Source of the DNA: Bradyrhizobium prioriisuperbiae
GTDB lineage: Bacteria > Pseudomonadota > Alphaproteobacteria > Rhizobiales > Xanthobacteraceae
Assembly (NCBI RefSeq): GCF_032397745.1
Contig: NZ_CP135921.1
Span: forward strand, 6,746,501 to 6,810,500
Reading direction: 5' to 3'
DNA length: 64,000 bases
Below, piece after piece: positions 1 to 64,000 of this stretch. The position numbers and the translations under genes were made by a program. Numbering within the stretch: the stretch's first letter is position 1; each line of letters starts with the position of its first letter. The notes beneath the pieces are model-generated. The model worked only from the letters and a program-made list of their open reading frames with translations. It had not been told where the DNA came from and searched no databases.

Positions 1-157
1 GGCCTGCACCGTCAGCTTCTTTATCGCCTATGAATTCAAGAGCCGGATGCTGGCCTTGCTCATGGGCGCGATGTTCGACGCCGCGTTCCAGCGCTTTGCC
101 GCGGCTTTCGAGCGGCGCGCGGACGTGATCTATGGGCGGCAGCGCGCGGGCGCTTGA
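1..157 (+). CDS. RatA/COQ10-family ubiquinone-binding START protein, C-terminal end only
   Basis: Only the last 51 codons are inside the window, ending in TGA at 155-157. The visible tail carries the family pattern FIAYEFKSRMLALLMG followed by FDAAFQRFAAAFERRA, the C-terminal strand and long helix of the COQ10/RatA START-like domain. Family members bind coenzyme Q or its precursors and support respiratory function. Position next to cinA and ispDF matches the usual Rhizobiales order, where it follows lipA. The 3' end overlaps the convergent cinA-like gene by about 98 bp. Family assignment is good; the exact function cannot be judged from the fragment. Confidence 0.8.
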   Translation, partial: ACTVSFFIAYEFKSRMLALLMGAMFDAAFQRFAAAFERRADVIYGRQRAGA

Positions 158-662
158 CCCGGCTGACCGGACCGCGCGCAAGTTCAGTCAGCAGCCGCAA
201 GGCCTCGATCACCGACAATTTCCGGACCACGCTGCGCCCGACTGCGCCGAAACGCTTCTCCCGTGACACAATGCGGCCGTCGCGTGCAGCAACGGCAAAA
301 TGCACCAGACCGACGGGTTTTCCTGGCGTCGCGCCGCCGGGGCCGGCGATGCCGGTGATGGAGACTGCGAGGTCGACATCGGCGGTTTCCAGGGCACCGA
401 CCGCCATGGCAATCGCGGTTTCCTTGCTGACCGCGCCGAAGGTCTCGAGCGTCGACGCCTTCACACCCAGCATGATGCGCTTGGCGTCGTTGGAATAGGT
501 GATGAAGCCGCGGTCCACCACGTCGGACGATCCCGGAATTTCGGTCAGGGCACCCGCGACCAGGCCGCCGGTGCAGGACTCGGCGGTTGCGATCGTCAGC
601 TTTCGCATCCGGCACAAATCGAGCAGCGAACGGGAGAGGGCGCGGGGATCGCTGCTGGTCAT
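60..662 (-). CDS. CinA C-terminal-domain protein, nicotinamide-nucleotide amidase (PncC type)
   Basis: This 200-residue protein consists of the CinA C-terminal domain alone, which in PncC-type enzymes deamidates NMN to nicotinate mononucleotide in pyridine nucleotide recycling. The diagnostic motif TAESCTGG lies near residue 26, followed by GSSDVVDRGFITYSN, SVSKET-like and SITGIAGPGG blocks. The conserved domain ends near residue 163. The last ~37 residues are Arg-rich, unlike the family, and are read antisense to the conserved end of the neighbouring COQ10-like gene, so the extension is probably a read-through consequence of a lost stop codon. Start ATG at 662 precedes the family N-terminus. 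Convergent with the upstream gene, co-directional with ispDF 31 bp away. Confidence 0.85.
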   Translation of the reverse strand: MTSSDPRALSRSLLDLCRMRKLTIATAESCTGGLVAGALTEIPGSSDVVDRGFITYSNDAKRIMLGVKASTLETFGAVSKETAIAMAVGALETADVDLAVSITGIAGPGGATPGKPVGLVHFAVAARDGRIVSREKRFGAVGRSVVRKLSVIEALRLLTELARGPVSRVKRPRAAAHRSRPRAARKPRQSAGTRRRTSRP

Positions 663-693
663 CTCATGCGCTCCGGCTCACCGTGGCTTCCAG

Positions 694-1875
694 CTACTCA
701 GTCCAGGGCAGGCGCACGGTGGCGCTCGCCGTCGCCGCGATGCCTTCCTGCCGCCCGGTAAAACCGAGCTTTTCGCTTGTGGTCGCTTTCACCGCGACCC
801 GCGACAGCGACAGGCCGGTGATCTCGGCAATGCGCGCGCGCATGGTGTCGCGCAGCGGGCCAATTTTCGGGCTCTCGCAGATCATGGTGACCTCGAGATG
901 CGCCACGCGGCCGCCGCGGTCGGCGACACGCTGCATCGCATAGGCCAGGAACTTGTCGGAGGCTGCGCCCTTCCACTGCGGATCGCTCGGCGGGAAATGC
1001 GATCCGATATCGCCGTCGGCCAGAGCGCCCAAGATGGCGTCGACCAGTGCGTGCAGGCCGACGTCGCCGTCCGAGTGCGCCAGGAAGCCGCGGGAGTAGG
1101 GCACGCGAACGCCGCACAGCATCACATGATCGCCATCGCCGAAGGCGTGGACGTCGTAGCCGGTGCCGGTGCGGATATCGCCGAGCGCGGCGCCGAGACG
1201 GGCCTCCTCGCGCGCAAAATCTTCCGGTGTGGTGAGTTTCATGTTCGCAGCATCACCTTCAAAGGTCGCAACCGTCAATCCCGCCCACTCGGCAAGTGCG
1301 GCATCATCTGTGAAATCATCCCGGCCTTCGCGCGCGGCGCGGCGATGGGCTTCGAGAATCACGTCGAACCGAAAGGCCTGCGGCGTTTGCGCGATGCGCA
1401 GCTGCGCACGATTCGGTGTCGCCACGACATCACCCGCATCGTCGACCTGCTTGATGGTATCGGTGACCGCGACCACCGGGATCGCCGCGCCGGTCTTGCC
1501 GGCCGCCGCGATCGCGCGCGCGATCACCGCATCAGTGACGAACGCGCGTGCCGCGTCATGGATCAGAACAATGTCGGGGGGATCGCCGGCAAGCGCCTCC
1601 AGCCCCGCGCGTACCGACGCCTGGCGGGTGGCCCCGCCGCTCACCGCGGGCCGGTATGTCAGGCCCTGCAGGGCCTGATCAAAGATCTCAACATCGTCCG
1701 GATTGCGCACGGGCTGTACCGCGGAAACATCGGGATGGCTGCAGAAGGGATCCATCGCCCGGGCGATCACCGTGCGGCCGGCAATGCAGCGGTACTGTTT
1801 CGGGCCGCCAGCGCCTGCGCGCAGGCCCCGGCCGGCAGCAACGATGATGGCAGCGGCTTTGGATCGATTCGCCAT
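694..1875 (-). CDS. ispDF: Bifunctional IspD/IspF: MEP cytidylyltransferase and MEcPP synthase
   Basis: This fusion enzyme performs two non-consecutive steps of the MEP isoprenoid pathway in the cytosol. Residues 1-225 are IspD, with the nucleotide-binding loop [10 protein letters not shown] and GGPKQY, the HDAAR motif and TDTIK. Residues about 235-393 are IspF, with the metal site DVHAF, SHFPPSD and the ATTSEKLGF motif. The fused form is typical of alphaproteobacteria. I chose ATG at 1875 ([15 protein letters not shown]) because the open frame upstream of it (to 1944) has no family similarity. 31 bp separate it from cinA, suggesting co-transcription. Confidence 0.95.
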
Positions 1876-2103
1876 GAAAATTCTGTCTTTAACGCGTGTT
1901 ATGGGGTCAGGATCGCCCGCGAGGGCCATTTCGGCCCTGCCCATAGCATGCCGCCGGGCAAAACTGCATGATTCCGTGGCGATATCAGCGAATTCGCTGG
2001 GAATTTCGGGACGGCCACATGACTGGGTAAAACCGCTGCAATTTGCTGCGCTGCACTTGCAAAACGATCCGAAAACTGGCTAAAGTGTAGGCACGCCGCG
2101 TCG

Positions 2104-3222
2104 ATGCCCAAAAAATGCGCGGCTTTACCGGCCGCAATGTCGCGGCCAGTTGATGAAAAACGAGAAGAGCTTTTGTCAGGGCCATCAGTCACAGGTCTCG
2201 CGCCATTGCAGCCTGCACCTCTCGCCATTGGCGACATCGGCATTGCCAATCGGGTGCTGCTGGCTCCGATGTCCGGGATCACCGACGCGCCGTTCCGCCG
2301 GCTGGCCGCCGAGCTCGGCGTTGGCTTGGTTGTCTCCGAAATGACCGCAAGCGAAGACCTTGCGCAGGGGCTGTCCCGATCGCGATTGCGTTGCGAGGCC
2401 GCCGGCATTGGGCCCCACGTTGTCCAGCTGGCCGGCTGCGAGGCGCGCTGGATGTCGGAAGGCGCCAAAATCGCCGCCGACGGCGGTGCCGACATCATCG
2501 ACATCAATATGGGCTGCCCCGCACGTCATGTGACCGGCGGACAGTCGGGCTCGGCGCTGATGCGCGATCTCGATCACGCCCTGACGCTGATCGAAGCCAC
2601 CGTCGCTGCCGTCGATATTCCCGTGACATTGAAAATGCGGCTCGGCTGGGACGACCGTTCACTGAACGCGCCGGAGCTCGCGCGCCGTGCGGAAGCCGCA
2701 GGCGTGCGGATGATTACCGTTCATGGCCGTACCCGCTGCCAGTTCTATAAAGGCAGCGCCGACTGGCAGGCGGTCCGCGCCGTGCGCGAAGCCACTCGTC
2801 TGCCACTGGTCGTCAATGGCGACATCACCTCGTTCACACGCGCCGTGGACGCGCTGAAGCAGTCCAGCGCCGATGCCGTGATGATCGGCCGCGGCGCACA
2901 GGGCCAGCCATGGTTGCCGGGCCAGATCGGGCGCCGGCTGCAGTCGGGCATCACGGAGCTGGCGCCGAAGCTCAGCGTCCAGCTCGGCTACATCTGCCGG
3001 CTCTATGACGAACTGCTGACACACTACGGCGTGCGGATAGGGCTTCGTCATGCCCGCAAGCATCTGGGATGGGCGCTCGACGCCGCAGCCCAAACCAATG
3101 CGGTGCCGGTCGACGCGCTGAAGCATTGGCGTGGCGTGATCCTGACGGCCGAGGAGCCGGCGGCGATCCAGCAATCGCTGCACGCCGCATTCGACGATTT
3201 CGCCTGGAGGTCCGCCGCATGA
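2104..3222 (+). CDS. dusB: tRNA-dihydrouridine synthase DusB (NifR3)
   Basis: This is an FMN enzyme reducing uridine to dihydrouridine in tRNA. The TIM-barrel signature [16 protein letters not shown] begins near residue 50. The active-site segment is [20 protein letters not shown] with the catalytic Cys, and [12 protein letters not shown] plus [10 protein letters not shown] bind FMN and phosphate. It is the first gene of the nifR3-ntrB-ntrC operon known from Rhodobacter and rhizobia, and its TGA overlaps the ntrB ATG (ATGA at 3219-3222). The start is uncertain: 2104 has no clear ribosome site, and ATG 2137 (MSRPVDEK) would also keep the whole domain. Confidence 0.93.
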
Positions 3223-4394
3223 GCCTCGCCGCTGAACACCGACCTCCGCAACCGCCGGACGGCGATGCCATCCTCAATGCTCTGCCGAATCCCGTGATGC
3301 TGATCGGGCCGGACGGAAAAATCGTCGACGCCAATATCGCGGCGGAGGCGTTCTTCGAAACATCGATCCAGCTGCTGCAGCGTCAGTTGTTGAAAGAGCT
3401 CGTTCCGTTTGGAAGCCCGTTGCTGGCGCTGATCGACCAGGTGCGCCACAGCAACTCGGCGGTGAATGAGTACAAGGTCGATCTGGGAACGCCGCGCATG
3501 GGCGGCGACCGGCAGGTCGATCTGCACGTCGCCCCGCTCAATGAACGTCCCGGCCATATCGTTGTCATGCTGCAGGAACGCAGCATCGCCGACAAGATGG
3601 ACCGGCAATTGACCCATCGCAGCGCCGCGCGTTCGGTGATCGCGCTGGCGGCCATGCTGGCGCACGAGATCAAGAATCCGCTGTCGGGTATTCGCGGCGC
3701 GGCGCAGCTGCTGGAGCAGGCGGCGTCCCCCGAAGACCGCACGCTGACCCGCCTGATCTGCGACGAGGCCGATCGCATCGTCACCCTGGTCGACCGCATG
3801 GAAGTGTTCGGCGACGAGCGTCCGGTGACCCGTGGTCCGGTCAACATTCATTCAGTGCTCGATCACGTCAAGCGGCTGGCGCAGTCCGGCTTCGCGCGCG
3901 AGATCAAGTTCGTCGAGGACTATGATCCATCGCTGCCGCCGGTGCTGGCCAATCAGGACCAGCTGATCCAGGTGTTTCTCAATCTGGTGAAGAACGCCGC
4001 CGAAGCCGTGGTGGACATGGGGACGGATGCCGAAATCCAGCTGACCACGGCGTTTCGTCCCGGCGTCCGGCTGTCGATCCCGGGCAAGAAATCACGGGTG
4101 TCGCTGCCGCTCGAATTTTGCGTCAAGGACAATGGTCCAGGCGTGCCCGAAGACCTGATGCCGAACCTGTTCGATCCGTTTGTCACCACCAAGCCGACGG
4201 GAAGCGGACTCGGCCTCGCGCTGGTCGCCAAGATTGTCGGCGACCATGGCGGCATCATCGAATGTGAATCAATACCGCGGAAAACCACCTTCCGCGTGCT
4301 GCTGCCGATGTTCAACGAAACCAAGAACCACCACAACAGCAATCGCGACGATGAACCGGGAGCGTCGTCGCATGCCTCACAGCGTGCGAAATGA
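3219..4394 (+). CDS. ntrB: Nitrogen regulation sensor histidine kinase NtrB (GlnL)
   Basis: NtrB phosphorylates NtrC under nitrogen limitation and is switched by PII. The 391-residue protein has an N-terminal PAS domain (about 20-125) and no membrane segment, as expected for a cytosolic sensor. The H-box [19 protein letters not shown] carries the phospho-accepting His149. The N-box [10 protein letters not shown] and the G-boxes [10 protein letters not shown] and GSGLGLALV form the ATPase domain. ATG 3219 overlaps the dusB stop, so translation is probably coupled; a longer in-frame opening from 3069 lies inside dusB and was rejected. ntrC starts 29 bp downstream. Confidence 0.95.
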
Positions 4395-4423
4395 GCACCA
4401 AGTTATCACGATGAGGAATTGAG

Positions 4424-5866
4424 ATGCCCGTAGGTAGCATACTGGTCGCCGACGACGATACCGCCATCCGCACGGTATTGAATCAGGCACTGTCCCGCGC
4501 CGGATACGAGGTGCGCCTGACCGGCAACGCCGCGACGCTGTGGCGCTGGGTCAGTCAGGGCGAGGGTGATCTCGTCATCACCGACGTGGTGATGCCCGAC
4601 GAGAATGCCTTCGATCTGCTGCCGCGGATCAAGAAGATGCGGCCAAATCTGCCTGTCATTGTCATGAGTGCGCAGAACACCTTCATGACGGCGATCCGTG
4701 CGTCGGAACGCGGCGCTTACGAATACCTGCCGAAGCCGTTCGATTTGAAGGAATTGATCGCGATCGTCGGGCGGGCGCTCGCCGAGCCCAAGGAGCGCGC
4801 GGCGCATCATCCCGACGAGAATGAATTCGACTCTATACCGCTGGTCGGCCGCTCGCCGGCGATGCAGGAAATCTACCGCGTGCTGGCGCGGTTGATGCAA
4901 ACCGATCTGACGGTGATGATCTCCGGCGAGTCCGGCACCGGCAAGGAATTGGTGGCGCGTGCGCTGCACGACTACGGCAAGCGCCGCAACGGCCCGTTCG
5001 TGGCCGTCAACATGGCGGCTATCCCGCGCGACCTGATCGAATCCGAATTGTTCGGACACGAGCGCGGCGCCTTCACCGGCGCCAACACCCGCGCCACCGG
5101 CCGCTTCGAACAGGCCGAAGGCGGCACGCTGTTTCTGGATGAAATCGGCGACATGCCGATGGAAGCCCAGACCCGTCTGCTGCGGGTGCTGCAGCAGGGC
5201 GAATACACCACGGTCGGCGGCCGGACCCCGATCAAGACCGACGTCCGCATCGTCGCCGCCAGCAACAAGGACCTCCGGATTTTGATCCAGCAGGGCCTGT
5301 TCCGCGAAGATCTGTTCTTCCGGCTCAATGTCGTGCCGTTGCGGCTGCCGCCGCTGCGCGAACGCATCGAGGATCTGCCCGATCTGATCCGGCACTTCTT
5401 TGCGCTGGCGGAAAAGGATGGATTGCCACCCAAGAAGCTCGACGCCCAGGCGCTGGAGCGGATGAAGCAGCATCGCTGGCCGGGCAACGTCCGCGAACTG
5501 GAAAACCTGGCCCGCCGGCTTGCCGCGCTCTATCCCCAGGATGTGATTACGGGCTCGGTCATCGAGGGCGAACTGGCGCCGCCGGCGGTCGCGTCCGGGG
5601 GCGGGGCCCCGCAGGGGGTCGAGAACCTGGGAGGCGCCGTCGAAATGTACCTGGCGTCGCATTTCGCCGGCTTCCCCAACGGCATGCCGCCGCCGGGCCT
5701 CTATCACCGGATCCTGCGGGAAATCGAAGTCCCGCTGCTGACCGCCGCCTTGGCCGTCACCCGGGGCAACCAGATCCGGGCGGCCGATCTGCTCGGCCTG
5801 AACCGCAACACGCTACGGAAGAAGATCAGGGACCTGGATATCCAAGTCTACCGGACCGGGAGCTAG
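4424..5866 (+). CDS. ntrC: Nitrogen regulation response regulator NtrC (sigma-54 activator)
   Basis: NtrC activates sigma-54 promoters of nitrogen assimilation genes. Residues 1-125 are the receiver domain with VADDD and phospho-acceptor Asp54 in ITDVVMPD. The AAA+ domain has Walker A GESGTGKE, an intact GAFTGA sigma-54-contact loop and Walker [10 protein letters not shown] Fis-type helix-turn-helix closes the protein ([18 protein letters not shown]). Length 480 is normal. A GAGGAATTGAG ribosome site precedes the ATG. It ends the dusB-ntrB-ntrC operon, followed 44 bp later by a terminator-like hairpin. Confidence 0.96.
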
Positions 5867-5910
5867 CGGGACCCGCTTTCCCATTTGTGTGGGGACAATC
5901 CCCCAAACGG

Positions 5911-5940
5911 CCCCTCCGGCGCAGAGTTGGAGGGGTCTTT
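5911..5940 (+). terminator. Rho-independent terminator after ntrC
   Basis: The arms CCCCTCC (5911-5917) and GGAGGGG (5929-5935) pair perfectly across an 11-nt loop and are followed by TCTTT. It lies 44 bp after the ntrC stop and before the ntrY promoter region, separating the two two-component operons. The T-tract is short, so termination may be partial. Confidence 0.7.
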
Positions 5941-6066
5941 GGGGCTGCATGTGCCGTCGAAATGTCGTAATTGAGCAACATTGTTGTATCGTTGCATCAG
6001 TTGATTGCGGTCACTGCTCGGATTGACTTCAGCCAAACGTATTGATTGGCCCCACGCACCCTTGAA

Positions 6067-8346
6067 ATGACCAGCGCAGAAACGTCGGCCCCAACCTTCG
6101 ATTCCTCGTTTACCGAGCCGCGCGGCTGGTCGCTGCGCCGGCTGCTGGTGCCGTTGGCGGTCGGCCTGGCCCTGCTCTCAGCCTGCCTGACCTTCGTGGT
6201 GTTGACCGAGCTCACGCCGATCCGGGCGACCGACAAGGTCGTGGCGACGTTCCTGGCGATCAATATCGGCACCATCCTGATGCTGGTCGCCATCATTGTC
6301 CGCGAAATCTGGAAAGTCGTGCAGGCACGCCGGCGGGGGCGGGCCGCGGCGCGGCTGCACGTCCAGATTGTCGCCTTGTTCACGATCATCGCCGTGCTCC
6401 CGGCGGTGCTGGTTTCTATTGTCGCCAATGTCACGATCGACCGGGGCCTGGACAGGCTGTTTTCCGTCCGGACCCGGACCGTCATCGAGAATTCGGTGAA
6501 GGTCGCCAACGCCTATCTGGATGTGCACATTCAGCTGATCAACGGCGATATCATGGGGATGGCCAACGATCTGGCACGCGCCCGCAAGCTGTTTTATCTG
6601 GACCGTGTATCTTTCGTTGAACTGCTGACCTCCGATGCCGCCGCACGCAATCTTCCAGGCGCCAAGTTGATCGACAAGGATGGCAACGATGTCGCGATGG
6701 CTCAGACCGGAGTCTCGCAGGCATTTGCTTCTCCACCGGCGGCGTTTCTAAAAAATGTCGGCGAGGACAAGCCCGAAATCGTCGTCATTACCGAGGGGTA
6801 CTATGTCGTAGCGGTCATCCGGCTGAAGGAATTCACCGACACGTTTTTGTACGTGGCTCGACTGCTCGATCCGCGCGTGGTGGCGCAGGTGCATGAAACG
6901 CTGGAAGGCGCCGCGGTGATTTCCGCGCTGGAAGCCCGCCGGCTCGGCATCCAGGTCGCGTTTGCACTGATGTTCACCGTGATCGCGCTGACCGTGCTGA
7001 TGTCGGCGGTGCTGATCGGACTGAATTTCGCCAACTGGCTGGTCACGCCCATTCGCCGTCTGATGGGTGCGGCGAACCTGGTCTCCACCGGCGACCTGCA
7101 CGTCCAGGTGCCGGTGGTGAAGTCGGAAGGCGATCTGGCCCATCTCGGCGAGACTTTCAACAAGATGACGCAGGAACTGCGCACCCAGCGCGACGAACTG
7201 GTCAATGCCAGCGATGTCATCGACGGCCGTCGCCGTTTTATCGAGGCCGTGTTGTCGTCGGCCAGCGCCGGCATCATGGGCGTGGATGCATCCGGCAACA
7301 TCGGGATTCTCAACCGTTCGGCGGAAAAACTGATCGGTCATTCGGAATCCGAGACGCTGGGACATCCGCTGTCGGAGATCATTCCCGAACTGAACGAGTT
7401 GATGGTGAACGCTCGCGAGGGATCGCAGCGGCTGGTGCAGGGACAAATCACGATTACCCGCGACAACCGCGAACGTAACCTGTCGGTCCGCATCAGCGCC
7501 GAGCAGAACAGCCCGTCGCGGGATAGTTATATCATCACCCTCGACGACATCACCGAACTGGTGGCGGCCCAGCGTACTTCTGCCTGGGGTGACGTCGCCC
7601 GCCGCATCGCCCACGAAATCAAGAATCCGCTGACCCCGATCCAGCTCTCCGCCGAGCGCATCCGCCGGAAGTTCGGCAAGGTGATCATCGAGGACAAGTC
7701 GATCTTCGAACAGTGCACCGATACCATCGTGCGGCAGGTCGACGACATCCGACGCATGGTCGATGAGTTTTCACGGTTTGCACGGATGCCGAAGCCGGTG
7801 ATCGAGGCCGAAGACGTCGCCGATACCGTGCGCCAGGTGGTGTTCCTGATGCGGGTCGGCCATCCCGACATCACCATCGAGGCAGAAATCAAGGAAGATC
7901 CGATGCCGGCGCAGTTCGATCGCCGGCTGATCTCGCAGGCGCTGCAGAACATCATCAAGAACGCCACGGAGGCGATCGGCGCCGTGCCTCCCGACGTCCT
8001 CGATCACGGCAGGATCGATGTCGCGGTCGAGCGGGAGGATGACGACATCGTCATCGACGTCATCGACAACGGCGTGGGTTTGCCGAAGGAAAGACGCTCG
8101 CGACTGCTTGAGCCGTACGTCACGACTCGCGAGAAGGGTACAGGTCTTGGTCTTGCCATCGTTGGGCGCGTGTTGGAGGACCATGGTGGACGCATCGAGC
8201 TCAACGATGCGTCGAATAAACGTCCCGGCGCGCGTGGCGCCTGGATGCGACTGCGGTTTGCGGCTTCGGGACATGCTGTTGGTACCGCGACAACTGAAGC
8301 AAAGGCCGAGCTGGCCACGAAACAAGCAGGCGTGACTCATGGCTAA
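6067..8346 (+). CDS. ntrY: Membrane sensor histidine kinase NtrY
   Basis: NtrY is the transmembrane partner of NtrX, linked in rhizobia and Brucella to nitrogen metabolism and to redox or oxygen status. The N-terminal part has about four hydrophobic segments (residues 25-115 and around 300-325) flanking a periplasmic sensor region. A HAMP linker (LVTPIRRLMGAANLVSTGD), a PAS domain (about 390-480), the H-box [20 protein letters not shown] and the N, G1 and G2 boxes (IIKNATEAIG, DNGVGLP, GTGLGLAIV) follow. I prefer ATG 6067 (MTSAETSA) over a TTG at 6046. The TAA lies 8 bp inside ntrX, so the two genes overlap. Confidence 0.94.
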   Translation: MTSAETSAPTFDSSFTEPRGWSLRRLLVPLAVGLALLSACLTFVVLTELTPIRATDKVVATFLAINIGTILMLVAIIVREIWKVVQARRRGRAAARLHVQIVALFTIIAVLPAVLVSIVANVTIDRGLDRLFSVRTRTVIENSVKVANAYLDVHIQLINGDIMGMANDLARARKLFYLDRVSFVELLTSDAAARNLPGAKLIDKDGNDVAMAQTGVSQAFASPPAAFLKNVGEDKPEIVVITEGYYVVAVIRLKEFTDTFLYVARLLDPRVVAQVHETLEGAAVISALEARRLGIQVAFALMFTVIALTVLMSAVLIGLNFANWLVTPIRRLMGAANLVSTGDLHVQVPVVKSEGDLAHLGETFNKMTQELRTQRDELVNASDVIDGRRRFIEAVLSSASAGIMGVDASGNIGILNRSAEKLIGHSESETLGHPLSEIIPELNELMVNAREGSQRLVQGQITITRDNRERNLSVRISAEQNSPSRDSYIITLDDITELVAAQRTSAWGDVARRIAHEIKNPLTPIQLSAERIRRKFGKVIIEDKSIFEQCTDTIVRQVDDIRRMVDEFSRFARMPKPVIEAEDVADTVRQVVFLMRVGHPDITIEAEIKEDPMPAQFDRRLISQALQNIIKNATEAIGAVPPDVLDHGRIDVAVEREDDDIVIDVIDNGVGLPKERRSRLLEPYVTTREKGTGLGLAIVGRVLEDHGGRIELNDASNKRPGARGAWMRLRFAASGHAVGTATTEAKAELATKQAGVTHG

Positions 8347-9706
8347 TGAAATTTTGATCGTGGACGATGAAGCCGATATTCGCGATCTCGTTGCGGGTAT
8401 CCTGGAAGACGAAGGGTTCACCACGCGCACCGCGCGTGACAGCGATCAGGCCTTGTCGGAGATTTCCAATCGCCGGCCCAGCATGATCTTTCTCGACATC
8501 TGGATGCAGGGCAGCAAGCTCGATGGGCTGCAACTGCTGGAGCAGGTCAAGCGCGACCATGCCGAAATGCCGGTCGTGATGATTTCCGGTCACGGCAACA
8601 TCGAGACGGCGGTCGCCGCAATCAAGCGCGGCGCCTATGACTTCATCGAAAAGCCGTTCAAGGCGGATCGCCTGATTCTGGTGGCGACCCGTGCGCTGGA
8701 AAACTCGCGGCTCAAACGCGAGGTGAGGGAGCTGAAACAGCTTGCTCCGGTGTCGAGCTCGCTGATCGGGCATTCGCCGTGCATGAACCAGCTGCGCCAG
8801 ACCATCGAGCGTGCGGCAAAGGCCAACAGCCGCATCATGATCGTCGGCCCCGCGGGTGGCGGCAAAGAGCTGGCCGCGCGGACTTTGCATGGAATGTCGG
8901 GACGGGCGGATGGCCCGTTCGTGGTCATCAATGCGGCCGCGATCACGCCGGAACGCATGGAAGTCGAACTGTTCGGCATCGAGAACGCCGAGGACCACAG
9001 TCGCAAGTCCGGTGCTCTCGAAGAAGCGCATGGCGGAACGTTGTTTATCGACGAAGTCGCCGACATGCCGCGCGAAACCCAAAACAAGATTCTGCGCGTG
9101 CTGGTCGACCAGACCTTCCAGCGGGTCGGCGGCACGGCAAAGGTCAATGTCGACGTGCGAATCGTGTCATCGACCGCACGCAATCTCGAAGCGGAAATCG
9201 CCGAAGGGCGCTTCCGCGAGGATCTGTATCATCGGCTCTCGGTGGTGCCGATCCGCGTGCCGCCACTCTCGGAACGACGCGAGGACATTCCCGAACTGAT
9301 CTCGTATTTCATGGATCAGATTTCGGCTGCGACCGGCTTACCGAAACGGCAGATCGGCGAAGACGCCATGGCCGTGCTGCAATCGCATGTCTGGCCGGGC
9401 AACGTCCGCCAGCTGCGCAACAACGTCGAGCGTGTGATGATCCTGGCCGGCGGAGAACCGGACGCGGTCATCACTGCGAACATGCTGCCTCAGGATGTGG
9501 GATCGATGGTACCGACGATGCCGACCAGCAACAACGGCGAACACATCATGGGACTGCCGCTGCGTGAGGCGCGCGAAGTGTTCGAACGCGATTACCTCAT
9601 CGCCCAGATCAGCCGGTTCTCCGGCAACATCTCGCGCACCGCTGAGTTCGTCGGCATGGAGCGGTCGGCGTTGCACCGCAAGCTCAAGGCCCTTGGCGTC
9701 GGGTAG
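8339..9706 (+). CDS. ntrX: Response regulator NtrX (NtrC family, GAFTGA loop absent)
   Basis: This 455-residue protein has a receiver domain (VDDEAD; phospho-acceptor Asp53 in IFLDIWM), an AAA+ domain and a C-terminal Fis-type helix-turn-helix (RTAEFVGMERSALHRKL). The Walker A is altered to GPAGGGKE. Where NtrC has GAFTGA, this protein reads ELFGIENAEDHSRKSGALEE, so the sigma-54-contacting loop is missing. Loss of this loop is known for alphaproteobacterial NtrX, which is therefore thought to act on sigma-70 promoters. Eight bp overlap with ntrY implies translational coupling. Confidence 0.94.
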   Translation: MANEILIVDDEADIRDLVAGILEDEGFTTRTARDSDQALSEISNRRPSMIFLDIWMQGSKLDGLQLLEQVKRDHAEMPVVMISGHGNIETAVAAIKRGAYDFIEKPFKADRLILVATRALENSRLKREVRELKQLAPVSSSLIGHSPCMNQLRQTIERAAKANSRIMIVGPAGGGKELAARTLHGMSGRADGPFVVINAAAITPERMEVELFGIENAEDHSRKSGALEEAHGGTLFIDEVADMPRETQNKILRVLVDQTFQRVGGTAKVNVDVRIVSSTARNLEAEIAEGRFREDLYHRLSVVPIRVPPLSERREDIPELISYFMDQISAATGLPKRQIGEDAMAVLQSHVWPGNVRQLRNNVERVMILAGGEPDAVITANMLPQDVGSMVPTMPTSNNGEHIMGLPLREAREVFERDYLIAQISRFSGNISRTAEFVGMERSALHRKLKALGVG

Positions 9707-9838
9707 GAGGTTCGTGGCGTTGTTGATCTGTGATCACAGCCAGTCAGGGCTTTTACATAGGATGCCCTGAACGGCGCCAGATGCTCTTGGTTCGAATTTG
9801 ATGGTTTTTCGCTGTTTTATCGAGCTCTGTGACAAGTT

Positions 9839-9854
9839 CGGCACAACTGTTGCT
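9839..9854 (+). promoter_or_regulatory. Candidate sigma-54 promoter (-24/-12) upstream of hfq
   Basis: The stretch CGGCACAACTGTTGCT matches the sigma-54 consensus TGGCAC-N5-TTGC(A/T) at every position except the first base. The GG (9840-9841) and GC (9852-9853) are separated by exactly 10 nt. Transcription would start near 9865, giving hfq a leader of about 155 nt. No other strong promoter-like sequence was noticed in the 312-bp gap after ntrX. The spacing fits well; use in vivo is inference. Confidence 0.55.
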
Positions 9855-9967
9855 CGAACTGGACTTGCTTAAGCAGAGCGCGTGCTCTCTAATTGGTCGA
9901 CCACTCCCGGAGGGGGATCTCGGGGAGCGGGTGGTTGGTTGCAGCTCTCGGGGGAGGGGTGCCGCCG

Positions 9968-10004
9968 AACAAACAAACGAGCAAACAAAAAACGAAACAA
10001 AGGC
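9968..10004 (+). promoter_or_regulatory. A-rich leader segment upstream of hfq, possible Hfq autoregulatory site
   Basis: About 37 nt immediately upstream of the hfq ribosome site are almost free of T and built from AAAC/AAAA units, for example AACAAACGAGCAAACAAAA. Such A-R-N-like tracts are the type of RNA bound by the distal face of Hfq, and hfq autoregulation through its 5' leader is known in Escherichia coli. Autoregulation here is inference. The rest of the 9707-10018 gap holds an imperfect GC hairpin (9744-9770) and no gene. Confidence 0.35.
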
Positions 10005-10018
10005 TGCGAGATAAGAAA

Positions 10019-10267
10019 ATGGCGGCAGACCGCGCACAAAACCTTCAAGATACTTTTCTCAATCATGTCCGTAAGACAAAAACACCACTGACGATCTTTC
10101 TGGTGAACGGCGTCAAGTTGCAGGGAATTGTCACCTGGTTCGACAATTTCTGTCTGCTGCTGCGGCGCGACGGCCATTCGCAGCTTGTCTATAAGCATGC
10201 GATTTCGACCATCATGCCGGGTGCACCGATCCAGTTGTTCGAAGGTGGCGAGGACGCACCAGCTTGA
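10019..10267 (+). CDS. hfq: RNA chaperone Hfq
   Basis: The 82-residue protein is a complete Sm-fold Hfq, which forms a hexameric ring that pairs small RNAs with mRNAs. Sm1 is seen in [20 protein letters not shown] and Sm2 in [10 protein letters not shown], where the usual YKHAIST is intact. In Azorhizobium and Rhodobacter the homologue (nrfA) lies at this same place after ntrYX and is needed for NifA synthesis. ATG at 10019 follows AAGGCTGCGAGATAAGAAA; an open frame from 9893 has no family similarity. hflX begins 11 bp after the stop, so the two are probably one operon. Confidence 0.97.
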
Positions 10268-10278
10268 GATCGAACTGA

Positions 10279-11664
10279 TTGGAACCCCGGCGGATTGACG
10301 GGGCCGCCGACCGTCCAAGGTCGGCAGGCGAAGCAACGGGGCGGGTGATTGTCATCGGCCCCTATTTGCGAATGCGGCGGAGTGATCCCGATCCGCAATC
10401 GCCTCACCATGGCACGCGCGACATCGAGGCTCGTCTCGAAGAGGCGGTCGGGCTTGCACGCGCGATCGACCTCACCGTGGCCGAGGCCATCATTGCGCCG
10501 ATTGGCCAGATCCGTCCCGCAACCTATCTCGGCAAGGGCAAAGTCGAGGAGATCGTCGCTCTCGTGCGTGCGCATCACGCCGATCTCGTGGTGATGGATT
10601 GCGCGCTATCGCCGATCCAGCAGCGCAATCTCGAGAAGGAATGGAATGCCAAGGTCCTGGACCGGACCGGACTGATCCTCGAGATCTTCGGACGCCGCGC
10701 CAAGACCAAGGAAGGCGCGCTGCAGGTCGAACTCGCGCATCTCAACTATCAGCGCAGCCGGCTGGTGCGATCCTGGACCCATCTTGAGCGGCAACGCGGC
10801 GGTTTCGGATTCCTTGGCGGGCCGGGTGAAACCCAGATCGAAGCCGATCGCCGCTTGATCGGCGATCGCATTGCGCGGCTGGAAGCTGAGATCAAGAAGG
10901 TCCAGGCCACCCGCAGACTGCATCGTGCGGGGCGGCAGCGCGTGCCCTATCGCGTGGTCGCGCTGGTCGGCTACACCAACGCCGGCAAATCCACCCTGTT
11001 CAACCGCCTGACACGCGCCGACGTGCAGGCTGCCGACATGCTGTTTGCCACGCTCGATCCGACCCTGCGCGCGCTCACACTGCCGCACGGCGGCAAGGCG
11101 ATGCTGTCCGACACCGTGGGATTCATTTCCGACCTGCCGACGATGCTGGTGGCCGCCTTTCGCGCGACACTGGAGGAAGTTCTGGAAGCCGACGTCATCC
11201 TGCATGTGCGCGATATCTCGCATGAGGACGCGGACGCCCAGCAGCGCGACGTCGACGCGATCCTGCAACAGCTTGGCATCGATCCGGAAGCCGGCGATCG
11301 TATCCTGGAAGTCTGGAACAAGATCGATCGTTTCAGCGAAGAAGAGCGCGCCAATCTCGCCAACATCGCGGCGCGCCGCCCGTCGACGCGTCCCTGCCTG
11401 CTGGTCTCGGCCGAAACCGGCGAAGGCGTCGATGCGCTGCTGTCGGCGATTGAGGAGCGGCTGGCCGCGACGCGGATCACGCTCGATCTGTCGATTGACG
11501 CCTCCGATGGGGCCGGTGTCAGCTGGCTGCACCGCAATGCCGAAGTGCTGGACAAGCGCCTGGAGGATGGCACGTACGCCATGACGGTGCGGGTCGACGA
11601 AACCCGCCGCGATACCGTGATCCACCGCTTCGGCGCGGCGGTGCGCGATCCGGACGCTGGCTGA
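10279..11664 (+). CDS. hflX: Ribosome-associated GTPase HflX
   Basis: HflX splits stalled or heat-damaged ribosomes. The N-terminal HflX domain covers about residues 25-200 (TYLGKGKVEEI, DRTGLILEIFGRRAKTKEG, RGGFGFLGGPGETQIE). The G domain follows with G1 GYTNAGKS, G3 DTVGFISDLP, G4 NKID and the G5 region VSAETG. The start appears to be TTG at 10279, 11 bp behind hfq; no in-frame ATG lies before the conserved GRVIVIGPYLR segment, although ATG 10372 could serve if that segment is dispensable. Pairing with hfq is conserved across proteobacteria. Confidence 0.93.
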   Translation: MEPRRIDGAADRPRSAGEATGRVIVIGPYLRMRRSDPDPQSPHHGTRDIEARLEEAVGLARAIDLTVAEAIIAPIGQIRPATYLGKGKVEEIVALVRAHHADLVVMDCALSPIQQRNLEKEWNAKVLDRTGLILEIFGRRAKTKEGALQVELAHLNYQRSRLVRSWTHLERQRGGFGFLGGPGETQIEADRRLIGDRIARLEAEIKKVQATRRLHRAGRQRVPYRVVALVGYTNAGKSTLFNRLTRADVQAADMLFATLDPTLRALTLPHGGKAMLSDTVGFISDLPTMLVAAFRATLEEVLEADVILHVRDISHEDADAQQRDVDAILQQLGIDPEAGDRILEVWNKIDRFSEEERANLANIAARRPSTRPCLLVSAETGEGVDALLSAIEERLAATRITLDLSIDASDGAGVSWLHRNAEVLDKRLEDGTYAMTVRVDETRRDTVIHRFGAAVRDPDAG

Positions 11665-11670
11665 TCATCG

Positions 11671-11777
11671 CAGCAGAGCGTTTTCGAGCGAAGTGGATAC
11701 CGGTTCGCGTGAAGAAAACGCGTCAAACAAGAGTCTAAAGCTTCCGTTCCGATTCTATCGGAACGGAAGCTTTAGAC
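11671..11777. repeat. Intergenic repeat typical of Bradyrhizobium/Rhodopseudomonas with a perfect 21-bp inverted repeat
   Basis: Two nested palindromes fill the gap after hflX. The first has arms GCGTTTTC (11678-11685) and GAAAACGC (11714-11721) around GAAGTGGATACCGGTTCGCG. The second is a perfect inverted repeat of 21 bp (11733-11753 and 11757-11777) with a 3-nt loop, built around AAGCTTCCGTTCCGAT. I recall the first block as a very common intergenic repeat in this family; copy number cannot be checked here. The second hairpin sits between convergent hflX and the TSUP gene and could act as a bidirectional transcription stop, though no T-run follows. Confidence 0.75.
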
Positions 11778-11779
11778 GG

Positions 11780-12568
11780 CTACATCAACGCGCGGAACGC
11801 CATGTAGAGCGCCATCGCGCCGATGAACAGGAACGACAGCCGCCGCAGGTTTGCCTCGGGGATGCGATTTGCGAACTGCGCGCCGATCAAGGTGCCGGCC
11901 CACAACCCGGCGACGATCCCCGCGACAATGATCCAGGAGATGTTCCAGCCCTGCCGGATATAGATCCACGCCGCGGGCAGGGTCAGTGGCAGGGCTGTCA
12001 CTGCCAGGCTGAAGGCCTGGGCGCGATGCTGCGGAAGGTGCAGCACAGCCGTCATCAGCGCGGCGATGGCAAGCCCGCCGCCGATGCCCAGAAATCCCGA
12101 TGACAGGCCACCCACGGCCCCGATCGCGATCAGGGCGCTCCAGTGCGCCGGCGTACCGATAGCCGCGGCCGGCGAATTGTCGTTGTGCGCACGGCGCCGG
12201 CGGCTGACGACCATCAGTACCATCAGCAGCACGAGATACGCGACGAAGCTCCAGCGCAGTGCCCGATCGGGCACACCGCCCGCAGCCAGCGCCCCGAGGA
12301 CGCCCCCCACGGCAAAGCCCGCACCGAGATAACCCACCCAGCGCCAGGAGACGTCATGGCCGTGACGGGCATAATTGCGGACGCCCGACAGGCTGGCGGG
12401 AAACACCTGCGCCAGCAGCGACAGGCCCTGTGCCGCGTGCTGTTCGCGGCCGAGAAGGAGAATCAGCAGCGGAACGAGGATGCCGCCGCTGGTCACGCCC
12501 AGCAGGCCCGAAACAAACCCGCCCAAAAGCCCGGTCAGCAGGCTGCCGAGCAGTTCATTCATCAGCAT
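11780..12568 (-). CDS. Sulfite exporter TauE/SafE (TSUP) family membrane permease
   Basis: About 262 residues with roughly eight hydrophobic segments in two repeats. Each half has the family's glycine-rich signature: GFVSGLLGVTSGGILVPLL near residue 17 and GGLSSGFLGIGGGLAIAAL near residue 135. TSUP proteins move sulfur oxyanions, sulfoacetate or other organic anions across the inner membrane. Substrate cannot be read from sequence. Start is ATG 12568 (MLMNELLG) or 12562; neither has a strong ribosome site. The TAG stop lies 3 bp beyond the perfect inverted repeat. Confidence 0.85.
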   Translation of the reverse strand: MLMNELLGSLLTGLLGGFVSGLLGVTSGGILVPLLILLLGREQHAAQGLSLLAQVFPASLSGVRNYARHGHDVSWRWVGYLGAGFAVGGVLGALAAGGVPDRALRWSFVAYLVLLMVLMVVSRRRRAHNDNSPAAAIGTPAHWSALIAIGAVGGLSSGFLGIGGGLAIAALMTAVLHLPQHRAQAFSLAVTALPLTLPAAWIYIRQGWNISWIIVAGIVAGLWAGTLIGAQFANRIPEANLRRLSFLFIGAMALYMAFRALM

Positions 12569-12724
12569 GGGGGGAGGTGCTTTCCCGTGAATGACGATCC
12601 GGTGACCGGAATACCCGCCATTCCGTAACGCATTGCGCGGGTTTCGGGAACAGGAAGACTTGACCCAATTTTTCAGCCCGCTATCTGATCCCGGCATGTC
12701 TAAATCCCGCTTGAGGAGAGCTCT

Positions 12725-14161
12725 GTGACGTATTCCAATGTTTTGCTGTTTATCGACGGAAAATGGCGCGGGGGCTCCTCGGGCAAGACCATTCCGGTGC
12801 TTGATCCCGCGACCGAAGAGACCATCGGCACCGTGGCGCATGCCGATATTGCCGATCTCGACGAAGCGCTCGCCGCCGCTGATCGCGGCTTCAAGCAGTG
12901 GCGCGCGGTCTCTCCGTTCGATCGCGCCAAGGTGATGCAGAAGGCGGCAGCGCTGATGCGCGAGCGTGCCGACCTCATCGCGCCCTTGATGGTGCAGGAG
13001 CAGGGCAAGACCCTGGTCGAAGCCAAGATGGAAACGATGGCGTCCGCCGACATCATCGAATGGTTCGCCGAGGAAGGCCGCCGTGCGTATGGCCGCATCA
13101 TCCCGGCCCGGCTGCCCGGCGTCTATCAGATGGCGATCAAGGAGCCGGTCGGTCCGGTTGCCGCGTTTACGCCCTGGAATTTCCCGATCAACCAGGTGGT
13201 GCGCAAGCTGTCGGCGGCACTGGCGTCGGGCTGCTCGATCATCGTCAAGGCGCCGGAAGAGACCCCGGCCTCGCCGGCCGAACTGATCCGTGCCTTTGTC
13301 GATGCCGGCGTTCCCTCGGGCGTGATCAATCTCGTGTACGGCGTGCCGTCGGAGATTTCGCAGTATCTCATTCCGCACCCGATCGTCCGCAAGATTTCCT
13401 TCACCGGCTCGACCAATGTCGGCAAGCAGCTCGCTGGGCTGGCCGGCCAGCACATGAAGCGGGTGACCATGGAATTGGGCGGTCATGCGCCGGCCATCGT
13501 GTTCGACGATGCCGACGTCGAGTCGGCCGCGAAGATCCTCAGCGCTGCCAAGTATCGCAACGCCGGCCAGGTCTGCATCTCGCCGACGCGCTTCCTGGTG
13601 CAGAAGGGCGTCTACAAGCAGTTCATCGAAAAGTTCACCGACGGCGCCAAGGCGATCAAAGTCGGCAACGGCATGGACAAGGACAGCCGGATGGGCGCGC
13701 TGGCCAATCCGCGCCGCGTCAATGCCATCGAGGAGATGGTGCAGGACGCCAAGGCGAAGGGCGCGACCATCACCGCCGGCGGCCACCGCATCGGCAACAA
13801 GGGCTATTTCTTCGAGCCGACGGTCGTGACCGACGTGCCGAAGGATGCGCGCGCCATGAACGAGGAGCCGTTCGGGCCGCTGGCGCTGATCTCGCCTTTC
13901 TCGACCTTCGATGAAGTGGCGAGCGAAGCCAACCGGTTGCCGTTTGGTCTGGCGTCCTACGCCTTCACCAGCTCGACCAAGACCGCGACCGCGATCGGCT
14001 CGGCCATCGAAAGCGGCATGGTCTCGATCAACAGCTTCGGGCTGGCGCTGCCGGAGGTGCCGTTCGGCGGCATCAAGGATTCCGGTTACGGTTCGGAGGG
14101 TGGCACCGAGGCGATGGAAGGTTATCTCAATACCAAGTTCATCACCCAGACCGGCGTTTGA
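12725..14161 (+). CDS. NAD-dependent aldehyde dehydrogenase, succinate-semialdehyde dehydrogenase type
   Basis: A 478-residue ALDH superfamily protein with [12 protein letters not shown] (substrate and NAD site), FTGSTNVGK, the general base Glu250 in MELGGHAP and nucleophile Cys284 in [10 protein letters not shown]. The pattern and length fit the SSADH/GabD class, which oxidises succinate semialdehyde to succinate, but related semialdehyde dehydrogenases (for example for 2-oxoglutarate semialdehyde) cannot be excluded. The start is GTG 12725 behind a GAGGAGAG ribosome site. It stands alone, divergent from the TSUP gene, and ends at a good hairpin terminator, so it is probably monocistronic. 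Confidence 0.88.
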
Positions 14162-14198
14162 TCACGCCGAGAACGGCCTGAACCGAAACATCAAGGAG

Positions 14199-14227
14199 GC
14201 GGCGGAAACTATTCCGCCGCTTCTTTT
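14199..14227 (+). terminator. Hairpin terminator after the aldehyde dehydrogenase, overlapping the mazG end
   Basis: Arms GCGGCGGAA (14199-14207) and TTCCGCCGC (14212-14220) pair perfectly over a 4-nt loop and are followed by TTCTTTT. The right arm also encodes the last residues of the convergent mazG gene, so one hairpin may serve both strands. Confidence 0.75.
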
Positions 14228-15030
14228 GTTTTCGCCTCGTTCCAGAGCGAATCCATCTCGTCGAGCGACGCGTTGCCCATCGCCACACCACGCGCCGCCA
14301 GCGTGCGCTCGATATAGGCGAAGCGGCGTTCGAACTTGGTGTTGGTGTTGCGCAGCGACGTTTCCGGATCGGCGCCGACATGGCGCGCCAGATTGACCAG
14401 CGCAAACAGCAGGTCGCCGGTCTCGGCTGCAACCTCGCTCATGTCGCCCTGGTCGAGCGCCGCCTCGATCTCGTCGGCCTCTTCACGGATCTTGCTCAGC
14501 ACGGCGCGCGGATCATTCCAGTCGAACCCGACAGTCGAGGCCTTGCGCTGCAGTTCGAGCGCACGCGTCAGCGCCGGCATCCCGGCCTTGACGCCGGACA
14601 GCAGCGAGGAGGGCGCCGGCTCGCCCGGATGGCGGGCGGCGCGCTCCGCCTTCTCCTCGGCCTTGATGCGATCCCAGTTCCCTTTGACCTCGACGGGACT
14701 GAGCTTGCCCGCCTTGTCGCCGAACACATGCGGGTGGCGGCGGATCATCTTGCGGGAGATGGCCTCCACCACGTCGCCGAATGCGAAGGCATTCTGCTCC
14801 TGCGCCATGCGAGCGTGGAACACGACCTGCAGCAACAGGTCGCCGAGCTCGTCCTTGAGGTCTTCGAGATCATGGCGCGCGATCGCATCGGCCACCTCGT
14901 AGGCTTCCTCGATGGCATAGGGAGCGATGGTCGCGAAATCCTGCTCCAGGTCCCATGGGCAGCCGGTCACGGGGGTGCGCAATTTGGCCATGATGTCGAT
15001 GAGACGGTCGATGTCGCGGGAAGGGGTCAT
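14209..15030 (-). CDS. mazG: Nucleoside triphosphate pyrophosphohydrolase MazG
   Basis: This 273-residue protein has two tandem MazG all-alpha NTP-PPase domains. The first contains [10 protein letters not shown] and the metal-binding pair [10 protein letters not shown] and [13 protein letters not shown]. The second contains [17 protein letters not shown] and [15 protein letters not shown]. MazG hydrolyses non-canonical and excess NTPs and lowers ppGpp-dependent stress signalling in Escherichia coli. I chose ATG 15030 ([10 protein letters not shown]); upstream codons have no family similarity. Convergent with the dehydrogenase gene and divergent from queC. Confidence 0.93.
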
Positions 15031-15153
15031 GAGGCACCACGGGCAGGGGAGGGATCGGCCCTGTATGCCGGATTCAGCCCCGTCGGCCAATCGCCGCATT
15101 TTCGGCCGCACAACCGGATTCCACTGGCGCGAAAAATGCTCTATGGCCACGGC

Positions 15154-15882
15154 ATGACCGATCAAACCGCCGACATATCCGCGCTGGTGCTGTTTTCAGG
15201 TGGGCAGGATTCCGCCACCTGTCTGGCCTGGGCGCTGGCGCGGTTTTCCCATGTCGAAACCCTCGGCTTTTCCTATGGCCAGCGCCATATCGTCGAGCTC
15301 GCCTGCCGGGAGGCGTTGATCGCAGGCATGGCGTCGCTGCGGCCGGACTGGGCCACAAAACTGGGCGAGGCTCACACCCTCGATATCCCGACCTTGTCGG
15401 CCATTTCCGACACCGCGCTGACCCGCGACATGGCGATCGAGATGGGGGCGGACGGCCTGCCCAACACCTTCGTGCCCGGGCGCAACCTGGTCTTCCTGAC
15501 GTTCGCGGCAGCGCTGGCCTACCGGCGCGGCATCACTCATATCGTCGGCGGCATGTGCGAGACCGACTATTCCGGCTATCCGGATTGCCGCGACGACACC
15601 ATCAAGGCGCTCAACACCGCGCTCAACCTGGGCATGGCCCGTCCGTTCGAACTGCACACGCCGCTGATGTGGCTCGACAAGGCCGCAACATGGTCGCTTG
15701 CCCATGACCTCGGCGGCGAGACTTTGATCGATCTGATCCGCGATCAGTCCCACACCTGCTATCTGGGCGAGCGCGGCGAACGGCATGACTGGGGTTATGG
15801 CTGCGGCGAATGCCCGGCCTGCCAACTTCGGGCCAGGGGCTGGTCTGGTTATGTCGCAACCCGGTCGAAGGCCACGCCATGA
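15154..15882 (+). CDS. queC: 7-cyano-7-deazaguanine (preQ0) synthase QueC
   Basis: QueC converts carboxy-deazaguanine to preQ0 using ATP and ammonia, in queuosine biosynthesis. The PP-loop ATPase motif [12 protein letters not shown] starts near residue 13. Conserved [10 protein letters not shown] and [16 protein letters not shown] segments follow, and the C-terminal zinc site is provided by Cys residues in HTCYLGE and [14 protein letters not shown] 15154 is preferred; ATG 15136 is an alternative. The TGA overlaps the next gene's ATG. Co-occurrence with a putative precursor transporter strengthens the pathway assignment. Confidence 0.95.
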
Positions 15883-16439
15883 CCATCGATCGCCAACGTC
15901 ACATCGAAGGCGCGCTGTTCCTGGTCGCCTACATTGCCTGCATTCCGGCGGCCAACTGGCTGATCCAGCATGTCGGCACCATCTGCCCGCCGAATGCACC
16001 GTGCCTCATTCCCGTTGCGCCAGGCGGCATCATGGCGCCGAGTGGCGTGCTGATGGTTGGGCTTGCGCTGGTGCTGCGGGATCTGGTGCAGCGCCGTCTC
16101 GGCACGGCGTTCGGATTGGGCGCCATCGCGGTCGGGGCCGTGATCTCGGCGGCCGTGGCACCGCCATCGCTGGTATTCGCCTCCACGATTGCGTTCCTGA
16201 TCTCCGAGATGACTGACTTCGCTGTTTACACACCGCTGCAGCAGCGTGGCCTCGTGCTTGCCGTGCTGGCCAGCAGCGTGGTCGGCCTGCTCGCCGACTC
16301 CCTGCTGTTTCTCTGGCTGGCATTCGGCAGCCTGGATTTTCTGGGCGGCCAGATCATCGGCAAGGCGCTGATGGTGCTCGTGACCCTGCCGGCGATCCAC
16401 TGGCTGCGCCGGCGCGATGCAAGACTGAAGCTCGCGTAG
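15879..16439 (+). CDS. Queuosine-precursor transporter family protein (VUT/YhhQ family)
   Basis: A 186-residue integral membrane protein with about six hydrophobic helices. VUT-family features are [17 protein letters not shown] near the start, the Arg/Asp-containing [14 protein letters not shown], and [16 protein letters not shown]. Family members such as YhhQ import preQ0/preQ1. The gene overlaps queC by ATGA (15879-15882), so the two are translated together and probably act in the same salvage and synthesis route. An open frame from 15810 extends into queC and was not used. Confidence 0.85.
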
Positions 16440-16442
16440 AGC

Positions 16443-17339
16443 TCAGGCAAGCGTCTGCCCGGTCAGGCGCTCCAGCGCTTCCCGATACTTTTCGCCGGTC
16501 CTCGTTACAACGTCGTCGGGCAGCTTCGGCGCCGGCGGCTCTTTTTTCCACGGCTGGGTTTCCAGCCAGTCGCGCACGAACTGCTTGTCGAACGATGGCG
16601 GGTTGGTGCCGACCTGATATTGGTCCGCCGGCCAGAACCGCGAAGAATCCGCAGTCAGCACCTCGTCCATCAGATACAGCGTACCGGCCTCGTCCAGGCC
16701 GAATTCAAACTTGGTGTCGGCGATGATGATGTCGCGGGTGGCCGCATAGTCGGCGGCTTCCTTGTACAGCCGGATGGAAATGTCGCGGATACGAGCAGAG
16801 AGCTCCGCGCCGATGCGATGCTCCATCTCGGCATAGGTGATGTTCTCGTCGTGATGACCCATTTCGGCCTTGGCCGCCGGGGTGAAAATCGGCTCCGGCA
16901 GCTTTTGTGCGTTCTGCAGGCCCGCGGGCAGTTGCACGCCGCACACCGCCCCCGTGGCCTGATAGTCCTTCCAGCCGCTGCCGGCGAGATAGCCGCGCAC
17001 CACGGCCTCGACCAGGATCGGCTGCAACCGCTTCACCACCACGGCGCGTCCCCTGACTTGCTCGGCTTCGTCGGCCGCTACGACCGTTTCCGGGGCGATG
17101 CCAGTCAGGTGATTGGGCACCACATGCTTGAGCTTCTCGAACCAAAAATTGGCCATCTGGTTCAGCACACGGCCCTTGGCCGGGATCGGCTCGCCCATGA
17201 TGACGTCGAAGGCCGACAGGCGGTCGGTGGTGACGATCAGCAACTGGTCGCTGCCGACCGCGTAGTTGTCGCGGACCTTGCCACGGCCGAGCAGGGGCAG
17301 GGACTGGAGCGTGGATTCGTAGAGCGACGGCATCGGCAT
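16443..17339 (-). CDS. purC: Phosphoribosylaminoimidazole-succinocarboxamide synthase
   Basis: PurC (SAICAR synthetase) adds aspartate to CAIR in de novo purine synthesis. Conserved blocks are GRGKVRDNY near residue 18, [51 protein letters not shown] and [13 protein letters not shown] with [14 protein letters not shown]. At about 298 residues it is the longer type. Start is ATG 17339 ([10 protein letters not shown]) or 17333; the frame further upstream has no similarity. The gene is convergent with the transporter gene, leaving only 3 bp between stops, so no separate terminator fits. Confidence 0.95.
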
Positions 17340-17489
17340 GTGGCTGAACTCGAAGGCAGAGGGGCGAAAGAGGCACCATAAATCATACGATTGGAGGGGC
17401 CTACAACACCTTGCAACGCTTTGGGGGATGAACGCGGGGATGGCCTCGCGCAATTGTGGTGAAGCGACTGCTCCGACCTGTGAGATATG

Positions 17490-17518
17490 TTGCATACTGA
17501 ATGCCAAATTGCATACTG
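17490..17518 (+). promoter_or_regulatory. Direct repeat TTGCATACTG upstream of the gamma-glutamyltransferase-like gene
   Basis: Two identical 10-bp copies, TTGCATACTG at 17490-17499 and 17509-17518, lie 19 bp apart and end 7 bp before the ATG. The core resembles half-sites used by GntR-type regulators (T-GTATAC-A like), but no GntR gene is in the window. A site this close to the start would block initiation when bound. Regulatory role is inference. Confidence 0.4.
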
Positions 17519-17524
17519 GATCCC

Positions 17525-19330
17525 ATGAGCAACATAAATCCCAATCCGTTCACCACCCGTCCCGAAATCGAAGGCACGTTCGGGGTGGTCACCTCGACCC
17601 ACTGGATCGCCACTGCCGTCGGCATGGCCATGCTGGAAAAGGGCGGCAATGCCTTCGATGCGGGTGTTGCCACGGCGTTCACGCTGCAGGTGGTGGAACC
17701 GCATCTGAACGGTCCGGGCGGCGACGTGCCCATTATTGTCCATGACACCAAGCGCGGGCGCACAGAGGTGATCTGCGGCCAGGGGCCGGCGCCGGCCGGC
17801 GCCACCATCGCGCATTATCGTGCCGAAGGCCTCGACATGGTCCCTGGAACCGGCCTGCTGGCCGCCTGCGTGCCCGGCACGTTCGAAGCCTGGATGCTGT
17901 TGCTGCGCGACTACGGCACGGTCCGGTTGCGCGATGTGCTGGAGCCGGCGATCGGTTATGCGCGCAATGGCTATCCACTGGTCGAGCGCGCATCCGCGAC
18001 CATCGCGACCGTCGAGCAGCTGTTTCGCCAGCATTGGCCGACCTCGGCGGCTGTCTATCTGCCCAACGGCGCGGTGCCCGAACCCGGCACGCTGTTCACC
18101 AACACGGTGCTGGCCGACACCTATGCCCGGATCCTCGAGGAGGCCGAAAGCGTCGGCGGCGACCGCGTCGCGCAGATCGAGCGCGCGCGCAAGAGCTGGT
18201 CGCAGGGCTTTGTGGCCGAGGCGATCGACCGGTTCTGCCGGACACAGCCGGTGATGGATGTCAGTGGCGCGCCGCATCGCGGCGTGCTGCGCGGCGACGA
18301 CATGGCGCGCTGGCAGGCCCATGTCGAAGCGCCACTCACCTACGACTATGGCCGCTACACGGTCTGCAAGGCCGGCGCCTGGAGCCAGGGCCCGGTGATG
18401 CTGCAGCAGTTGGCGCTGTTGAAGGGGTTCGATCTGGACGGACTCGATCCGGCCGGACCCGATTTTATCCATCTGCAGACCGAATGCGCCAAGCTTGCCT
18501 ACGCCGATCGCGATACCTTCTACGGCGATCCGGATTTCAGCGATGTGCCGATGTCGGTGCTGCTGTCCGATGCCTACAACAACGAACGCCGCAAACTGAT
18601 TTCCACACAAACCGCCTCGCTCGATTATCGCCCGGGCTCGGTCGAGGGCTTCGGAGCGGTCGTCAAGCTGCGGCGTGCGGAAGAAGGGCGCACCGCCGTC
18701 GGTGCGATGGGGGCGGGCGAGCCGACCGTCGGCCGCATGGGCGAAGTCAATGGCGACACCGTGCATTTCGACATCATCGATCGCGACGGCAACATGCTCT
18801 CGGCAACGCCGTCGGGTGGTTGGCTGCAATCCTCGCCGGTGATCCCGGAGATCGGGTTCTGCCTCGGCAGCCGTGCGCAGATGTTCTGGCTGGAGGAAAA
18901 TCATCCGGCGGCCCTGGCGCCCGGGCGGCGGCCGCGCACCACACTGAGCCCAACCATGGCGCATCGTGACGGCGAACCGTATCTCGCCTGGGGATCGCCC
19001 GGCGGCGACCAGCAGGACCAATGGATCACGCAGTTCTTCCTGCGCCACGTTCATGCCGGCATGAATCTGCAGGAAGCGATCGACGCACCGGCCTGGCACT
19101 CGGAGCATTTCCCGATTTCATTCTGGCCGCGCACGGCGCGCCCGGGCGTGCTGGTGGTTGAAAGCCGCGTTCCGAAGGCGGCGACCGAAGAACTCATCCG
19201 ACGCGGCCACATCATCGAGACCGGGCCGGGCTGGTCCGAAGGCCGGCTGACAGCGGCGTCGCGGGTCGGCCGCAGGCGCCGCGCGGCTGCCAATCCGCGC
19301 GGCATGCAAGGCTACGCGGCCGGGCGATAG
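17525..19330 (+). CDS. Gamma-glutamyltransferase-like Ntn hydrolase
   Basis: A 601-residue member of the gamma-glutamyltranspeptidase superfamily, self-processing enzymes that cleave gamma-glutamyl amides such as glutathione. The N-terminal signature [25 protein letters not shown] and the NGPGGD segment are typical. The autocatalytic Thr is probably Thr412 in [16 protein letters not shown], replacing the usual TTH with [25 protein letters not shown] forms the substrate loop. No signal peptide is visible, so a cytosolic enzyme is likely. ATG 17525 (MSNINPN) is preferred over 17501. It is followed after 12 bp by a DUF1028 gene and then an oligopeptide importer, suggesting use of imported gamma-glutamyl or modified peptides. 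Confidence 0.85.
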
Positions 19331-19342
19331 GGAGAGCTTCCG

Positions 19343-20053
19343 ATGACGTGGTCGATCATTGCCAGAGACCACGACACCGGGCGGTTGGCCGTTGCCGTCG
19401 CCACAAAGTTCTTCGCCGTGGGAGCGCGCGTACCGTTCATTGCCGCCGGCGTCGGCGCCATCGCGACCCAGGCACTGACCAATTCGTTTTACGGCGTCAA
19501 CGGCCTGGCGCTGCTGGGCGATGGTCTTTCGCCCGATGAGGTCGTCACGCGGCTGATCGCGGAGGATGCGGGCCGCGATCATCGTCAGCTTCATATGATG
19601 GACGCATCCGGCCGAATCGCCGCCCACACCGGCGCCGTATGCGTGGACTGGTGCGGTCATCTCGCCGGTGACGGCTTCTCGGTGGCCGGCAATATGCTGA
19701 CCGGCGCACGGGTGATCGAGGCGACCGCCACAACCTATGCGGACAACAGATCCTTGCCGTTTGCCCGGCGGCTGATTGCGGCGATGCGCGCCGGCGAGGC
19801 AGCCGGCGGCGACAAACGCGGCAAACAGTCCGCGGCGCTGCTGATCCATGGTGTGGAGCAATGGTCCGATCTCGATCTGCGCGTCGACGATCATGTTGAT
19901 CCGCTGGCCGAGCTCGAACGCCTGGAACGGGTCAGCCGGGAGCGCTGGGAGCATTTTCGCCGATTTCTGCCGGGGCGTGCTGATCCTATCGGCGTCACCG
20001 ATCGTGCGGTCATCGACGCCGGTATCGCGGCATCGCTTGCGAACGACTCATGA
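19343..20053 (+). CDS. DUF1028 (Ntn-hydrolase-like) protein
   Basis: The 236-residue protein matches the DUF1028 pattern: MTWSIIARDHDTGRLAVAVATKFFAVGARVPF... then GVGAIATQALTNSFYG, LLGDGLSP, a DHRQLHMMDASG block and GNMLTG. The fold is related to Ntn hydrolases, but no catalytic activity has been firmly assigned to the family. It follows the gamma-glutamyltransferase-like gene by 12 bp with a GGGAGAG ribosome site, so the pair is almost certainly one transcript. In this context a peptidase or amidohydrolase role in peptide use is plausible, not shown. Confidence 0.88.
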   Translation: MTWSIIARDHDTGRLAVAVATKFFAVGARVPFIAAGVGAIATQALTNSFYGVNGLALLGDGLSPDEVVTRLIAEDAGRDHRQLHMMDASGRIAAHTGAVCVDWCGHLAGDGFSVAGNMLTGARVIEATATTYADNRSLPFARRLIAAMRAGEAAGGDKRGKQSAALLIHGVEQWSDLDLRVDDHVDPLAELERLERVSRERWEHFRRFLPGRADPIGVTDRAVIDAGIAASLANDS

Positions 20054-20061
20054 TCCCGACA

Positions 20062-20093
20062 TCGGCACGAGGCATGTCGGCACGACACATGCA
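20062..20093 (+). promoter_or_regulatory. Tandem sigma-54-like elements upstream of the peptide ABC importer
   Basis: The 15-bp unit TCGGCACGAGGCATG (20062-20076) is repeated as TCGGCACGACACATG (20077-20091). The second copy reads CGGCACG-ACAC-ATGCA, with GG (20079-20080) and GC (20091-20092) exactly 10 nt apart, two mismatches from the sigma-54 consensus. The first copy has GG-N10-GT. A start near 20104 would give a leader of about 100 nt for the substrate-binding protein gene. NtrC control would fit a nitrogen-source transporter but is inference. Confidence 0.4.
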
Positions 20094-20207
20094 AGACAGC
20101 GATTGCGGCGCCCTGCCGCGGAATAACCCGATCGGGCCGGGGTTCGTCCCCGCAAACGTGGCTGCGCTCGCCACCGATCCAGCGCAACACAACAAAGGAA
20201 CCAACGC

Positions 20208-21719
20208 ATGACCAGCCTGCGGCTCGCCAGTCTCGTTGTTTTCGCCTTGCTGTTCTCCAGCCTGCAGGTGGGCGCGCAAACCACGCTGCGGATCGGACTT
20301 GCCGAGGATCCCGACATCCTCGATCCCACGCTGGCGCGCACGTATGTCGGCCGCATCGTGTTCGCCTCATTCTGCGACAAGCTGTTCGACATCGACGCCA
20401 AGCTCAACATCGTGCCGCAGCTCGCGCTGTCGCACGAGACCTCGGCCGACGGCAAGGAGGTCACCATCAAGCTGCGGCCCGGCGTCAAATTCCATGACGG
20501 CGAGCCGTTCGATGCGGACGCGGCCAAATTCTCGCTGGACCGGCATCTCACCATGCCGACCTCCTTCCGCAAGCCTGAACTGGCCGCGCTCGATCATGTT
20601 GACGTGGTCGATCCCCTGACCATCAAACTGGTGCTGAAGACGCCGTACTCGCCGCTGATCGCGCAGCTGACCGATCGAGCCGGAATGATGGTGTCGCCCA
20701 AGGCTGCCAGGGAAGCCGGCGACAAATTCGGCCTGAAACCGGTGTGTGCCGGTCCCTACAAGTTCGTCGAGCGGGTGCCGCAGGACCGTATCGTGTTCGA
20801 GAAATTCGCCGACTACTGGAACAAGGACCAGATCTTCATCGACCGCATCGTCTATCTGCCGATGGTCGATGCCACCGTGCGGCTCGCCAACCTCAAGTCC
20901 GGCGGCCTCGATCTGCTGGAACGCCTGCTGGCGACTGACATCAAGGATGTGCGCGCCGATTCCCGGCTCAAGCTCTCGACCGCACTCGAACTCGGTTATC
21001 GCGGCATCACCCTCAACATCGGCAACGACAAGGCCAAGGGACCGCTCAGCCAATCCGAAAAGGTGCGCCAAGCGCTCGATCTCTCGATCGATCGCGAGGC
21101 CATCAATCAGGTCGTGTTCAACGGCGAGTTCGTGCCGGGCAACCAATGGGTCAGCCCCGAGCATCCCTATTATCAGAAGAGTTTTCCGGTTCGCGGTCGT
21201 GACGTCGCGAAAGCCAAGGCGCTGCTGAAGGAGGCGGGGATCACTGGACGGATTGCCGTCGACTTCATGGTGCCCAGGGGCTCGGAGAACGAGGCCGTCG
21301 CGCAGGTCATCCAGTCGATGACCGCCGAAACCGGCTTCGACTTGAAGATTCGCGTCACCGAATTCGCCACCTCGCTCAAACAGGCGGAAGCCGGTGAGTA
21401 TCAGGCCTATTATCTGCAGTGGAGCGGGCGCATCGATCCCGACGGCAACAGCTACGTTTTCCTGAAAAGTAACGCCCCGCAGAACAACAGCGCCTATTCC
21501 AGTCCGGACGCCGACAAGGCGCTCGATGACGCCCGCACGGTGAGCGAACCGGCGCAGCGCAAAACGATCTACGAAAAGCTGACTGCCGCCGTGCTGCGCG
21601 ACGAGCCGATCATCTATATCTACCACGCCCGCACTTTGATCGCGCACACCACCAGGCTCGAAGGCTACACCCAGATGCCGGATGGTTTGGTACGCGTGGT
21701 CGGGCTGAAGCTGAAGTGA
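20208..21719 (+). CDS. Peptide-type ABC transporter substrate-binding protein (SBP family 5)
   Basis: A 503-residue periplasmic binding protein of the DppA/OppA class. A Sec signal peptide covers about residues 1-23 (MTSLRLASLVVFALLFSSLQ ending at VGA-QT). The family-5 signature is spread over LRIGLAEDPDILDPTLAR, TIKLRPGVKFHDGEPFDADA and VRQALDLSIDREAINQVVF. It is followed by two permease genes but no ATPase gene. Ligand is unknown; the adjoining gamma-glutamyltransferase-like and DUF1028 genes suggest peptides or peptide conjugates. Confidence 0.92.
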   Translation: MTSLRLASLVVFALLFSSLQVGAQTTLRIGLAEDPDILDPTLARTYVGRIVFASFCDKLFDIDAKLNIVPQLALSHETSADGKEVTIKLRPGVKFHDGEPFDADAAKFSLDRHLTMPTSFRKPELAALDHVDVVDPLTIKLVLKTPYSPLIAQLTDRAGMMVSPKAAREAGDKFGLKPVCAGPYKFVERVPQDRIVFEKFADYWNKDQIFIDRIVYLPMVDATVRLANLKSGGLDLLERLLATDIKDVRADSRLKLSTALELGYRGITLNIGNDKAKGPLSQSEKVRQALDLSIDREAINQVVFNGEFVPGNQWVSPEHPYYQKSFPVRGRDVAKAKALLKEAGITGRIAVDFMVPRGSENEAVAQVIQSMTAETGFDLKIRVTEFATSLKQAEAGEYQAYYLQWSGRIDPDGNSYVFLKSNAPQNNSAYSSPDADKALDDARTVSEPAQRKTIYEKLTAAVLRDEPIIYIYHARTLIAHTTRLEGYTQMPDGLVRVVGLKLK

Positions 21720-21765
21720 ACAGCACGCGCATGCGGACGTCGCGCCAAAGGCCGGGGAGGTCGCC

Positions 21766-22704
21766 TTGATCTTTCTTGGCCGACGGTTGCTGCAGATCAT
21801 TCCGACACTGTTCTTCGTGTCGATCCTGATCTTCTCGCTGCAGCAATTGCTGCCGGGCGATCCGGCCCTGGTGATGGCCGGCGAGGAGCGCGATCCCGCC
21901 GTCATCGCCCAGATCCGCGAACAATACCGGCTCGATCGGCCGTTGCCGGTGCAGTACGTCTATTGGGTCAAGGGCGTGCTGTCTGGCGATTTTGGGGAAT
22001 CCCTGCGCATCAAGGTGCCGGTGCGAAGCCTGATCGCCCAGAAGCTGCCGGTCACCATGCAGCTTGCCGGCATGGCGATCATCATCGCGCTGCTGATCGG
22101 CATCCCCGCCGGCATCCTTTCCGCGGTCAAGAAAGGCACGCCCTGGGACTATGCAGCGAACCTGTTCGCGCTGTGGGGCATCTCGACGCCGAACTTCTGG
22201 CTCGGCATCATGCTTATATTTTTGTTCTCGATCGAGCTGAACTGGCTGCCGGCATCGGGTTATGTGTCGCTGGCGGAGAACTGGAAGGCCAGCCTCGCAT
22301 CAACCATCATGCCGGCCTTCGTGCTCGGCAACGCCATCGCCGCCGTCCTGATGCGGCACACCCGCAGCGCCATGCTGGAAGTGCTGGAGAGCGATTACAT
22401 CCGCACCGCGCGCGCCAAAGGACTGAGCGAGCCGGCGGTGATCATCAAGCATGCGCTGCGCAACGCACTGACGCCAGTCATTACGCTCGGCGCGCTCGAA
22501 CTCGGCACGCTGCTGTCAGGCGCCGTTCTCACCGAGCAGATTTTCTCCATTCCCGGGTTCGGCAAACTGATCGTCGACGCCGTGTTCAACCGTGACTATG
22601 CCGTGGTGCAGGGCGTCGTGCTGGTGACGGCGACCACCTACATCGCGCTCAATCTGATTGCCGATATCGCCTATGTGCTGGTCAATCCACGGCTGAGGTC
22701 TTGA
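21766..22704 (+). CDS. ABC transporter permease, DppB type
   Basis: A 312-residue inner-membrane subunit with six hydrophobic helices. The N-terminal pattern LGRRLLQIIPTLFFVSILIF, the LPGDPALVMAGE loop and the EAA cytoplasmic loop TARAKGLSEPAVIIKHALRN are those of DppB/OppB. The start is TTG 21766, decided by the GGGGAGG ribosome site at 21754-21760; no ATG lies near. The stop overlaps the beginning of the next gene's region by one frame (TTGACCATG), so the two permeases are coupled. Confidence 0.92.
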   Translation: MIFLGRRLLQIIPTLFFVSILIFSLQQLLPGDPALVMAGEERDPAVIAQIREQYRLDRPLPVQYVYWVKGVLSGDFGESLRIKVPVRSLIAQKLPVTMQLAGMAIIIALLIGIPAGILSAVKKGTPWDYAANLFALWGISTPNFWLGIMLIFLFSIELNWLPASGYVSLAENWKASLASTIMPAFVLGNAIAAVLMRHTRSAMLEVLESDYIRTARAKGLSEPAVIIKHALRNALTPVITLGALELGTLLSGAVLTEQIFSIPGFGKLIVDAVFNRDYAVVQGVVLVTATTYIALNLIADIAYVLVNPRLRS

Positions 22705-22706
22705 CC

Positions 22707-23594
22707 ATGACCGATCTCGCCAAGACCTTCGCCGAAAATATCCCCGGCGACCGGCTGGAAAGTCCGGGGCGGGCGGTGCTCCGACGGCTCAGGAGAAGCC
22801 CGAGCGCGATCGTCGGCATGGTCGTCATCGTGTCGTTCATCGCGATGGCGATCCTGGCGCCGCTGATCGTGCCCTATGATCCGATTGCCACCAGTTGGTC
22901 GACGGTGCGCAAGGCGCCGTCAGCGTTGCACTGGTTCGGCACCGACGATCTCGGCCGCGATGTGCTCAGCCGGGTCATTACCGGCGCGCGGGCGTCGCTT
23001 CTGGCCGGCCTGATCTCGGTCGCCATCGCGCTCGGCATCGGCGTGCCGCTGGGGTTGCTAGCCGGCTATCGCGGCGGCTTCATCGATGCACTGATCAGCC
23101 GGATCACCGATGCGATGCTGGCGTGTCCGTTCCTGATCCTCGCCATTGCGCTGGCGGCCTTCCTGGGGCCGAGCCTGGGTAATGTCATGATCGCCATCGG
23201 CGTCACCACCACGCCGATTTTCATCCGGCTGACCCGCGGACAGGTGTTGAACGTCAAGGTCGAGGAGTATGTCGAAGCGGCGCGCGCGCTCGGCAATCCG
23301 CCGCTGCGCATCGCCTGTGTCCACATCCTGCCGAACATCCTGCCGGCGCTGCTGGTGCAGGCGACATTGTCCATTGCCGCCGCCATCATTGCCGAGGCGG
23401 CCTTGTCGTTTCTTGGCCTCGGCCAGCAGCCACCGTCGCCGTCCTGGGGCAGCATGCTGAATGCGTCGCAACGCTTCCTGAGCAGCGCGCCCTGGATGGC
23501 GCTGTGGCCGGGGCTGGCAATCTTCATTGTGGTGCTGTCGTTCAATCTGTTCGGCGACGGCTTGCGCGACGCGCTGGATCCCAACGAGAGATAG
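22707..23594 (+). CDS. ABC transporter permease, DppC type
   Basis: A 295-residue inner-membrane protein with an N-terminal OppC_N helix (SAIVGMVVIVSFIAMAILAP) followed by five more helices. The LGTDDLGRDVLSRV-like segment HWFGTDDLGRDVLSR and the EAA loop EAARALGNPPLRIACVHILP are typical of DppC/OppC. ATG 22707 starts 2 bp after the previous stop. No ATP-binding subunit follows: the next gene is 160 bp away and unrelated, so the importer must use ATPases encoded elsewhere. Confidence 0.92.
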   Translation: MTDLAKTFAENIPGDRLESPGRAVLRRLRRSPSAIVGMVVIVSFIAMAILAPLIVPYDPIATSWSTVRKAPSALHWFGTDDLGRDVLSRVITGARASLLAGLISVAIALGIGVPLGLLAGYRGGFIDALISRITDAMLACPFLILAIALAAFLGPSLGNVMIAIGVTTTPIFIRLTRGQVLNVKVEEYVEAARALGNPPLRIACVHILPNILPALLVQATLSIAAAIIAEAALSFLGLGQQPPSPSWGSMLNASQRFLSSAPWMALWPGLAIFIVVLSFNLFGDGLRDALDPNER

Positions 23595-23677
23595 CTGCGG
23601 CAAATCGTTACGTTTGCAAATCTGACGCTGGTATGAATGGCCCGCGCAATATTCAGGGCCGGGGGAACACGGCGATT

Positions 23678-23690
23678 GTTACTCTATAAC
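23678..23690. promoter_or_regulatory. Small imperfect palindrome GTTA-N5-TAAC upstream of the metal efflux cluster
   Basis: GTTACTCTATAAC lies 65 bp before the first gene of the efflux cluster, with TATAAC able to act as a -10 element. The arms GTTA and TAAC would suit a dimeric metalloregulator such as an ArsR or Fur/Zur type, but no regulator gene is adjacent and the site is short. Low confidence. Confidence 0.25.
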
Positions 23691-23754
23691 GTCGACAGGC
23701 CCGGTTGGCCGTGCTAGCCGTTGGACCAGACCAACGAAAGATTCATCGCACGTT

Positions 23755-24135
23755 ATGCTCGCAACCCTGGCCCAGACGGGACGATTTCACCATCCGGCTT
23801 TGCGCCGGGTGATGGTCGTGCTGTGCACGCTGGTCTATCTGGTTGCCGGCGCACTTCATGGCGCTTGCGATATCGACGTCACCAAGCCGGCTCCCCAAGG
23901 GATCCGAGACGGCATTGCCGTGATATCTGCGGTCAGCGACGTCGGCCACAACACCGCCGACAAAGCTCTCATCGCCGATCATCATTGCCACGGCTGTTTT
24001 TCGGTCTCGATTGCTGATCCCGCGACGACGCTGGCGCCGGTCGCATTCGCCGGCCCGATCCCTGTAGTCGCGCAACCGGACCAGGTTGGTGCCGCGCCCA
24101 TGCTGGAAACTCCGCCACCAAAACATCTGACCTGA
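23755..24135 (+). CDS. Small exported protein with HHCHGC motif, heads the Czc efflux cluster
   Basis: I do not recognise a named family. The 126-residue product has a positively charged N-terminus, one hydrophobic segment (about residues 19-37, VMVVLCTLVYLVAGALHGAC), and then a soluble, probably periplasmic tail. The tail contains DHHCHGC near residue 75, an obvious metal-ligand cluster, and a Pro-rich end. It starts 59 bp before the TolC-like gene and points the same way, so it is likely co-expressed with the efflux genes. A periplasmic metal-binding or sensing role is inferred from motif and position only. Confidence 0.7.
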   Translation: MLATLAQTGRFHHPALRRVMVVLCTLVYLVAGALHGACDIDVTKPAPQGIRDGIAVISAVSDVGHNTADKALIADHHCHGCFSVSIADPATTLAPVAFAGPIPVVAQPDQVGAAPMLETPPPKHLT

Positions 24136-24193
24136 TCAACCGCCACCGGGTGTGCCTGCACGCCCCAAGCTGTCGTTTTTCGAGGTCCGATCG

Positions 24194-25468
24194 ATGTTGT
24201 CCAAATGTGCTGCGGCACGCCTCATGGGCGCGTGGCTGTTGCTGGTCAGTCCCTGGCTGATCACGCCATCCGACGCGCAAACGCTCAATCTGCAGACAGC
24301 GCTGCAGCGTGCGCTGGCTGCCAATCCACGGCTGACGTCGGCCGAGCGCGATGTCGGCATCGCCACCGGCCAGCGCATCCAGGCGGGCGCTCTGATCAAT
24401 CCTGAACTGTCCTATGAACAGGACAATTCCCTCGGCTCCGGTCCCTATCGCGGCACGCGATCTGCCGAGACCACGCTGCAGATCAGCCAGTTGTTCGAAT
24501 TGTTCGGCAAACGCGAGGCCCGCGTCGCCGCCGGCGCGGCGGGTGTCGATGCCGCGGTGTGGCAGCGCCGGGCGACACGCCTGGAAGTGTTGTCCGAGAC
24601 CGCGATTGCCTTCCTCACCGCGCTGGGAACGCAGCGCCGCATCCAGATCCTGGACGAGCAGACCGCCGCGATCGATCGACTGACACCGTTGCTGCAGCGG
24701 CGCGTCGATGCCGGCGCCTCGTCCCCGGCGGAAACGGGGCGGGCGCAGGTTGCTTCCGACCTGTTCAAGGCCGATCGCGAGCGGGTCAAGGCCCAGCTTT
24801 CGAGCATCCGCCGCGATCTCGCGGTGCTGATGGGCGAGACGACGTTCAGATATTCCGTGGTGAGCGGACGGCTGGACATCGTTGGCCGGCCGCCCGCGTT
24901 CTCATCCGTGCTTGCCGCGATTGACGCCAACCCGCAGTTGATCCGCTGGACCAGCGTGTTCGCCCAGCGCAATGCTGAACTGCTGCTGGCGCGGCTGAAA
25001 CCCTATCCGGATGTGCGGCTGAGCGCGGGCTGGCGGCACTTCAATGACACTGGCGACGATGCGGTGCGTCTCGGCGTCTCGATCCCGATCCCGCTGTTCG
25101 ACCAGAACCAGGGCAACATCCTGTCCGCCCAGGAAAACCTCGCCAAGGCCGGCGCCGAGCGTGCCACCAACAAGGCGATACTGATCGTTCTTGCCGGGCG
25201 AGCCTATGACTCGCTGCAGGGATCGCTGCGCGAATTGTCGATCCTGCGAGAGTCGGCGATTCCCAAAGCGCGACAAGCCGCCCGCGCCATCGAGGATGGC
25301 TACGGCCAGGGCCGCTTCACGCTGCTCGAGGTGCTGGACGCGCAGGCGACGCTGGCGCAGGCCCAGCTTCGTGAGCAGGAGGCATTGCAGAATTTCCACG
25401 TCGCGGTCGCCGCCATCGAAGGACTGGTCGGCAATCCGTTGCTGCTTGCGCGAGGGGGCGCCCAATGA
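24194..25468 (+). CDS. Outer-membrane efflux protein, TolC/CzcC family
   Basis: A 424-residue outer-membrane factor of a heavy-metal RND pump. A signal peptide is visible (ARLMGAWLLLVSPWLITPSDAQ). The two TolC-type repeats show long coiled helices (LEVLSETAIAFLTALGTQRR and SIPIPLFDQNQGNILSAQENLA), and GQGRFTLLEVLDAQATLAQA is the typical second repeat. ATG 24194 places the signal peptide properly; a GTG at 24152 is an alternative. The TGA overlaps the adaptor gene (ATGA at 25465-25468). Confidence 0.88.
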   Translation: MLSKCAAARLMGAWLLLVSPWLITPSDAQTLNLQTALQRALAANPRLTSAERDVGIATGQRIQAGALINPELSYEQDNSLGSGPYRGTRSAETTLQISQLFELFGKREARVAAGAAGVDAAVWQRRATRLEVLSETAIAFLTALGTQRRIQILDEQTAAIDRLTPLLQRRVDAGASSPAETGRAQVASDLFKADRERVKAQLSSIRRDLAVLMGETTFRYSVVSGRLDIVGRPPAFSSVLAAIDANPQLIRWTSVFAQRNAELLLARLKPYPDVRLSAGWRHFNDTGDDAVRLGVSIPIPLFDQNQGNILSAQENLAKAGAERATNKAILIVLAGRAYDSLQGSLRELSILRESAIPKARQAARAIEDGYGQGRFTLLEVLDAQATLAQAQLREQEALQNFHVAVAAIEGLVGNPLLLARGGAQ

Positions 25469-26433
25469 AGAAAGCTGTTGGACCCATCGTCGCGTGTTTC
25501 GTTGTGATCGCAGCCGTAGCCATTGCGATTGCGGCGCTGTTTCCGGTGCAGCAGGCGACTGCACCGCAGAAGCAGGCCGCTCACGGAGAAGCCGAGAAGG
25601 ATGATCACGGAGCCGATCGCGTTGAGATGAGCGATGACAAGGTCGTCGCGGCCAGCATCAGCCTGGAAAAGGCCGGCGCTGCAACCCTGAGCGACACGCT
25701 GCTGATCAATGGAACGTTGCGCGCCAACCAGGAAGCCCTGGTGCAGGTGACGCCGCGGTTTCCCGGCGTGGTCCGCGACATCCGCAAGCGGATCGGCGAC
25801 CGCGTCCAGAAGGGCGACCTGCTGGCGACCGTGGAGAGCAACCAGAGCCTGACATCGTATGACCTCAAGGCGCCAATCAACGGCACCGTGATCGATCGGC
25901 AGATTTCGCTGGGCGAATACGCCAGCGAGCAGAAGCCCGCCTTCACCATTGCCGATCTCTCCACCATTTGGGTCGATCTCTCGGTCTATCGCGCCGACAT
26001 CAGGCGGATTCATATCGGCGACAAGGTGCTGATCGATCCGGAGGACGGCGATCCGTCGGCGGAAGCCGAAGTGTTTTACGTCTCGCCGATCGGATCCAGC
26101 GAGACCCAGAGCGCGCTGGTGCGCGCCGTGGTCGCCAACCATGCGGACGGCCATTTCCGCCCCGGACTGTTCGTTCGCGCGCAATTGTCCCTGACCGGCC
26201 GTCCGGTGCCGGTCGCGGTCAAGCTTGGTGCGTTGCAGACCCTGGAGAACAAGACCGTGGTGTTTGTGCGCGAGGGCAACGTGTTCGAGGCGCGGCCGGT
26301 GCGGATCGGCGACAAGGATGCCCGGTTTGCCGAGATCCTGTCCGGCCTTTCCGCGGGCGATGTCTACGCCGTCGACAACAGCTTTGTCATCAAGGCCGAG
26401 ATCGGCAAGGAGGACGCCGCTCATGATCACTGA
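25465..26433 (+). CDS. RND efflux periplasmic adaptor, CzcB type
   Basis: This 322-residue HlyD-type membrane-fusion protein links the inner-membrane pump to the outer-membrane channel. It has an N-terminal membrane anchor (IVACFVVIAAVAIAIAALF), a short His/Asp/Glu stretch (AAHGEAEKDDHGADRVEM) and then the barrel-sandwich region PRFPGVVRDIRKRIGDRVQKGDLLA and YDLKAPINGTVIDRQISLGEY. The end DAAHDH adds possible metal ligands. Its start overlaps the outer-membrane gene by 4 bp, and the pump gene follows after 51 bp. Confidence 0.9.
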   Translation: MKKAVGPIVACFVVIAAVAIAIAALFPVQQATAPQKQAAHGEAEKDDHGADRVEMSDDKVVAASISLEKAGAATLSDTLLINGTLRANQEALVQVTPRFPGVVRDIRKRIGDRVQKGDLLATVESNQSLTSYDLKAPINGTVIDRQISLGEYASEQKPAFTIADLSTIWVDLSVYRADIRRIHIGDKVLIDPEDGDPSAEAEVFYVSPIGSSETQSALVRAVVANHADGHFRPGLFVRAQLSLTGRPVPVAVKLGALQTLENKTVVFVREGNVFEARPVRIGDKDARFAEILSGLSAGDVYAVDNSFVIKAEIGKEDAAHDH

Positions 26434-29667
<3,234 letters not shown>

Positions 29668-29714
29668 CGATCTCGGCCGCCGAGCCTATGGTTTCGCAGC
29701 CCCGACGAGGACAC

Positions 29715-30851
29715 ATGGCTGACACCGAAAGAGGGCGCCCGACTGGTTCTGCCGACGGGCGGGACCTGCGTCTGGATCTGTTCCGGGGGATCGCGAACTG
29801 GGCGATCTTCCTCAACCATATCCCGGACACATCGCTGATCTGGCTGACCACCCGGAATTACGGCTTCAGCGACGCCGCCGATCTCTTCGTTTTCATCTCC
29901 GGATATTCCGCGGCTTACGTCTATGCCAGGAGCATGCGGACCAATGGCTTCATCGAGGGCGCCGTCCGGCTGCTCAAGCGCGTCTGGCAGATCTATGTCG
30001 CCCATGTCCTGCTGTTCGTCGTTTACGTCGCAGCGATTGGTTGGGTCGCTCAGACCTACGGTCATTCGCATCTGCTGAACGAATTCAACGTGGCGGTTGT
30101 GATCGAGCAACCGATTGCCGGCCTGACCCAGGGGCTGCTGCTGAAGTTCAAGCCGCTCAATCTCGACGTGTTGCCGCTCTATATCGTTTTGATGGCGCCG
30201 TTCCCGCTGGCTTTGTGGGCCATGATCCGCCGCCCGGATCTCGTGCTCGGCGCGTCGTTTGTGCTCTATGTCGCTGCGAGGCTGTTCAGCTGGAATCTGT
30301 CGGCGTATCCTTCGGGCAGCTGGTTCTTCAATCCGTTCACCTGGCAGTTTCCGTTCATTCTCGGCGCCTGGTGTGCGCTCGGTGGAGCGGCCCGGATCCA
30401 GAAAGCCATGCAGACACGTGCGGTGATCTGGATCTGCGCCGCCTATCTACTGTTCGCGCTGCTGATCATGTTGTCAGATAATTTCGCGCCGGTGGCGCGC
30501 ATCGTGCCGTCCTGGTTGTCGGCGGCGTTTCTTCCCATCGACAAAACCAACCTCGGTCCATCCCGTGTGCTGCATTTCCTGGCGCTAGCAGTGCTCGTGA
30601 CCGCGATGCTGCCGCGCCAGTGGCCCGGACTGAAGTCGCGGTGGTTGTGGCCCCTAATCATCTGCGGCCAGCATTCGCTCGAGGTATTTTGCGTCGGTAT
30701 CTTCCTGTCGTTCGTGGCGCACTTCCTGCTCGAGCTGATCTCGACGTCGCTGGCCGCACAAGCCCTCGTGGGCCTGCTGGGATTCGCGATCCTGACCGCC
30801 GTCGCCGCGTATCGTGGTTGGTCGAAACGGTTGGAAAAGCGAAGGGCCTGA
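29715..30851 (+). CDS. opgC: OpgC-family membrane protein
   Basis: A 378-residue protein with about ten hydrophobic helices matching the OpgC family, an acyltransferase-3-like group. Rhodobacter OpgC succinylates osmoregulated periplasmic glucans. The N-terminal block RDLRLDLFRGIANWAIFLNH and DAADLFVFISGYSAAYVYAR are diagnostic, as is the C-terminal GQHSLEVFCVGIFLSF. ATG 29715 follows CGACGAGG; an in-frame GTG at 29664 is less likely. It lies 47 bp after the metal pump but is functionally unrelated, so co-transcription may be incidental. Confidence 0.88.
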   Translation: MADTERGRPTGSADGRDLRLDLFRGIANWAIFLNHIPDTSLIWLTTRNYGFSDAADLFVFISGYSAAYVYARSMRTNGFIEGAVRLLKRVWQIYVAHVLLFVVYVAAIGWVAQTYGHSHLLNEFNVAVVIEQPIAGLTQGLLLKFKPLNLDVLPLYIVLMAPFPLALWAMIRRPDLVLGASFVLYVAARLFSWNLSAYPSGSWFFNPFTWQFPFILGAWCALGGAARIQKAMQTRAVIWICAAYLLFALLIMLSDNFAPVARIVPSWLSAAFLPIDKTNLGPSRVLHFLALAVLVTAMLPRQWPGLKSRWLWPLIICGQHSLEVFCVGIFLSFVAHFLLELISTSLAAQALVGLLGFAILTAVAAYRGWSKRLEKRRA

Positions 30852-30877
30852 TCATGCGCCATCACATCATCTTGTGA

Positions 30878-31265
30878 CTGCTCACCGGCCGCATCAACCT
30901 GATGTTCAATATCGCGGCATCGTCCGCGCCCTATGTCGGCGCGGGCAAGCTGACCGCCCTGGCCGTTGGCCAGCCAAAGCGAACCGCCATCATGCCGGAT
31001 GTCCCGACCATGGCGGAGGCCGGTCCGCCCGGCTTCGACGTCGGCGTCTGGATTGGGCTTTTGGCGCCGGCCGGAACAGCGCCTGAGATCATTGCCACTC
31101 TCGATGGGGCTCCACGATGCGCAGCGCCAATCATCGATTAGGGAGGCCCTGAAAGCCCAGGGAATCGACCCGCTGGGAAGCCGCCCGGCGGAATTCGCCG
31201 AGTTTATTGGAAACGACATCCAGAAATGGAAGGATCTGATGGCAGCCACCGGACTGAAGGAATGA
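30878..31265 (+). pseudogene. Remnant of a TctC/Bug-type periplasmic solute-binding protein gene
   Basis: Two reading frames together give the C-terminal part of a tripartite tricarboxylate transporter (Bug) binding protein. The first frame (to about 31120) reads LLTGRINLMFNIAASSAP, GKLTALAVGQPKRTAIMPDV and PTMAEAGPPGFDVGVWIGLL. A frameshift near 31110-31120 moves to the second frame, with REALKAQGIDPLGSRPAEFA and a conserved end at 31265. An in-frame TGA (30875) and missing N-terminal half show it is dead. No TctA or TctB partner is present. Confidence 0.85.
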
Positions 31266-31373
31266 GGCACACATTGCTCAAGGTTTCCATTGGTTTGCGG
31301 TGAAATTGTCGATTGCGGAGCGTCCGGTATAGGATGATCGCCAAAGCCAGCGATTACCCCCGGGGAGACTCCA

Positions 31374-32159
31374 GTGGACATCCGATTTCTTGACGCACGA
31401 ACCGCCCGCGGATCGATCGACCAGCATCTGTGCCATCTCGTTGGGGCCATCGGCACGCCGGGTTTTGAGCGCGCCATGCTGGCGCTGGCCAAACAAACCA
31501 TCCAGTGCGCCCACCTGACCGCCTTTTCCGTCTCCAAACTGCGGCCGCCGCGGGTTCTGCTGGCGGTCAATGACGGCGACCTGCCGATCGCCCGCCGGCT
31601 GGCGTCGAAATACATCCAGGATTACTGGTCGCTCGACCCGGCCAACAGCGTCGTTGCGAACGAACCGCGCACCGGGTTCGGGGCGATGATCAGACTGCAG
31701 TCGGAGGAGATCGAGGACGCGTCCTACCGCCGCGACTGCTATCGATCGGTGCATCTCATCGACCGGGTGTCGATCGTGCGGTCGCACGGCCGCGATACCG
31801 TCCGCCTCAATTTCTACCGTGACGGTCCCCGAGGCAGGTTCACCGACGGCGATCTCGACGTGGTCGCGAACCTGGCAAATCTGCTGGGGCAGGTTCTGCA
31901 AAAGCATAACGACATCCGGCCATCTCTGAGCAAGGAGGACCGGTTCGAACAATATTGCAATCGCCTCGGTGCCATCGCACCGCAATTGTCGAATCGCGAA
32001 ATCCAGATCTGCGCCGAGATCATCCGTGGGCTGAGTTCGCAGGCCATCGCCAGCAAACTGGGGGTCAGTATCAACACCGTCCTGACCCATCGCAAGCGCG
32101 CCTATGCAAGGCTGGGGATTTCCAGCCAGAATGAATTGTCGCACATGCTGCTGCATTGA
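31374..32159 (+). CDS. LuxR-family transcriptional regulator
   Basis: A 261-residue protein with a C-terminal LuxR helix-turn-helix (about 195-255): LSNREIQICAEIIRGLSSQA followed by LGVSINTVLTHRKRAYARLG. The N-terminal 180 residues form a GAF-like sensor region without recognisable signal-binding residues; it is not a clear autoinducer-binding domain and there is no receiver Asp. The start is GTG 31374 behind GGGGAGACTCCA. It precedes the BAAT-like hydrolase gene on the same strand by 136 bp and may control it; target genes are unknown. Confidence 0.82.
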   Translation: MDIRFLDARTARGSIDQHLCHLVGAIGTPGFERAMLALAKQTIQCAHLTAFSVSKLRPPRVLLAVNDGDLPIARRLASKYIQDYWSLDPANSVVANEPRTGFGAMIRLQSEEIEDASYRRDCYRSVHLIDRVSIVRSHGRDTVRLNFYRDGPRGRFTDGDLDVVANLANLLGQVLQKHNDIRPSLSKEDRFEQYCNRLGAIAPQLSNREIQICAEIIRGLSSQAIASKLGVSINTVLTHRKRAYARLGISSQNELSHMLLH

Positions 32160-32295
32160 GCATCAGCCCGGCACCGAATGCGCGACACGCATAGATGATG
32201 CCGCACGGGCTTGACCCGATGCAGGTCGCGCGGTGTAGTCCATGTCAGCCGGATTCTGACCGGCTTGATTCAGGAAGAACCCTTAGACGAGGACC

Positions 32296-33165
32296 ATGGA
32301 AGAGCTGCCGCTGACGGGAGCCGTTCAAGGCACGCTGCTGCGTCCCGGTAAACGCTCCAAATGGGGGATCATCGTCATATCCGGCACCAGCGGCCGGCTG
32401 GACATCGGCCGCGCGCGGCTGTTCGCGCAGCATGGCGTCACGGCGCTGGCACAGCGATGGTTCGGCGGCGAGGGACAGAGCCCGGGCATCTGCGAAATCC
32501 CGCTCGAGACCTTCACCGCGGCGATCGATCGCCTGGTTGCCGACGGCTGCGAAAAAATCGCATTTCTCGGCGTATCGCGCGGCGCCGAAGCGGCGCTGCT
32601 GATGGCCGTCCGCGACAGCCGCATCGATGTCACGATCGCCATCAGCCCGACGCCGGTGGTCTGGGCCAACAACGGTCCGGGATTGAAGGGGGAGGCATGG
32701 TATGCGCAGTCCTCATGGACGTGGCGCGGCAAATCATTGCCCTTCGTCGCCTATGACCCGCGCTGGCGGCCGACGGAGACCGTCCGCGTGCGTTATCGCA
32801 GCCTGTTCGAAAAGAGCCTGGTGACCTTCGCCGAGAACGTTCCCGCCGCCACCATCCCGATCGAGAAGGCGCGCGCCACCTGCTTTCTGATCTGCGGCGG
32901 CGACGATGCGATCTGGCCGTCGCTGCGGTTTTCCGAGATGATCGCTGAGCGCCTGCGGCGCGCGAACCGACGATGTCACGTCATGAGCCATCCGGATGCC
33001 GGACACCGCGTGATCTTTCCCGGCGAGCCGGAGATCACTGAGCCGAGCGAGCGCGCCTGGGGCGGCAGCCTCGGTGCTGATCGCGAACTCGGACGCATCG
33101 CATGGGCAAAGATCGCCGAACTGATGGAAATTCGAAACGCCCCGGCATCACCGTCAAGCGGTTGA
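32296..33165 (+). CDS. Alpha/beta hydrolase with acyl-CoA thioesterase (BAAT) C-terminal-like domain
   Basis: A 289-residue alpha/beta hydrolase. The nucleophile elbow is GVSRGAE with Ser94; the acid is probably in CGGDDAIWPS and the base in PDAGHRV. The fold and the elbow followed by AALLMAVRDSRIDVTIAISP match the BAAT/acyl-CoA thioester hydrolase C-terminal domain, seen also in bacterial esterases of the dienelactone hydrolase group. No signal peptide, so cytosolic. ATG 32296 follows AGACGAGG. Substrate unknown. The 3' end overlaps the convergent oxyR gene by 12 bp. Confidence 0.8.
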   Translation: MEELPLTGAVQGTLLRPGKRSKWGIIVISGTSGRLDIGRARLFAQHGVTALAQRWFGGEGQSPGICEIPLETFTAAIDRLVADGCEKIAFLGVSRGAEAALLMAVRDSRIDVTIAISPTPVVWANNGPGLKGEAWYAQSSWTWRGKSLPFVAYDPRWRPTETVRVRYRSLFEKSLVTFAENVPAATIPIEKARATCFLICGGDDAIWPSLRFSEMIAERLRRANRRCHVMSHPDAGHRVIFPGEPEITEPSERAWGGSLGADRELGRIAWAKIAELMEIRNAPASPSSG

Positions 33166-34083
33166 AATCTGACGCCCGCGCGCGACTGAAGTGACCGGCG
33201 CGTGCAGGGCGCCCACCATCTTTCCGAGACTGATGAAATCGAGCTTGCGCGGCGAGGTTCGCCGCCATACCAGACCGACGCTGCGGCTTGGTTGCGGTTC
33301 GGCGAACCGCAACAGTTTGACGCGATGGTCGCGCAATTCGACATCGATCGCGACCTCGGGCACCAGCGTGACGCCATAGCCGCACGCGACCATTTCCATG
33401 ATCGTCGCGAGACTGGTGGCGCCGAGACTGGCATTCACGCGGCTGCGCGCCTTCGTACAATAGTCGAGCGCTTGATCGCGCAGGCAATGACCTTCCTCAA
33501 GCAAAATGAGCTTGCGCACTTCAACGTCGCTTGGTGTGACGCGCGCATTGTCCGGTAACGGATCGTCCACCGGCACCGCCAGCAGAAAGCGGTCGGTCAG
33601 GACGTGCAGCGTTTCCAGCTCCGGCGTATCGACCGGCAGCGCCATCAACAAGACGTCGAGCGCACCGTGCGCCAGTTCGGCGAGCAAAATCTTGGTTTGT
33701 GTTTCCAGCAGGTCGAGAAGCAGGTCCGGATGCTCATGCTGCAGCCGCGGCAGCACATGCGGCAACAGATAAGGCGCCAGCGTCGGAATCACGCCAAGCC
33801 GCAGGGTTCCGCTTAGTACCTTGGTTCGATGATGCGCCAGGTCGACGAGGTCGCGCGTCGCGCTGAGGATGGCGCCGGCGCGTTGCGCAATCTCGATGCC
33901 GACCTCGGTCAGGACCGGCGCGCCAGGGCGCCGCTCGAACAATTCGATGCCAAGAAATTCCTCGAGTTCGCGGATCTGCATCGACAGCGCTGGCTGACTG
34001 ACGGCGCATTCCTTCGCGGCGCGTCCGAAGTGCTGGCATCGGGCAAGCGCATCGAGGTATCGAAGTTGCCGCATCGTCAACAT
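33154..34083 (-). CDS. oxyR: Hydrogen-peroxide sensor OxyR (LysR family)
   Basis: This 309-residue LysR regulator has the N-terminal winged helix-turn-helix MRQLRYLDALARCQHFGRAA with SQPALSMQIRELEEFLGIEL. The regulatory domain keeps both redox cysteines of OxyR: Cys200 in LEEGHCLRDQAL and Cys209 nine residues later, equivalent to Cys199/Cys208 of Escherichia coli. That pairing separates it from ordinary LysR proteins. ATG 34083 (MLTMRQL) matches the family start. No catalase or peroxiredoxin gene is adjacent, so its targets lie elsewhere; the neighbouring ALA synthase gene is a possible one. Confidence 0.9.
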   Translation of the reverse strand: MLTMRQLRYLDALARCQHFGRAAKECAVSQPALSMQIRELEEFLGIELFERRPGAPVLTEVGIEIAQRAGAILSATRDLVDLAHHRTKVLSGTLRLGVIPTLAPYLLPHVLPRLQHEHPDLLLDLLETQTKILLAELAHGALDVLLMALPVDTPELETLHVLTDRFLLAVPVDDPLPDNARVTPSDVEVRKLILLEEGHCLRDQALDYCTKARSRVNASLGATSLATIMEMVACGYGVTLVPEVAIDVELRDHRVKLLRFAEPQPSRSVGLVWRRTSPRKLDFISLGKMVGALHAPVTSVARGRQISTA

Positions 34084-34280
34084 GGCGGGAGAATAATGTT
34101 GGTGCTGTTCCAGTGCAAACGAATTGCGCACATTCTACGTGCCGCGCGCATTTGGCGCGCCCGGCTGAGAACGTACTCCGATGGAGTGAGACGAGACTCG
34201 TCGCCTCAAGAGCCGATCATCATGAGGAGACTTGTATCGCGGTGCGATGCAATAAACGCCAAGCGAAGCGACTCGCTGGT

Positions 34281-35546
34281 TCACGGCGTCGAACCGAAAC
34301 AGGTCTTGTTACTCCTGAGATCGGACGATCGGCAGCTAAACGGCAGCCCGAGATCGATCCAGACATCGGCAAGCGCTGCACCGAGTTGGTCGATCATGGG
34401 ATCGTCATGACAGGGCGTCGGTGTGATACGAAGACGCTCTGTTCCCTCTGGCACCGTCGGATAATTGATGGGCTGGATGTAGATGCCGTGCCGGCTCAGC
34501 AGAAGGTCGCTCGCCATCTTGCTTTTTTCCGGATCCCCAATCAGCAGTGGTACGATATGGGTATCGCTCGGCATCACCGGCAGGCCGGCCGAACGAAGCA
34601 CCGCCTTGACGCGAGCGGCCCGGTTCTGTTGCTGATCTCGCTCCCATGACGAGGCCTTGAGATGACGAATCGCCGCCGTGGCGGCAGCGCATACCGGAGG
34701 CGGCAGCGCGCTGGTGAAGATGAAGCCTGGCGCATAGGAGCGGACCGCGTCGACCAGCGCGGTGCTGCCGGCGATGTATCCGCCGAGGCAGCCGAAGGCT
34801 TTCGCCAGCGTCCCTTCGATCACGTCGATGCGGTTCATCACGCCCTCGCGAGCGGCGATTCCGGCGCCGCGCGGGCCATACATGCCGACCGCATGAACTT
34901 CATCGAGATAGGTCATCGCGCCATAGCGTTCGGCGAGATCGCAGATCTGCCGTATCGGCGCCACGTCGCCATCCATCGAATAAAGGCTTTCGCACGCGAT
35001 CAGCTTCGGCCGACCAGCGGCGGTAGCTTGCAGCAACCCCTCCAGATGGGCGACATCGTTATGTCGCCAAATCTGCCTTTCAACCCCTGACTGCCTGACA
35101 CCCTCGATCATCGAATTGTGGTTCATCGCGTCCGACAGGATCAGGCAGTCGGGAAGCAGTTTCGCGATCGTGGCGATCCCGGTCTGGTTCGAAACATAGC
35201 CGGAAGTAAACACCAGCGCCGCTGGCTTGCCGTGCAGGTCGGCGAGTTCGGCTTCGAGGTCCACCACGAGATGATGGGTTCCGGAGATGTTGCGAGTTCC
35301 GCCGGCGCCGGTACCCATTCTGGTCGCGGCCTCTACCATCGCGCCGATGACCTTCGCATGCTGTCCCATGCCGAGATAGTCGTTGGAGCACCAGACCACC
35401 ACATCGCGTGGTCCTTGCGGCGCGTGCCAGATCGCGTGTGGGAAACGCCCAGCAATTCGTTCGATATCAGCGAAGACGCGGTAGCGACGCTCGGTCCGCA
35501 GCCGGGCGATCGCGCTCAGGAAAAATGCGTCATAGTTCGTGACCAT
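34281..35546 (-). CDS. hemA: 5-aminolevulinate synthase (C4 pathway)
   Basis: ALAS condenses succinyl-CoA and glycine to 5-aminolevulinate using PLP, the first step of haem synthesis in alphaproteobacteria. Conserved blocks are [79 protein letters not shown] and the PLP lysine in [16 protein letters not shown]. Start ATG 35546 (MVTNYDAFF) has CAGGTGAA before it; the frame opens further upstream without similarity. It lies 91 bp downstream of an SCO gene and beside the oxidase cluster, so I infer a dedicated or second ALAS supplying haem for that oxidase. A hemT-type name is possible. Confidence 0.92.
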
Positions 35547-35637
35547 TTCACCTGTGGACACGCCGCTCCATTGCGACAAGCACCATCGTTCACAAGGCGT
35601 GGGCGCAGATCGGGCTTGCAGCATCATGGATTGCTCC

Positions 35638-36216
35638 CTAGCGAAAGCGGGCCATCGTCTCGCGCAATTTGTCAGCGATCATCGATCCGGACGTGTCGGC
35701 ATCGAAGCCGCGGACGAATTGTCCATTCCGATCCATCAGATAGAGATACGTGCTGTGGTCCATCACGTAGTCGTTCGGGCCGGGACCAGTCCGATGCGGG
35801 GTGTAGTAGGCACCGTATTCCTTGGCCGCGCCCGCAATTTGCGACTCGCTGCCAGTCAACCCGATGATTCGCGGATCGAATGATCTGACATAGGCCGCCA
35901 TCACGTCGGGCGTGTCGCGATCCGGGTCGATGGAGATGAACAGCGGCTGCAGCTGGCTGGCATCGGAACCCAGCTGTTTAAGCGCGTCGGCTATTCCCAG
36001 CAGCGTGGTCGGACAGATATTGGGACACGATGTATAACCAAAGAACACCAGCAGCCATTTTCCGCGATAGGTCGCGTCAGATACCGTGGTGCCGTCGGAG
36101 GCAGTGAGAGTGAACGGACCGCCGATGGTTACCTTCGTGGCCGGTAGACGCTGCTGGGATAACGCCAGCAGCGCCACGACAACGATTGCCAGCATTTTCA
36201 AGGCGTCACGTTGCAA
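35638..36216 (-). CDS. SCO1/SenC copper chaperone for cytochrome oxidase assembly
   Basis: SCO proteins deliver copper to haem-copper oxidases. The 192-residue product has one N-terminal membrane anchor ([13 protein letters not shown]), then a thioredoxin-like domain with the copper site CPNIC in [12 protein letters not shown] and the distal His in [28 protein letters not shown] is the family signature. Start choice: TTG 36216 is favoured because AGGAGG (36230-36225) sits 8 nt before it, whereas ATG 36195 has no ribosome site. It is divergent from the cupredoxin-oxidase cluster and precedes the ALAS gene. Confidence 0.9.
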
Positions 36217-36586
36217 GGCGTCGCCCTCCTGTTCGCTGCCGCAAAGCAACTAACAACAAGATGACAGGTGGAAAACAATATCGCATCGCCTGGTCCGATG
36301 GGACCACGGCAAAGCGGTTGTCAAGCAAGCCACCTGTCAAGATTGGCTGATATCCGGGGTGTCCTCTCTCGGCGGTGGGTGCTTTATTATTCACCATTTC
36401 CGGAGGTGACACCCATCAGCTTTGCTTAACGCGACGAAAAGCAATCCTGATTTCTAACCGTTCTAAAATTGTGCTCCCGTGCCCACGCTCCAACGATGAG
36501 CGAGAACGTTCTCAATGTCTCCGGAGAGAGGCACTTCGCGCAGTTTCCGTTGCACGTGGGAACGTCAGAGAAGGGGAGGTGTCGCC
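36217..36586. promoter_or_regulatory. Divergent promoter region between SCO and the oxidase cluster
   Basis: This 370-bp gap holds no gene I can support. A perfect 12-bp palindrome GAGAACGTTCTC lies at 36502-36513, 74 bp before the cupredoxin start, and is the best operator candidate. Two TTCTAA direct repeats (36452-36457 and 36461-36466) and an inverted TTGCTT/AAGCAA pair (36422-36427, 36439-36444) are also present. On the minus strand TTGACA occurs twice at 36319-36343, possible -35 elements for SCO. No TTGAT-N4-ATCAA FNR/FixK box was found, which is unexpected for a cbb3-type locus. Confidence 0.4.
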
Positions 36587-37330
36587 GTGTCCATTCGCCG
36601 GGGCCGACTGCCGATTCACGCAACCGCCATCGCCAGCCTTTCGACAGTGATCATCGCCGCAGCGTTGGGGTCATCGGCGCAGGCCTATGACGAGGGGCCT
36701 GTCACCGGTGGTGGATCGATTACCGGCAAGGTGACGTTCAGCGGTCCCGCGCCAACACGCAAGGTCATTCCCACCAAGGATGTCGAGGTCTGCGGGGGCG
36801 TGCGCGAGGAGCCGCTGGTTCGCGTCGGTCCGGATCAGGGCGTCGAAAGCACGGTCGTCTATCTAGTGGACGTCGCCAAAGGCAAGGCTTGGCCGGCCGC
36901 CGGCAAGATGCCGGAACTCGACAACGTCAAATGCGCGTTTTCGCCAGAGGTTCAGGTAATTCGCGCCGGATCGCTGGATGTCGTCAACAACGATCCGGTG
37001 CTGCACAACACCCACGGCTACTACGACAAGCGCACCGCCTTCAACCTCGCGCTGCCGAATCAGGGTCAGCGCATTCCGGTCGAACTGAAGCGGCCCGGGA
37101 CGGTGCGGATCGATTGCGACGCGCATGGTTGGATGGAGGGGTGGGTTTACGTGCTGGACAACCCCTATTACGCCATCACCGGCGCCGACGGCAAATTCAC
37201 GATTTCCGACGTTCCGCCTGGCAACTACACCCTGGTTGCAGTGCAGTCCTTTACTGGTCCGCTGCAACAGCCGGTGGCTGTCGCCGCCGGCAAACCGACC
37301 AACCTGACAATCGAGCTGAAGAAGAAATAG
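36587..37330 (+). CDS. Exported blue-copper (cupredoxin) protein with carboxypeptidase-regulatory-like tail
   Basis: A 247-residue periplasmic protein. A signal peptide spans about residues 1-33 (ending SSAQA). The middle domain has type-1 copper ligands: His140 (or His143) in VLHNTHGYY, Cys177, His180 and Met183 in IDCDAHGWMEGW. The tail (about 190-247) is a carboxypeptidase-regulatory-like beta domain: ITGADGKFTISDVPPGNYTL. The start is GTG 36587, fixed by AAGGGGAGG at 36571-36579. As first gene of the oxidase cluster it could be a periplasmic electron donor or copper store for the oxidase; which of these is inference. Confidence 0.82.
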   Translation: MSIRRGRLPIHATAIASLSTVIIAAALGSSAQAYDEGPVTGGGSITGKVTFSGPAPTRKVIPTKDVEVCGGVREEPLVRVGPDQGVESTVVYLVDVAKGKAWPAAGKMPELDNVKCAFSPEVQVIRAGSLDVVNNDPVLHNTHGYYDKRTAFNLALPNQGQRIPVELKRPGTVRIDCDAHGWMEGWVYVLDNPYYAITGADGKFTISDVPPGNYTLVAVQSFTGPLQQPVAVAAGKPTNLTIELKKK

Positions 37331-37446
37331 ACCCGAACGACCGAAAGGCCCACTCAAATCGACGGCTCGGCGCAACGCGCTGAGCCGCAGTAAATGGAAA
37401 GACAACGCCGTGTGAACCATTGGCTTCATTGGGAGGAGGGAGTTCC

Positions 37447-38580
37447 ATGTCTGAACTCGAGAAATCTCGACGCGAGATTGCGACGGTGCTGCAACAGCCC
37501 GGATTGCGTCCCGATCCTTCAGTCAAGCTCACCCGGCGCACCTTCGTGCACCGGTCCTGCGTGCTCGGCGCGGCGACGGTCGCGGACACCTTTTCCTGGT
37601 GGCCGCTGATCAACACCATTGACGTCGCCCATGCCGCGGATGCGCCGTTCAAATTCGCCTGGATCTCTGACACCCATCTTTACCCTCGCTCGCTCAACAC
37701 CCGCTTCGTCGACAAGACGGTGCGGGCGGCGAAGGAAGTGCAGGCGATGAACCCGCCGGCCGACTTCCTGATCTTCGGCGGCGATCTTGCCCAGCTCGGC
37801 AAGGTCGAGGAGCTTGATCTTGGCGTCGAGCTGCTGAAGGAAATCAAGATCCGCAAGGTGTATATCCCCGGCGAGCACGACTGGTATCTCGACATGGGGA
37901 AGAAATGGGGTGAGCTGTTCGGCCAGCCCTATTGGACCTTCGACCACAAGGGGGTGCGTTTCGTCGGCCTCGACACGGTGAGCCGCGCCCCGGACTACTG
38001 GTCGATGAAGAAGATGAGCCCCGAGGAGCGCATGGCGCACATGTCGGTGCTCGATGGCACCGTCGCCGGTCCGTGGGCGGGCGTCGGCCGCGATCAGCTC
38101 GACTGGCTGCAGAAGACGCTCTCGACCTGGGACAAGGCCAAGCCGGTCATCATCTTCAGCCACAACCCGCTCTACGAATACTATCCGCCGTGGAATTTCT
38201 GGGTGCGCGACTGGCGCGACGTCAACGAAGTGCTCAAGCCCTACACCAAGGTGACCAACATCCACGGCCACGTCCATCAGGTGCTGTACAACGAGATCGG
38301 CACCATGCGTTCGATCGGAATGCTGGCGACCTCCTGGCCGTGGCCCTACGCGCCGGAGGGCGTGCCGAAACTGACCAAGCCGATGATCCGCGTCGACCCC
38401 GGCGATCCGTTCGATGGCGTCGGCTGGAGCGCGCTCGGGATCAATGCCAGGGATACTGTCGAGAACGAATACTACATGTGGGGCCGCAAGGAGGTGTTCG
38501 TGCAAACGGACTCCGATTCCTCGCTGAGCCAGCCGCAGATCCTGCGGCCGCGAGTCGCCGATAACCAGTGGCCGTATTGA
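37447..38580 (+). CDS. Tat-exported calcineurin-like metallophosphoesterase
   Basis: A 377-residue phosphoesterase. A twin-arginine signal is present (LTRRTFVHRSCVLGAATV, RR at 30-31), so it is exported folded, probably with metals bound. Metal-binding motifs in order are SDTHLYP (Asp75, His77), FGGDLAQLG, PGEHDWYLDM where GNHD is altered to GEHD (142-145), FSHNPL and HGHVHQVL. Loss of the motif Asn, normally a metal or phosphate ligand, may change activity. ATG 37447 follows GGAGGAGGG. The substrate is unknown; its place between a cupredoxin and a cytochrome gene suggests a role tied to the oxidase module. Confidence 0.85.
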   Translation: MSELEKSRREIATVLQQPGLRPDPSVKLTRRTFVHRSCVLGAATVADTFSWWPLINTIDVAHAADAPFKFAWISDTHLYPRSLNTRFVDKTVRAAKEVQAMNPPADFLIFGGDLAQLGKVEELDLGVELLKEIKIRKVYIPGEHDWYLDMGKKWGELFGQPYWTFDHKGVRFVGLDTVSRAPDYWSMKKMSPEERMAHMSVLDGTVAGPWAGVGRDQLDWLQKTLSTWDKAKPVIIFSHNPLYEYYPPWNFWVRDWRDVNEVLKPYTKVTNIHGHVHQVLYNEIGTMRSIGMLATSWPWPYAPEGVPKLTKPMIRVDPGDPFDGVGWSALGINARDTVENEYYMWGRKEVFVQTDSDSSLSQPQILRPRVADNQWPY

Positions 38581-38592
38581 GGGAGGATGGCC

Positions 38593-39054
38593 ATGAGCAA
38601 ACAAACGACACGTATCGATCTGTCCCGCGTCGTCGTGATCGGCGCGCTAACGCTGATCGCCTTCGTGGTCGGCCCGGCTGAGGCGCACAAGACGCCGGTC
38701 ACTGCGCAGCAACTGCAAGCCTATCAGGAAGCGTTCATGGACGAGGTCAAGAAGGGCGACCTGCTGTTCCACGGCGACGACGCCATCGCGAAGCAGATGG
38801 GCGTGGTGCTGTCGACGACCGGCATGGCCTGCGCGATGTGTCATCCGATGACTGCCGACACCCACCCGCATTCATATCCCAAGTACCAGGCGCAGATGGG
38901 TACCTTCGCAACGCTGCGCGACATGATCAATTGGTGCATCGAGAAACCGAACCAGGGCGAAAAGATCGATCCAGATTCGAAAGCCATGAAGGCGCTGGAA
39001 GCCTACATCTACTGGTCCAACACCGGCTCGGTGTTGGTGCCCGGAAAATATTGA
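38593..39054 (+). CDS. Periplasmic monohaem cytochrome c, SoxA/TsdA-like tail
   Basis: A 153-residue exported cytochrome. A signal sequence ends near residue 31 (FVVGPAEA-HK). One haem site is seen, CAMCH (80-84). The following text LRDMINWCIEKPNQGEKIDPDS and MKALEAYIYWSNTG resembles the C-terminal part of SoxA and thiosulfate dehydrogenase TsdA, including an extra Cys115. ATG 38593 is chosen over 38587 because the GGGAGG ribosome site at 38581-38586 directly abuts the first ATG. It sits 84 bp before ccoN; electron delivery to the oxidase is inferred. Confidence 0.85.
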   Translation: MSKQTTRIDLSRVVVIGALTLIAFVVGPAEAHKTPVTAQQLQAYQEAFMDEVKKGDLLFHGDDAIAKQMGVVLSTTGMACAMCHPMTADTHPHSYPKYQAQMGTFATLRDMINWCIEKPNQGEKIDPDSKAMKALEAYIYWSNTGSVLVPGKY

Positions 39055-39138
39055 GCTGCGTTCGTCGACCTTTTTAAGAAAACTGGCGCGGCCTCACGGT
39101 AAGCGGTGAGTTGGCGCGTAAATTGGGGGAGACAGGCC

Positions 39139-40638
39139 ATGGCAGAACCGTCGCATGGCGGGATAGCGAGTGGCGGCGCGGCTGGGGCCGGCGCGTTGCG
39201 CGGCAGATTCGCCGGCATCGATCTGGATGATCTGGTCGATTGGCGCGTGGTGCGCACCTGGCTTTATCTCGGCATGGTGTGGCTGATGCTGACCCCGTCG
39301 ATCGGGGTGATGATTTCGAGCATGTTCAACTATCCCGACTATCTCGGCACGGCGCATCTCGGGCTCACCTTCGGCCGATTGCGACCGGTCCATGTCAACG
39401 GTGTCATCTTTGGCGCGTTTTCCACACTGTTCATCGGCCTTTGCTATTATCTGCTGCCGCGGCTGTGCGGCGTGCGCGTGGTTTGGGGGCAGTGGGGCGT
39501 TCTGCTCGCCTGGGTCTGGAGCATCGCTCTGCTGGCCGGCCTCATTGGCCTCGTGATCGGCGACAACCATGGTCTGGAAGCCGGCGAACTGCCGCTGTTC
39601 GCCGAAATTCCGCTGTTCCTGGTCGTCGCCATCGCCACCGCACAGTTCCTCGTTACCATCGGCCAGCGACTCGAACCGGCGCTCTATGTCGCGCTCTGGT
39701 ATCTGATCGCCGCCTTTGTTTGGACGACGATGAACCTGGTGCTCGGCAGCTTCATCCTTCCCTACACGATTTCCGGCATCAACAGCGCAGCGTTTCATGG
39801 TCTCTACATCCACTACATCGTCGGCCTGTGGCTGACGCCGGCAGGCTACGTGCTGATCTATTATTTCCTGCCGGTTAGCGCCAAGAATCCACTGTTCGCG
39901 CACAAGCTGTCGCTGGTCGGCTTCTGGTCGCTGGCGCTGTTCTATCCGTTCGTCGGCATCCACCATTATCTGTACAGCCCGATCGCCGACTGGGCCGAGA
40001 CGCTGGCGATCATTACGTCGATGCTGCTGATCATCCCGGTCTGGACGGTGCTGGTGAACTTCTTCGGCACCATGACCGGCAAGTGGCATGAGTTCGGCAA
40101 GAATCTGCCGGCCAAGTTCCTGATCATGGGATCGCTGATGTATCTCATCGGTTGCTTCCAGGGCTCGACCGAAGCTCTGCGGGCGATCCAGCGGCCGACT
40201 CACTTCACCGATTTCGTCATCTCGCATTCGCATCTCACAGTGTTCGGCACCTTCGTGGTCTGGGCGATCGGTGGACTGGTCTATGTCTGGCCGCGCGCCT
40301 TCCAGCGCGAACTGTGGTCGTTCCGGCTCGGCAACTGGTCGTTCTGGCTGATCACCGTCGGAATCTCGGTGATGGGACTGGTGCTCACCGCCGGCGGCCT
40401 GCAACAAGGCTTCCAGTGGATGAGCGGCGTCGAGTGGCTGGATAGCCTGGTCTGGATGAAGCCATACTGGCTGCTACGCACCATTGCCGGCATCAGCATG
40501 GATATCGGCATGTCGCTACTGGTGGTCAATCTGATGCTGACGGCACTGACCAGTCCGGCGAGCGCGGCGCAGGCGCGCCCGCCGCGACCGGAGCCGAACA
40601 TCGGCCCGATCCCGGTTGCTGCGGAAAGGTCGGTGTGA
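39139..40638 (+). CDS. cbb3-like haem-copper oxidase subunit I (CcoN-like)
   Basis: The 499-residue catalytic subunit has about twelve membrane helices. Metal ligands can be placed: low-spin haem His85 (RPVHVNGVIFG) and His363, high-spin haem His365 (ISHSHLTVFG), and CuB ligands His225 (YIHYIVGLWLT) with His275/His276 (GIHHYLYSP). Tyr269, six residues before His275, matches the cross-linked Tyr of cbb3 oxidases, which argues for O2 reduction rather than NO reduction. Surrounding sequence is clearly divergent from standard CcoN/FixN, and an N-terminal Gly/Ala-rich stretch precedes helix I. ATG 39139 follows GGGGGAGACAGGCC. The TGA overlaps the next start (TGATG). Confidence 0.9.
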   Translation: MAEPSHGGIASGGAAGAGALRGRFAGIDLDDLVDWRVVRTWLYLGMVWLMLTPSIGVMISSMFNYPDYLGTAHLGLTFGRLRPVHVNGVIFGAFSTLFIGLCYYLLPRLCGVRVVWGQWGVLLAWVWSIALLAGLIGLVIGDNHGLEAGELPLFAEIPLFLVVAIATAQFLVTIGQRLEPALYVALWYLIAAFVWTTMNLVLGSFILPYTISGINSAAFHGLYIHYIVGLWLTPAGYVLIYYFLPVSAKNPLFAHKLSLVGFWSLALFYPFVGIHHYLYSPIADWAETLAIITSMLLIIPVWTVLVNFFGTMTGKWHEFGKNLPAKFLIMGSLMYLIGCFQGSTEALRAIQRPTHFTDFVISHSHLTVFGTFVVWAIGGLVYVWPRAFQRELWSFRLGNWSFWLITVGISVMGLVLTAGGLQQGFQWMSGVEWLDSLVWMKPYWLLRTIAGISMDIGMSLLVVNLMLTALTSPASAAQARPPRPEPNIGPIPVAAERSV

Positions 40639-42329
40639 TGAGCGCGCGGTTTGTCGCCCTTGTCGCCGGCGTTGGCTTCTTTTTCCTGGCGCTCATCACC
40701 CAAGGCATCTTGCCGTTCGTCGAGCCCTCGGCACGCACCGCCAAAGTCACCGCGGTCGTTCGCACCGATTATGGCCAGCTCAAATGGATGGTGACGGAAG
40801 CATCCGATTACACGCCGCTGCAGCAGCGGGGACGACGCATTTATCTGCGCGAAGGTTGCTGGTACTGCCATTCGCAATACGTCCGCCCCGTGACCGGCGA
40901 GACGCGACGCTGGGGGCCGGTGACCGAGGCCGGCGAATACGCCTACGACGTTCCGCACCTGTTTGGCACGCGTCGGATCGGGCCGGACCTGATGCGTGTC
41001 GGGCTGAAATACAGCGACGAGTGGCATTTCGCGCATTTCTGGGATCCGCGCCAATTGTCACCGGACTCGATCATGGCGCCGTATCGTGGCCTGTTCGATA
41101 CGCCGAGCCAGGCAATCAAGCTGGTCGCCGATGCCGCCGGCAATCGAACTCTCGAGAACAATCCAATCACCCAGCGTTTCTTCAACTTCGCCGGCAAGGA
41201 GCAGATCAAGCTGACACCCAATTCCGACGGTCTGCTGTTCGTTCCGCTGCAAGCCCGCGACAAGGCGCCGGTGATCCTCATTCCGAACAAGGAGTTCGGC
41301 GGCGACGGTGTCAAGTTGGCTGGGGAGACAGAGGATCTGCGGGCCCTGGTCGCCTATGTCCAGAAGCTCGGCATGAACCGCGGCAAATGGCGGGACCTGT
41401 TCGAGCCGCAGCAACTGGAGGTCATGGACGCGACGCAGCCGCGGTCGAGCGAGTGGATCGGTTACGGCAAGGAAGTCTATGAGCGACGATGTCTCGGTTG
41501 CCACGGCGAGAAAGGCGATGGCAACGGTCCGGCGGCCACTTTCCTCAACACCCAGAGACCGCGCAATTTCGCCGCCGGCGTGTTCAAGTTTCATCTGAAC
41601 AAGGAGCCGGTGCCGTCCGACGGCGATCTGTTGCGCACCATCACACGCGGCGTCCGCGGTACGGCGATGCCGGCCTGGTACGACCTGCCGTTGAATGACC
41701 GGCTTGCGGTCGTGCAATACATCAAATACGAACTTGCCGTCGATCGGTCCGATCCGAAGAAGCCGTATGCTTTCTTCACCGAGGAACCGCCGGGCGCGCC
41801 GCTCTATATCGGCCGTCCGCCGACGCCGACCCCGGACCTCATCACACAGGGCAAAACCGTGTGGCAGTCCGCCAAATGCTGGGAGTGCCACGGGAATACC
41901 GGCAAGGGTGATGGTGAAAAGGCGGCCGGCCTGAAAGACGATCTCGGCTTCCCGATCCGGCCCGCCGATCTCACCGCCGGACAGTTCAAGTCCGGAACCG
42001 CCGTCGAAGACACCTTCCGCACCATGACCACCGGGCTTTCCGGCACGCCGATGCCGTCGTATCGCGATGCGCTCCCGGAAACCGATCGCTGGGCGCTGTC
42101 CTACTATGTGCTGTCACTGTCGGCGTTCAAGGATCCGCTGACCGGCGAACTGTTGCCGGTCTCGGCCGCGGACCGCACCGCGCTCAATGATCCGAAGCTC
42201 GAAGCGGGAACACCGGACAAGGCCTATGTGCCGGGCGGTGGCACCGCGCAACGCGCCGACACAGGCAACAATGCCGCCTTGGCCGATGCCGCGGCAACGG
42301 CGCCGGTGAATCAGGAGGCACCGCGATGA
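40638..42329 (+). CDS. Tri-haem cytochrome c subunit: CcoO fused to a di-haem CcoP-like part
   Basis: The 563-residue protein has one N-terminal membrane anchor (about 5-25) and three periplasmic haem c sites. The CcoO-like part (1-250) has C74-WYCH with SQYVRP and the axial Met146 in DSIMAPYRGL. The second domain has CLGCH (285-289) and Met344 in GTAMPAW; the third has CWECH (414-418) and Met472 in GTPMPSY. Standard cbb3 oxidases place these haems on two polypeptides, CcoO and CcoP. No separate ccoP is present here, so this chain probably carries the whole electron-entry path. The Ala/Thr-rich tail (505-563) is probably disordered. ATG 40638 overlaps ccoN by one base; the stop overlaps the next gene. 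Confidence 0.9.
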   Translation: MSARFVALVAGVGFFFLALITQGILPFVEPSARTAKVTAVVRTDYGQLKWMVTEASDYTPLQQRGRRIYLREGCWYCHSQYVRPVTGETRRWGPVTEAGEYAYDVPHLFGTRRIGPDLMRVGLKYSDEWHFAHFWDPRQLSPDSIMAPYRGLFDTPSQAIKLVADAAGNRTLENNPITQRFFNFAGKEQIKLTPNSDGLLFVPLQARDKAPVILIPNKEFGGDGVKLAGETEDLRALVAYVQKLGMNRGKWRDLFEPQQLEVMDATQPRSSEWIGYGKEVYERRCLGCHGEKGDGNGPAATFLNTQRPRNFAAGVFKFHLNKEPVPSDGDLLRTITRGVRGTAMPAWYDLPLNDRLAVVQYIKYELAVDRSDPKKPYAFFTEEPPGAPLYIGRPPTPTPDLITQGKTVWQSAKCWECHGNTGKGDGEKAAGLKDDLGFPIRPADLTAGQFKSGTAVEDTFRTMTTGLSGTPMPSYRDALPETDRWALSYYVLSLSAFKDPLTGELLPVSAADRTALNDPKLEAGTPDKAYVPGGGTAQRADTGNNAALADAAATAPVNQEAPR

Positions 42330-42508
42330 CCATCTATTTCGAAATCGTCGGACCGTATCTCGCCGCCCTGATGATGAGCTTGGGGGCGTTGAGCATCTTC
42401 ATCTGGGGGATTTTCTCCGGCGCCTTTAAAGGAGCCGACGAAGCTGCGCTCGATTTTTTTCGAAGGGAGGTCGGCGATGTCGGATCTGCAAAACAGCCCC
42501 CCGAATAG
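42326..42508 (+). CDS. Small membrane protein, CcoS/CcoQ-like
   Basis: A 60-residue protein with one hydrophobic helix (GPYLAALMMSLGALSIFIWG) followed by SGAFKGADEAALDFFRREVGD. The helix-then-acidic-tail layout resembles CcoS, a small maturation factor for cbb3 oxidases, and loosely CcoQ. It overlaps the tri-haem gene by ATGA and the following gene by 32 bp, so it is translated with them. Small size limits the family call; membership of the oxidase operon is secure. Confidence 0.75.
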   Translation: MTIYFEIVGPYLAALMMSLGALSIFIWGIFSGAFKGADEAALDFFRREVGDVGSAKQPPE

Positions 42509-42698
42509 CCCGGTCCACCCGGATCTGGACGTGCGCGAAAGTTCGCACCCGGAGATGGAAGACTATGCCGGCGGCTATATCCAGGCCCGGGTCGGCTACA
42601 TTCCGCTCTGGCTGCTGGCGGTTTACGCCGTGCTGTTCGTCTGGGCGATGTACTACATGGTTCTGTACTGGGGCGGGGTCGGGCCCGGTCGGCCGTAG
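42477..42698 (+). CDS. Small single-helix protein of the oxidase operon
   Basis: A 73-residue protein with a Pro/Asp/Glu-rich head, the segment MEDYAGGYIQARVGYIPLWL and then one membrane helix ending YYMVLYWGGVGPGRP. I do not recognise a named family. The layout (cytosolic head, amphipathic segment, one helix, short tail) is like the N-terminal membrane part of CcoP without its haem domains. Since the di-haem part is fused to CcoO here, this could be the leftover CcoP membrane anchor. A ribosome site GGGAGG (42464-42469) precedes ATG 42477, inside the previous gene. Confidence 0.75.
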   Translation: MSDLQNSPPNSPVHPDLDVRESSHPEMEDYAGGYIQARVGYIPLWLLAVYAVLFVWAMYYMVLYWGGVGPGRP

Positions 42699-42769
42699 GG
42701 CGGACCGCGGTCTGCGACGGACGACACCAGGCAAGCCACAAGGCAGACGGTCGAGAAAGGAGATGCGGC

Positions 42770-42868
42770 ATGTTGGGAGCCAAGATTGTTCTCGGGGTTG
42801 CGGCTTTGAATCTGCTGTTCCTGTTCACAGAACTCACCATCAACGTGCTGCGGATGCATTTCGGTTGA
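42770..42868 (+). CDS. 32-residue membrane peptide of the oxidase operon
   Basis: A very short frame encodes MLGAKIVLGVAALNLLFLFT followed by ELTINVLRMHFG and TGA. It is one hydrophobic helix with a charged end. AAAGGAG at 42756-42762 lies 7 nt before the ATG, an almost ideal ribosome site, which is the main reason to accept so small a gene. Size and position recall the tiny single-helix subunits of respiratory oxidases (CcoQ/CcoM types). Function unknown. Confidence 0.65.
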   Translation: MLGAKIVLGVAALNLLFLFTELTINVLRMHFG

Positions 42869-42931
42869 TGAGGCGCCGCGGTTGCCTGACGCTATCCGGC
42901 GTCAAACGGCGCATGTTATCGAGGAGGTCGC

Positions 42932-43054
42932 ATGCTCGAACACACGGCGTTCTCGCTGGCCGAGGCGGGGCCGATCCAGATCATCGCATTTATCGGCTTC
43001 GCGATTGCAACGATCGCTTTCTTCGTTTGGGTCGTCTGGCTGGTGCGCGAGTGA
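42932..43054 (+). CDS. 40-residue membrane peptide of the oxidase operon
   Basis: The frame encodes a 40-residue peptide: MLEHTAFSLAEAGPIQ, then a single hydrophobic helix IIAFIGFAIATIAFFVWVVW ending LVRE. GAGGAGG at 42921-42927 sits 4-5 nt before the ATG, a strong ribosome site. It lies between the 32-residue peptide and the TauE-like gene, all on the same strand. Likely a small accessory subunit or assembly peptide of the oxidase; no named family recognised. Confidence 0.65.
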   Translation: MLEHTAFSLAEAGPIQIIAFIGFAIATIAFFVWVVWLVRE

Positions 43055-43088
43055 AAGACCCGCGCCGGCTGCGGCGGGTGATTGACCG

Positions 43089-43811
43089 ATGGCATATCTG
43101 GTGATCTTTGCGGCGGGGTTTGCCGGCAGCTTCCACTGCATCGGCATGTGCGGCGGTTTTGCCTGCGCGCTCGGCCGCGATCCGCAGGCGCGGATGTCGA
43201 CCACGCTGCGGCACCTGCTCTATAACACCGGGCGGCTGACCACCTATGGCTTTCTCGGCGCGCTCGCCGGTGCGGCGGGCCAGGTGATCTGTACGACGCA
43301 GGGCACGATCGTTTCAATTCTCGGTGAGCCGCTCGACCTTGGTCAGCGGCTGCTGGCGATCGTTGCCGGACTGCTGATGATCGCGATGGCGCTGCGTTTC
43401 TTCGGCTGGCTGCCCGGCCTGCATCGCGTCGGCACCGGCTTTGCCGGCGGGGCGCTTGCGGCATCGCTGCGCAGCCTGCAGGCCGCGCCCGGACCAGGGG
43501 CGCCCTTGGCGCTCGGCATTTTCAACGGTTTTCTGCCATGCCCGCTGGTCTATGCGTTCGCTGCGCAGGCGGCGAGCACCGCCGCACCGCTGCCCGGCTT
43601 TCTCACCATGGCCGCGTTCGGCCTCGGCACCTTTCCGGCGATGCTGATGATGGGCGGCGTCGGGCGCCTGTTGGCGCCGTCGCTGCGGCAGCGCGGCGTC
43701 GTGATCGCCGGCAGCGCCATTCTGCTGCTCGGCCTGATCACACTTGGCCGCGGCGTGCTGCCATTGGCCGCGCACATGGCCGAGAGCTGGCATGGCGGAC
43801 ATCCAGTATGA
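43089..43811 (+). CDS. TauE/SafE- or DsbD_2-like membrane protein with HCIGMCGG motif
   Basis: A 240-residue protein with about six hydrophobic helices. The N-terminal HCIGMCGGFACAL motif and the PCPLVYAFAA motif in helix 4 mark the sulfite-exporter-TauE/SafE-like (UreH_2/DsbD_2) group often found next to ccoI/fixI genes. The Cys residues within helices suggest copper or thiol handling during oxidase maturation; direct sulfite export is less likely in this context. Its TGA overlaps the CcoI-like start (ATGA at 43808-43811), which supports joint action in copper supply. Confidence 0.82.
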   Translation: MAYLVIFAAGFAGSFHCIGMCGGFACALGRDPQARMSTTLRHLLYNTGRLTTYGFLGALAGAAGQVICTTQGTIVSILGEPLDLGQRLLAIVAGLLMIAMALRFFGWLPGLHRVGTGFAGGALAASLRSLQAAPGPGAPLALGIFNGFLPCPLVYAFAAQAASTAAPLPGFLTMAAFGLGTFPAMLMMGGVGRLLAPSLRQRGVVIAGSAILLLGLITLGRGVLPLAAHMAESWHGGHPV

Positions 43812-45988
43812 CCGACGCAAACAGCACACTGTGCCTGCATTGTCTGCTCCCGGTCGGGCGGCGGGCGATGCGTCGCAGCGTGCAGGGCGAAGACTGCACG
43901 TTCTGCTGTTATGGCTGCTGCATCGCCTATCAGGTCAGGGGCGGCAGCCGCGAGGAACACGACGCTGCCTGGCTGCTGGTGCGGCTCGGCGCCGGTGGAT
44001 TCCTGTCGATGAACATCATGCTGTTCAGCCTGCTGCTGTATACCGACGACTTCGCCGGTGCGGACGCCGCGGTGCTACCATGGATTCATCTGCTGTTGTG
44101 GCTGTTCGCGACACCGGCCGTGGTCATTCTCGGCGAGCCGTTCGCGCGCGAGGCCTGGGAGCACGCACGGCAGGGCCGGTGGAGCGCGTCGACGCTGATC
44201 GTGCTGGGCGTCGGCGCTGCCTATGCCTATTCGGCGTTCGCCACGGTCGAGGGGAGCCGGCAGGTCTATTTCGACACCGCCTGCATGGTGCTGATGCTGT
44301 TCACGGTCGGCTATTATCTCGATGCCGCGGGCCGGGCGCGGGCCGCGCGCGACCTGGCGCCGCTGCTGGCGGCGGAAAGCGAAATGGCCATCGTGGTCGA
44401 GGGCGATGCCGAGCAACGCCGGTCGGTGCGCGAGGTTACGTCCGGCATGCTGCTGCGGGTGCGGCCCGGCGAGCGGATTCCCGTCGATGGCACCGTTGTC
44501 GAAGGCCGTTCGCACGCCGACGAAGCGGTGATCACCGGCGAATGCCGCGCGATCGAAAAAGGCCCCGATTCCTCTGTGATCGCCGGCAGCATCAATCTCG
44601 ATGGTCCGCTCCTGATCCGCAGCAGCGGCGCCGGCAACGCCACGCGTTGGGCTCAGATCTGCCGCTCGGTGCGCGAGGCGCTGCTGCGCCGCAGCCCGAG
44701 CCAGCGCCTGGCCGATCGCATTGTCGGCGTGTTCGTGCCGGTCGTACTGCTGCTGGGGCTTGTGACCGCGGCGGTCTGGTCGCGGCATGTGCCGTTCGAC
44801 AAAGCGCTGCTGACCGGCCTCGCGGTGCTGGTGGTGGCCTGTCCCTGCGCGGTTGGCCTCGCGGCGCCGATGGCGACGTCGCTCGGCATCGGCCGACTGG
44901 CGCGACACGGGTGCCTGGTGCGCGATCCAGCCGCGCTCGAGGCTTTGGCGCGCACGCGCCTGATTGCCTTTGACAAAACCGGGACGCTGACCTCAGGTCG
45001 GGCGCGGATTATCGCGATCGACAGCCCCAACGTCGATCCCGACGACGTGCTGGCGCGCGCCGCGGGGCTGGAGCGGCATTCCGAGCATGGCCTCGGTCGC
45101 GCGGTGGCGTTGACGGCGACCGCGCGCGGACTTGTTCCGATCGCAACCCAGGATGTCCGCGTCGTGCCCGGCCGCGGCATCACCGGCAACGCGGGCGGCG
45201 AGGCGGTTGCGGCCGGCAATGGCGAACTGATGCGTGGACTCGGCTGGGCATTGGCGCCGGATCTCGCAGCGCTGGCACAAGTGCACGAGACGCGGGGGCA
45301 TTCGCGGGTCTATGTCGGCTGGGGCGGGGTCGTGCATGCGGTGCTGGCGCTCGACGATACGCCGCTGCCGGACGCGCGCGCCACCGTCGACGCGCTGCAT
45401 CGGCGCGGCCTGCACGCGATGTTGTTGACTGGAGATTCGCCGGCCGCGGCGCGGCGGATCGCTTCGATCGTCGGCATCGCCGAGATCGAGGCTGGCCTCT
45501 CTCCCGAGGCGAAACGCGCGGCGCTCGATCGGCGTCGCCGGGAGGGCCTCGTTGCGATGGTCGGCGACGGCCTCAATGACGGACCGGTGCTGGCGACCGC
45601 CGATGTCGGCATCGCCGTTGGCTCGGCGACCGATCTCGCCCGCGAGACCGCCGCGCTGGTGTTGCCGCCGGACGGGCTGTGGCTGCTGCCCTATGCGGTC
45701 GATGTGGCCCGCTCCGTCCGCACCACCATTCTCAGCAATCTGGCGTGGGCGTTCGGCTACAATTTCGTGGCCATTGGTCTTGCGACAGCCGGCCTGCTGC
45801 AGCCGGTGCTGGCCGCCGCGGTAATGGCCGGATCGAGCTTGCTGGTGGTGCTGAATTCGTTACGGCTCGAGCGCTTGCCCGATCCGTCGGCCGACGTCGA
45901 AACCGCAATAGCCCCGGGCCCTGCCGCAGTACCGTCCCTTGATGCGAATACCGCAGCCCGCTGGATCAGCCAAACACGTCTTTCGTAA
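43808..45988 (+). CDS. Copper-translocating P1B-type ATPase, CcoI/FixI type
   Basis: The 726-residue pump supplies copper for CuB of cbb3-type oxidases. The N-terminus is Cys-rich (CLHC at 9-12 and CTFCCYGCC at 30-38) in place of a GMTCxxC heavy-metal domain, as in FixI-like proteins. Core motifs are the transport CPC (345-347) in VVACPCAVGLAAP, the phosphorylation motif DKTGTLTSG (Asp389), LTGDSPAAA and MVGDGLNDGPVLA. ATG 43808 overlaps the TauE-like gene. The last 23 bp overlap the convergent fccB-like gene. Gene order after the oxidase subunits mirrors ccoNO-P then ccoGHIS of other bacteria, without ccoG or ccoH. Confidence 0.9.
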   Translation: MTDANSTLCLHCLLPVGRRAMRRSVQGEDCTFCCYGCCIAYQVRGGSREEHDAAWLLVRLGAGGFLSMNIMLFSLLLYTDDFAGADAAVLPWIHLLLWLFATPAVVILGEPFAREAWEHARQGRWSASTLIVLGVGAAYAYSAFATVEGSRQVYFDTACMVLMLFTVGYYLDAAGRARAARDLAPLLAAESEMAIVVEGDAEQRRSVREVTSGMLLRVRPGERIPVDGTVVEGRSHADEAVITGECRAIEKGPDSSVIAGSINLDGPLLIRSSGAGNATRWAQICRSVREALLRRSPSQRLADRIVGVFVPVVLLLGLVTAAVWSRHVPFDKALLTGLAVLVVACPCAVGLAAPMATSLGIGRLARHGCLVRDPAALEALARTRLIAFDKTGTLTSGRARIIAIDSPNVDPDDVLARAAGLERHSEHGLGRAVALTATARGLVPIATQDVRVVPGRGITGNAGGEAVAAGNGELMRGLGWALAPDLAALAQVHETRGHSRVYVGWGGVVHAVLALDDTPLPDARATVDALHRRGLHAMLLTGDSPAAARRIASIVGIAEIEAGLSPEAKRAALDRRRREGLVAMVGDGLNDGPVLATADVGIAVGSATDLARETAALVLPPDGLWLLPYAVDVARSVRTTILSNLAWAFGYNFVAIGLATAGLLQPVLAAAVMAGSSLLVVLNSLRLERLPDPSADVETAIAPGPAAVPSLDANTAARWISQTRLS

Positions 45989-47243
45989 ACGTCTCGTACC
46001 AATCATCCGCCTCCCGCGCGAGGCTGCGACGCGTCTCGGCGGTATCCTCGAGGCGACTGATCTTGCTGCGGATAGTCTTGATCCGGCCCGCCACGGGTTC
46101 GAATTCGGAGGCGTTGCGCCATGCATCGTCGGCCGCCAAATGCGCATAACACGTATTGACGAGATGCGGCGTCGATAGCGTCTTGCCGGCCATCGCCGCG
46201 GCAATGGCGGCAGCGCAGGCCTTGGCCTGGCTGTTGGCAGCGAACGCCGTTTTGGGCATGTCGCCGCCGATGATGGCGTCGCCGATCAGATGAATGTCCG
46301 GCTGTATCAGCGACTCGAACGTCAGAGGGTCGACCGGACACCATGACGACGTATCGGCGAGGCCGGTCTGCCGCGCGAGATCGCCCGCGCTGTGCGCCGG
46401 GATGACATTGGCGACCGCGGCTTTGAAGCTATCGTTCTCGATGTGCAACGTGAGTGTACCGGCTTCGACCGCCTTGATGCCACCGGTGAACTGCGCCGGC
46501 AGCCACTCGATCATGTCCGGATAATAACGATTCCAGGCATCCTGGAATAAATTCTGTCCGACGAAGGTATCCTTCGCGTCGAGCACGATGATCTTCGACC
46601 GCGGCTTGTGCAGCTTGAAATACGCGGCGATCAGCGACACTCGCTCATACGGAGCAGGCGGGCAGGGGAACGGATCCGGCGGTGCGACCATGACGAACAG
46701 GCCACCATCCGCCATGCTCTCCAGTTGCCGGCGCAGCGTCAGCGTCTGTTCGCCGGCCTTCCAGGCATGCGGCATCACCTGCATCGCTGCCTTGTCATAG
46801 CCGTCAATCACACCATCGCGGATTGTCGACCCCGGCGCCAATACCAGACGATCATAGGACAGCGTCACACCGCCATCGAGCCTGACCGTTCGAGTGGCCG
46901 GATCGATCGTGGTCGCCGTGTCATGGATCATGGTGACGCCGGGTTGCCGCGCCAGCACATCGTAGGCGTGGGTGAGCTGCTCAAATGTCCGCAGGCCGGC
47001 AAGATAATGACTGCTGAGGAAGCAGGTCGTGTAGGCGCGCTTCGGCTCGATCACGGTGATGTCGAACAGAGCGCTGCCGGCGAGATATCCGGCCACGGAT
47101 GCGCCGCCGGCGCCACCGCCGACCACCAGCACCTTGGCGCGGCTCTGGTTTCGCGCCAGATTCGGCGCGAACAGCGTCACAGCCGCGGCTCCGGCCAGCA
47201 GGCCGGTTTGCCGCCGCGTCCAATCGGTGAACAAACGCGCCAT
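45966..47243 (-). CDS. Flavocytochrome c sulfide dehydrogenase flavoprotein (FccB/SoxF type)
   Basis: The 425-residue FAD protein oxidises sulfide to sulfur species in FCSD enzymes. A Tat signal is present (DWTRRQTGLLAGAAA). The FAD fold begins VLVVGGGAGGASVAGYL (38-). Cys74 in TTCFLSSHY corresponds to the covalent flavin Cys, and Cys194 (FPCPPAPYERVS) with Cys302 (WCPVDP) to the redox disulfide. No FccA cytochrome is adjacent, so electrons must go to another cytochrome; the monohaem protein of the oxidase cluster is a candidate. ATG 47243 lies 2 bp after the soxZ stop. Confidence 0.9.
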   Translation of the reverse strand: MARLFTDWTRRQTGLLAGAAAVTLFAPNLARNQSRAKVLVVGGGAGGASVAGYLAGSALFDITVIEPKRAYTTCFLSSHYLAGLRTFEQLTHAYDVLARQPGVTMIHDTATTIDPATRTVRLDGGVTLSYDRLVLAPGSTIRDGVIDGYDKAAMQVMPHAWKAGEQTLTLRRQLESMADGGLFVMVAPPDPFPCPPAPYERVSLIAAYFKLHKPRSKIIVLDAKDTFVGQNLFQDAWNRYYPDMIEWLPAQFTGGIKAVEAGTLTLHIENDSFKAAVANVIPAHSAGDLARQTGLADTSSWCPVDPLTFESLIQPDIHLIGDAIIGGDMPKTAFAANSQAKACAAAIAAAMAGKTLSTPHLVNTCYAHLAADDAWRNASEFEPVAGRIKTIRSKISRLEDTAETRRSLAREADDWYETFTKDVFG

Positions 47244-47245
47244 CG

Positions 47246-47572
47246 TCAGGCGACAAGCAGCGTATGGTTCAGCGCATAAACCGCGCCGCCGTCCTCGGTC
47301 CAGATGAAATCCAGCCGGCCGCTCGCTGTCGCGCGCAACGAGAATACGATGAACGGATTGGCAGCTACCGCCTCGTGGAGATCTGCCTGAAAAACCACTT
47401 CGTCGTTGTAGCGGCAGGTGAACCGGTTGATGATCTTGCGCGGAATCACCTCGCCATTGCTGTCGTGGCGCAGGCCGGTTTCCATGGGGTGATCGATCAG
47501 GGTCTTGATCTCGATCACCTCGCCGTGCGCCACGGTGCGCGGCACCTGGACCCGGGGGCTTGGTGTGGTCAT
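47246..47572 (-). CDS. soxZ: SoxZ thiosulfate-oxidation carrier subunit
   Basis: A 108-residue Ig-like protein matching SoxZ: VQVPRTVAHGEVIEIKTLID, the HPMETGLR segment, IPRKIINRFTCRYNDEVVF and FSLRATASGRLDFIWTEDGG. SoxZ pairs with SoxY to carry sulfur intermediates in the periplasm. It has no signal of its own and is exported bound to SoxY, as known for the complex. GAGGAGG lies before ATG 47572. Genes order soxY-soxZ-fccB with 2-20 bp gaps. Confidence 0.92.
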   Translation of the reverse strand: MTTPSPRVQVPRTVAHGEVIEIKTLIDHPMETGLRHDSNGEVIPRKIINRFTCRYNDEVVFQADLHEAVAANPFIVFSLRATASGRLDFIWTEDGGAVYALNHTLLVA

Positions 47573-47592
47573 AGCCGCCTCCTCATGCCGCT

Positions 47593-48060
47593 CTAATTGC
47601 AGCCATTGGTCGCCACCTCGACGAACACCCGCGTCATCAACAGCGCGCCGTCGTTCATTTCGGCAACCACCAGCACATCCTGCGGCTCGGCGAGGCGGAT
47701 GCGGGTCGACACCACCGGCTCGCTGCGCCCCGGCACGAAGTGGAAGGTTGCGACCGGATTGATCGGGTTGCGCGGCGCCAGCACCTGCACCTGCCGGACA
47801 TGATCGGCCTCACTCATGTCGCTGTCGATCCGCAGCATGAGCGGCACGATATAGCCGTTCGGGAAGTGCGCCGGCATCGCCAGATGCAGGCGCGGCGACA
47901 GCGCCGCGTCTTTTCCGGTCAGCCGCCGCACCTGCGCGATGGCATCGGCATCGCCGGCGGCGTCGGGCGCGGCAGCCATGGCAACGCTGGCGCCACCGGC
48001 AACCGCGGCGGCGAGGATGCTCCGGCGAGTAACGTTGTGCGCCGCGGCCTCATTGGCCAT
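47593..48060 (-). CDS. soxY: SoxY sulfur-carrier protein with unusual C-terminus
   Basis: The 155-residue protein has a Tat signal (NVTRRSILAAAVAGGASVAM) and a SoxY core (NGYIVPLMLRIDSDM, VRQVQVLAPRNPINPVATFHF). In standard SoxY the substrate-binding Cys lies in a C-terminal GGCGG swinging arm. Here the end reads VFVEVATNGCN, so Cys154 is kept but the glycines around it are lost. The arm is probably stiffer, or the protein works with another partner. GGAGATACGT precedes ATG 48060. The rest of the Sox system (soxAX, soxB, soxCD) is not in the window. Confidence 0.88.
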   Translation of the reverse strand: MANEAAAHNVTRRSILAAAVAGGASVAMAAAPDAAGDADAIAQVRRLTGKDAALSPRLHLAMPAHFPNGYIVPLMLRIDSDMSEADHVRQVQVLAPRNPINPVATFHFVPGRSEPVVSTRIRLAEPQDVLVVAEMNDGALLMTRVFVEVATNGCN

Positions 48061-48078
48061 ACGTATCTCCGTCGCTCA

Positions 48079-48121
48079 GAAATCCATGACTGCTCTAAAA
48101 ATCCATCCTTTAAAAATCCAT
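48079..48121. repeat. Triplicated groEL stop-codon segment
   Basis: On the minus strand the last groEL codons ATGGATTTTTAA are followed by ATGGATTTTTAG and then CATGGATTTCTGA, three near-copies within about 43 bp. Only the first is the gene end; the others lie in the 49-bp gap before soxY. It looks like a local slippage or microduplication. A regulatory role is possible but not indicated. Confidence 0.7.
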
Positions 48122-49753
48122 GTCGCCGCCATGGTGGTCATGGTCGTGACCGGGCAGGGGCGGCGGGGTCGGCTTCAGCGGTTCGGCAACCATGGCTTCG
48201 GTCGTCACCAGAAGCCCGGCGATCGAGGCTGCGCCCTGGAGTGCGGTGCGCACGACCTTGACCGGGTCGATGATGCCCTTGGCGATCAGGTCGCCATACT
48301 CGCCGGACTGCGCGTCGTAGCCGAAGGCATAGGTCTCGTTGTCGAGGATCCGGCCGACCACCACCGAGCCGTCGAGCCCGGCATTGATGGCGATTTGCCG
48401 CGCCGGCATCGACAGCGCCCGGCGGACGATATCTATCCCGCTGTTCTGGTCGTCATTGGCGACGCGTCGCCGCTTCAGGGCCTCGCCGGCACGCAGCAAG
48501 GCGACGCCGCCGCCGGGCAGGACGCCTTCCTCGATCGCGGCTCTTGTCGCGTGCATGGCGTCGTCGATGCGGTCCCTGCGCTCCTTGACTTCGAGTTCGG
48601 AGGCGCCACCGGCACGGATCACCGCGACGCCGCCGGCGAGCTTGGCGACGCGCTCCTGCAACTTCTCGCGATCGAAGTCCGACGTGGTATCGTCGATCTG
48701 GCTCTTGATCCGCTCAGCACGGGCGGCGATCTCGGCCGGCTTGCCGGCGCCCTTGACGATGGTGGTGTTGGACTTGTCGATGATCACCTTCTTGGCGCGG
48801 CCGAGCATGTCCAGGGTCACGTTTTCCAGCTTCACCCCGAGATCCCCGGAAATCGCCGTGCCGCCGGTCAATACGGCGATATCCTCGAGGATCGCCTTGC
48901 GGCGCTCGCCAAACGCCGGCGCCTTGACCGCCGCGATCTTCAGGCCGCCGCGCATCCGGTTGACCACCAGGGTGGCCAGCGCCTCGCCCTCGATCTCCTC
49001 GGCGATGATCAGCAGCGGCTCGCCGGTCTTCATCGCCGCTTCCAGCAGCGGCAGCAGGTCCTGCAGCGTCGACAGCTTGCTGTCATAGATCAAGATGTAG
49101 GGGTTCTTCATCTCGACCCGCATCTTCTGCGTGTCGGTAACGAAATAGGGCGACAGGTAGCCGCGATCGAACTGCATGCCTTCGACGACTTCGAGTTCGG
49201 TCTGCAGCGAGGTCGCTTCCTCGACGGTGATGATGCCGTTGCGGCCAACCTTCTGCATCGCGTCCGCAAGCATTCGGCCGATTTGATGCTCTCCGTTGGC
49301 GGATATGGTGCCAACCTGCGCGATCTCTTCATCGGCGATGATCGTCCTGGCGTGGCCCTTGAGATCATCGATCACGGTGTCGATCGCGATGTCGATGCCG
49401 CGCTTCAAGTCCATCGGGTTCAGGCCGGCGGCGACCGCCTTGGTGCCTTCGCGGGCGATCGCCGCCGCCAGCACGATCGCGGTCGTCGTGCCGTCGCCGG
49501 CAGCGTAGGACGTCTTCGATGCCACTTCGCGCACCATCTGCGCGCCCATGTTCTCGAAACTGTTCTCGAGTTCGATCTCTTTGGCGACCGTCACCCCATC
49601 CTTGGTGATGCGCGGCGCGCCGAAAGAGCGCTCAATCAGGACATTGCGGCCGCGGGGCCCGAGCGTGACGCGGACCGCGTCGGAGAGGACGCCCACCCCA
49701 CGCAGCATCCGACTGCGCGCCTCGACCGAGAATTTAACTTCTCTGGCAGACAT
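48110..49753 (-). CDS. groEL: GroEL-type chaperonin paralogue with His-rich C-terminus
   Basis: A 547-residue Hsp60. Signature regions are complete: [20 protein letters not shown], the nucleotide loop [17 protein letters not shown]-like [11 protein letters not shown] and the apical domain. The usual GGM-repeat tail is replaced by [18 protein letters not shown], with five His residues and several Asp, so it may bind metal. No groES is adjacent and no CIRCE element (TTAGCACTC-N9-GAGTGCTAA) is seen upstream. ATG 49753 has GGAGGAATCG before it. It is the first gene of a groEL-soxY-soxZ-fccB operon, which suggests a dedicated folding helper for the sulfur proteins. Confidence 0.92.
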
Positions 49754-50055
49754 CGATTCCTCCCGTAAACAGGCCTTCGACGCCATTTTTGCCGTCACCC
49801 CGGCGGCCGCGATCGCGGCACCAGATGCGCGGATTTTTTGTTGACTAAGTGTACCGCGCAACGGCGGAGAGGGCCAGAACAATGCGGTCAAATGGGCGCT
49901 TTTCAGCTCGTCACGGCCAGTCGGTTCCCCATACCCTGCCAGTGGTGAGCATCATGCACGGTGAGCATCGATCGAGGTAACCGATGGCGGCCGTCTCGTT
50001 CTGGTCGCCCGGCGGCGGAAGTCCCATAGCCGGCGCGGTCAAGTTCTAGGCTCAT
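49754..50055. other. Intergenic gap upstream of groEL, no gene seen
   Basis: These 302 bp separate groEL from the dehalogenase fossil. No supportable frame was found. GGTGAGCATC occurs twice (49944-49953 and 49960-49969), a 16-bp-period direct repeat of unknown meaning. The groEL promoter must lie in the left part, but no strong -35/-10 pair stands out. Confidence 0.5.
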
Positions 50056-50142
50056 TCACAGGAAAAACGACCTCAGTTCGGCAATCGTCTCCTCGGGACG
50101 CTCTGAGAGTCCATCTCCCGGGTTGTGGCATCCGTCCAGGGC
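50056..50142 (-). pseudogene. C-terminal fossil of a second haloacetate-dehalogenase-like gene
   Basis: Reading the minus strand back from a TGA at 50056-50058 gives DGLSERPEETIAELRSFFL, preceded by ALDGCHNPG. The intact hydrolase at 51046-51978 ends AFDCGHTLQEERPQETIAELVSFFR. The DNA is also alike (GAGCGTCCC, AGGAGAC, TTTTTCC blocks in register). Only about 28 codons remain, ending 18 bp before the lysR start codon, so this is a truncated duplicate. Confidence 0.75.
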
Positions 50143-50160
50143 TGTCACTACAATCGCGCG

Positions 50161-51060
50161 ATGGATACGATCTGGCTCGAAGACTTCCTGGCGGTTCTGG
50201 ATGAAGGCGGATTTTCCCGGGCCGCGGACCGCCGTGCGGTCAGCCAGCCCGCTTTCAGCCGGCGGATTCGCGCACTGGAAGACTGGGTCGGCACCTCGCT
50301 GTTCGATCGCAACACGCACTCCGTCCGCCTGACTGCCGCAGGCGAGCGTTTTCGGCCCGTGGCCGAGGAGATGTTGCGGCGCCTGCAGGCGGGACGACAG
50401 GACGCGCTGGGAGCCGCGCAAGCCGCCTCGGAAACGCTCCGGTTCGCAGCAACCCATGTCCTGTCGCTGACATTTTTCCCGGCGTGGTTGCGCCTGCTGG
50501 AGGCGGCCGCGCCGATGACGTCCACGGTGCAACTCACCGCCGACAACATGGTGGCGTGCGAAAAGATCATGCTGGAGGGGCGAGCCCAGTTTCTGCTCTG
50601 CCACCATCATCCCGCAGCAACCAATCGCCTGACGAGCGATGCATTCGTCTCGATCGCGCTCGGGAACGACGTTCTGATTTCGGTCACGGCACCCGCGCGG
50701 TGCGGCAAACCGGCGATGGACGGACCACTGCTCGCCTATACGTCGGAATCCGGCATGGGCCGCATCCTTGTTGCGGCCTGGGCGGCTGCGGGCAAGACCG
50801 TGCCGGCGGAGCCGGTGTTCTCGTCGCATCTCGCCAGCGTTCTTGCGGCGATGGCGCGGGAAGGGCGCGGCATCGCGTGGGCGCCGCACAGCCTGATCCG
50901 CGATGACCTCGAGACCGGACGGCTGGTGCGGGTCGGCAACCAATCCGACGACGTGCCGATGGAGATCCGGCTGTTTCGTCCCAAGCCGCGTCAAAGCCCG
51001 GCCGCGGAAGCGCTCTGGCAACGCGCGGTCAAGCTGCGAGCCGATCTACCGGAAAAATGA
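50161..51060 (+). CDS. LysR-family transcriptional regulator
   Basis: A 299-residue LysR protein with the N-terminal helix-turn-helix MDTIWLEDFLAVLDEGGFSR, AVSQPAFSRRIRALEDWVGT and LFDRNTHSVRLTAAGERF. The effector domain follows (residues 90-290) without recognisable ligand signature. ATG 50161 fits the family start. It lies between a dehalogenase-like gene fossil upstream and the intact dehalogenase-like gene, which it meets tail to tail with a 15-bp overlap. Control of that hydrolase operon is possible; the LacI operators at the operon head make a second input likely. Confidence 0.88.
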   Translation: MDTIWLEDFLAVLDEGGFSRAADRRAVSQPAFSRRIRALEDWVGTSLFDRNTHSVRLTAAGERFRPVAEEMLRRLQAGRQDALGAAQAASETLRFAATHVLSLTFFPAWLRLLEAAAPMTSTVQLTADNMVACEKIMLEGRAQFLLCHHHPAATNRLTSDAFVSIALGNDVLISVTAPARCGKPAMDGPLLAYTSESGMGRILVAAWAAAGKTVPAEPVFSSHLASVLAAMAREGRGIAWAPHSLIRDDLETGRLVRVGNQSDDVPMEIRLFRPKPRQSPAAEALWQRAVKLRADLPEK

Positions 51061-51978
51061 CACCAGCTCCGCGATGGTCTCCTGGGGACGCTCTTCCTGC
51101 AGGGTGTGGCCGCAGTCGAACGCTCGTCCCGACACATCGGTTGCCTTCTCCCGCCAGGTCCCCAGCACGTCGTAAAGCGCACCGACCGTGCCGAGCTTGC
51201 CCCAGATCGCCAGCAGCGGCGCGGTGATGCGTTTGTTCGCGTCCAACGCATCATGATCGAGGTCAATCGTTGCCGCCGCGCGATAGTCCTCGCAGATGGC
51301 GTGGCGTGTCGCCGGGTCGTTGTAGCAGCGCAGATATTCCGCGAACGCGGCCGGCTCGGTCGCGCCTGGCGTCTTGACCTGGCCGTCGATGTGCTTGCGC
51401 AGGAACATCTCCGGATCGGCACCGATCATGCGCTCGGGCAGCGGCGCAGGCTGGATGAGGAAGAACCACCAGAAATAGCGGGTGGCGAACTCCTTGTTGG
51501 TCCGCGCATACATGGTTGCCGTCGGTGCGATGTCAATTACTGCGATGCGCGACACCGCGTCGGGATGGTCGAGCGCCATGCGGTGCGCCACGCGCCCGCC
51601 GCGATCATGGCCGGCGACACCGAAACGCGGATGGCCAAGCCCGCGCATCAGCGCGACCTGGTCCTGCGCCATGCTGCGCTTGGAATAGGCGATGTGCCGT
51701 TCGCCGCCCTCCGGCTTGCTGCTGTCGCCATAGCCACGCAGATCGGCTGCAACGATGGTGAAATGTTCGGCGAGGCGAGGGGCGACTTTGCGCCAGGTCA
51801 CGTGGGTTTGCGGGTGGCCATGCAACAGCAGCAGCAGCGGCCCCTTGCCGCCGATCGCCGCACGGATGGTGATCCCGTTGCCCAGGGACGCGTCGATCAG
51901 CCTGAAGCCCTCCAGGAGTGGAGCTGCGCCCAGTTCCGTGATGGCGATCTCTGGTGAAGACGGCGCTTGCTCAGCCAT
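51046..51978 (-). CDS. Haloacetate/fluoroacetate-dehalogenase-like alpha/beta hydrolase
   Basis: A 310-residue alpha/beta hydrolase. The motif [12 protein letters not shown] gives nucleophile Asp125 with Arg126 and Arg129, the same spacing as Asp110, Arg111 and Arg114 of the Rhodopseudomonas fluoroacetate dehalogenase. HGHPQTHVTWRKVAP, DLRGYGDS and IQPAPLPERMI also match, and the catalytic His is in DCGHTLQEE (His291). At the halide pocket the family His-Trp pair appears as Trp170-Trp171 (RYFWWFFL), so fluoride stabilisation is doubtful and another halo-acid or ester may be the substrate. ATG 51978 follows the leuD-like stop with no gap (TAAATG). Last gene of the phyH operon. Confidence 0.85.
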   Translation of the reverse strand: MAEQAPSSPEIAITELGAAPLLEGFRLIDASLGNGITIRAAIGGKGPLLLLLHGHPQTHVTWRKVAPRLAEHFTIVAADLRGYGDSSKPEGGERHIAYSKRSMAQDQVALMRGLGHPRFGVAGHDRGGRVAHRMALDHPDAVSRIAVIDIAPTATMYARTNKEFATRYFWWFFLIQPAPLPERMIGADPEMFLRKHIDGQVKTPGATEPAAFAEYLRCYNDPATRHAICEDYRAAATIDLDHDALDANKRITAPLLAIWGKLGTVGALYDVLGTWREKATDVSGRAFDCGHTLQEERPQETIAELVSFFR

Positions 51979-52590
51979 TTATGCCAACCATGGATTTTGT
52001 CTCAGATGGGTTTGCTCGAACGACAGTATCTCCTCACGGTGTTTCAGTGTTGAGCCGATCGCATCGAGGCCGAGGACGAGAGCTTCCTTTTGCCCCGGAT
52101 CAACAGCGAAAGGAAAGCTCTGCCCGTCGGATGTAACAATGCTTTGCCCGGGCAGGTCCACGGCCAGCACGGCTGTGGCGGGATCGGTCGCAAGCCTGCT
52201 CAGGTAGGTGACGACCTCCGCATCGAGCGTCACGGCCAGAAGGCCGTTGCGCACGCAATTGTCAAAGAAGATTCCGGCAAAACTGGTTCCGATCAGCCCA
52301 CGAATTCCGAGTTGGCCAAGGCCCCAGACCGCATGCTCGCGGCTCGATCCGCAGCCGAAATTCGGACCAACCACGAGAAATTTTGCGTCACGCCAACCGG
52401 CCCGATTGAGCACGAAGTCCGGACGCTCACCACCGGTCGGATCAAACCGCAGGCCGTGGAATGTTCCATCACGGAGTCCGCCGCGGTCGACGCCCTTGAG
52501 AAACTGCTTGGGCATGATCACGTCGGTGTCGATATTGGCAGATGGCATCGGCGCCGCCACGCCGGTCACGGTCGAGAACGGCTGCATCAT
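51979..52590 (-). CDS. 3-isopropylmalate dehydratase small subunit-like protein (LeuD family)
   Basis: A 203-residue aconitase-superfamily small subunit. Conserved segments are [39 protein letters not shown] and [18 protein letters not shown]. It forms the swivelling domain that completes the active site with the large subunit. ATG 52590 overlaps the leuC-like stop (ATGA), and its own stop abuts the hydrolase start. The catabolic setting (dioxygenase, transporter, hydrolase) suggests a dehydratase for a substituted malate rather than leucine synthesis. Confidence 0.88.
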
Positions 52591-54005
52591 TGAACTCCCG
52601 GATCACGGCGGGGATCGGCGAGCCGGCCGTGGATCGCCGCCGCGGCCACCATGGCCGGGCTCATCAGATGGGTGCGGCCTCCCGCGCCCTGGCGTCCTTC
52701 AAAATTTCGGTTGGTGCTGGAGGCGCAGCGTTCGCCCGGGCGCAGTACATCGTCGTTCATCGCCAGGCACATGGAACATCCCGATTGCAGCCACTCGAAC
52801 CCGGCCGTGAGAAAGATCCGGTCCAGCCCTTCGGCTTCAGCGACACGCCGCACGCTGCTCGACCCCGGCACCACCATGGCGCGCACGCCCGGCGCGACAT
52901 GCCGGCCGCGGGCGACCGCCGCGGCCGCGCGCAGATCCTCGATGCGCGCATTGGTGCATGAGCCGATAAAGGCCCGCTCGATGGTGATGTCGGTCAAACG
53001 CGTTCCTGGTTTGAGATCCATGTAGGTCAGCGCGCGCTCCATGTCCCGTCGCCGCGCCAGGTCCGGCTCCTGAATCGGATCCGGAACGACACTTCCGATC
53101 GGCGCGGCCTGGTCGGGGCTGGTGCCCCAGGTCACCATCGGCTCGATCTCGCGGGCGGAGAGGATGATATCCCGATCGAACACCGCGTCGGGATCGCTGT
53201 GCAACGTGCGCCAGCTTGCGACAGCGCGATCCCAGAGCTCGCCCTTGGGAGCACGCGGCCGATCGCGCAGATAATCGAACACGGTCTGATCCGGTGCCAT
53301 GATGGCGCCGCGCGCACCGCATTCGACCGCCATGTTGCAGATGGTCATCCGCCCTTCCACACTCAGTGCGGTAATGGTGGCTCCGGTGAATTCGATCGCA
53401 TAACCGGTTGCCCCTGCGGCGCCGATGGTGCGGATCAGCGCCATCACGATGTCCTTGGCGCTGACGCCGGGGGCCAGATTGCCGTCGACCGAGACACGCA
53501 TGGTCCGCAGCCGCCGATAGACCAGCGTCTGGGTCGCCAGATAGTGTTCGATGTCCGAGGTGCCGATGCCAAAGCCCAGCGCGCCGAACGCGCCATAGGT
53601 CGTCGTATGGCTGTCGCCGGCCGCGACCACCATGCCGGGCAGCACGAGGCCAATCTCCGGCATCACCACATGTTCGATGCCCTGCAGGCGATGCAGCACA
53701 TCGAACAGCTCGACGCCGAAGTCCCGGCAATTGTCGGCAAAATACGCCACCTGGCGCGCGCCGCAGGGGTCGGGCATCTCGGCGGTGCGATGCACAGCGG
53801 TCGGGTTGACATGATCGACCGTGCCGAGCGCCGCACGCGGTCGCCATACCGCGCGGCCGGCGTCACGCAGTCCGGTAAACGCCTGGGGGCTGGTGTATTC
53901 GTTCAGGACCGTGCGATCGACATAAAGCAGCAACTGCCGGCCATCTGGATCAAAGCTGTGAACCGTATGGCTGTCGACCAGCTTGTCGTAGAGGGTTTGG
54001 CGCAT
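52587..54005 (-). CDS. 3-isopropylmalate dehydratase large subunit-like protein (LeuC family)
   Basis: A 472-residue [4Fe-4S] hydro-lyase subunit. Substrate and cluster motifs are visible: [27 protein letters not shown], the first cluster Cys in [13 protein letters not shown], and the CxxC pair in [12 protein letters not shown]. It begins ATG 54005 ([15 protein letters not shown]), normal for the family. A second leuCD set beside PhyH, MFS and TIM-barrel genes fits a paralogue recruited to catabolism, such as citramalate- or dimethylmalate-type dehydration; the true substrate is not visible. Confidence 0.9.
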
Positions 54006-54086
54006 CGCCTCGAAATCTCCGCACGGTGATGTCCCCGCGTTATCGATCCGTTGCGATGGCAGTGGTCATGCATTGTTTGCATCGAT

Positions 54087-54941
54087 TCATCCGGGCGGCG
54101 GCTGATCCTCGCTCACGATGCGTTGCCACAACGCGCGGATCATGTCCTTCATCTGCAGCGCTTCCTGCCATCGGTCCGACAGCTCGGTTCCGTCAGGGCC
54201 GGTGATGGCATAGGGCGGCGGTCCGAGTTCGCACAGGAAGGTGAGCACGGCATCCGGGCCGGCGCGCTTGCGCCAGGAGCGGATGGCGTACTCCCACCAC
54301 CCCATGAACAGCTCCACCCAGCCCTGGTGCTGCGGAAACGACAGTGAGACCTGGATCTGCTCGCGGCTGGCGACGCGGCCGTGCAGGCCCCAGGCATTGT
54401 CCAAAATGCGATGGATCAGGCCGTGGTTGGTGTCATCGACCGGCCAGGCGAACTCGCGCCCGACCAGATAGTGCGAGATGTCGGCGGTCAGCCGCAGATC
54501 GGGAAAACAATCGAGCAGTTGCAGGGTGAAGAACAGATCCGTCGTCATCCGGTCGCGATGAGTTTCGATGTGCACCGGAATGTCGGCCTGATCGGCCAAC
54601 CGCCGCCAACCTTCGAGAAAGGGAATGCAATCATGCAGCCGGAGCGGGCGCACGTCCGGCTGCAGGTTGACATGATCCGCGCCAAGGCGCGCGACAAGGT
54701 CCAGCACCGGCTTCAGATCGTCCACGGTCTTTGGATAACATTGAGCCTGCCAGATCAGGCCGTGATCGCGCAGCACATGCGTGGCCTCGGTAGCGAAGGC
54801 CGGATCGATGAAACGGACACCGGCGCCATCGAAGCCGGCGTCGCGGATCATCGTCAGTTGAGTCCGGAGCGGCCACTCCGCCTCATTGGCGAGCCGCCGC
54901 TCCATCGCCCAGAGTGACTGCAGGACACGGAGCTGCTGCAC
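54087..54941 (-). CDS. TIM-barrel protein, sugar phosphate isomerase/epimerase-like
   Basis: A protein of about 284 residues of the xylose-isomerase-like TIM-barrel group (AP endonuclease 2 fold). Matching features are LTMIRDAGFDGAGVRFIDP, LGADHVNLQPDVRPL, the metal-ligand segment IPVHIETHRDRMTTD, LTADISHYLVG and a C-terminal CELGPPPYAI with the last acidic ligand. No specific substrate is evident. The start is uncertain: GTG codons at 54944 and 54941 lie 12-15 bp after the MFS stop, with no ATG before ATG 54905. It is within the phyH operon. Confidence 0.78.
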   Translation of the reverse strand: MQQLRVLQSLWAMERRLANEAEWPLRTQLTMIRDAGFDGAGVRFIDPAFATEATHVLRDHGLIWQAQCYPKTVDDLKPVLDLVARLGADHVNLQPDVRPLRLHDCIPFLEGWRRLADQADIPVHIETHRDRMTTDLFFTLQLLDCFPDLRLTADISHYLVGREFAWPVDDTNHGLIHRILDNAWGLHGRVASREQIQVSLSFPQHQGWVELFMGWWEYAIRSWRKRAGPDAVLTFLCELGPPPYAITGPDGTELSDRWQEALQMKDMIRALWQRIVSEDQPPPG

Positions 54942-54955
54942 CACTTGAGCTTGCC

Positions 54956-56311
54956 CTAGGTCTGTTCCGCCAGCACCACTGGTCGGCCGACCTTGGCAGT
55001 TGTGGTGTTGTCGACGGTAATGCTCTCCTCGTAGGTCTCGGGGCCCCACCACACCGCAAGCGCCGTGATCGCCGAGAGAACAATGATGTAGCAGGCGACC
55101 GGCCACCACGATCCGCTCGCCCATGCCACCAGGCTGGTGGCGAGGAACGGGGCGGGGCCGCCGGCCAGCAGCGAGCCCAGTTCGCGCGCAAACGCGAAGC
55201 CGGCAAAGCGCCGCTGTGGCGGAAACAGTTCAGCGAAATAGGCGGCTTGTGGTCCGAACATGCCGGCAGTGACCACCGCGCGTGCCAGGATGAAGGCCAG
55301 CGCGATCCAGATCCATTCCTTGGTGCCGACCATCCAGAAGAACGGAAACGCAAGCGCAATCCCGGACAGCGCACCGAACATGTACACCGGACGTCGTCCG
55401 ATACGATCGGACAGCGCGGCGAAGCCGAGGATGGCGAACAGTTCGATGACGAACGCCAGCATCAATGCGCTGAGCGCTTCCGATTTCGGCACCCCCAATG
55501 TCACGGTGATATAACTGAGTCCGAACACCGGAAACAGATAACCCAGGCCATTTTCCGCCATGCGCGCACCCAGCACGACGAGGAAGTTGCGCGGATGCTT
55601 GCGCAGCGCCGCCATCGCGGGATTGCGCTCGATCTTGCCACGCTCCACCACCGCCTGGGTGAAGACCGGCGTCTCGCTCAGCTTGAGACGAACATAGATG
55701 CCGACCAGAATCAGCAGGAAACTCGCCAGGAACGGAATCCGCCAGCCCCAGGACATCAGGTCCTCCCGCGGCAGCATGGTGACCAGCGCGAACGCACCGG
55801 CGGCAAGCAGGTTGCCGATGGAGACGCCGAGCGGCGCAAAGCCGCCCCAGAAACCGCGATGATTGGGCGGCGCATTCTCGACCAGGTAAATGACGGCGCC
55901 GCCATATTCAGCGCCGGCGCCGAGACCCTGCACCACACGCAGCGCCACCAGCATCAGCGGCGCCCAGTAGCCGACGGTGGCATAAGTCGGCAGCAGACCG
56001 ATTGCGGTGGTGCCAACCCCGATCAGCAGCAGCGTCGCCACCAGCACCGGCTTGCGACCATAACGATCGCCCATGATGCCGAACAGGATGCCGCCGAGCG
56101 GCCGCACCACGAAGCCGACCCCGAATGTGAGGAAAGCGAGCAGGGTGCCGACCAGCGGATCACTTTTTGGAAAAAACAACTCCCCGAACACCAGCGCCGC
56201 CGCGGTGCCGTAGAGAAAGAAGTCATACCATTCGAGTGCGGAGCCGACGCAGGCAGCTGCGATGACTTGCACGGGCGCACGGCCGACGCCGGCCTTGTTC
56301 GATGCAGGCAT
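54956..56311 (-). CDS. MFS transporter, metabolite:H+ symporter (ShiA/ProP-like) family
   Basis: About 451 residues with twelve hydrophobic helices. Signatures of the MHS family are GSALEWYDFFLYGTAAALVF, FGVGFVVRPLGGILFGIMGD with the MFS loop DRYGRKP, and LQGLGAGAEYGGA-like VVQGLGAGAEYGGAV. Members import organic acids such as shikimate, citrate or dicarboxylates. This fits a substrate entering the leuCD-like pathway. ATG 56311 (MPASNKAG) follows GGGGAGA, though the spacing is short; ATG 56323 is the alternative. Confidence 0.9.
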   Translation of the reverse strand: MPASNKAGVGRAPVQVIAAACVGSALEWYDFFLYGTAAALVFGELFFPKSDPLVGTLLAFLTFGVGFVVRPLGGILFGIMGDRYGRKPVLVATLLLIGVGTTAIGLLPTYATVGYWAPLMLVALRVVQGLGAGAEYGGAVIYLVENAPPNHRGFWGGFAPLGVSIGNLLAAGAFALVTMLPREDLMSWGWRIPFLASFLLILVGIYVRLKLSETPVFTQAVVERGKIERNPAMAALRKHPRNFLVVLGARMAENGLGYLFPVFGLSYITVTLGVPKSEALSALMLAFVIELFAILGFAALSDRIGRRPVYMFGALSGIALAFPFFWMVGTKEWIWIALAFILARAVVTAGMFGPQAAYFAELFPPQRRFAGFAFARELGSLLAGGPAPFLATSLVAWASGSWWPVACYIIVLSAITALAVWWGPETYEESITVDNTTTAKVGRPVVLAEQT

Positions 56312-56344
56312 TTGTCTCCCCATTTTTTATATGTTGATTATTTG

Positions 56345-56371
56345 CCGGCACCCGCGTGACGCGGATGCCGG
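56345..56371. other. Intercistronic hairpin between phyH and the MFS gene
   Basis: CCGGCACCCGCG (56345-56356) pairs with CGCGGATGCCGG (56360-56371), with one mismatch, over a 3-nt loop. It is not followed by a T-run on the minus strand, so partial termination or mRNA stabilisation within the operon is more likely than a full stop. Confidence 0.55.
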
Positions 56372-56388
56372 ATCGTCAAGTCGTTTCG

Positions 56389-57258
56389 TCAGGCCGCTCG
56401 GCCGAAATAGGATTTCTTGGCCGCGGACTGCGTTTCGTAGATCGATCCCTGGCGCGCCGGTGGCGGCAGCGGCATGCGCACCGGCACCGCCGTCATGCGC
56501 GGCACCGTGACCGGATCTCCGGTCAAAAGCCGGCTGTTGAACTCGTCGAAATCCTTCACCCCGGCCAGCGGCCAGGCATCGCTCGCCGCGACCTCGTACA
56601 GCAGCAGGTTGCGCGGACGGTCCGACGTATTCAGCGCCGAGCCGTGCAGGGCGCGGACATGGTGGAACGACATGCTGCCGGCCTTGCCCATGCAGGGGAT
56701 GGCGCGGCCGATTTCGTCCTTGACCACGTCAGGATCGATCAGGCCGGCAAAGCGGCCATCCTCGCCATGGTGGTTCCAGACCTCACCGGTGTGGGTGCAG
56801 GGGGTGACCAGCATCGGGCCGTTGATCAGGTCGGTATCGTCGAGCAGCACGCCGATGGCGAGAATGTCGTCGTTGGTGTGCGGGTAGAACGCCCAGTCCT
56901 GGTGCCATTCCACCGGCGAGCCGAAGTGCGCCGACTTCATGTTCAGCTTGGAGCCGTGCAGGCGCAGGCCGGGACCAATCAGCTTGGTCAGGATGTCGAT
57001 CACGGGCGCACTGCGCACGATGTCGTCGAACAGCTTGTGGACCTTGTGCGGCGCCTTGATCCGGCGCACCCGCGGGCTCTCAGCGGTGTGGCCCGGCTCC
57101 AGGTCGTAGACGTCGGTATGCACGGTGGTGCTGGACGAGGCGGCGACGAGTTCAGCCACCACCTTGCGCACCTCGGCCAGGGTCTCGGGGCCGAGCACTT
57201 CCGGCACCACAATCAGGCCATCGCGCTGGTAGGCGCGTACGTCATCCTCAGACAGCAT
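56389..57258 (-). CDS. Phytanoyl-CoA dioxygenase (PhyH) family Fe(II)/2-oxoglutarate oxygenase
   Basis: A 289-residue non-haem iron oxygenase. The iron facial triad is VEWHQDWAFY (His and Asp) plus a distal His in VRALHGSALN, and the 2-oxoglutarate Arg lies in SDRPRNLLLYE. The N-terminal EVLGPETLAEVRKVV region is typical of PhyH. Family members hydroxylate carboxylic acids, phosphonates or other small molecules; the substrate here is unknown. AAGGAGGACTGCAGG precedes ATG 57258. First gene of a six-gene minus-strand operon, 72 bp from the twin LacI-type operators. Confidence 0.88.
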   Translation of the reverse strand: MLSEDDVRAYQRDGLIVVPEVLGPETLAEVRKVVAELVAASSSTTVHTDVYDLEPGHTAESPRVRRIKAPHKVHKLFDDIVRSAPVIDILTKLIGPGLRLHGSKLNMKSAHFGSPVEWHQDWAFYPHTNDDILAIGVLLDDTDLINGPMLVTPCTHTGEVWNHHGEDGRFAGLIDPDVVKDEIGRAIPCMGKAGSMSFHHVRALHGSALNTSDRPRNLLLYEVAASDAWPLAGVKDFDEFNSRLLTGDPVTVPRMTAVPVRMPLPPPARQGSIYETQSAAKKSYFGRAA

Positions 57259-57329
57259 CCTGCAGTCCTCCTTTTTAGGGCCCGACCTTGGGTTGCGGCG
57301 GGCTTGGTCAGATATTCTTCAGTTTTGCC

Positions 57330-57368
57330 AATGATAGCGCTATCATTAACGATGATAACGCTGTCATT
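57330..57368. promoter_or_regulatory. Twin LacI-type operators between phyH and lacI
   Basis: A perfect 18-bp palindrome AATGATAGCGCTATCATT lies at 57330-57347. A second copy, GATGATAACGCTGTCATT (57351-57368), matches it at 15 of 18 bases. Starts are 21 bp apart, two helix turns, so two dimers could bind the same face. The central CG and half-site TGATAGC/GCTATCA fit LacI/GalR-family operators. The adjacent lacI gene is the obvious source of the binding protein. Confidence 0.75.
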
Positions 57369-57423
57369 TGTGGATTTGCAAGACTTTCGTGGTCGGGTTG
57401 GGCAAATCAGCTAGATTGCCGGC

Positions 57424-58452
57424 ATGACATCCGACTTGGAACCAGCTCCAGAATCCGGCCTCCACGACGCTTTTTCCGAGGGAGCACCGACGCTTGCCGA
57501 GGTGGCCGAGCGCGCCGGCGTGTCCATGATCACGGTCAGCCGGGTGGTGCGCCTGCCGCATCTGGTGGCGCCGCAGACCCAGGCCCGGGTGCAAGCCGCG
57601 ATGCGGGAGCTCGGCTACATCCCGAATCTGGTGGCGGGGTCACTGGCCAGTGCCAAGACCAGTTCGGTCGGCGTGCTGGTGCCGACCATCGCCAACTCGA
57701 TCTTTTCCGACACGGTGCAGGGGCTGTCCGACCGGCTGGAGCCGCTCGGCTATGCGGTGATCCTGGCGCAATCGCGCTACGACGCGGCACGTGAGGACCG
57801 CATGCTGACAGAGCTGCTTGCGCGGCGCACTGACGCCATCATGATGGTGGGATCGCCGGCGACAGCTGATGGCGCGTTGCTGCTACGGCGCGCGCGCATT
57901 CCCGTGGTCGAAATGTGGGATCTGCCGACCGATCCGATCGACGCGGTCGCAGGCTTCGACAATCATGCCGCCGGCGTAACGGTGGCGCGGCATATGGCGG
58001 AGCAGGGGCGTACCTCGCTCGCCTTCATCGGCGGCACCGATCCGCGCGCTGCACGACGCTGGGCCGGCTTCCTGGAAGGCGCCCTGGCAGCCAATCTCGC
58101 GCCGCCCAAAAAACTAACCCTGGACCGCACCGCCGCCAACGCAGCCGCAGATGTCCTCGATCAATTACCGGGAGTCGATGGCGTGTTCGCCGCCAACGAT
58201 GCGCACGCCATCGGCTTTCTCGCCGCGCTGCGGCGCGCCGGACTGTTGCGCAACGGACCCGCGTCCGCGCAGCCTGTCGCTGTGGTCGGTCTCGGCGATC
58301 TCGACATGGGCCAACTGATCGAGCCGCGTCTCAGCACCATCCGCATTCATGGCGCGGCCATCGGCAAGGCTGCGGCGGGGCTGATGCTCGACCGCAGCGG
58401 GCCGCGGCGGATCGATCTCGGCTTCGAGCTGGTGTTGCGCGAAAGCGGCTGA
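57424..58452 (+). CDS. LacI-family transcriptional regulator
   Basis: A 342-residue LacI/GalR protein. The N-terminal helix-turn-helix is PTLAEVAERAGVSMITVSRV with hinge LGYIPNLVAGSLAS, followed by a periplasmic-binding-like effector domain (VGVLVPTIANSIFSDTVQGL, then GVDGVFAANDAHAIGFLAAL). The closest style is the gluconate-type GntR/LacI subgroup, but the effector cannot be read. Twin palindromic operators lie 56 bp upstream and serve both this gene and the divergent phyH operon, so it probably represses both and responds to the operon's substrate. Confidence 0.92.
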   Translation: MTSDLEPAPESGLHDAFSEGAPTLAEVAERAGVSMITVSRVVRLPHLVAPQTQARVQAAMRELGYIPNLVAGSLASAKTSSVGVLVPTIANSIFSDTVQGLSDRLEPLGYAVILAQSRYDAAREDRMLTELLARRTDAIMMVGSPATADGALLLRRARIPVVEMWDLPTDPIDAVAGFDNHAAGVTVARHMAEQGRTSLAFIGGTDPRAARRWAGFLEGALAANLAPPKKLTLDRTAANAAADVLDQLPGVDGVFAANDAHAIGFLAALRRAGLLRNGPASAQPVAVVGLGDLDMGQLIEPRLSTIRIHGAAIGKAAAGLMLDRSGPRRIDLGFELVLRESG

Positions 58453-58485
58453 GCGACCTCTGCCATCCGGGCGCACCCTCCACCC

Positions 58486-58502
58486 ATTTTCACGGATGTG
58501 CA
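58486..58502 (+). promoter_or_regulatory. Palindromic element TTTCAC-N4-GTGCAA, copy 1, upstream of the CoA-transferase
   Basis: ATTTTCACGGATGTG (58486-58500) is identical to the sequence at 60720-60734 before the acyl-CoA dehydrogenase gene. It contains an imperfect inverted repeat TTTCAC-GGAT-GTGCAA. It lies about 150 bp before the CoA-transferase start. A shared binding site for the intervening IclR regulator is inferred. Confidence 0.5.
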
Positions 58503-58651
58503 AATGCATCTGTGGATGTGTTTGCGGTGGCTTTTCCCGGCTTGCTCTCGCACAGTTGGCAACAACTCGCGCAATAGCGGTGAGCATCTCCGGGTTCAGA
58601 ACTCTCGGTCGACCCCCGTCGGCTCAACAACAACAAACATGGGAGCGGCTT

Positions 58652-59893
58652 ATGGCCCAGAGGCGAAACCTGCCCTTGGATGGCGTCACGGTCATCGATC
58701 TCGGGCAAATCTATCAGGGCCCCTATGCCACCTTTCTGACGGCCAGGGCCGGCGCCGACGTCATCAAGATCGAGCCTTTATCCGGCGAGCCGATCCGGCA
58801 GCGCGGCACGGTGAGCCAAGGTGCCGCAATTCCGTTTGCGATGCTGAACGCGAACAAGCGGGACGTGAGCTTGAATCTCAAAAGCGAACGCGGCCGGGAC
58901 ATTCTCAAGCAACTGGTGGCGAACGCCGACGTGCTGCTGGAGAACTATGCTCCCGGTGTGATGGACAAGCTCGGCGTCGGCTGGTCGGTGCTGAGTGCGA
59001 TCAACCCCCGCCTGATTTATGCATCCGGATCCGGCTACGGCCTGTCGGGACCCGATCGGGACAACCTCGCCATGGACATCACCGTGCAGGCCGCGTCCGG
59101 CATGATGAGCGTCACCGGATTTCCCGACGGTCCGCCGGTCAAGGCGGGGCCGGCGGTGGTCGATTTTCTCGGCGGCATTCATCTCTATGCCGGCATCATG
59201 ACGGCGCTCTATGAGCGCACCTTCACCGGCAGGGGACGGCTTGTCGAAGTTGCGATGCAGGAGACAGTGTATCCCGCACTCGCATCGAATCTCGCCTTCG
59301 TCTACGACCATGACATGGCGCCGCCGCGCACCGGCAATCGCCACGGCGGTCTCGCGGCTGCGCCGTACAATGTCTATCCGACCTCGGACGGGCATATCGC
59401 GATCATCGGCATCAACGAAACCCACTGGACCAACCTGCTTGCGGCGATGGATCGCCGCGATCTGGCTGGCGACGCACGCTTTTCGACCCGCACAGCGCGG
59501 GTCCAGTTCATGGAAGATACCGACCAGCTGATTGCGGACTGGACATGCCGGCACAGCAAGGCCGATGCATTCCGGATTCTGAGCCAGCACAAGGTGCCGT
59601 CCGCGCCGGTGCGCGATCTCATCGAGGTGACCAACGACGCGCATATGCATGAACGCGGCATGCTCGAATGGATCGATCATCCGGAGTTTGGCCGCATTGT
59701 CGTTCCGAACTCCCCGTTGCGGCTGCACGGCGCCGACCAGGTCGCGCGGACGGCGTCGCCGCGCCTGGGCCAGCACAATCATGAAATCCTGGGGCAGATG
59801 CTGAATTTGACCGCAGCGGAAATCGCACAGCTTGAAGCCGAAGGCGCCATCGGAGCGCCGGAATTGCCGGCACTGGCGGATAGACCGGGTTGA
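58652..59893 (+). CDS. Class III CoA-transferase (CaiB/BaiF family)
   Basis: A 413-residue family III CoA-transferase, which moves CoA between carboxylic acids. GVTVIDLGQIYQGPYATFLT, GADVIKIEPLSGEPIRQRG and LNANKRDVSLNLKSERGR are typical; the catalytic Asp is in DNLAMDITVQAASGMM. ATG 58652 (MAQRRNLPL) has GGGAGCGG before it; the open frame back to 58496 has no similarity. The following IclR and acyl-CoA dehydrogenase genes suggest activation of a carboxylic acid followed by dehydrogenation. Substrate unknown. Confidence 0.9.
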   Translation: MAQRRNLPLDGVTVIDLGQIYQGPYATFLTARAGADVIKIEPLSGEPIRQRGTVSQGAAIPFAMLNANKRDVSLNLKSERGRDILKQLVANADVLLENYAPGVMDKLGVGWSVLSAINPRLIYASGSGYGLSGPDRDNLAMDITVQAASGMMSVTGFPDGPPVKAGPAVVDFLGGIHLYAGIMTALYERTFTGRGRLVEVAMQETVYPALASNLAFVYDHDMAPPRTGNRHGGLAAAPYNVYPTSDGHIAIIGINETHWTNLLAAMDRRDLAGDARFSTRTARVQFMEDTDQLIADWTCRHSKADAFRILSQHKVPSAPVRDLIEVTNDAHMHERGMLEWIDHPEFGRIVVPNSPLRLHGADQVARTASPRLGQHNHEILGQMLNLTAAEIAQLEAEGAIGAPELPALADRPG

Positions 59894-59954
59894 ACGTCGG
59901 CGATCGAAAGCCCTAACGTCGGTCGTGCAGAGCGCGTGGAAACCGGAGACTCCG

Positions 59955-60710
59955 TTGTCGGCCCAGAACAGCGTCATCAAGACAGCCCGACGCATCTTCG
60001 AGGTGCTGGAATATTTTGACGAGGTGCAGCAGCCGATCAGCCTGAAGGACCTGTCGCTTCATCTCGCCTATCCCGTCTCCAGCGCGTCCGCACTGCTCAA
60101 GAGCATGGTCGTGATGGGGTACCTCGATTACGACAGTTACTCACGCACCTATATGCCGACGATGCGGATCGCCACGCTGGGAAACTGGGTGCAAGGCGCG
60201 TTGTTCGGGGAAGGCCGCATTCTCGCTTTGATGAAACGCATGAGCGAGACGACCGGCGAAACCATCGCCGTCGGCACGCAGAGCGATCTGTTTGCCCAGT
60301 ACATCCATATCATTCCGTCGCAGCATGCCATCGGCTATCAAATCAAACCGGGCACGGTTCGGCCGCTGGCGCGATCGGGCCTCGGCCAGTTGCTGCTCAG
60401 TGCGCGCTCCGACGACACCATCGACAAGCTGTTGCGGCGGATCAATATCGAGGAGATGCCGGACCAGCGCACGCTACTGCCCGATCTGATGATCCGCATT
60501 CGTGACATCAGGCAACGAGGCTATGTATTTTCCAAGCACAACGTGTCGCCGGGGGCAGGGATGATCGCGATGCTGTTGCCGGTTCGCCGCCATGGCCGCG
60601 TTTTGGCGATCGGCGTCGGCGGTCCGGTCGATCGGCTGGAACAGAAGGAAGATCAGATCTTGCGCGGGCTGCGCGAGGGCATCGCAACATTTGCTGATAC
60701 CGAAACGTGA
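59955..60710 (+). CDS. IclR-family transcriptional regulator
   Basis: A protein of about 251 residues with an N-terminal winged helix-turn-helix (TARRIFEVLEYFDEVQQPIS, LKDLSLHLAYPVSSASALLK) and a C-terminal IclR effector domain (GETIAVGTQSDLFAQYIHII to SPGAGMIAMLLPV). The start is unsettled: TTG 59955 (SAQNSVIKTARR) has CGGAGA 7-8 nt upstream, GTG 59925 has only GAAAG. It lies 61 bp after the CoA-transferase and before an acyl-CoA dehydrogenase whose promoter shares a palindrome with the transferase promoter, so local control is likely. Confidence 0.85.
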   Translation: MSAQNSVIKTARRIFEVLEYFDEVQQPISLKDLSLHLAYPVSSASALLKSMVVMGYLDYDSYSRTYMPTMRIATLGNWVQGALFGEGRILALMKRMSETTGETIAVGTQSDLFAQYIHIIPSQHAIGYQIKPGTVRPLARSGLGQLLLSARSDDTIDKLLRRINIEEMPDQRTLLPDLMIRIRDIRQRGYVFSKHNVSPGAGMIAMLLPVRRHGRVLAIGVGGPVDRLEQKEDQILRGLREGIATFADTET

Positions 60711-60719
60711 TTTTTTTCG

Positions 60720-60736
60720 ATTTTCACGGATGTGGA
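60720..60736 (+). promoter_or_regulatory. Palindromic element TTTCAC-N4-GTGGAA, copy 2, upstream of the acyl-CoA dehydrogenase
   Basis: ATTTTCACGGATGTG (60720-60734) repeats the element at 58486-58500 base for base, and continues as GAA. The inverted repeat TTTCAC-GGAT-GTGGAA is one base short of perfect. It lies about 115 bp before the dehydrogenase start and 10 bp after the IclR gene stop. Confidence 0.5.
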
Positions 60737-60849
60737 AGTTTGTTTCAGCTGCATAAAATTCTGGAGTGGCGCGGCGGCGAGGTTGCATAATCGGACTGCA
60801 CGAGACCAGGAACGGCCCGCAGAGAACGGCCTGAGACAAGGATGAGACG

Positions 60850-62046
60850 ATGAGCGGAACGCGCCTCGGAAAAGACATCGCCGACATGACGGGGGACGAG
60901 GAGACCGCGATGGTCCGCAACACCGTCGCCGCCTTTGTCGATCGCGAGCTGATTCCGCTCGAACCGCATTTTCTCCGCGCGAGGGCATCCGGCGACGATC
61001 ATGCAGGTTTGCCCCACGAGCAGATCGGCCGGCTGCGCAAGGTATCGAAGGACCTCGGACTTTGGGGCCTCGATGCGCCCGCGGACCTGGGAGGCCATGA
61101 TCTGCCGGCGATCACGATGGCCGCTGTGAACGAAGAGCTGGGACGTAGCTGCATTCCGTTCATCCTGCCGCCGGATTCACCGAATTTGCGAATGCTGCAG
61201 GCGATCGGAACCGATGCGCAAAAGGAGCGATATCTGCGGCCTTACATCGAGGGCCGGATGACATCGGCGATCGCCATCTCCGAACCCGGCGCCGGCGGTG
61301 ATCCCGCGTCGATGAAGACCCGCGCCGTGCTGGACGGCTCCCAGTGGGTCATCAACGGCCGCAAGATCTGGATCAGTGCGGCGAAGACAGCCGATTTCCT
61401 CATTGTCATGGCGCGTGTCGGTGACGGCGGGAGTCACAACGGCATCACGTCGTTCATCGTCGAAAAGGGAACACCGGGCTTTATCATCGAGCGCGAGATT
61501 CCCATGGTCGGCGGCTGGACCACCTATGAGATCGTGTTCGACGACTGCCGGATTCCGGCGGATGCGGTTCTCGGCCAAGTGGGGCAGGGCTATGCCCCCA
61601 TGCAGCTGCGGCTGCGGACCCGCCGGCTGGAAATGGGGGCAACCGCGATCGGCATGACCCGGCGGGCGCGCGACATGCTGTGTCAACACGCAACCCAGCG
61701 CGAGACCTTCGGGGTGAAGCTGGCCGATCGCCAGGCCATTCAATGGTGGGTGGCGGATATCAGCATTCGCCTGCACGCCTGCACATTGATGGTTCAGGAC
61801 GCCGCGCGGAAGGTCGATCGTGGCGAGGACGTGCGGCACGAAGCATCCATGATCAAGGTATTTGCGACCGAGATGGCCTACGAGGCGCTCGACCATGCGA
61901 TGCAGACGCTGGGCGCGCTGGGTATGACCCAGGAATTGCCGTTGAACACCATGTGGCAGAAGGCCCGGCTGATGCGGATGTACGAGGGCCCAAGCGAGGT
62001 CCACCGCCAGTCGATTGCGCGGCGCGTTCTGGGTCTGCGGAACTGA
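60850..62046 (+). CDS. Acyl-CoA dehydrogenase
   Basis: A 398-residue flavoprotein that introduces a 2,3 double bond into acyl-CoA and passes electrons to ETF. Blocks are LGLWGLDAPADLGGHDL, AISEPGAGGDPASMKTRA, WVINGRKIWIS, the FAD and acyl sites RLEMGATAIGMTRRARDML and FGVKLADRQAIQWWVAD. The catalytic Glu is in the C-terminal MYEGPSEVHRQSIARRVLG. It shares a promoter element with the CoA-transferase gene, so the pair probably serves one pathway. Its stop is 64 bp from the convergent P450 gene. Confidence 0.92.
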   Translation: MSGTRLGKDIADMTGDEETAMVRNTVAAFVDRELIPLEPHFLRARASGDDHAGLPHEQIGRLRKVSKDLGLWGLDAPADLGGHDLPAITMAAVNEELGRSCIPFILPPDSPNLRMLQAIGTDAQKERYLRPYIEGRMTSAIAISEPGAGGDPASMKTRAVLDGSQWVINGRKIWISAAKTADFLIVMARVGDGGSHNGITSFIVEKGTPGFIIEREIPMVGGWTTYEIVFDDCRIPADAVLGQVGQGYAPMQLRLRTRRLEMGATAIGMTRRARDMLCQHATQRETFGVKLADRQAIQWWVADISIRLHACTLMVQDAARKVDRGEDVRHEASMIKVFATEMAYEALDHAMQTLGALGMTQELPLNTMWQKARLMRMYEGPSEVHRQSIARRVLGLRN

Positions 62047-62110
62047 CGCGGCCGACAGGCAAGGACAGGCAGGAAACGGCCCGGCAGCCGATAGCCGCCG
62101 AGCCGCTCGC

Positions 62111-63301
62111 TCAGCCGAGACGCAGCGGAAGTTGCCGTGGTCCGCGTACTGTACCTTCTGACCAGGTGACCTCGCCCGCGGGATCGAGACTGAATTCGGG
62201 AATCCGCTTCAGCCACTCTTCCAGTGCGACCGTCATTTCCATGCGCGCGAGATTGGAGCCGACGCAGCGGTGAATGCCGAGGCCGAACGCGGCGTGACGG
62301 TTTTCTTTGCGGTCGATGATCACCTTGTCCGCATCGCTGAACATCGTGGGATCGCGGTTGGCGGCAGGGAACGACAGCAGCACCATGTTGCCGGGCTTGA
62401 CCGGGCAACCACTGATCACGGTTTCCTTCATCACCTCGCGCGCCATGGTGACCGGCGAATAAGCGCGCAGGAACTCCTCGATCGCGAACGGCATCAGTTC
62501 GGGTTCGGCGACCAGCCGCTTGCGGTCGGCCGGCGTCTTGGCCAGATGCCAGATGGAGGAGCCGATGCCACTCCAGGTGGTGTCGATTCCGGCGATCAGC
62601 AGCAGCCGCAGCGATCCCAGCACATGCATGTCCGACAGCGGCTGGCCGTCGGGGCCTTTCGCCCGTATCAGGTCCATGATCAGGTCTTCGCGCGGGTGGC
62701 TGCGGCGCTCGGCAATATGCGCAGAGAAATAGTCGTTCATTTCGTGCGCAGCCTTCATCAGGATCGCATCGTCATGAACGCCAAGTTCGAGAATCTCATG
62801 AATCCATCTGACGAACAGATGGCCGTCCGCTTCCGGAATCCCCAGCATGTGGGCGATGGCGCGCACCGGAATATGCTTGGAATACTGTGCCGCTGCATCG
62901 CAGGCCCCGTCTGCGATGAAGTCGTCGATCAGCTCGTTGCAGATCTCGCGCACCCGCGGCTCGAGTTTCTTCATCGCGTCCGGCGTGAACGGCGGCAGCA
63001 GCAATTGCTTGGCCGGTTTGTGATGCGGCGGATCCGACGTGATCGGCGGCGACGGCATGGTAATCTCAGGCCGTGCATTGCGCACCACCACGCGGCGTGA
63101 CGAGAAATGCTCGGTATCGTAGGCGATCTGCTTCACCGCCTCGTAGGTGGTCGGCAGGTACACGCCGAGGAAACGATCGGTGTGCACCACCGGACACGTG
63201 GTGCGCAGTTCATCCCAGATCGGGAAGGGGTTGTCCGTCCATTGCTGATCGGTGTGGTCGAAATCGTTCACCCAGTCGGTCACCGGCGGATTGTGGCTCA
63301 T
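62111..63301 (-). CDS. Cytochrome P450
   Basis: A 396-residue soluble bacterial P450. The haem Cys is Cys346 in AFGLGIHRCVGSNLARME, the I-helix oxygen motif is LIAGIDTTWSG and the K-helix ExxR is EEFLR. SDPPHHKPAKQLLLPPFTP is the usual C-helix region. ATG 63301 (MSHNPPVTDW) follows AAGGAATATCGCG. It lies 85 bp downstream of a ferredoxin gene of the type that serves P450s in Rhodopseudomonas. CYP subfamily and substrate cannot be assigned from sequence alone. Confidence 0.93.
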   Translation of the reverse strand: MSHNPPVTDWVNDFDHTDQQWTDNPFPIWDELRTTCPVVHTDRFLGVYLPTTYEAVKQIAYDTEHFSSRRVVVRNARPEITMPSPPITSDPPHHKPAKQLLLPPFTPDAMKKLEPRVREICNELIDDFIADGACDAAAQYSKHIPVRAIAHMLGIPEADGHLFVRWIHEILELGVHDDAILMKAAHEMNDYFSAHIAERRSHPREDLIMDLIRAKGPDGQPLSDMHVLGSLRLLLIAGIDTTWSGIGSSIWHLAKTPADRKRLVAEPELMPFAIEEFLRAYSPVTMAREVMKETVISGCPVKPGNMVLLSFPAANRDPTMFSDADKVIIDRKENRHAAFGLGIHRCVGSNLARMEMTVALEEWLKRIPEFSLDPAGEVTWSEGTVRGPRQLPLRLG

Positions 63302-63386
63302 CGCGATATTCCTTTGGGCCAAGATTCTTGGGGTATGGTCCTGTCGATCAAACGTGCGGGCGCGGACTTGCGGACGCGCCTGCCGA

Positions 63387-63596
63387 TCAGTCCTCGGTGA
63401 TGTCGATGGCAAGTTCGGGACAGTTGGATTTGGCGAGGTACGCCTTGTCGACGAGATCGTCGGGCACCGTGCCGTCGCCGGCTTCACGGGCATTGCCGTA
63501 TTCGTCGAGATCGAACAGCTCGGGCGCCAGCGATTTGCAGCGGCTGTGGCCCTGACATTTGCTGGGATCGACATGCAGTCGGACTTTTCCCTGCAT
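63387..63596 (-). CDS. P450-associated iron-sulfur ferredoxin with CxxHxxC site
   Basis: A 69-residue ferredoxin, MQGKVRLHVDPSKCQGHSRC then a conserved core. The cluster ligands are CQGHSRC followed by a distant Cys in NCPELA; His replaces the second Cys of the usual CxxCxxC. Such CxxHxxC(x)nCP ferredoxins are known next to P450 genes in Rhodopseudomonas palustris. ATG 63596 has GGGAGAAAACCG before it. Gene order ferredoxin-P450 implies it is the direct electron donor; no ferredoxin reductase gene is present here. Confidence 0.9.
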   Translation of the reverse strand: MQGKVRLHVDPSKCQGHSRCKSLAPELFDLDEYGNAREAGDGTVPDDLVDKAYLAKSNCPELAIDITED

Positions 63597-63697
63597 CGGT
63601 TTTCTCCCTGAAAATCCGCCCGTGCACGGCAGAGGCCGGCTGCGGGTCGGCGAGGGCTTAACCGCGTGGCAACGCGGCAGCATCCTTCTGTTGCTGA

Positions 63698-63717
63698 ATT
63701 ATAGGCACGGCTATAAT
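63698..63717. promoter_or_regulatory. Inverted repeat between the ferredoxin-P450 operon and tetR
   Basis: ATTATAG (63698-63704) and CTATAAT (63711-63717) pair perfectly around GCACGG. The site overlaps a TATAAT-like -10 element and lies between divergent genes, 35 bp before the tetR start and 101 bp before the ferredoxin start. It is the natural candidate for a TetR operator controlling both. Confidence 0.6.
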
Positions 63718-63751
63718 ATACCGGTCAATATAAATTTCCGGTGAGGCATCC

Positions 63752-64000
63752 GTGACCGAAGGTCTTCATGTCGCAGGCTGGCCGCTGATTGCGGACCTGC
63801 CGGGCATCCGTCCCACCCGCCAGCGGCGCAGCCAGGAAACCACCGTGGCGCTGCTCGAGGCGGGGGCGGCGATGCTGCGCGATTGCGCCTTCGACGAGTT
63901 GTCGATCGACGACCTCTGCGCCCGGGTCGGTGTCACCATCGGCGCGTTCTACGGCCGGTTCGAGAGCAAAGACGCCTTCTTCAGCGCACTGGTGTCGCTC
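63752..64000 (+). CDS. TetR-family transcriptional regulator, N-terminal part
   Basis: The first 83 codons are present and the frame runs off the window. The TetR helix-turn-helix is clear: RPTRQRRSQETTVALLEAGA, FDELSIDDLCARVGVTIGAF then YGRFESKDAFFSALV. The start is GTG 63752, with GGTGAGG before it at 63740-63746; no ATG lies near. Divergent from the ferredoxin-P450 genes, with an inverted repeat in the shared promoter, so it is probably their repressor. Confidence 0.88.
   Translation, partial: MTEGLHVAGWPLIADLPGIRPTRQRRSQETTVALLEAGAAMLRDCAFDELSIDDLCARVGVTIGAFYGRFESKDAFFSALVSL

What the first reader, a model, noticed from the sequence alone, without database searches (positions are those of the whole stretch)
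36587..45988. Divergent cbb3-like oxidase island with its own cupredoxin, phosphoesterase, cytochrome and copper pump
Eleven co-directional genes with overlaps or tiny gaps encode a cupredoxin, a Tat phosphoesterase, a monohaem cytochrome, a CcoN-like subunit, a tri-haem subunit, four tiny membrane proteins, a TauE-like protein and a CcoI ATPase. CcoN ligands and the cross-link Tyr are kept, so it should reduce O2, but the subunit set is not that of standard ccoNOQP. ccoG and ccoH are missing and no FNR/FixK box was seen. I know no described system with this composition.
Basis: partly seen in the sequence, partly recalled or inferred. Interest (0 to 1): 0.75.

Follow-up and report, generated by a model that had tools for sequence, protein, structure and literature searches.

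The report
Sulfur-linked divergent cbb3-type oxygen reductase cassette
This soil bacterium carries a set of about seventeen genes that joins an unusual oxygen-consuming respiratory enzyme to sulfur-carrier proteins, probably letting cells burn a reduced sulfur compound directly with oxygen; no description of it was found.

Summary
In detail: eleven co-directional genes (36515-45988) encode a cupredoxin, a metallophosphoesterase (MPE), a monohaem cytochrome (CYC1), a CcoN-like subunit, a tri-haem CcoO fusion, four tiny membrane proteins, a DsbD_2 protein and a CcoI ATPase. CcoN lies outside ordinary CcoN in two quick trees (SH-aLRT 99). It keeps the metal ligands and the cross-link Tyr wherever its 80 relatives cover them, and differs at five sites that barely vary in 48 ordinary CcoN. 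SoxY or SoxZ lies near this oxidase in 42 of 80 loci, in three arrangements, against 0 of 40 ordinary CcoN neighbourhoods. CYC1 carries the SoxA/TsdA cytochrome domain and the Cys aligned with TsdA Cys96. Best reading: a C-type O2 reductase dedicated to a Sox-like periplasmic sulfur oxidation. Against: beta/gamma relatives lack nearby SoxYZ, a variant with an AioA-like gene lacks MPE-CYC1, and methanotrophs carry MPE-CYC1 relatives without SoxYZ. Ten literature searches listed no description. Substrate, O2 affinity and complex composition are untested.

The parts
34281..35627 (-). 5-aminolevulinate synthase (ALAS, hemA-type), haem supply; cassette member in Rhizobiales
   Evidence: TIGR01821 663.8 bits over cut-off 338.55; in 23 of 33 Rhizobiales-clade loci; annotated hemA in the pSymA cassette
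35638..36249 (-). SCO-family protein (copper/thiol chaperone)
   Evidence: in 30 of 33 Rhizobiales-clade loci; profile 37 of 80 family loci, 0 of 40 ordinary CcoN neighbourhoods; relative annotated 'SCO family protein' in pSymA
36515..37330 (+). CUP: cupredoxin plus carboxypeptidase-regulatory-like domain; putative periplasmic electron carrier (GTG start at 36587 also possible)
   Evidence: H164, C201, H204, M207 in 63 of 63 aligned rows; AlphaFold model pLDDT 88.8; best Foldseek matches a NirK cupredoxin domain, amicyanin, plastocyanin, purple cupredoxin; PF13620 over cut-off
37420..38580 (+). MPE: calcineurin-like metallophosphoesterase with twin-arginine leader (by eye) and GEHD in place of GNHD
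   Evidence: PF00149 46.4 bits; D84, H86, D122, E152-H153-D154, H248, H282, H284 in 55 of 55 rows; low-confidence model, pLDDT 60, nearest GpdQ/Rv0805
38587..39054 (+). CYC1: monohaem SoxA/TsdA-type cytochrome with conserved Cys117
   Evidence: PF21342 SoxA-TsdA_cyt-c 42.8 bits, cut-off 27; C82, C85, H86 and C117 in 57 of 57 rows; C117 aligns with residue 96 of thiosulfate dehydrogenase 4wq7/4v2k (residue counted by hand)
39106..40638 (+). CcoN-like catalytic subunit of a separate C-type clade
   Evidence: PF00115 236.7 bits; TIGR00780 224.5 bits, below cut-off 583; trees; residue counts
40635..42329 (+). Tri-haem subunit: CcoO/FixO domain fused to a di-haem cytochrome c
   Evidence: PF02433, PF13442 and PF00034 over cut-off; CxxCH at residues 75, 286, 415
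42326..42508 (+). TM60: tiny membrane protein, weakly FixS-like
   Evidence: PF03597 E=0.023, below cut-off; profile match in 75 of 80 family loci and 7 of 40 ordinary CcoN neighbourhoods
42477..42698 (+). TM73: tiny membrane protein, weakly like the N-terminal helix of FixP
   Evidence: PF14715 E=0.012, below cut-off; profile match in 76 of 80 family loci, 0 of 40 ordinary CcoN neighbourhoods
42770..42868 (+). 32-aa tiny hydrophobic ORF
   Evidence: frame read; conservation not tested
42932..43054 (+). TM40: tiny membrane protein
   Evidence: BLAST match in 41 of 88 loci, among them all 33 Rhizobiales-clade loci
43089..43811 (+). DsbD_2-family membrane protein (TauE/SafE-like), probable oxidase assembly factor
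   Evidence: PF13386 150.9 bits; 55 of 80 family loci, 10 of 40 ordinary CcoN neighbourhoods
43808..45988 (+). CcoI-like copper P1B-type ATPase
   Evidence: TIGR01511 455.5 bits over cut-off 397; 54 of 80 family loci, 36 of 40 ordinary CcoN neighbourhoods
45966..47243 (-). FccB-like FAD protein (sulfide dehydrogenase/SQR type; the FccB name is recalled)
   Evidence: best NCBIfam relative SQR_III_seleno, 78 bits, cut-off 525; 28 of 33 Rhizobiales-clade loci
47246..47572 (-). SoxZ
   Evidence: TIGR04490 92.7 bits over cut-off 76
47593..48060 (-). SoxY-like carrier with shortened C-terminal arm (NGCN)
   Evidence: PF13501 89.6 bits over cut-off; TIGR04487 90.8 and TIGR04488 75.2 bits, both below cut-off; (N/D)GC near the C-terminus in 30 of 30 separate SoxY printed
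48110..49891 (-). GroEL, cassette member in Rhizobiales (named from sequence and the pSymA annotation)
   Evidence: 27 of 33 Rhizobiales-clade loci; its relative is annotated groL in the pSymA cassette

Best explanation
The cassette encodes a C-type haem-copper O2 reductase dedicated to a Sox-like periplasmic oxidation. Proposed order: a reduced sulfur group (thiosulfate, sulfide or an organic thiol; not identified) is oxidatively bound to the C-terminal Cys of SoxY in SoxYZ by CYC1, a monohaem SoxA/TsdA-type cytochrome with a Cys near the haem. MPE hydrolyses the bound intermediate in place of SoxB, and the FccB-like flavoprotein feeds in sulfide. Electrons pass by CUP to the di-haem part of the tri-haem subunit, then to its CcoO haem and to the CcoN haem b/b3-CuB site, where O2 is reduced. 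CcoI, SCO, the DsbD_2 protein and ALAS supply copper and haem; GroEL assists folding. Shown: gene content, gene linkage, separate CcoN clade, conserved ligands, predicted cupredoxin fold, SoxYZ and SoxA/TsdA domain membership. Inferred: electron path, MPE as SoxB substitute, sulfur substrate, roles of the assembly genes. My confidence in O2 reduction alone is about 0.9; in sulfur coupling about 0.5.
For: Profiles of SoxY, SoxZ, MPE, CYC1, CUP, FccB and SCO match 0 of 40 ordinary CcoN neighbourhoods of 19 kb, but 41, 39, 55, 56, 62, 30 and 37 of 80 family loci. SoxYZ comes in three arrangements: FccB-SoxZ-SoxY in Rhizobiales; downstream in SAR324 (L047: SoxY, SoxZ, SCO, FccB; L051: FccB, SCO, SoxZ); and a SoxYZ fusion between CYC1 and CcoN in Rokubacteria, Tectomicrobia, Binatia and Methylomirabilota (in L072 two more genes lie between the fusion and CcoN). 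In the 24 loci of those last lineages, the 10 with MPE all have SoxY or SoxZ and the 14 without MPE have neither; 6 of the 14 hold less than 4 kb upstream of CcoN. MPE and CYC1 occur together in 54 of the 57 loci that have either, and the 3 exceptions are at contig ends. CYC1 is over the PF21342 cut-off, Cys117 in 57 of 57, aligned with TsdA residue 96. The SoxY Cys is kept in 30 of 30 separate SoxY printed and in the 9 fusions printed. 25 of 50 family genomes have no SoxB over cut-off, among them isolates of Mesorhizobium, Rhizobium, S. fredii, Microvirga and Pseudothauera, so the cassette does not merely accompany the standard Sox pathway. CcoN active-site residues complete.
Against: 13 of 54 loci with both MPE and CYC1 have no SoxYZ in the stretch held (one, L024, is a short contig), and none of the 12 beta/gamma/Gemmatimonadota loci has it; 8 of those 12 genomes have SoxB over cut-off elsewhere. 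Three loci (L042, L054, L061) pair the same oxidase and CUP with an AioA-like gene (TIGR02693 over cut-off in L042, the only one tested) and lack MPE and CYC1, so the oxidase is not tied to sulfur. A methanotroph MPE-CYC1 relative (38-42% identity) lies beside a di-haem peroxidase and pmoCAB without SoxYZ; a Methylocystis plasmid has peroxidase-MPE, and on another the MPE relative has neither partner annotated. CYC1 fails the SoxA equivalog (32.9 vs 110 bits) and MPE has no SoxB match; the FccB-like protein is below every NCBIfam cut-off. The same genome has canonical SoxB and three other SoxY. Several of the 25 genomes without SoxB are MAGs, where absence may be incompleteness, and both SAR324 genomes searched have SoxB-like matches of 405-413 bits, below the cut-off of 550. 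Many loci are close relatives, so counts are not independent.
Confidence: 0.5

Rival explanations
1. General-purpose divergent cbb3 oxidase fed by the ordinary cytochrome c pool; the sulfur genes are neighbours that share mobility or regulation, not electrons.
For: Beta/gamma loci keep oxidase, CUP, MPE and CYC1 without SoxYZ nearby; CcoI and DsbD_2 relatives also lie beside ordinary CcoN (36 and 10 of 40); the CcoN is plasmid-borne in Sinorhizobium and Rhizobium.
Against: Three different SoxYZ placements and the MPE-SoxYZ coupling in Rokubacteria and kin; the SoxA/TsdA-type cytochrome accompanies MPE in 54 of 57 loci, the rest cut by contig ends; 0 of 40 control neighbourhoods.
Confidence: 0.25
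2. Exchangeable terminal module for several inorganic donors: CUP plus oxidase is the constant acceptor and the donor enzyme varies (AioA-like in one branch, SoxYZ-MPE-CYC1 in another). MPE-CYC1 may then act on something other than sulfur, or as maturation factors.
For: An AioA-like gene and a cytochrome or CUP precede CcoN in L042, L054 and L061 (L042 tested by Pfam and NCBIfam). The five-locus group that holds these three, plus L053 and L063 where no AioA-like gene was seen, has CUP in 5 of 5 and MPE and CYC1 in 0 of 5. In L042 a Cox11-domain protein stands where MPE-CYC1 would be. A methanotroph has MPE-CYC1 without SoxYZ.
Against: CYC1 keeps the Cys in all 57 rows; SoxYZ accompanies MPE in 10 of 10 loci of the distant clade. 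Partly compatible with the best explanation for the window itself.
Confidence: 0.18
3. NO reductase or other non-O2 reductase derived from the C family.
For: Five substitutions at sites that hardly vary in the 48 ordinary CcoN compared: Q to H231, Y to H266, H or S to G272, T to C350 (78 of 80) and E to Q352.
Against: Cross-link Tyr280 and all three CuB His kept in 80 of 80, whereas the 4 NOR rows have S or T at the Tyr position; dedicated copper ATPase; both trees separate NOR with full support.
Confidence: 0.04

Closest known systems
cbb3-type (C-family) cytochrome c oxidase, CcoNOQP with CcoGHIS
   Same: CcoN family, His ligands, cross-link Tyr, CcoO domain, CcoI-type ATPase, DsbD_2 protein
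   Different: about 30% CcoN identity; separate clade; CcoO fused to a di-haem cytochrome; no separate CcoP; no CcoG in the whole genome; own cupredoxin; SoxYZ, MPE and CYC1 partners
Sox thiosulfate oxidation system (SoxXAYZBCD)
   Same: SoxY and SoxZ carriers with a Cys near the C-terminus, a SoxA-domain cytochrome, an exported metallohydrolase, an FccB/SoxF-like flavoprotein (last name recalled)
   Different: no SoxB and no SoxA equivalog in the cassette; SoxY arm shortened; dedicated oxidase in the same cassette; SoxX and SoxCD were not searched for
Thiosulfate dehydrogenase TsdA
   Same: cytochrome domain PF21342 and the Cys aligned with residue 96
   Different: one CxxCH; 155 aa against about 252 aa of the solved TsdA chains; that TsdA has two haems is recalled
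Arsenite oxidase AioA gene clusters
   Same: a branch of this oxidase family is preceded by an AioA-like gene
   Different: not present in the window's cassette
GpdQ/Rv0805-type metallophosphoesterases
   Same: predicted core fold (weak model) and metal-site motifs
   Different: invariant GEHD instead of GNHD; twin-arginine leader (by eye); paired with CYC1

Membership tests
C-family haem-copper O2 reductase (broad) | haem His ligands, three CuB His, cross-link Tyr on helix VII (positions recalled, aligned to 3mk7) | tested here: met
   80 of 80, H96 78 of 80 with two gaps
Ordinary CcoN/FixN (TIGR00780) | score over equivalog cut-off 583 bits | tested here: not met
   224.5 bits
Ordinary CcoN/FixN (TIGR00780) | falls inside the ordinary CcoN clade | tested here: not met
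   two quick trees
cbb3 oxidase operon | CcoO subunit | tested here: met
   PF02433 157.3 bits, as a fusion; TIGR00781 138 bits, below cut-off 200.65
cbb3 oxidase operon | separate CcoP | tested here: not met
   TIGR00782 53.9 vs 179.95 bits, inside the fusion; TM73 resembles FixP_N only weakly
cbb3 oxidase operon | CcoG | tested here: not met
   no match in the genome
cbb3 oxidase operon | CcoH | not tested
   no ccoH-like match among the cassette proteins scanned; the genome was not searched
cbb3 oxidase operon | nanomolar O2 affinity, proton pumping | not testable with these tools
   none
Sox system | SoxY and SoxZ | tested here: met
   SoxZ over cut-off; SoxY by Pfam; SoxY equivalog not met, 75.2 vs 125 bits
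Sox system | SoxB in the cassette | tested here: not met
   TIGR04486 is not among the matches of MPE; the genome's only match lies about 2 Mb away
Sox system | SoxA equivalog in the cassette | tested here: not met
   TIGR04484 32.9 vs 110 bits
Sox system | SoxX and SoxCD | not tested
   not searched
Sox system | oxidises thiosulfate on the SoxY Cys | not testable with these tools
   none
TsdA | SoxA/TsdA cytochrome domain with active-site Cys | tested here: met
TsdA | two c-type haems | tested here: not met
   one CxxCH, at residue 82
Nitric oxide reductase (NorB) | groups with NOR, lacks the helix VII Tyr | tested here: not met
Cupredoxin | cupredoxin fold with His-Cys-His-Met | tested here: met
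   (predicted fold; copper not shown)

The most novel reading that the evidence does not exclude
A self-contained, mobile respiratory module that oxidises a reduced sulfur compound on a shortened SoxY arm without SoxB and SoxAX, using a monohaem Cys-ligated cytochrome and a GEHD metallohydrolase instead, and hands the electrons through its own cupredoxin to its own C-type O2 reductase.
Probability: 0.33. Interest if true: 0.82.

Novelty: new variant of a known kind. Interest (0 to 1): 0.68.

Why it matters
If true, it would be a sulfur oxidation route hard-wired to a terminal oxidase, found from Rhizobiales to Rokubacteria and carried on symbiotic megaplasmids, where low O2 and reduced sulfur may meet. 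It would show that the C family, called 'more compact than other families' in one survey of alphaproteobacterial oxidases (PMC6431628, passages seen), contains a separate partner-specific branch, and that SoxYZ can work without SoxB and SoxAX. In the listings seen, relatives are annotated as 'cbb3-type' or 'cytochrome oxidase' or left unnamed, which could mislead predictions of microaerobic metabolism. A laboratory-tractable test host exists: S. meliloti strains with the pSymA cassette.

Tried and rejected
Ordinary CcoN: rejected by score and trees. NO reductase: rejected by residues and trees. MPE as a SoxB: no sequence support, and the nearest predicted fold is GpdQ/Rv0805, though the model is weak (pLDDT 60.4). 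The Thioalkalivibrio paper PMC6620896 looked promising for an MPE-sox link; passages show an MPE label in a figure of arsenic-resistance genes and soxYZXXAB elsewhere, not this cassette. PMC12997753 (passages) describes a SoxYZ-like carrier beside PQQ alcohol dehydrogenases, a different association. Galardini 2011, PMC3164228 (passages) lists an accessory hemA absent from Rm1021 but no oxidase-sox cassette in the passages seen; that this hemA is the cassette's ALAS is my inference, BL225C having the cassette. That paper and the AK21 paper (PMC4468178, passages) speak of fixNOQP. The FixK box search gave nothing upstream. Five Acidobacterial relatives with intermediate scores (34-40% identity) have no CUP, MPE, CYC1 or SoxYZ match nearby.

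Rows dropped: the first tree left out L059, L086 and L089 (short) and thinned 77 family rows to 59 before adding the window; L130 and L131 were fetched but gave no usable row. One long-branch row (L007) was dropped for the second tree. The gene clustering merged unrelated families and shadow frames, so counts were taken. The 1409 hits came from a capped candidate list with 120 shown and are not a count of this family.

Full report
What is there. The eleven genes are confirmed. Cupredoxin protein CUP 36515-37330; metallophosphoesterase MPE 37420-38580; monohaem cytochrome CYC1 38587-39054; CcoN-like 39106-40638; tri-haem CcoO fusion 40635-42329; tiny membrane proteins 42326-42508, 42477-42698, 42770-42868 and 42932-43054; DsbD_2 43089-43811; CcoI-type ATPase 43808-45988. 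Four junctions overlap. The genome (9.08 Mb, one contig) has four COX1 genes; only this one is matched by the ccoN model TIGR00780, so it is probably the only C-type oxidase. CcoG has no match in the genome.

The cassette is larger than described. Downstream on the minus strand lie an FccB-like flavoprotein, SoxZ, SoxY and GroEL (45966-49891); upstream SCO and 5-aminolevulinate synthase (34281-36249). In the 33 loci of the Rhizobiales CcoN clade (one is a MAG labelled Gammaproteobacteria) the counts are ALAS 23, SCO 30, FccB 28, SoxZ 30, SoxY 30, GroEL 27 (several loci are cut by contig ends). On S. meliloti pSymA CP140920.1 the same set is annotated in a rearranged order, with soxY, soxZ, a c-type cytochrome, metallophosphoesterase, SCO, hemA, groL and TauE/SafE; all 16 cassette proteins searched by BLAST are matched there and on BL225C pSINMEB01 (the 32-aa ORF was not searched). 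38 plasmid records hold the CcoN, 33 of them Sinorhizobium; 32 are predicted conjugative.

Distribution. One scan of GTDB species contigs gave 100 relatives, of which the best 80 loci were kept: Rhizobiales, beta- and gammaproteobacteria, SAR324, Gemmatimonadota, Tectomicrobia, Binatota, Methylomirabilota, Rokubacteria and others, and one Acidobacterium. The family is rare in an even sample. Of 60 Pseudomonadota genomes, the window's included, only the window's own CcoN is known to belong; six other matches of 238-249 bits are below the model's cut-off, and the five of them put in the tree form a different group. MPE at E<=1e-30 was in 3 of 249 genomes, the window's included, and one of the three is a distant relative.

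CcoN is a separate C-type branch. First tree: 60 family rows on one side of a branch with SH-aLRT 99, 42 ordinary CcoN on another with 100. Second tree, with 12 Acidobacterial rows and without one long-branch row: the family plus one identical duplicate row 99; the 42 ordinary rows with six Acidobacterial rows 100; five further Acidobacterial rows outside both. These are quick trees, the program warned of long branches meeting, and no bootstrap was run. Differences, 80 family rows against 48 ordinary CcoN: H231 80 of 80 against Q 48 of 48; H266 80 against Y 48; G272 80 against H 44 and S 4; Q352 80 against E 48; C350 78 against T 48. By my hand count on the alignment, Y280 corresponds to Tyr251 and Q352 to Glu323 of P. 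stutzeri 3mk7; that Tyr251 is the cross-linked Tyr is recalled.

Partners. CUP keeps His164, Cys201, His204 and Met207 in 63 of 63 rows, MPE its metal-site motifs with GEHD in 55 of 55, CYC1 its CxxCH and Cys117 in 57 of 57 (rows were admitted at bit scores of at least 60, 150 and 80 and 50% coverage, the window included). The CUP model (pLDDT 88.8) matches cupredoxins: a NirK domain first, then amicyanin, plastocyanin and purple cupredoxin. CYC1 is over the Pfam SoxA-TsdA cut-off (42.8 vs 27 bits); its Cys117 aligns with residue 96 of TsdA structures (E 0.012) and with a Cys of SoxA 1h31 (E 8e-5). That Cys96 is the TsdA haem ligand is recalled. Many of the 120 relatives listed are named 'thiosulfate dehydrogenase' by JGI. 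GEHD is kept even in a methanotroph relative of 38% identity, where GpdQ has GNHD.

Control. Profiles built from the family were run on 40 ordinary CcoN neighbourhoods of 19 kb, all from Pseudomonadota, and on the 80 family loci (4-21 kb). CUP 0 of 40 vs 62 of 80; MPE 0 vs 55; CYC1 0 vs 56; SoxY 0 vs 41; SoxZ 0 vs 39; FccB 0 vs 30; SCO 0 vs 37; TM73 0 vs 76; TM60 7 vs 75; DsbD_2 10 vs 55; CcoI 36 vs 54. Profiles were made from the family, so divergent homologues in controls can be missed, and the family loci are not independent.

Three SoxYZ arrangements. Rhizobiales: FccB-SoxZ-SoxY, mostly convergent with the oxidase. SAR324 L047: SoxY, SoxZ, SCO, FccB downstream of CcoI; L051: FccB, SCO, SoxZ. 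Rokubacteria, Methylomirabilota, Tectomicrobia and Binatia: one SoxYZ fusion between CYC1 and CcoN, over the Pfam cut-offs for both domains in the two fusions tested. In the last group of 24 loci, the 10 with MPE all have SoxY or SoxZ matches and the 14 without MPE have none; 6 of these 14 hold less than 4 kb upstream of CcoN. The SoxY Cys is kept near the C-terminus as (N/D)GC in 30 of 30 separate SoxY printed, an arm unlike the GGCGG of the NCBIfam name.

SoxB. Of 50 family genomes searched (of 80 loci), 25 have SoxB over cut-off and 25 do not. The second group includes isolates of Mesorhizobium temperatum, Rhizobium sp., S. fredii USDA 205, Microvirga lupini and Pseudothauera rhizosphaerae, but also MAGs, and two SAR324 genomes with matches of 405-413 bits. 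The window's own genome has SoxB and three further SoxY elsewhere.

Results against a sulfur role. None of the 12 beta/gamma/Gemmatimonadota loci has SoxYZ in the stretch held. L042, L054 and L061 carry an AioA-like gene (L042 tested: 476.6 bits, cut-off 359) with CUP and the oxidase but no MPE or CYC1; in L042 a di-haem cytochrome, a Cox11-domain protein and a DUF4382 protein were identified between AioA and CcoN. In a Methylocystis-like genome (L151) an MPE-CYC1 pair lies beside a di-haem peroxidase and pmoCAB (both recognised by eye); a Methylocystis plasmid has peroxidase, MPE and a hypothetical protein; on another only the MPE relative is annotated. So MPE-CYC1 is a portable pair whose chemistry may be wider than sulfur, and the oxidase may accept other donors.

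Literature. Ten searches of open-access full text listed no paper on this gene set that I could recognise; I saw passages of five papers, listings of the others and no whole text. Subscription papers are not covered.

Verdict. A real, conserved, partly plasmid-borne cassette; a distinct branch of the C-type oxidases; most likely the O2-reducing end of a Sox-like periplasmic oxidation in the window. The substrate and electron path are inference.

Noticed in passing
L151 (G292) 1358-9661; L157 8607-11681: In Methylocystis-like methanotrophs an MPE relative with GEHD follows a di-haem peroxidase gene; in L151 a CYC1 relative keeping the Cys follows it and pmoCAB (recognised by eye) lies alongside.
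   Followed up: partly
L066, L072, L074-L078 (residues 253-279 of the anti-sigma proteins): Upstream of the operon in distant branches lie an ECF sigma factor (12 loci) and an anti-sigma-like protein (10 loci), both named by eye; 7 of the 10 anti-sigma proteins carry a CxxCH haem-binding motif near the C-terminus, suggesting a haem-bearing sensor.
   Followed up: partly
L042 4099-6732, L054 4150-6876, L061 4157-6781: AioA-like molybdoenzyme genes lead a variant of the oxidase operon (L042 tested over the arsenite oxidase cut-off).
   Followed up: partly
L154 10093-12621 (G000:C1 about 8.787 Mb): A second FccB-like, SoxY, SoxZ group in the same genome, about 20 kb from the SoxB locus.
   Followed up: no
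L155 5344-9577 (G000:C1 about 7.57 Mb): A SoxY-domain protein of about 300 aa near what looks by eye like a PQQ alcohol dehydrogenase, as in the quinoprotein-associated SoxYZ carriers.
   Followed up: no
window 33154-34131: LysR-type regulator (OxyR-like by eye) next to ALAS; a LysR gene stands at the same place in L013, and that LysR family was found in 10 loci.
   Followed up: no
L124-L128; G098:C18:16774-17127 and similar: Another divergent CcoN clade (238-249 bits) in one family of Pseudomonadota, with separate open frames of about 170-200 aa matching only the C-terminal third of CcoN.
   Followed up: no
window 24152-29667: Outer-membrane factor, periplasmic adaptor and RND pump genes that look by eye like a heavy-metal efflux set.
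   Followed up: no
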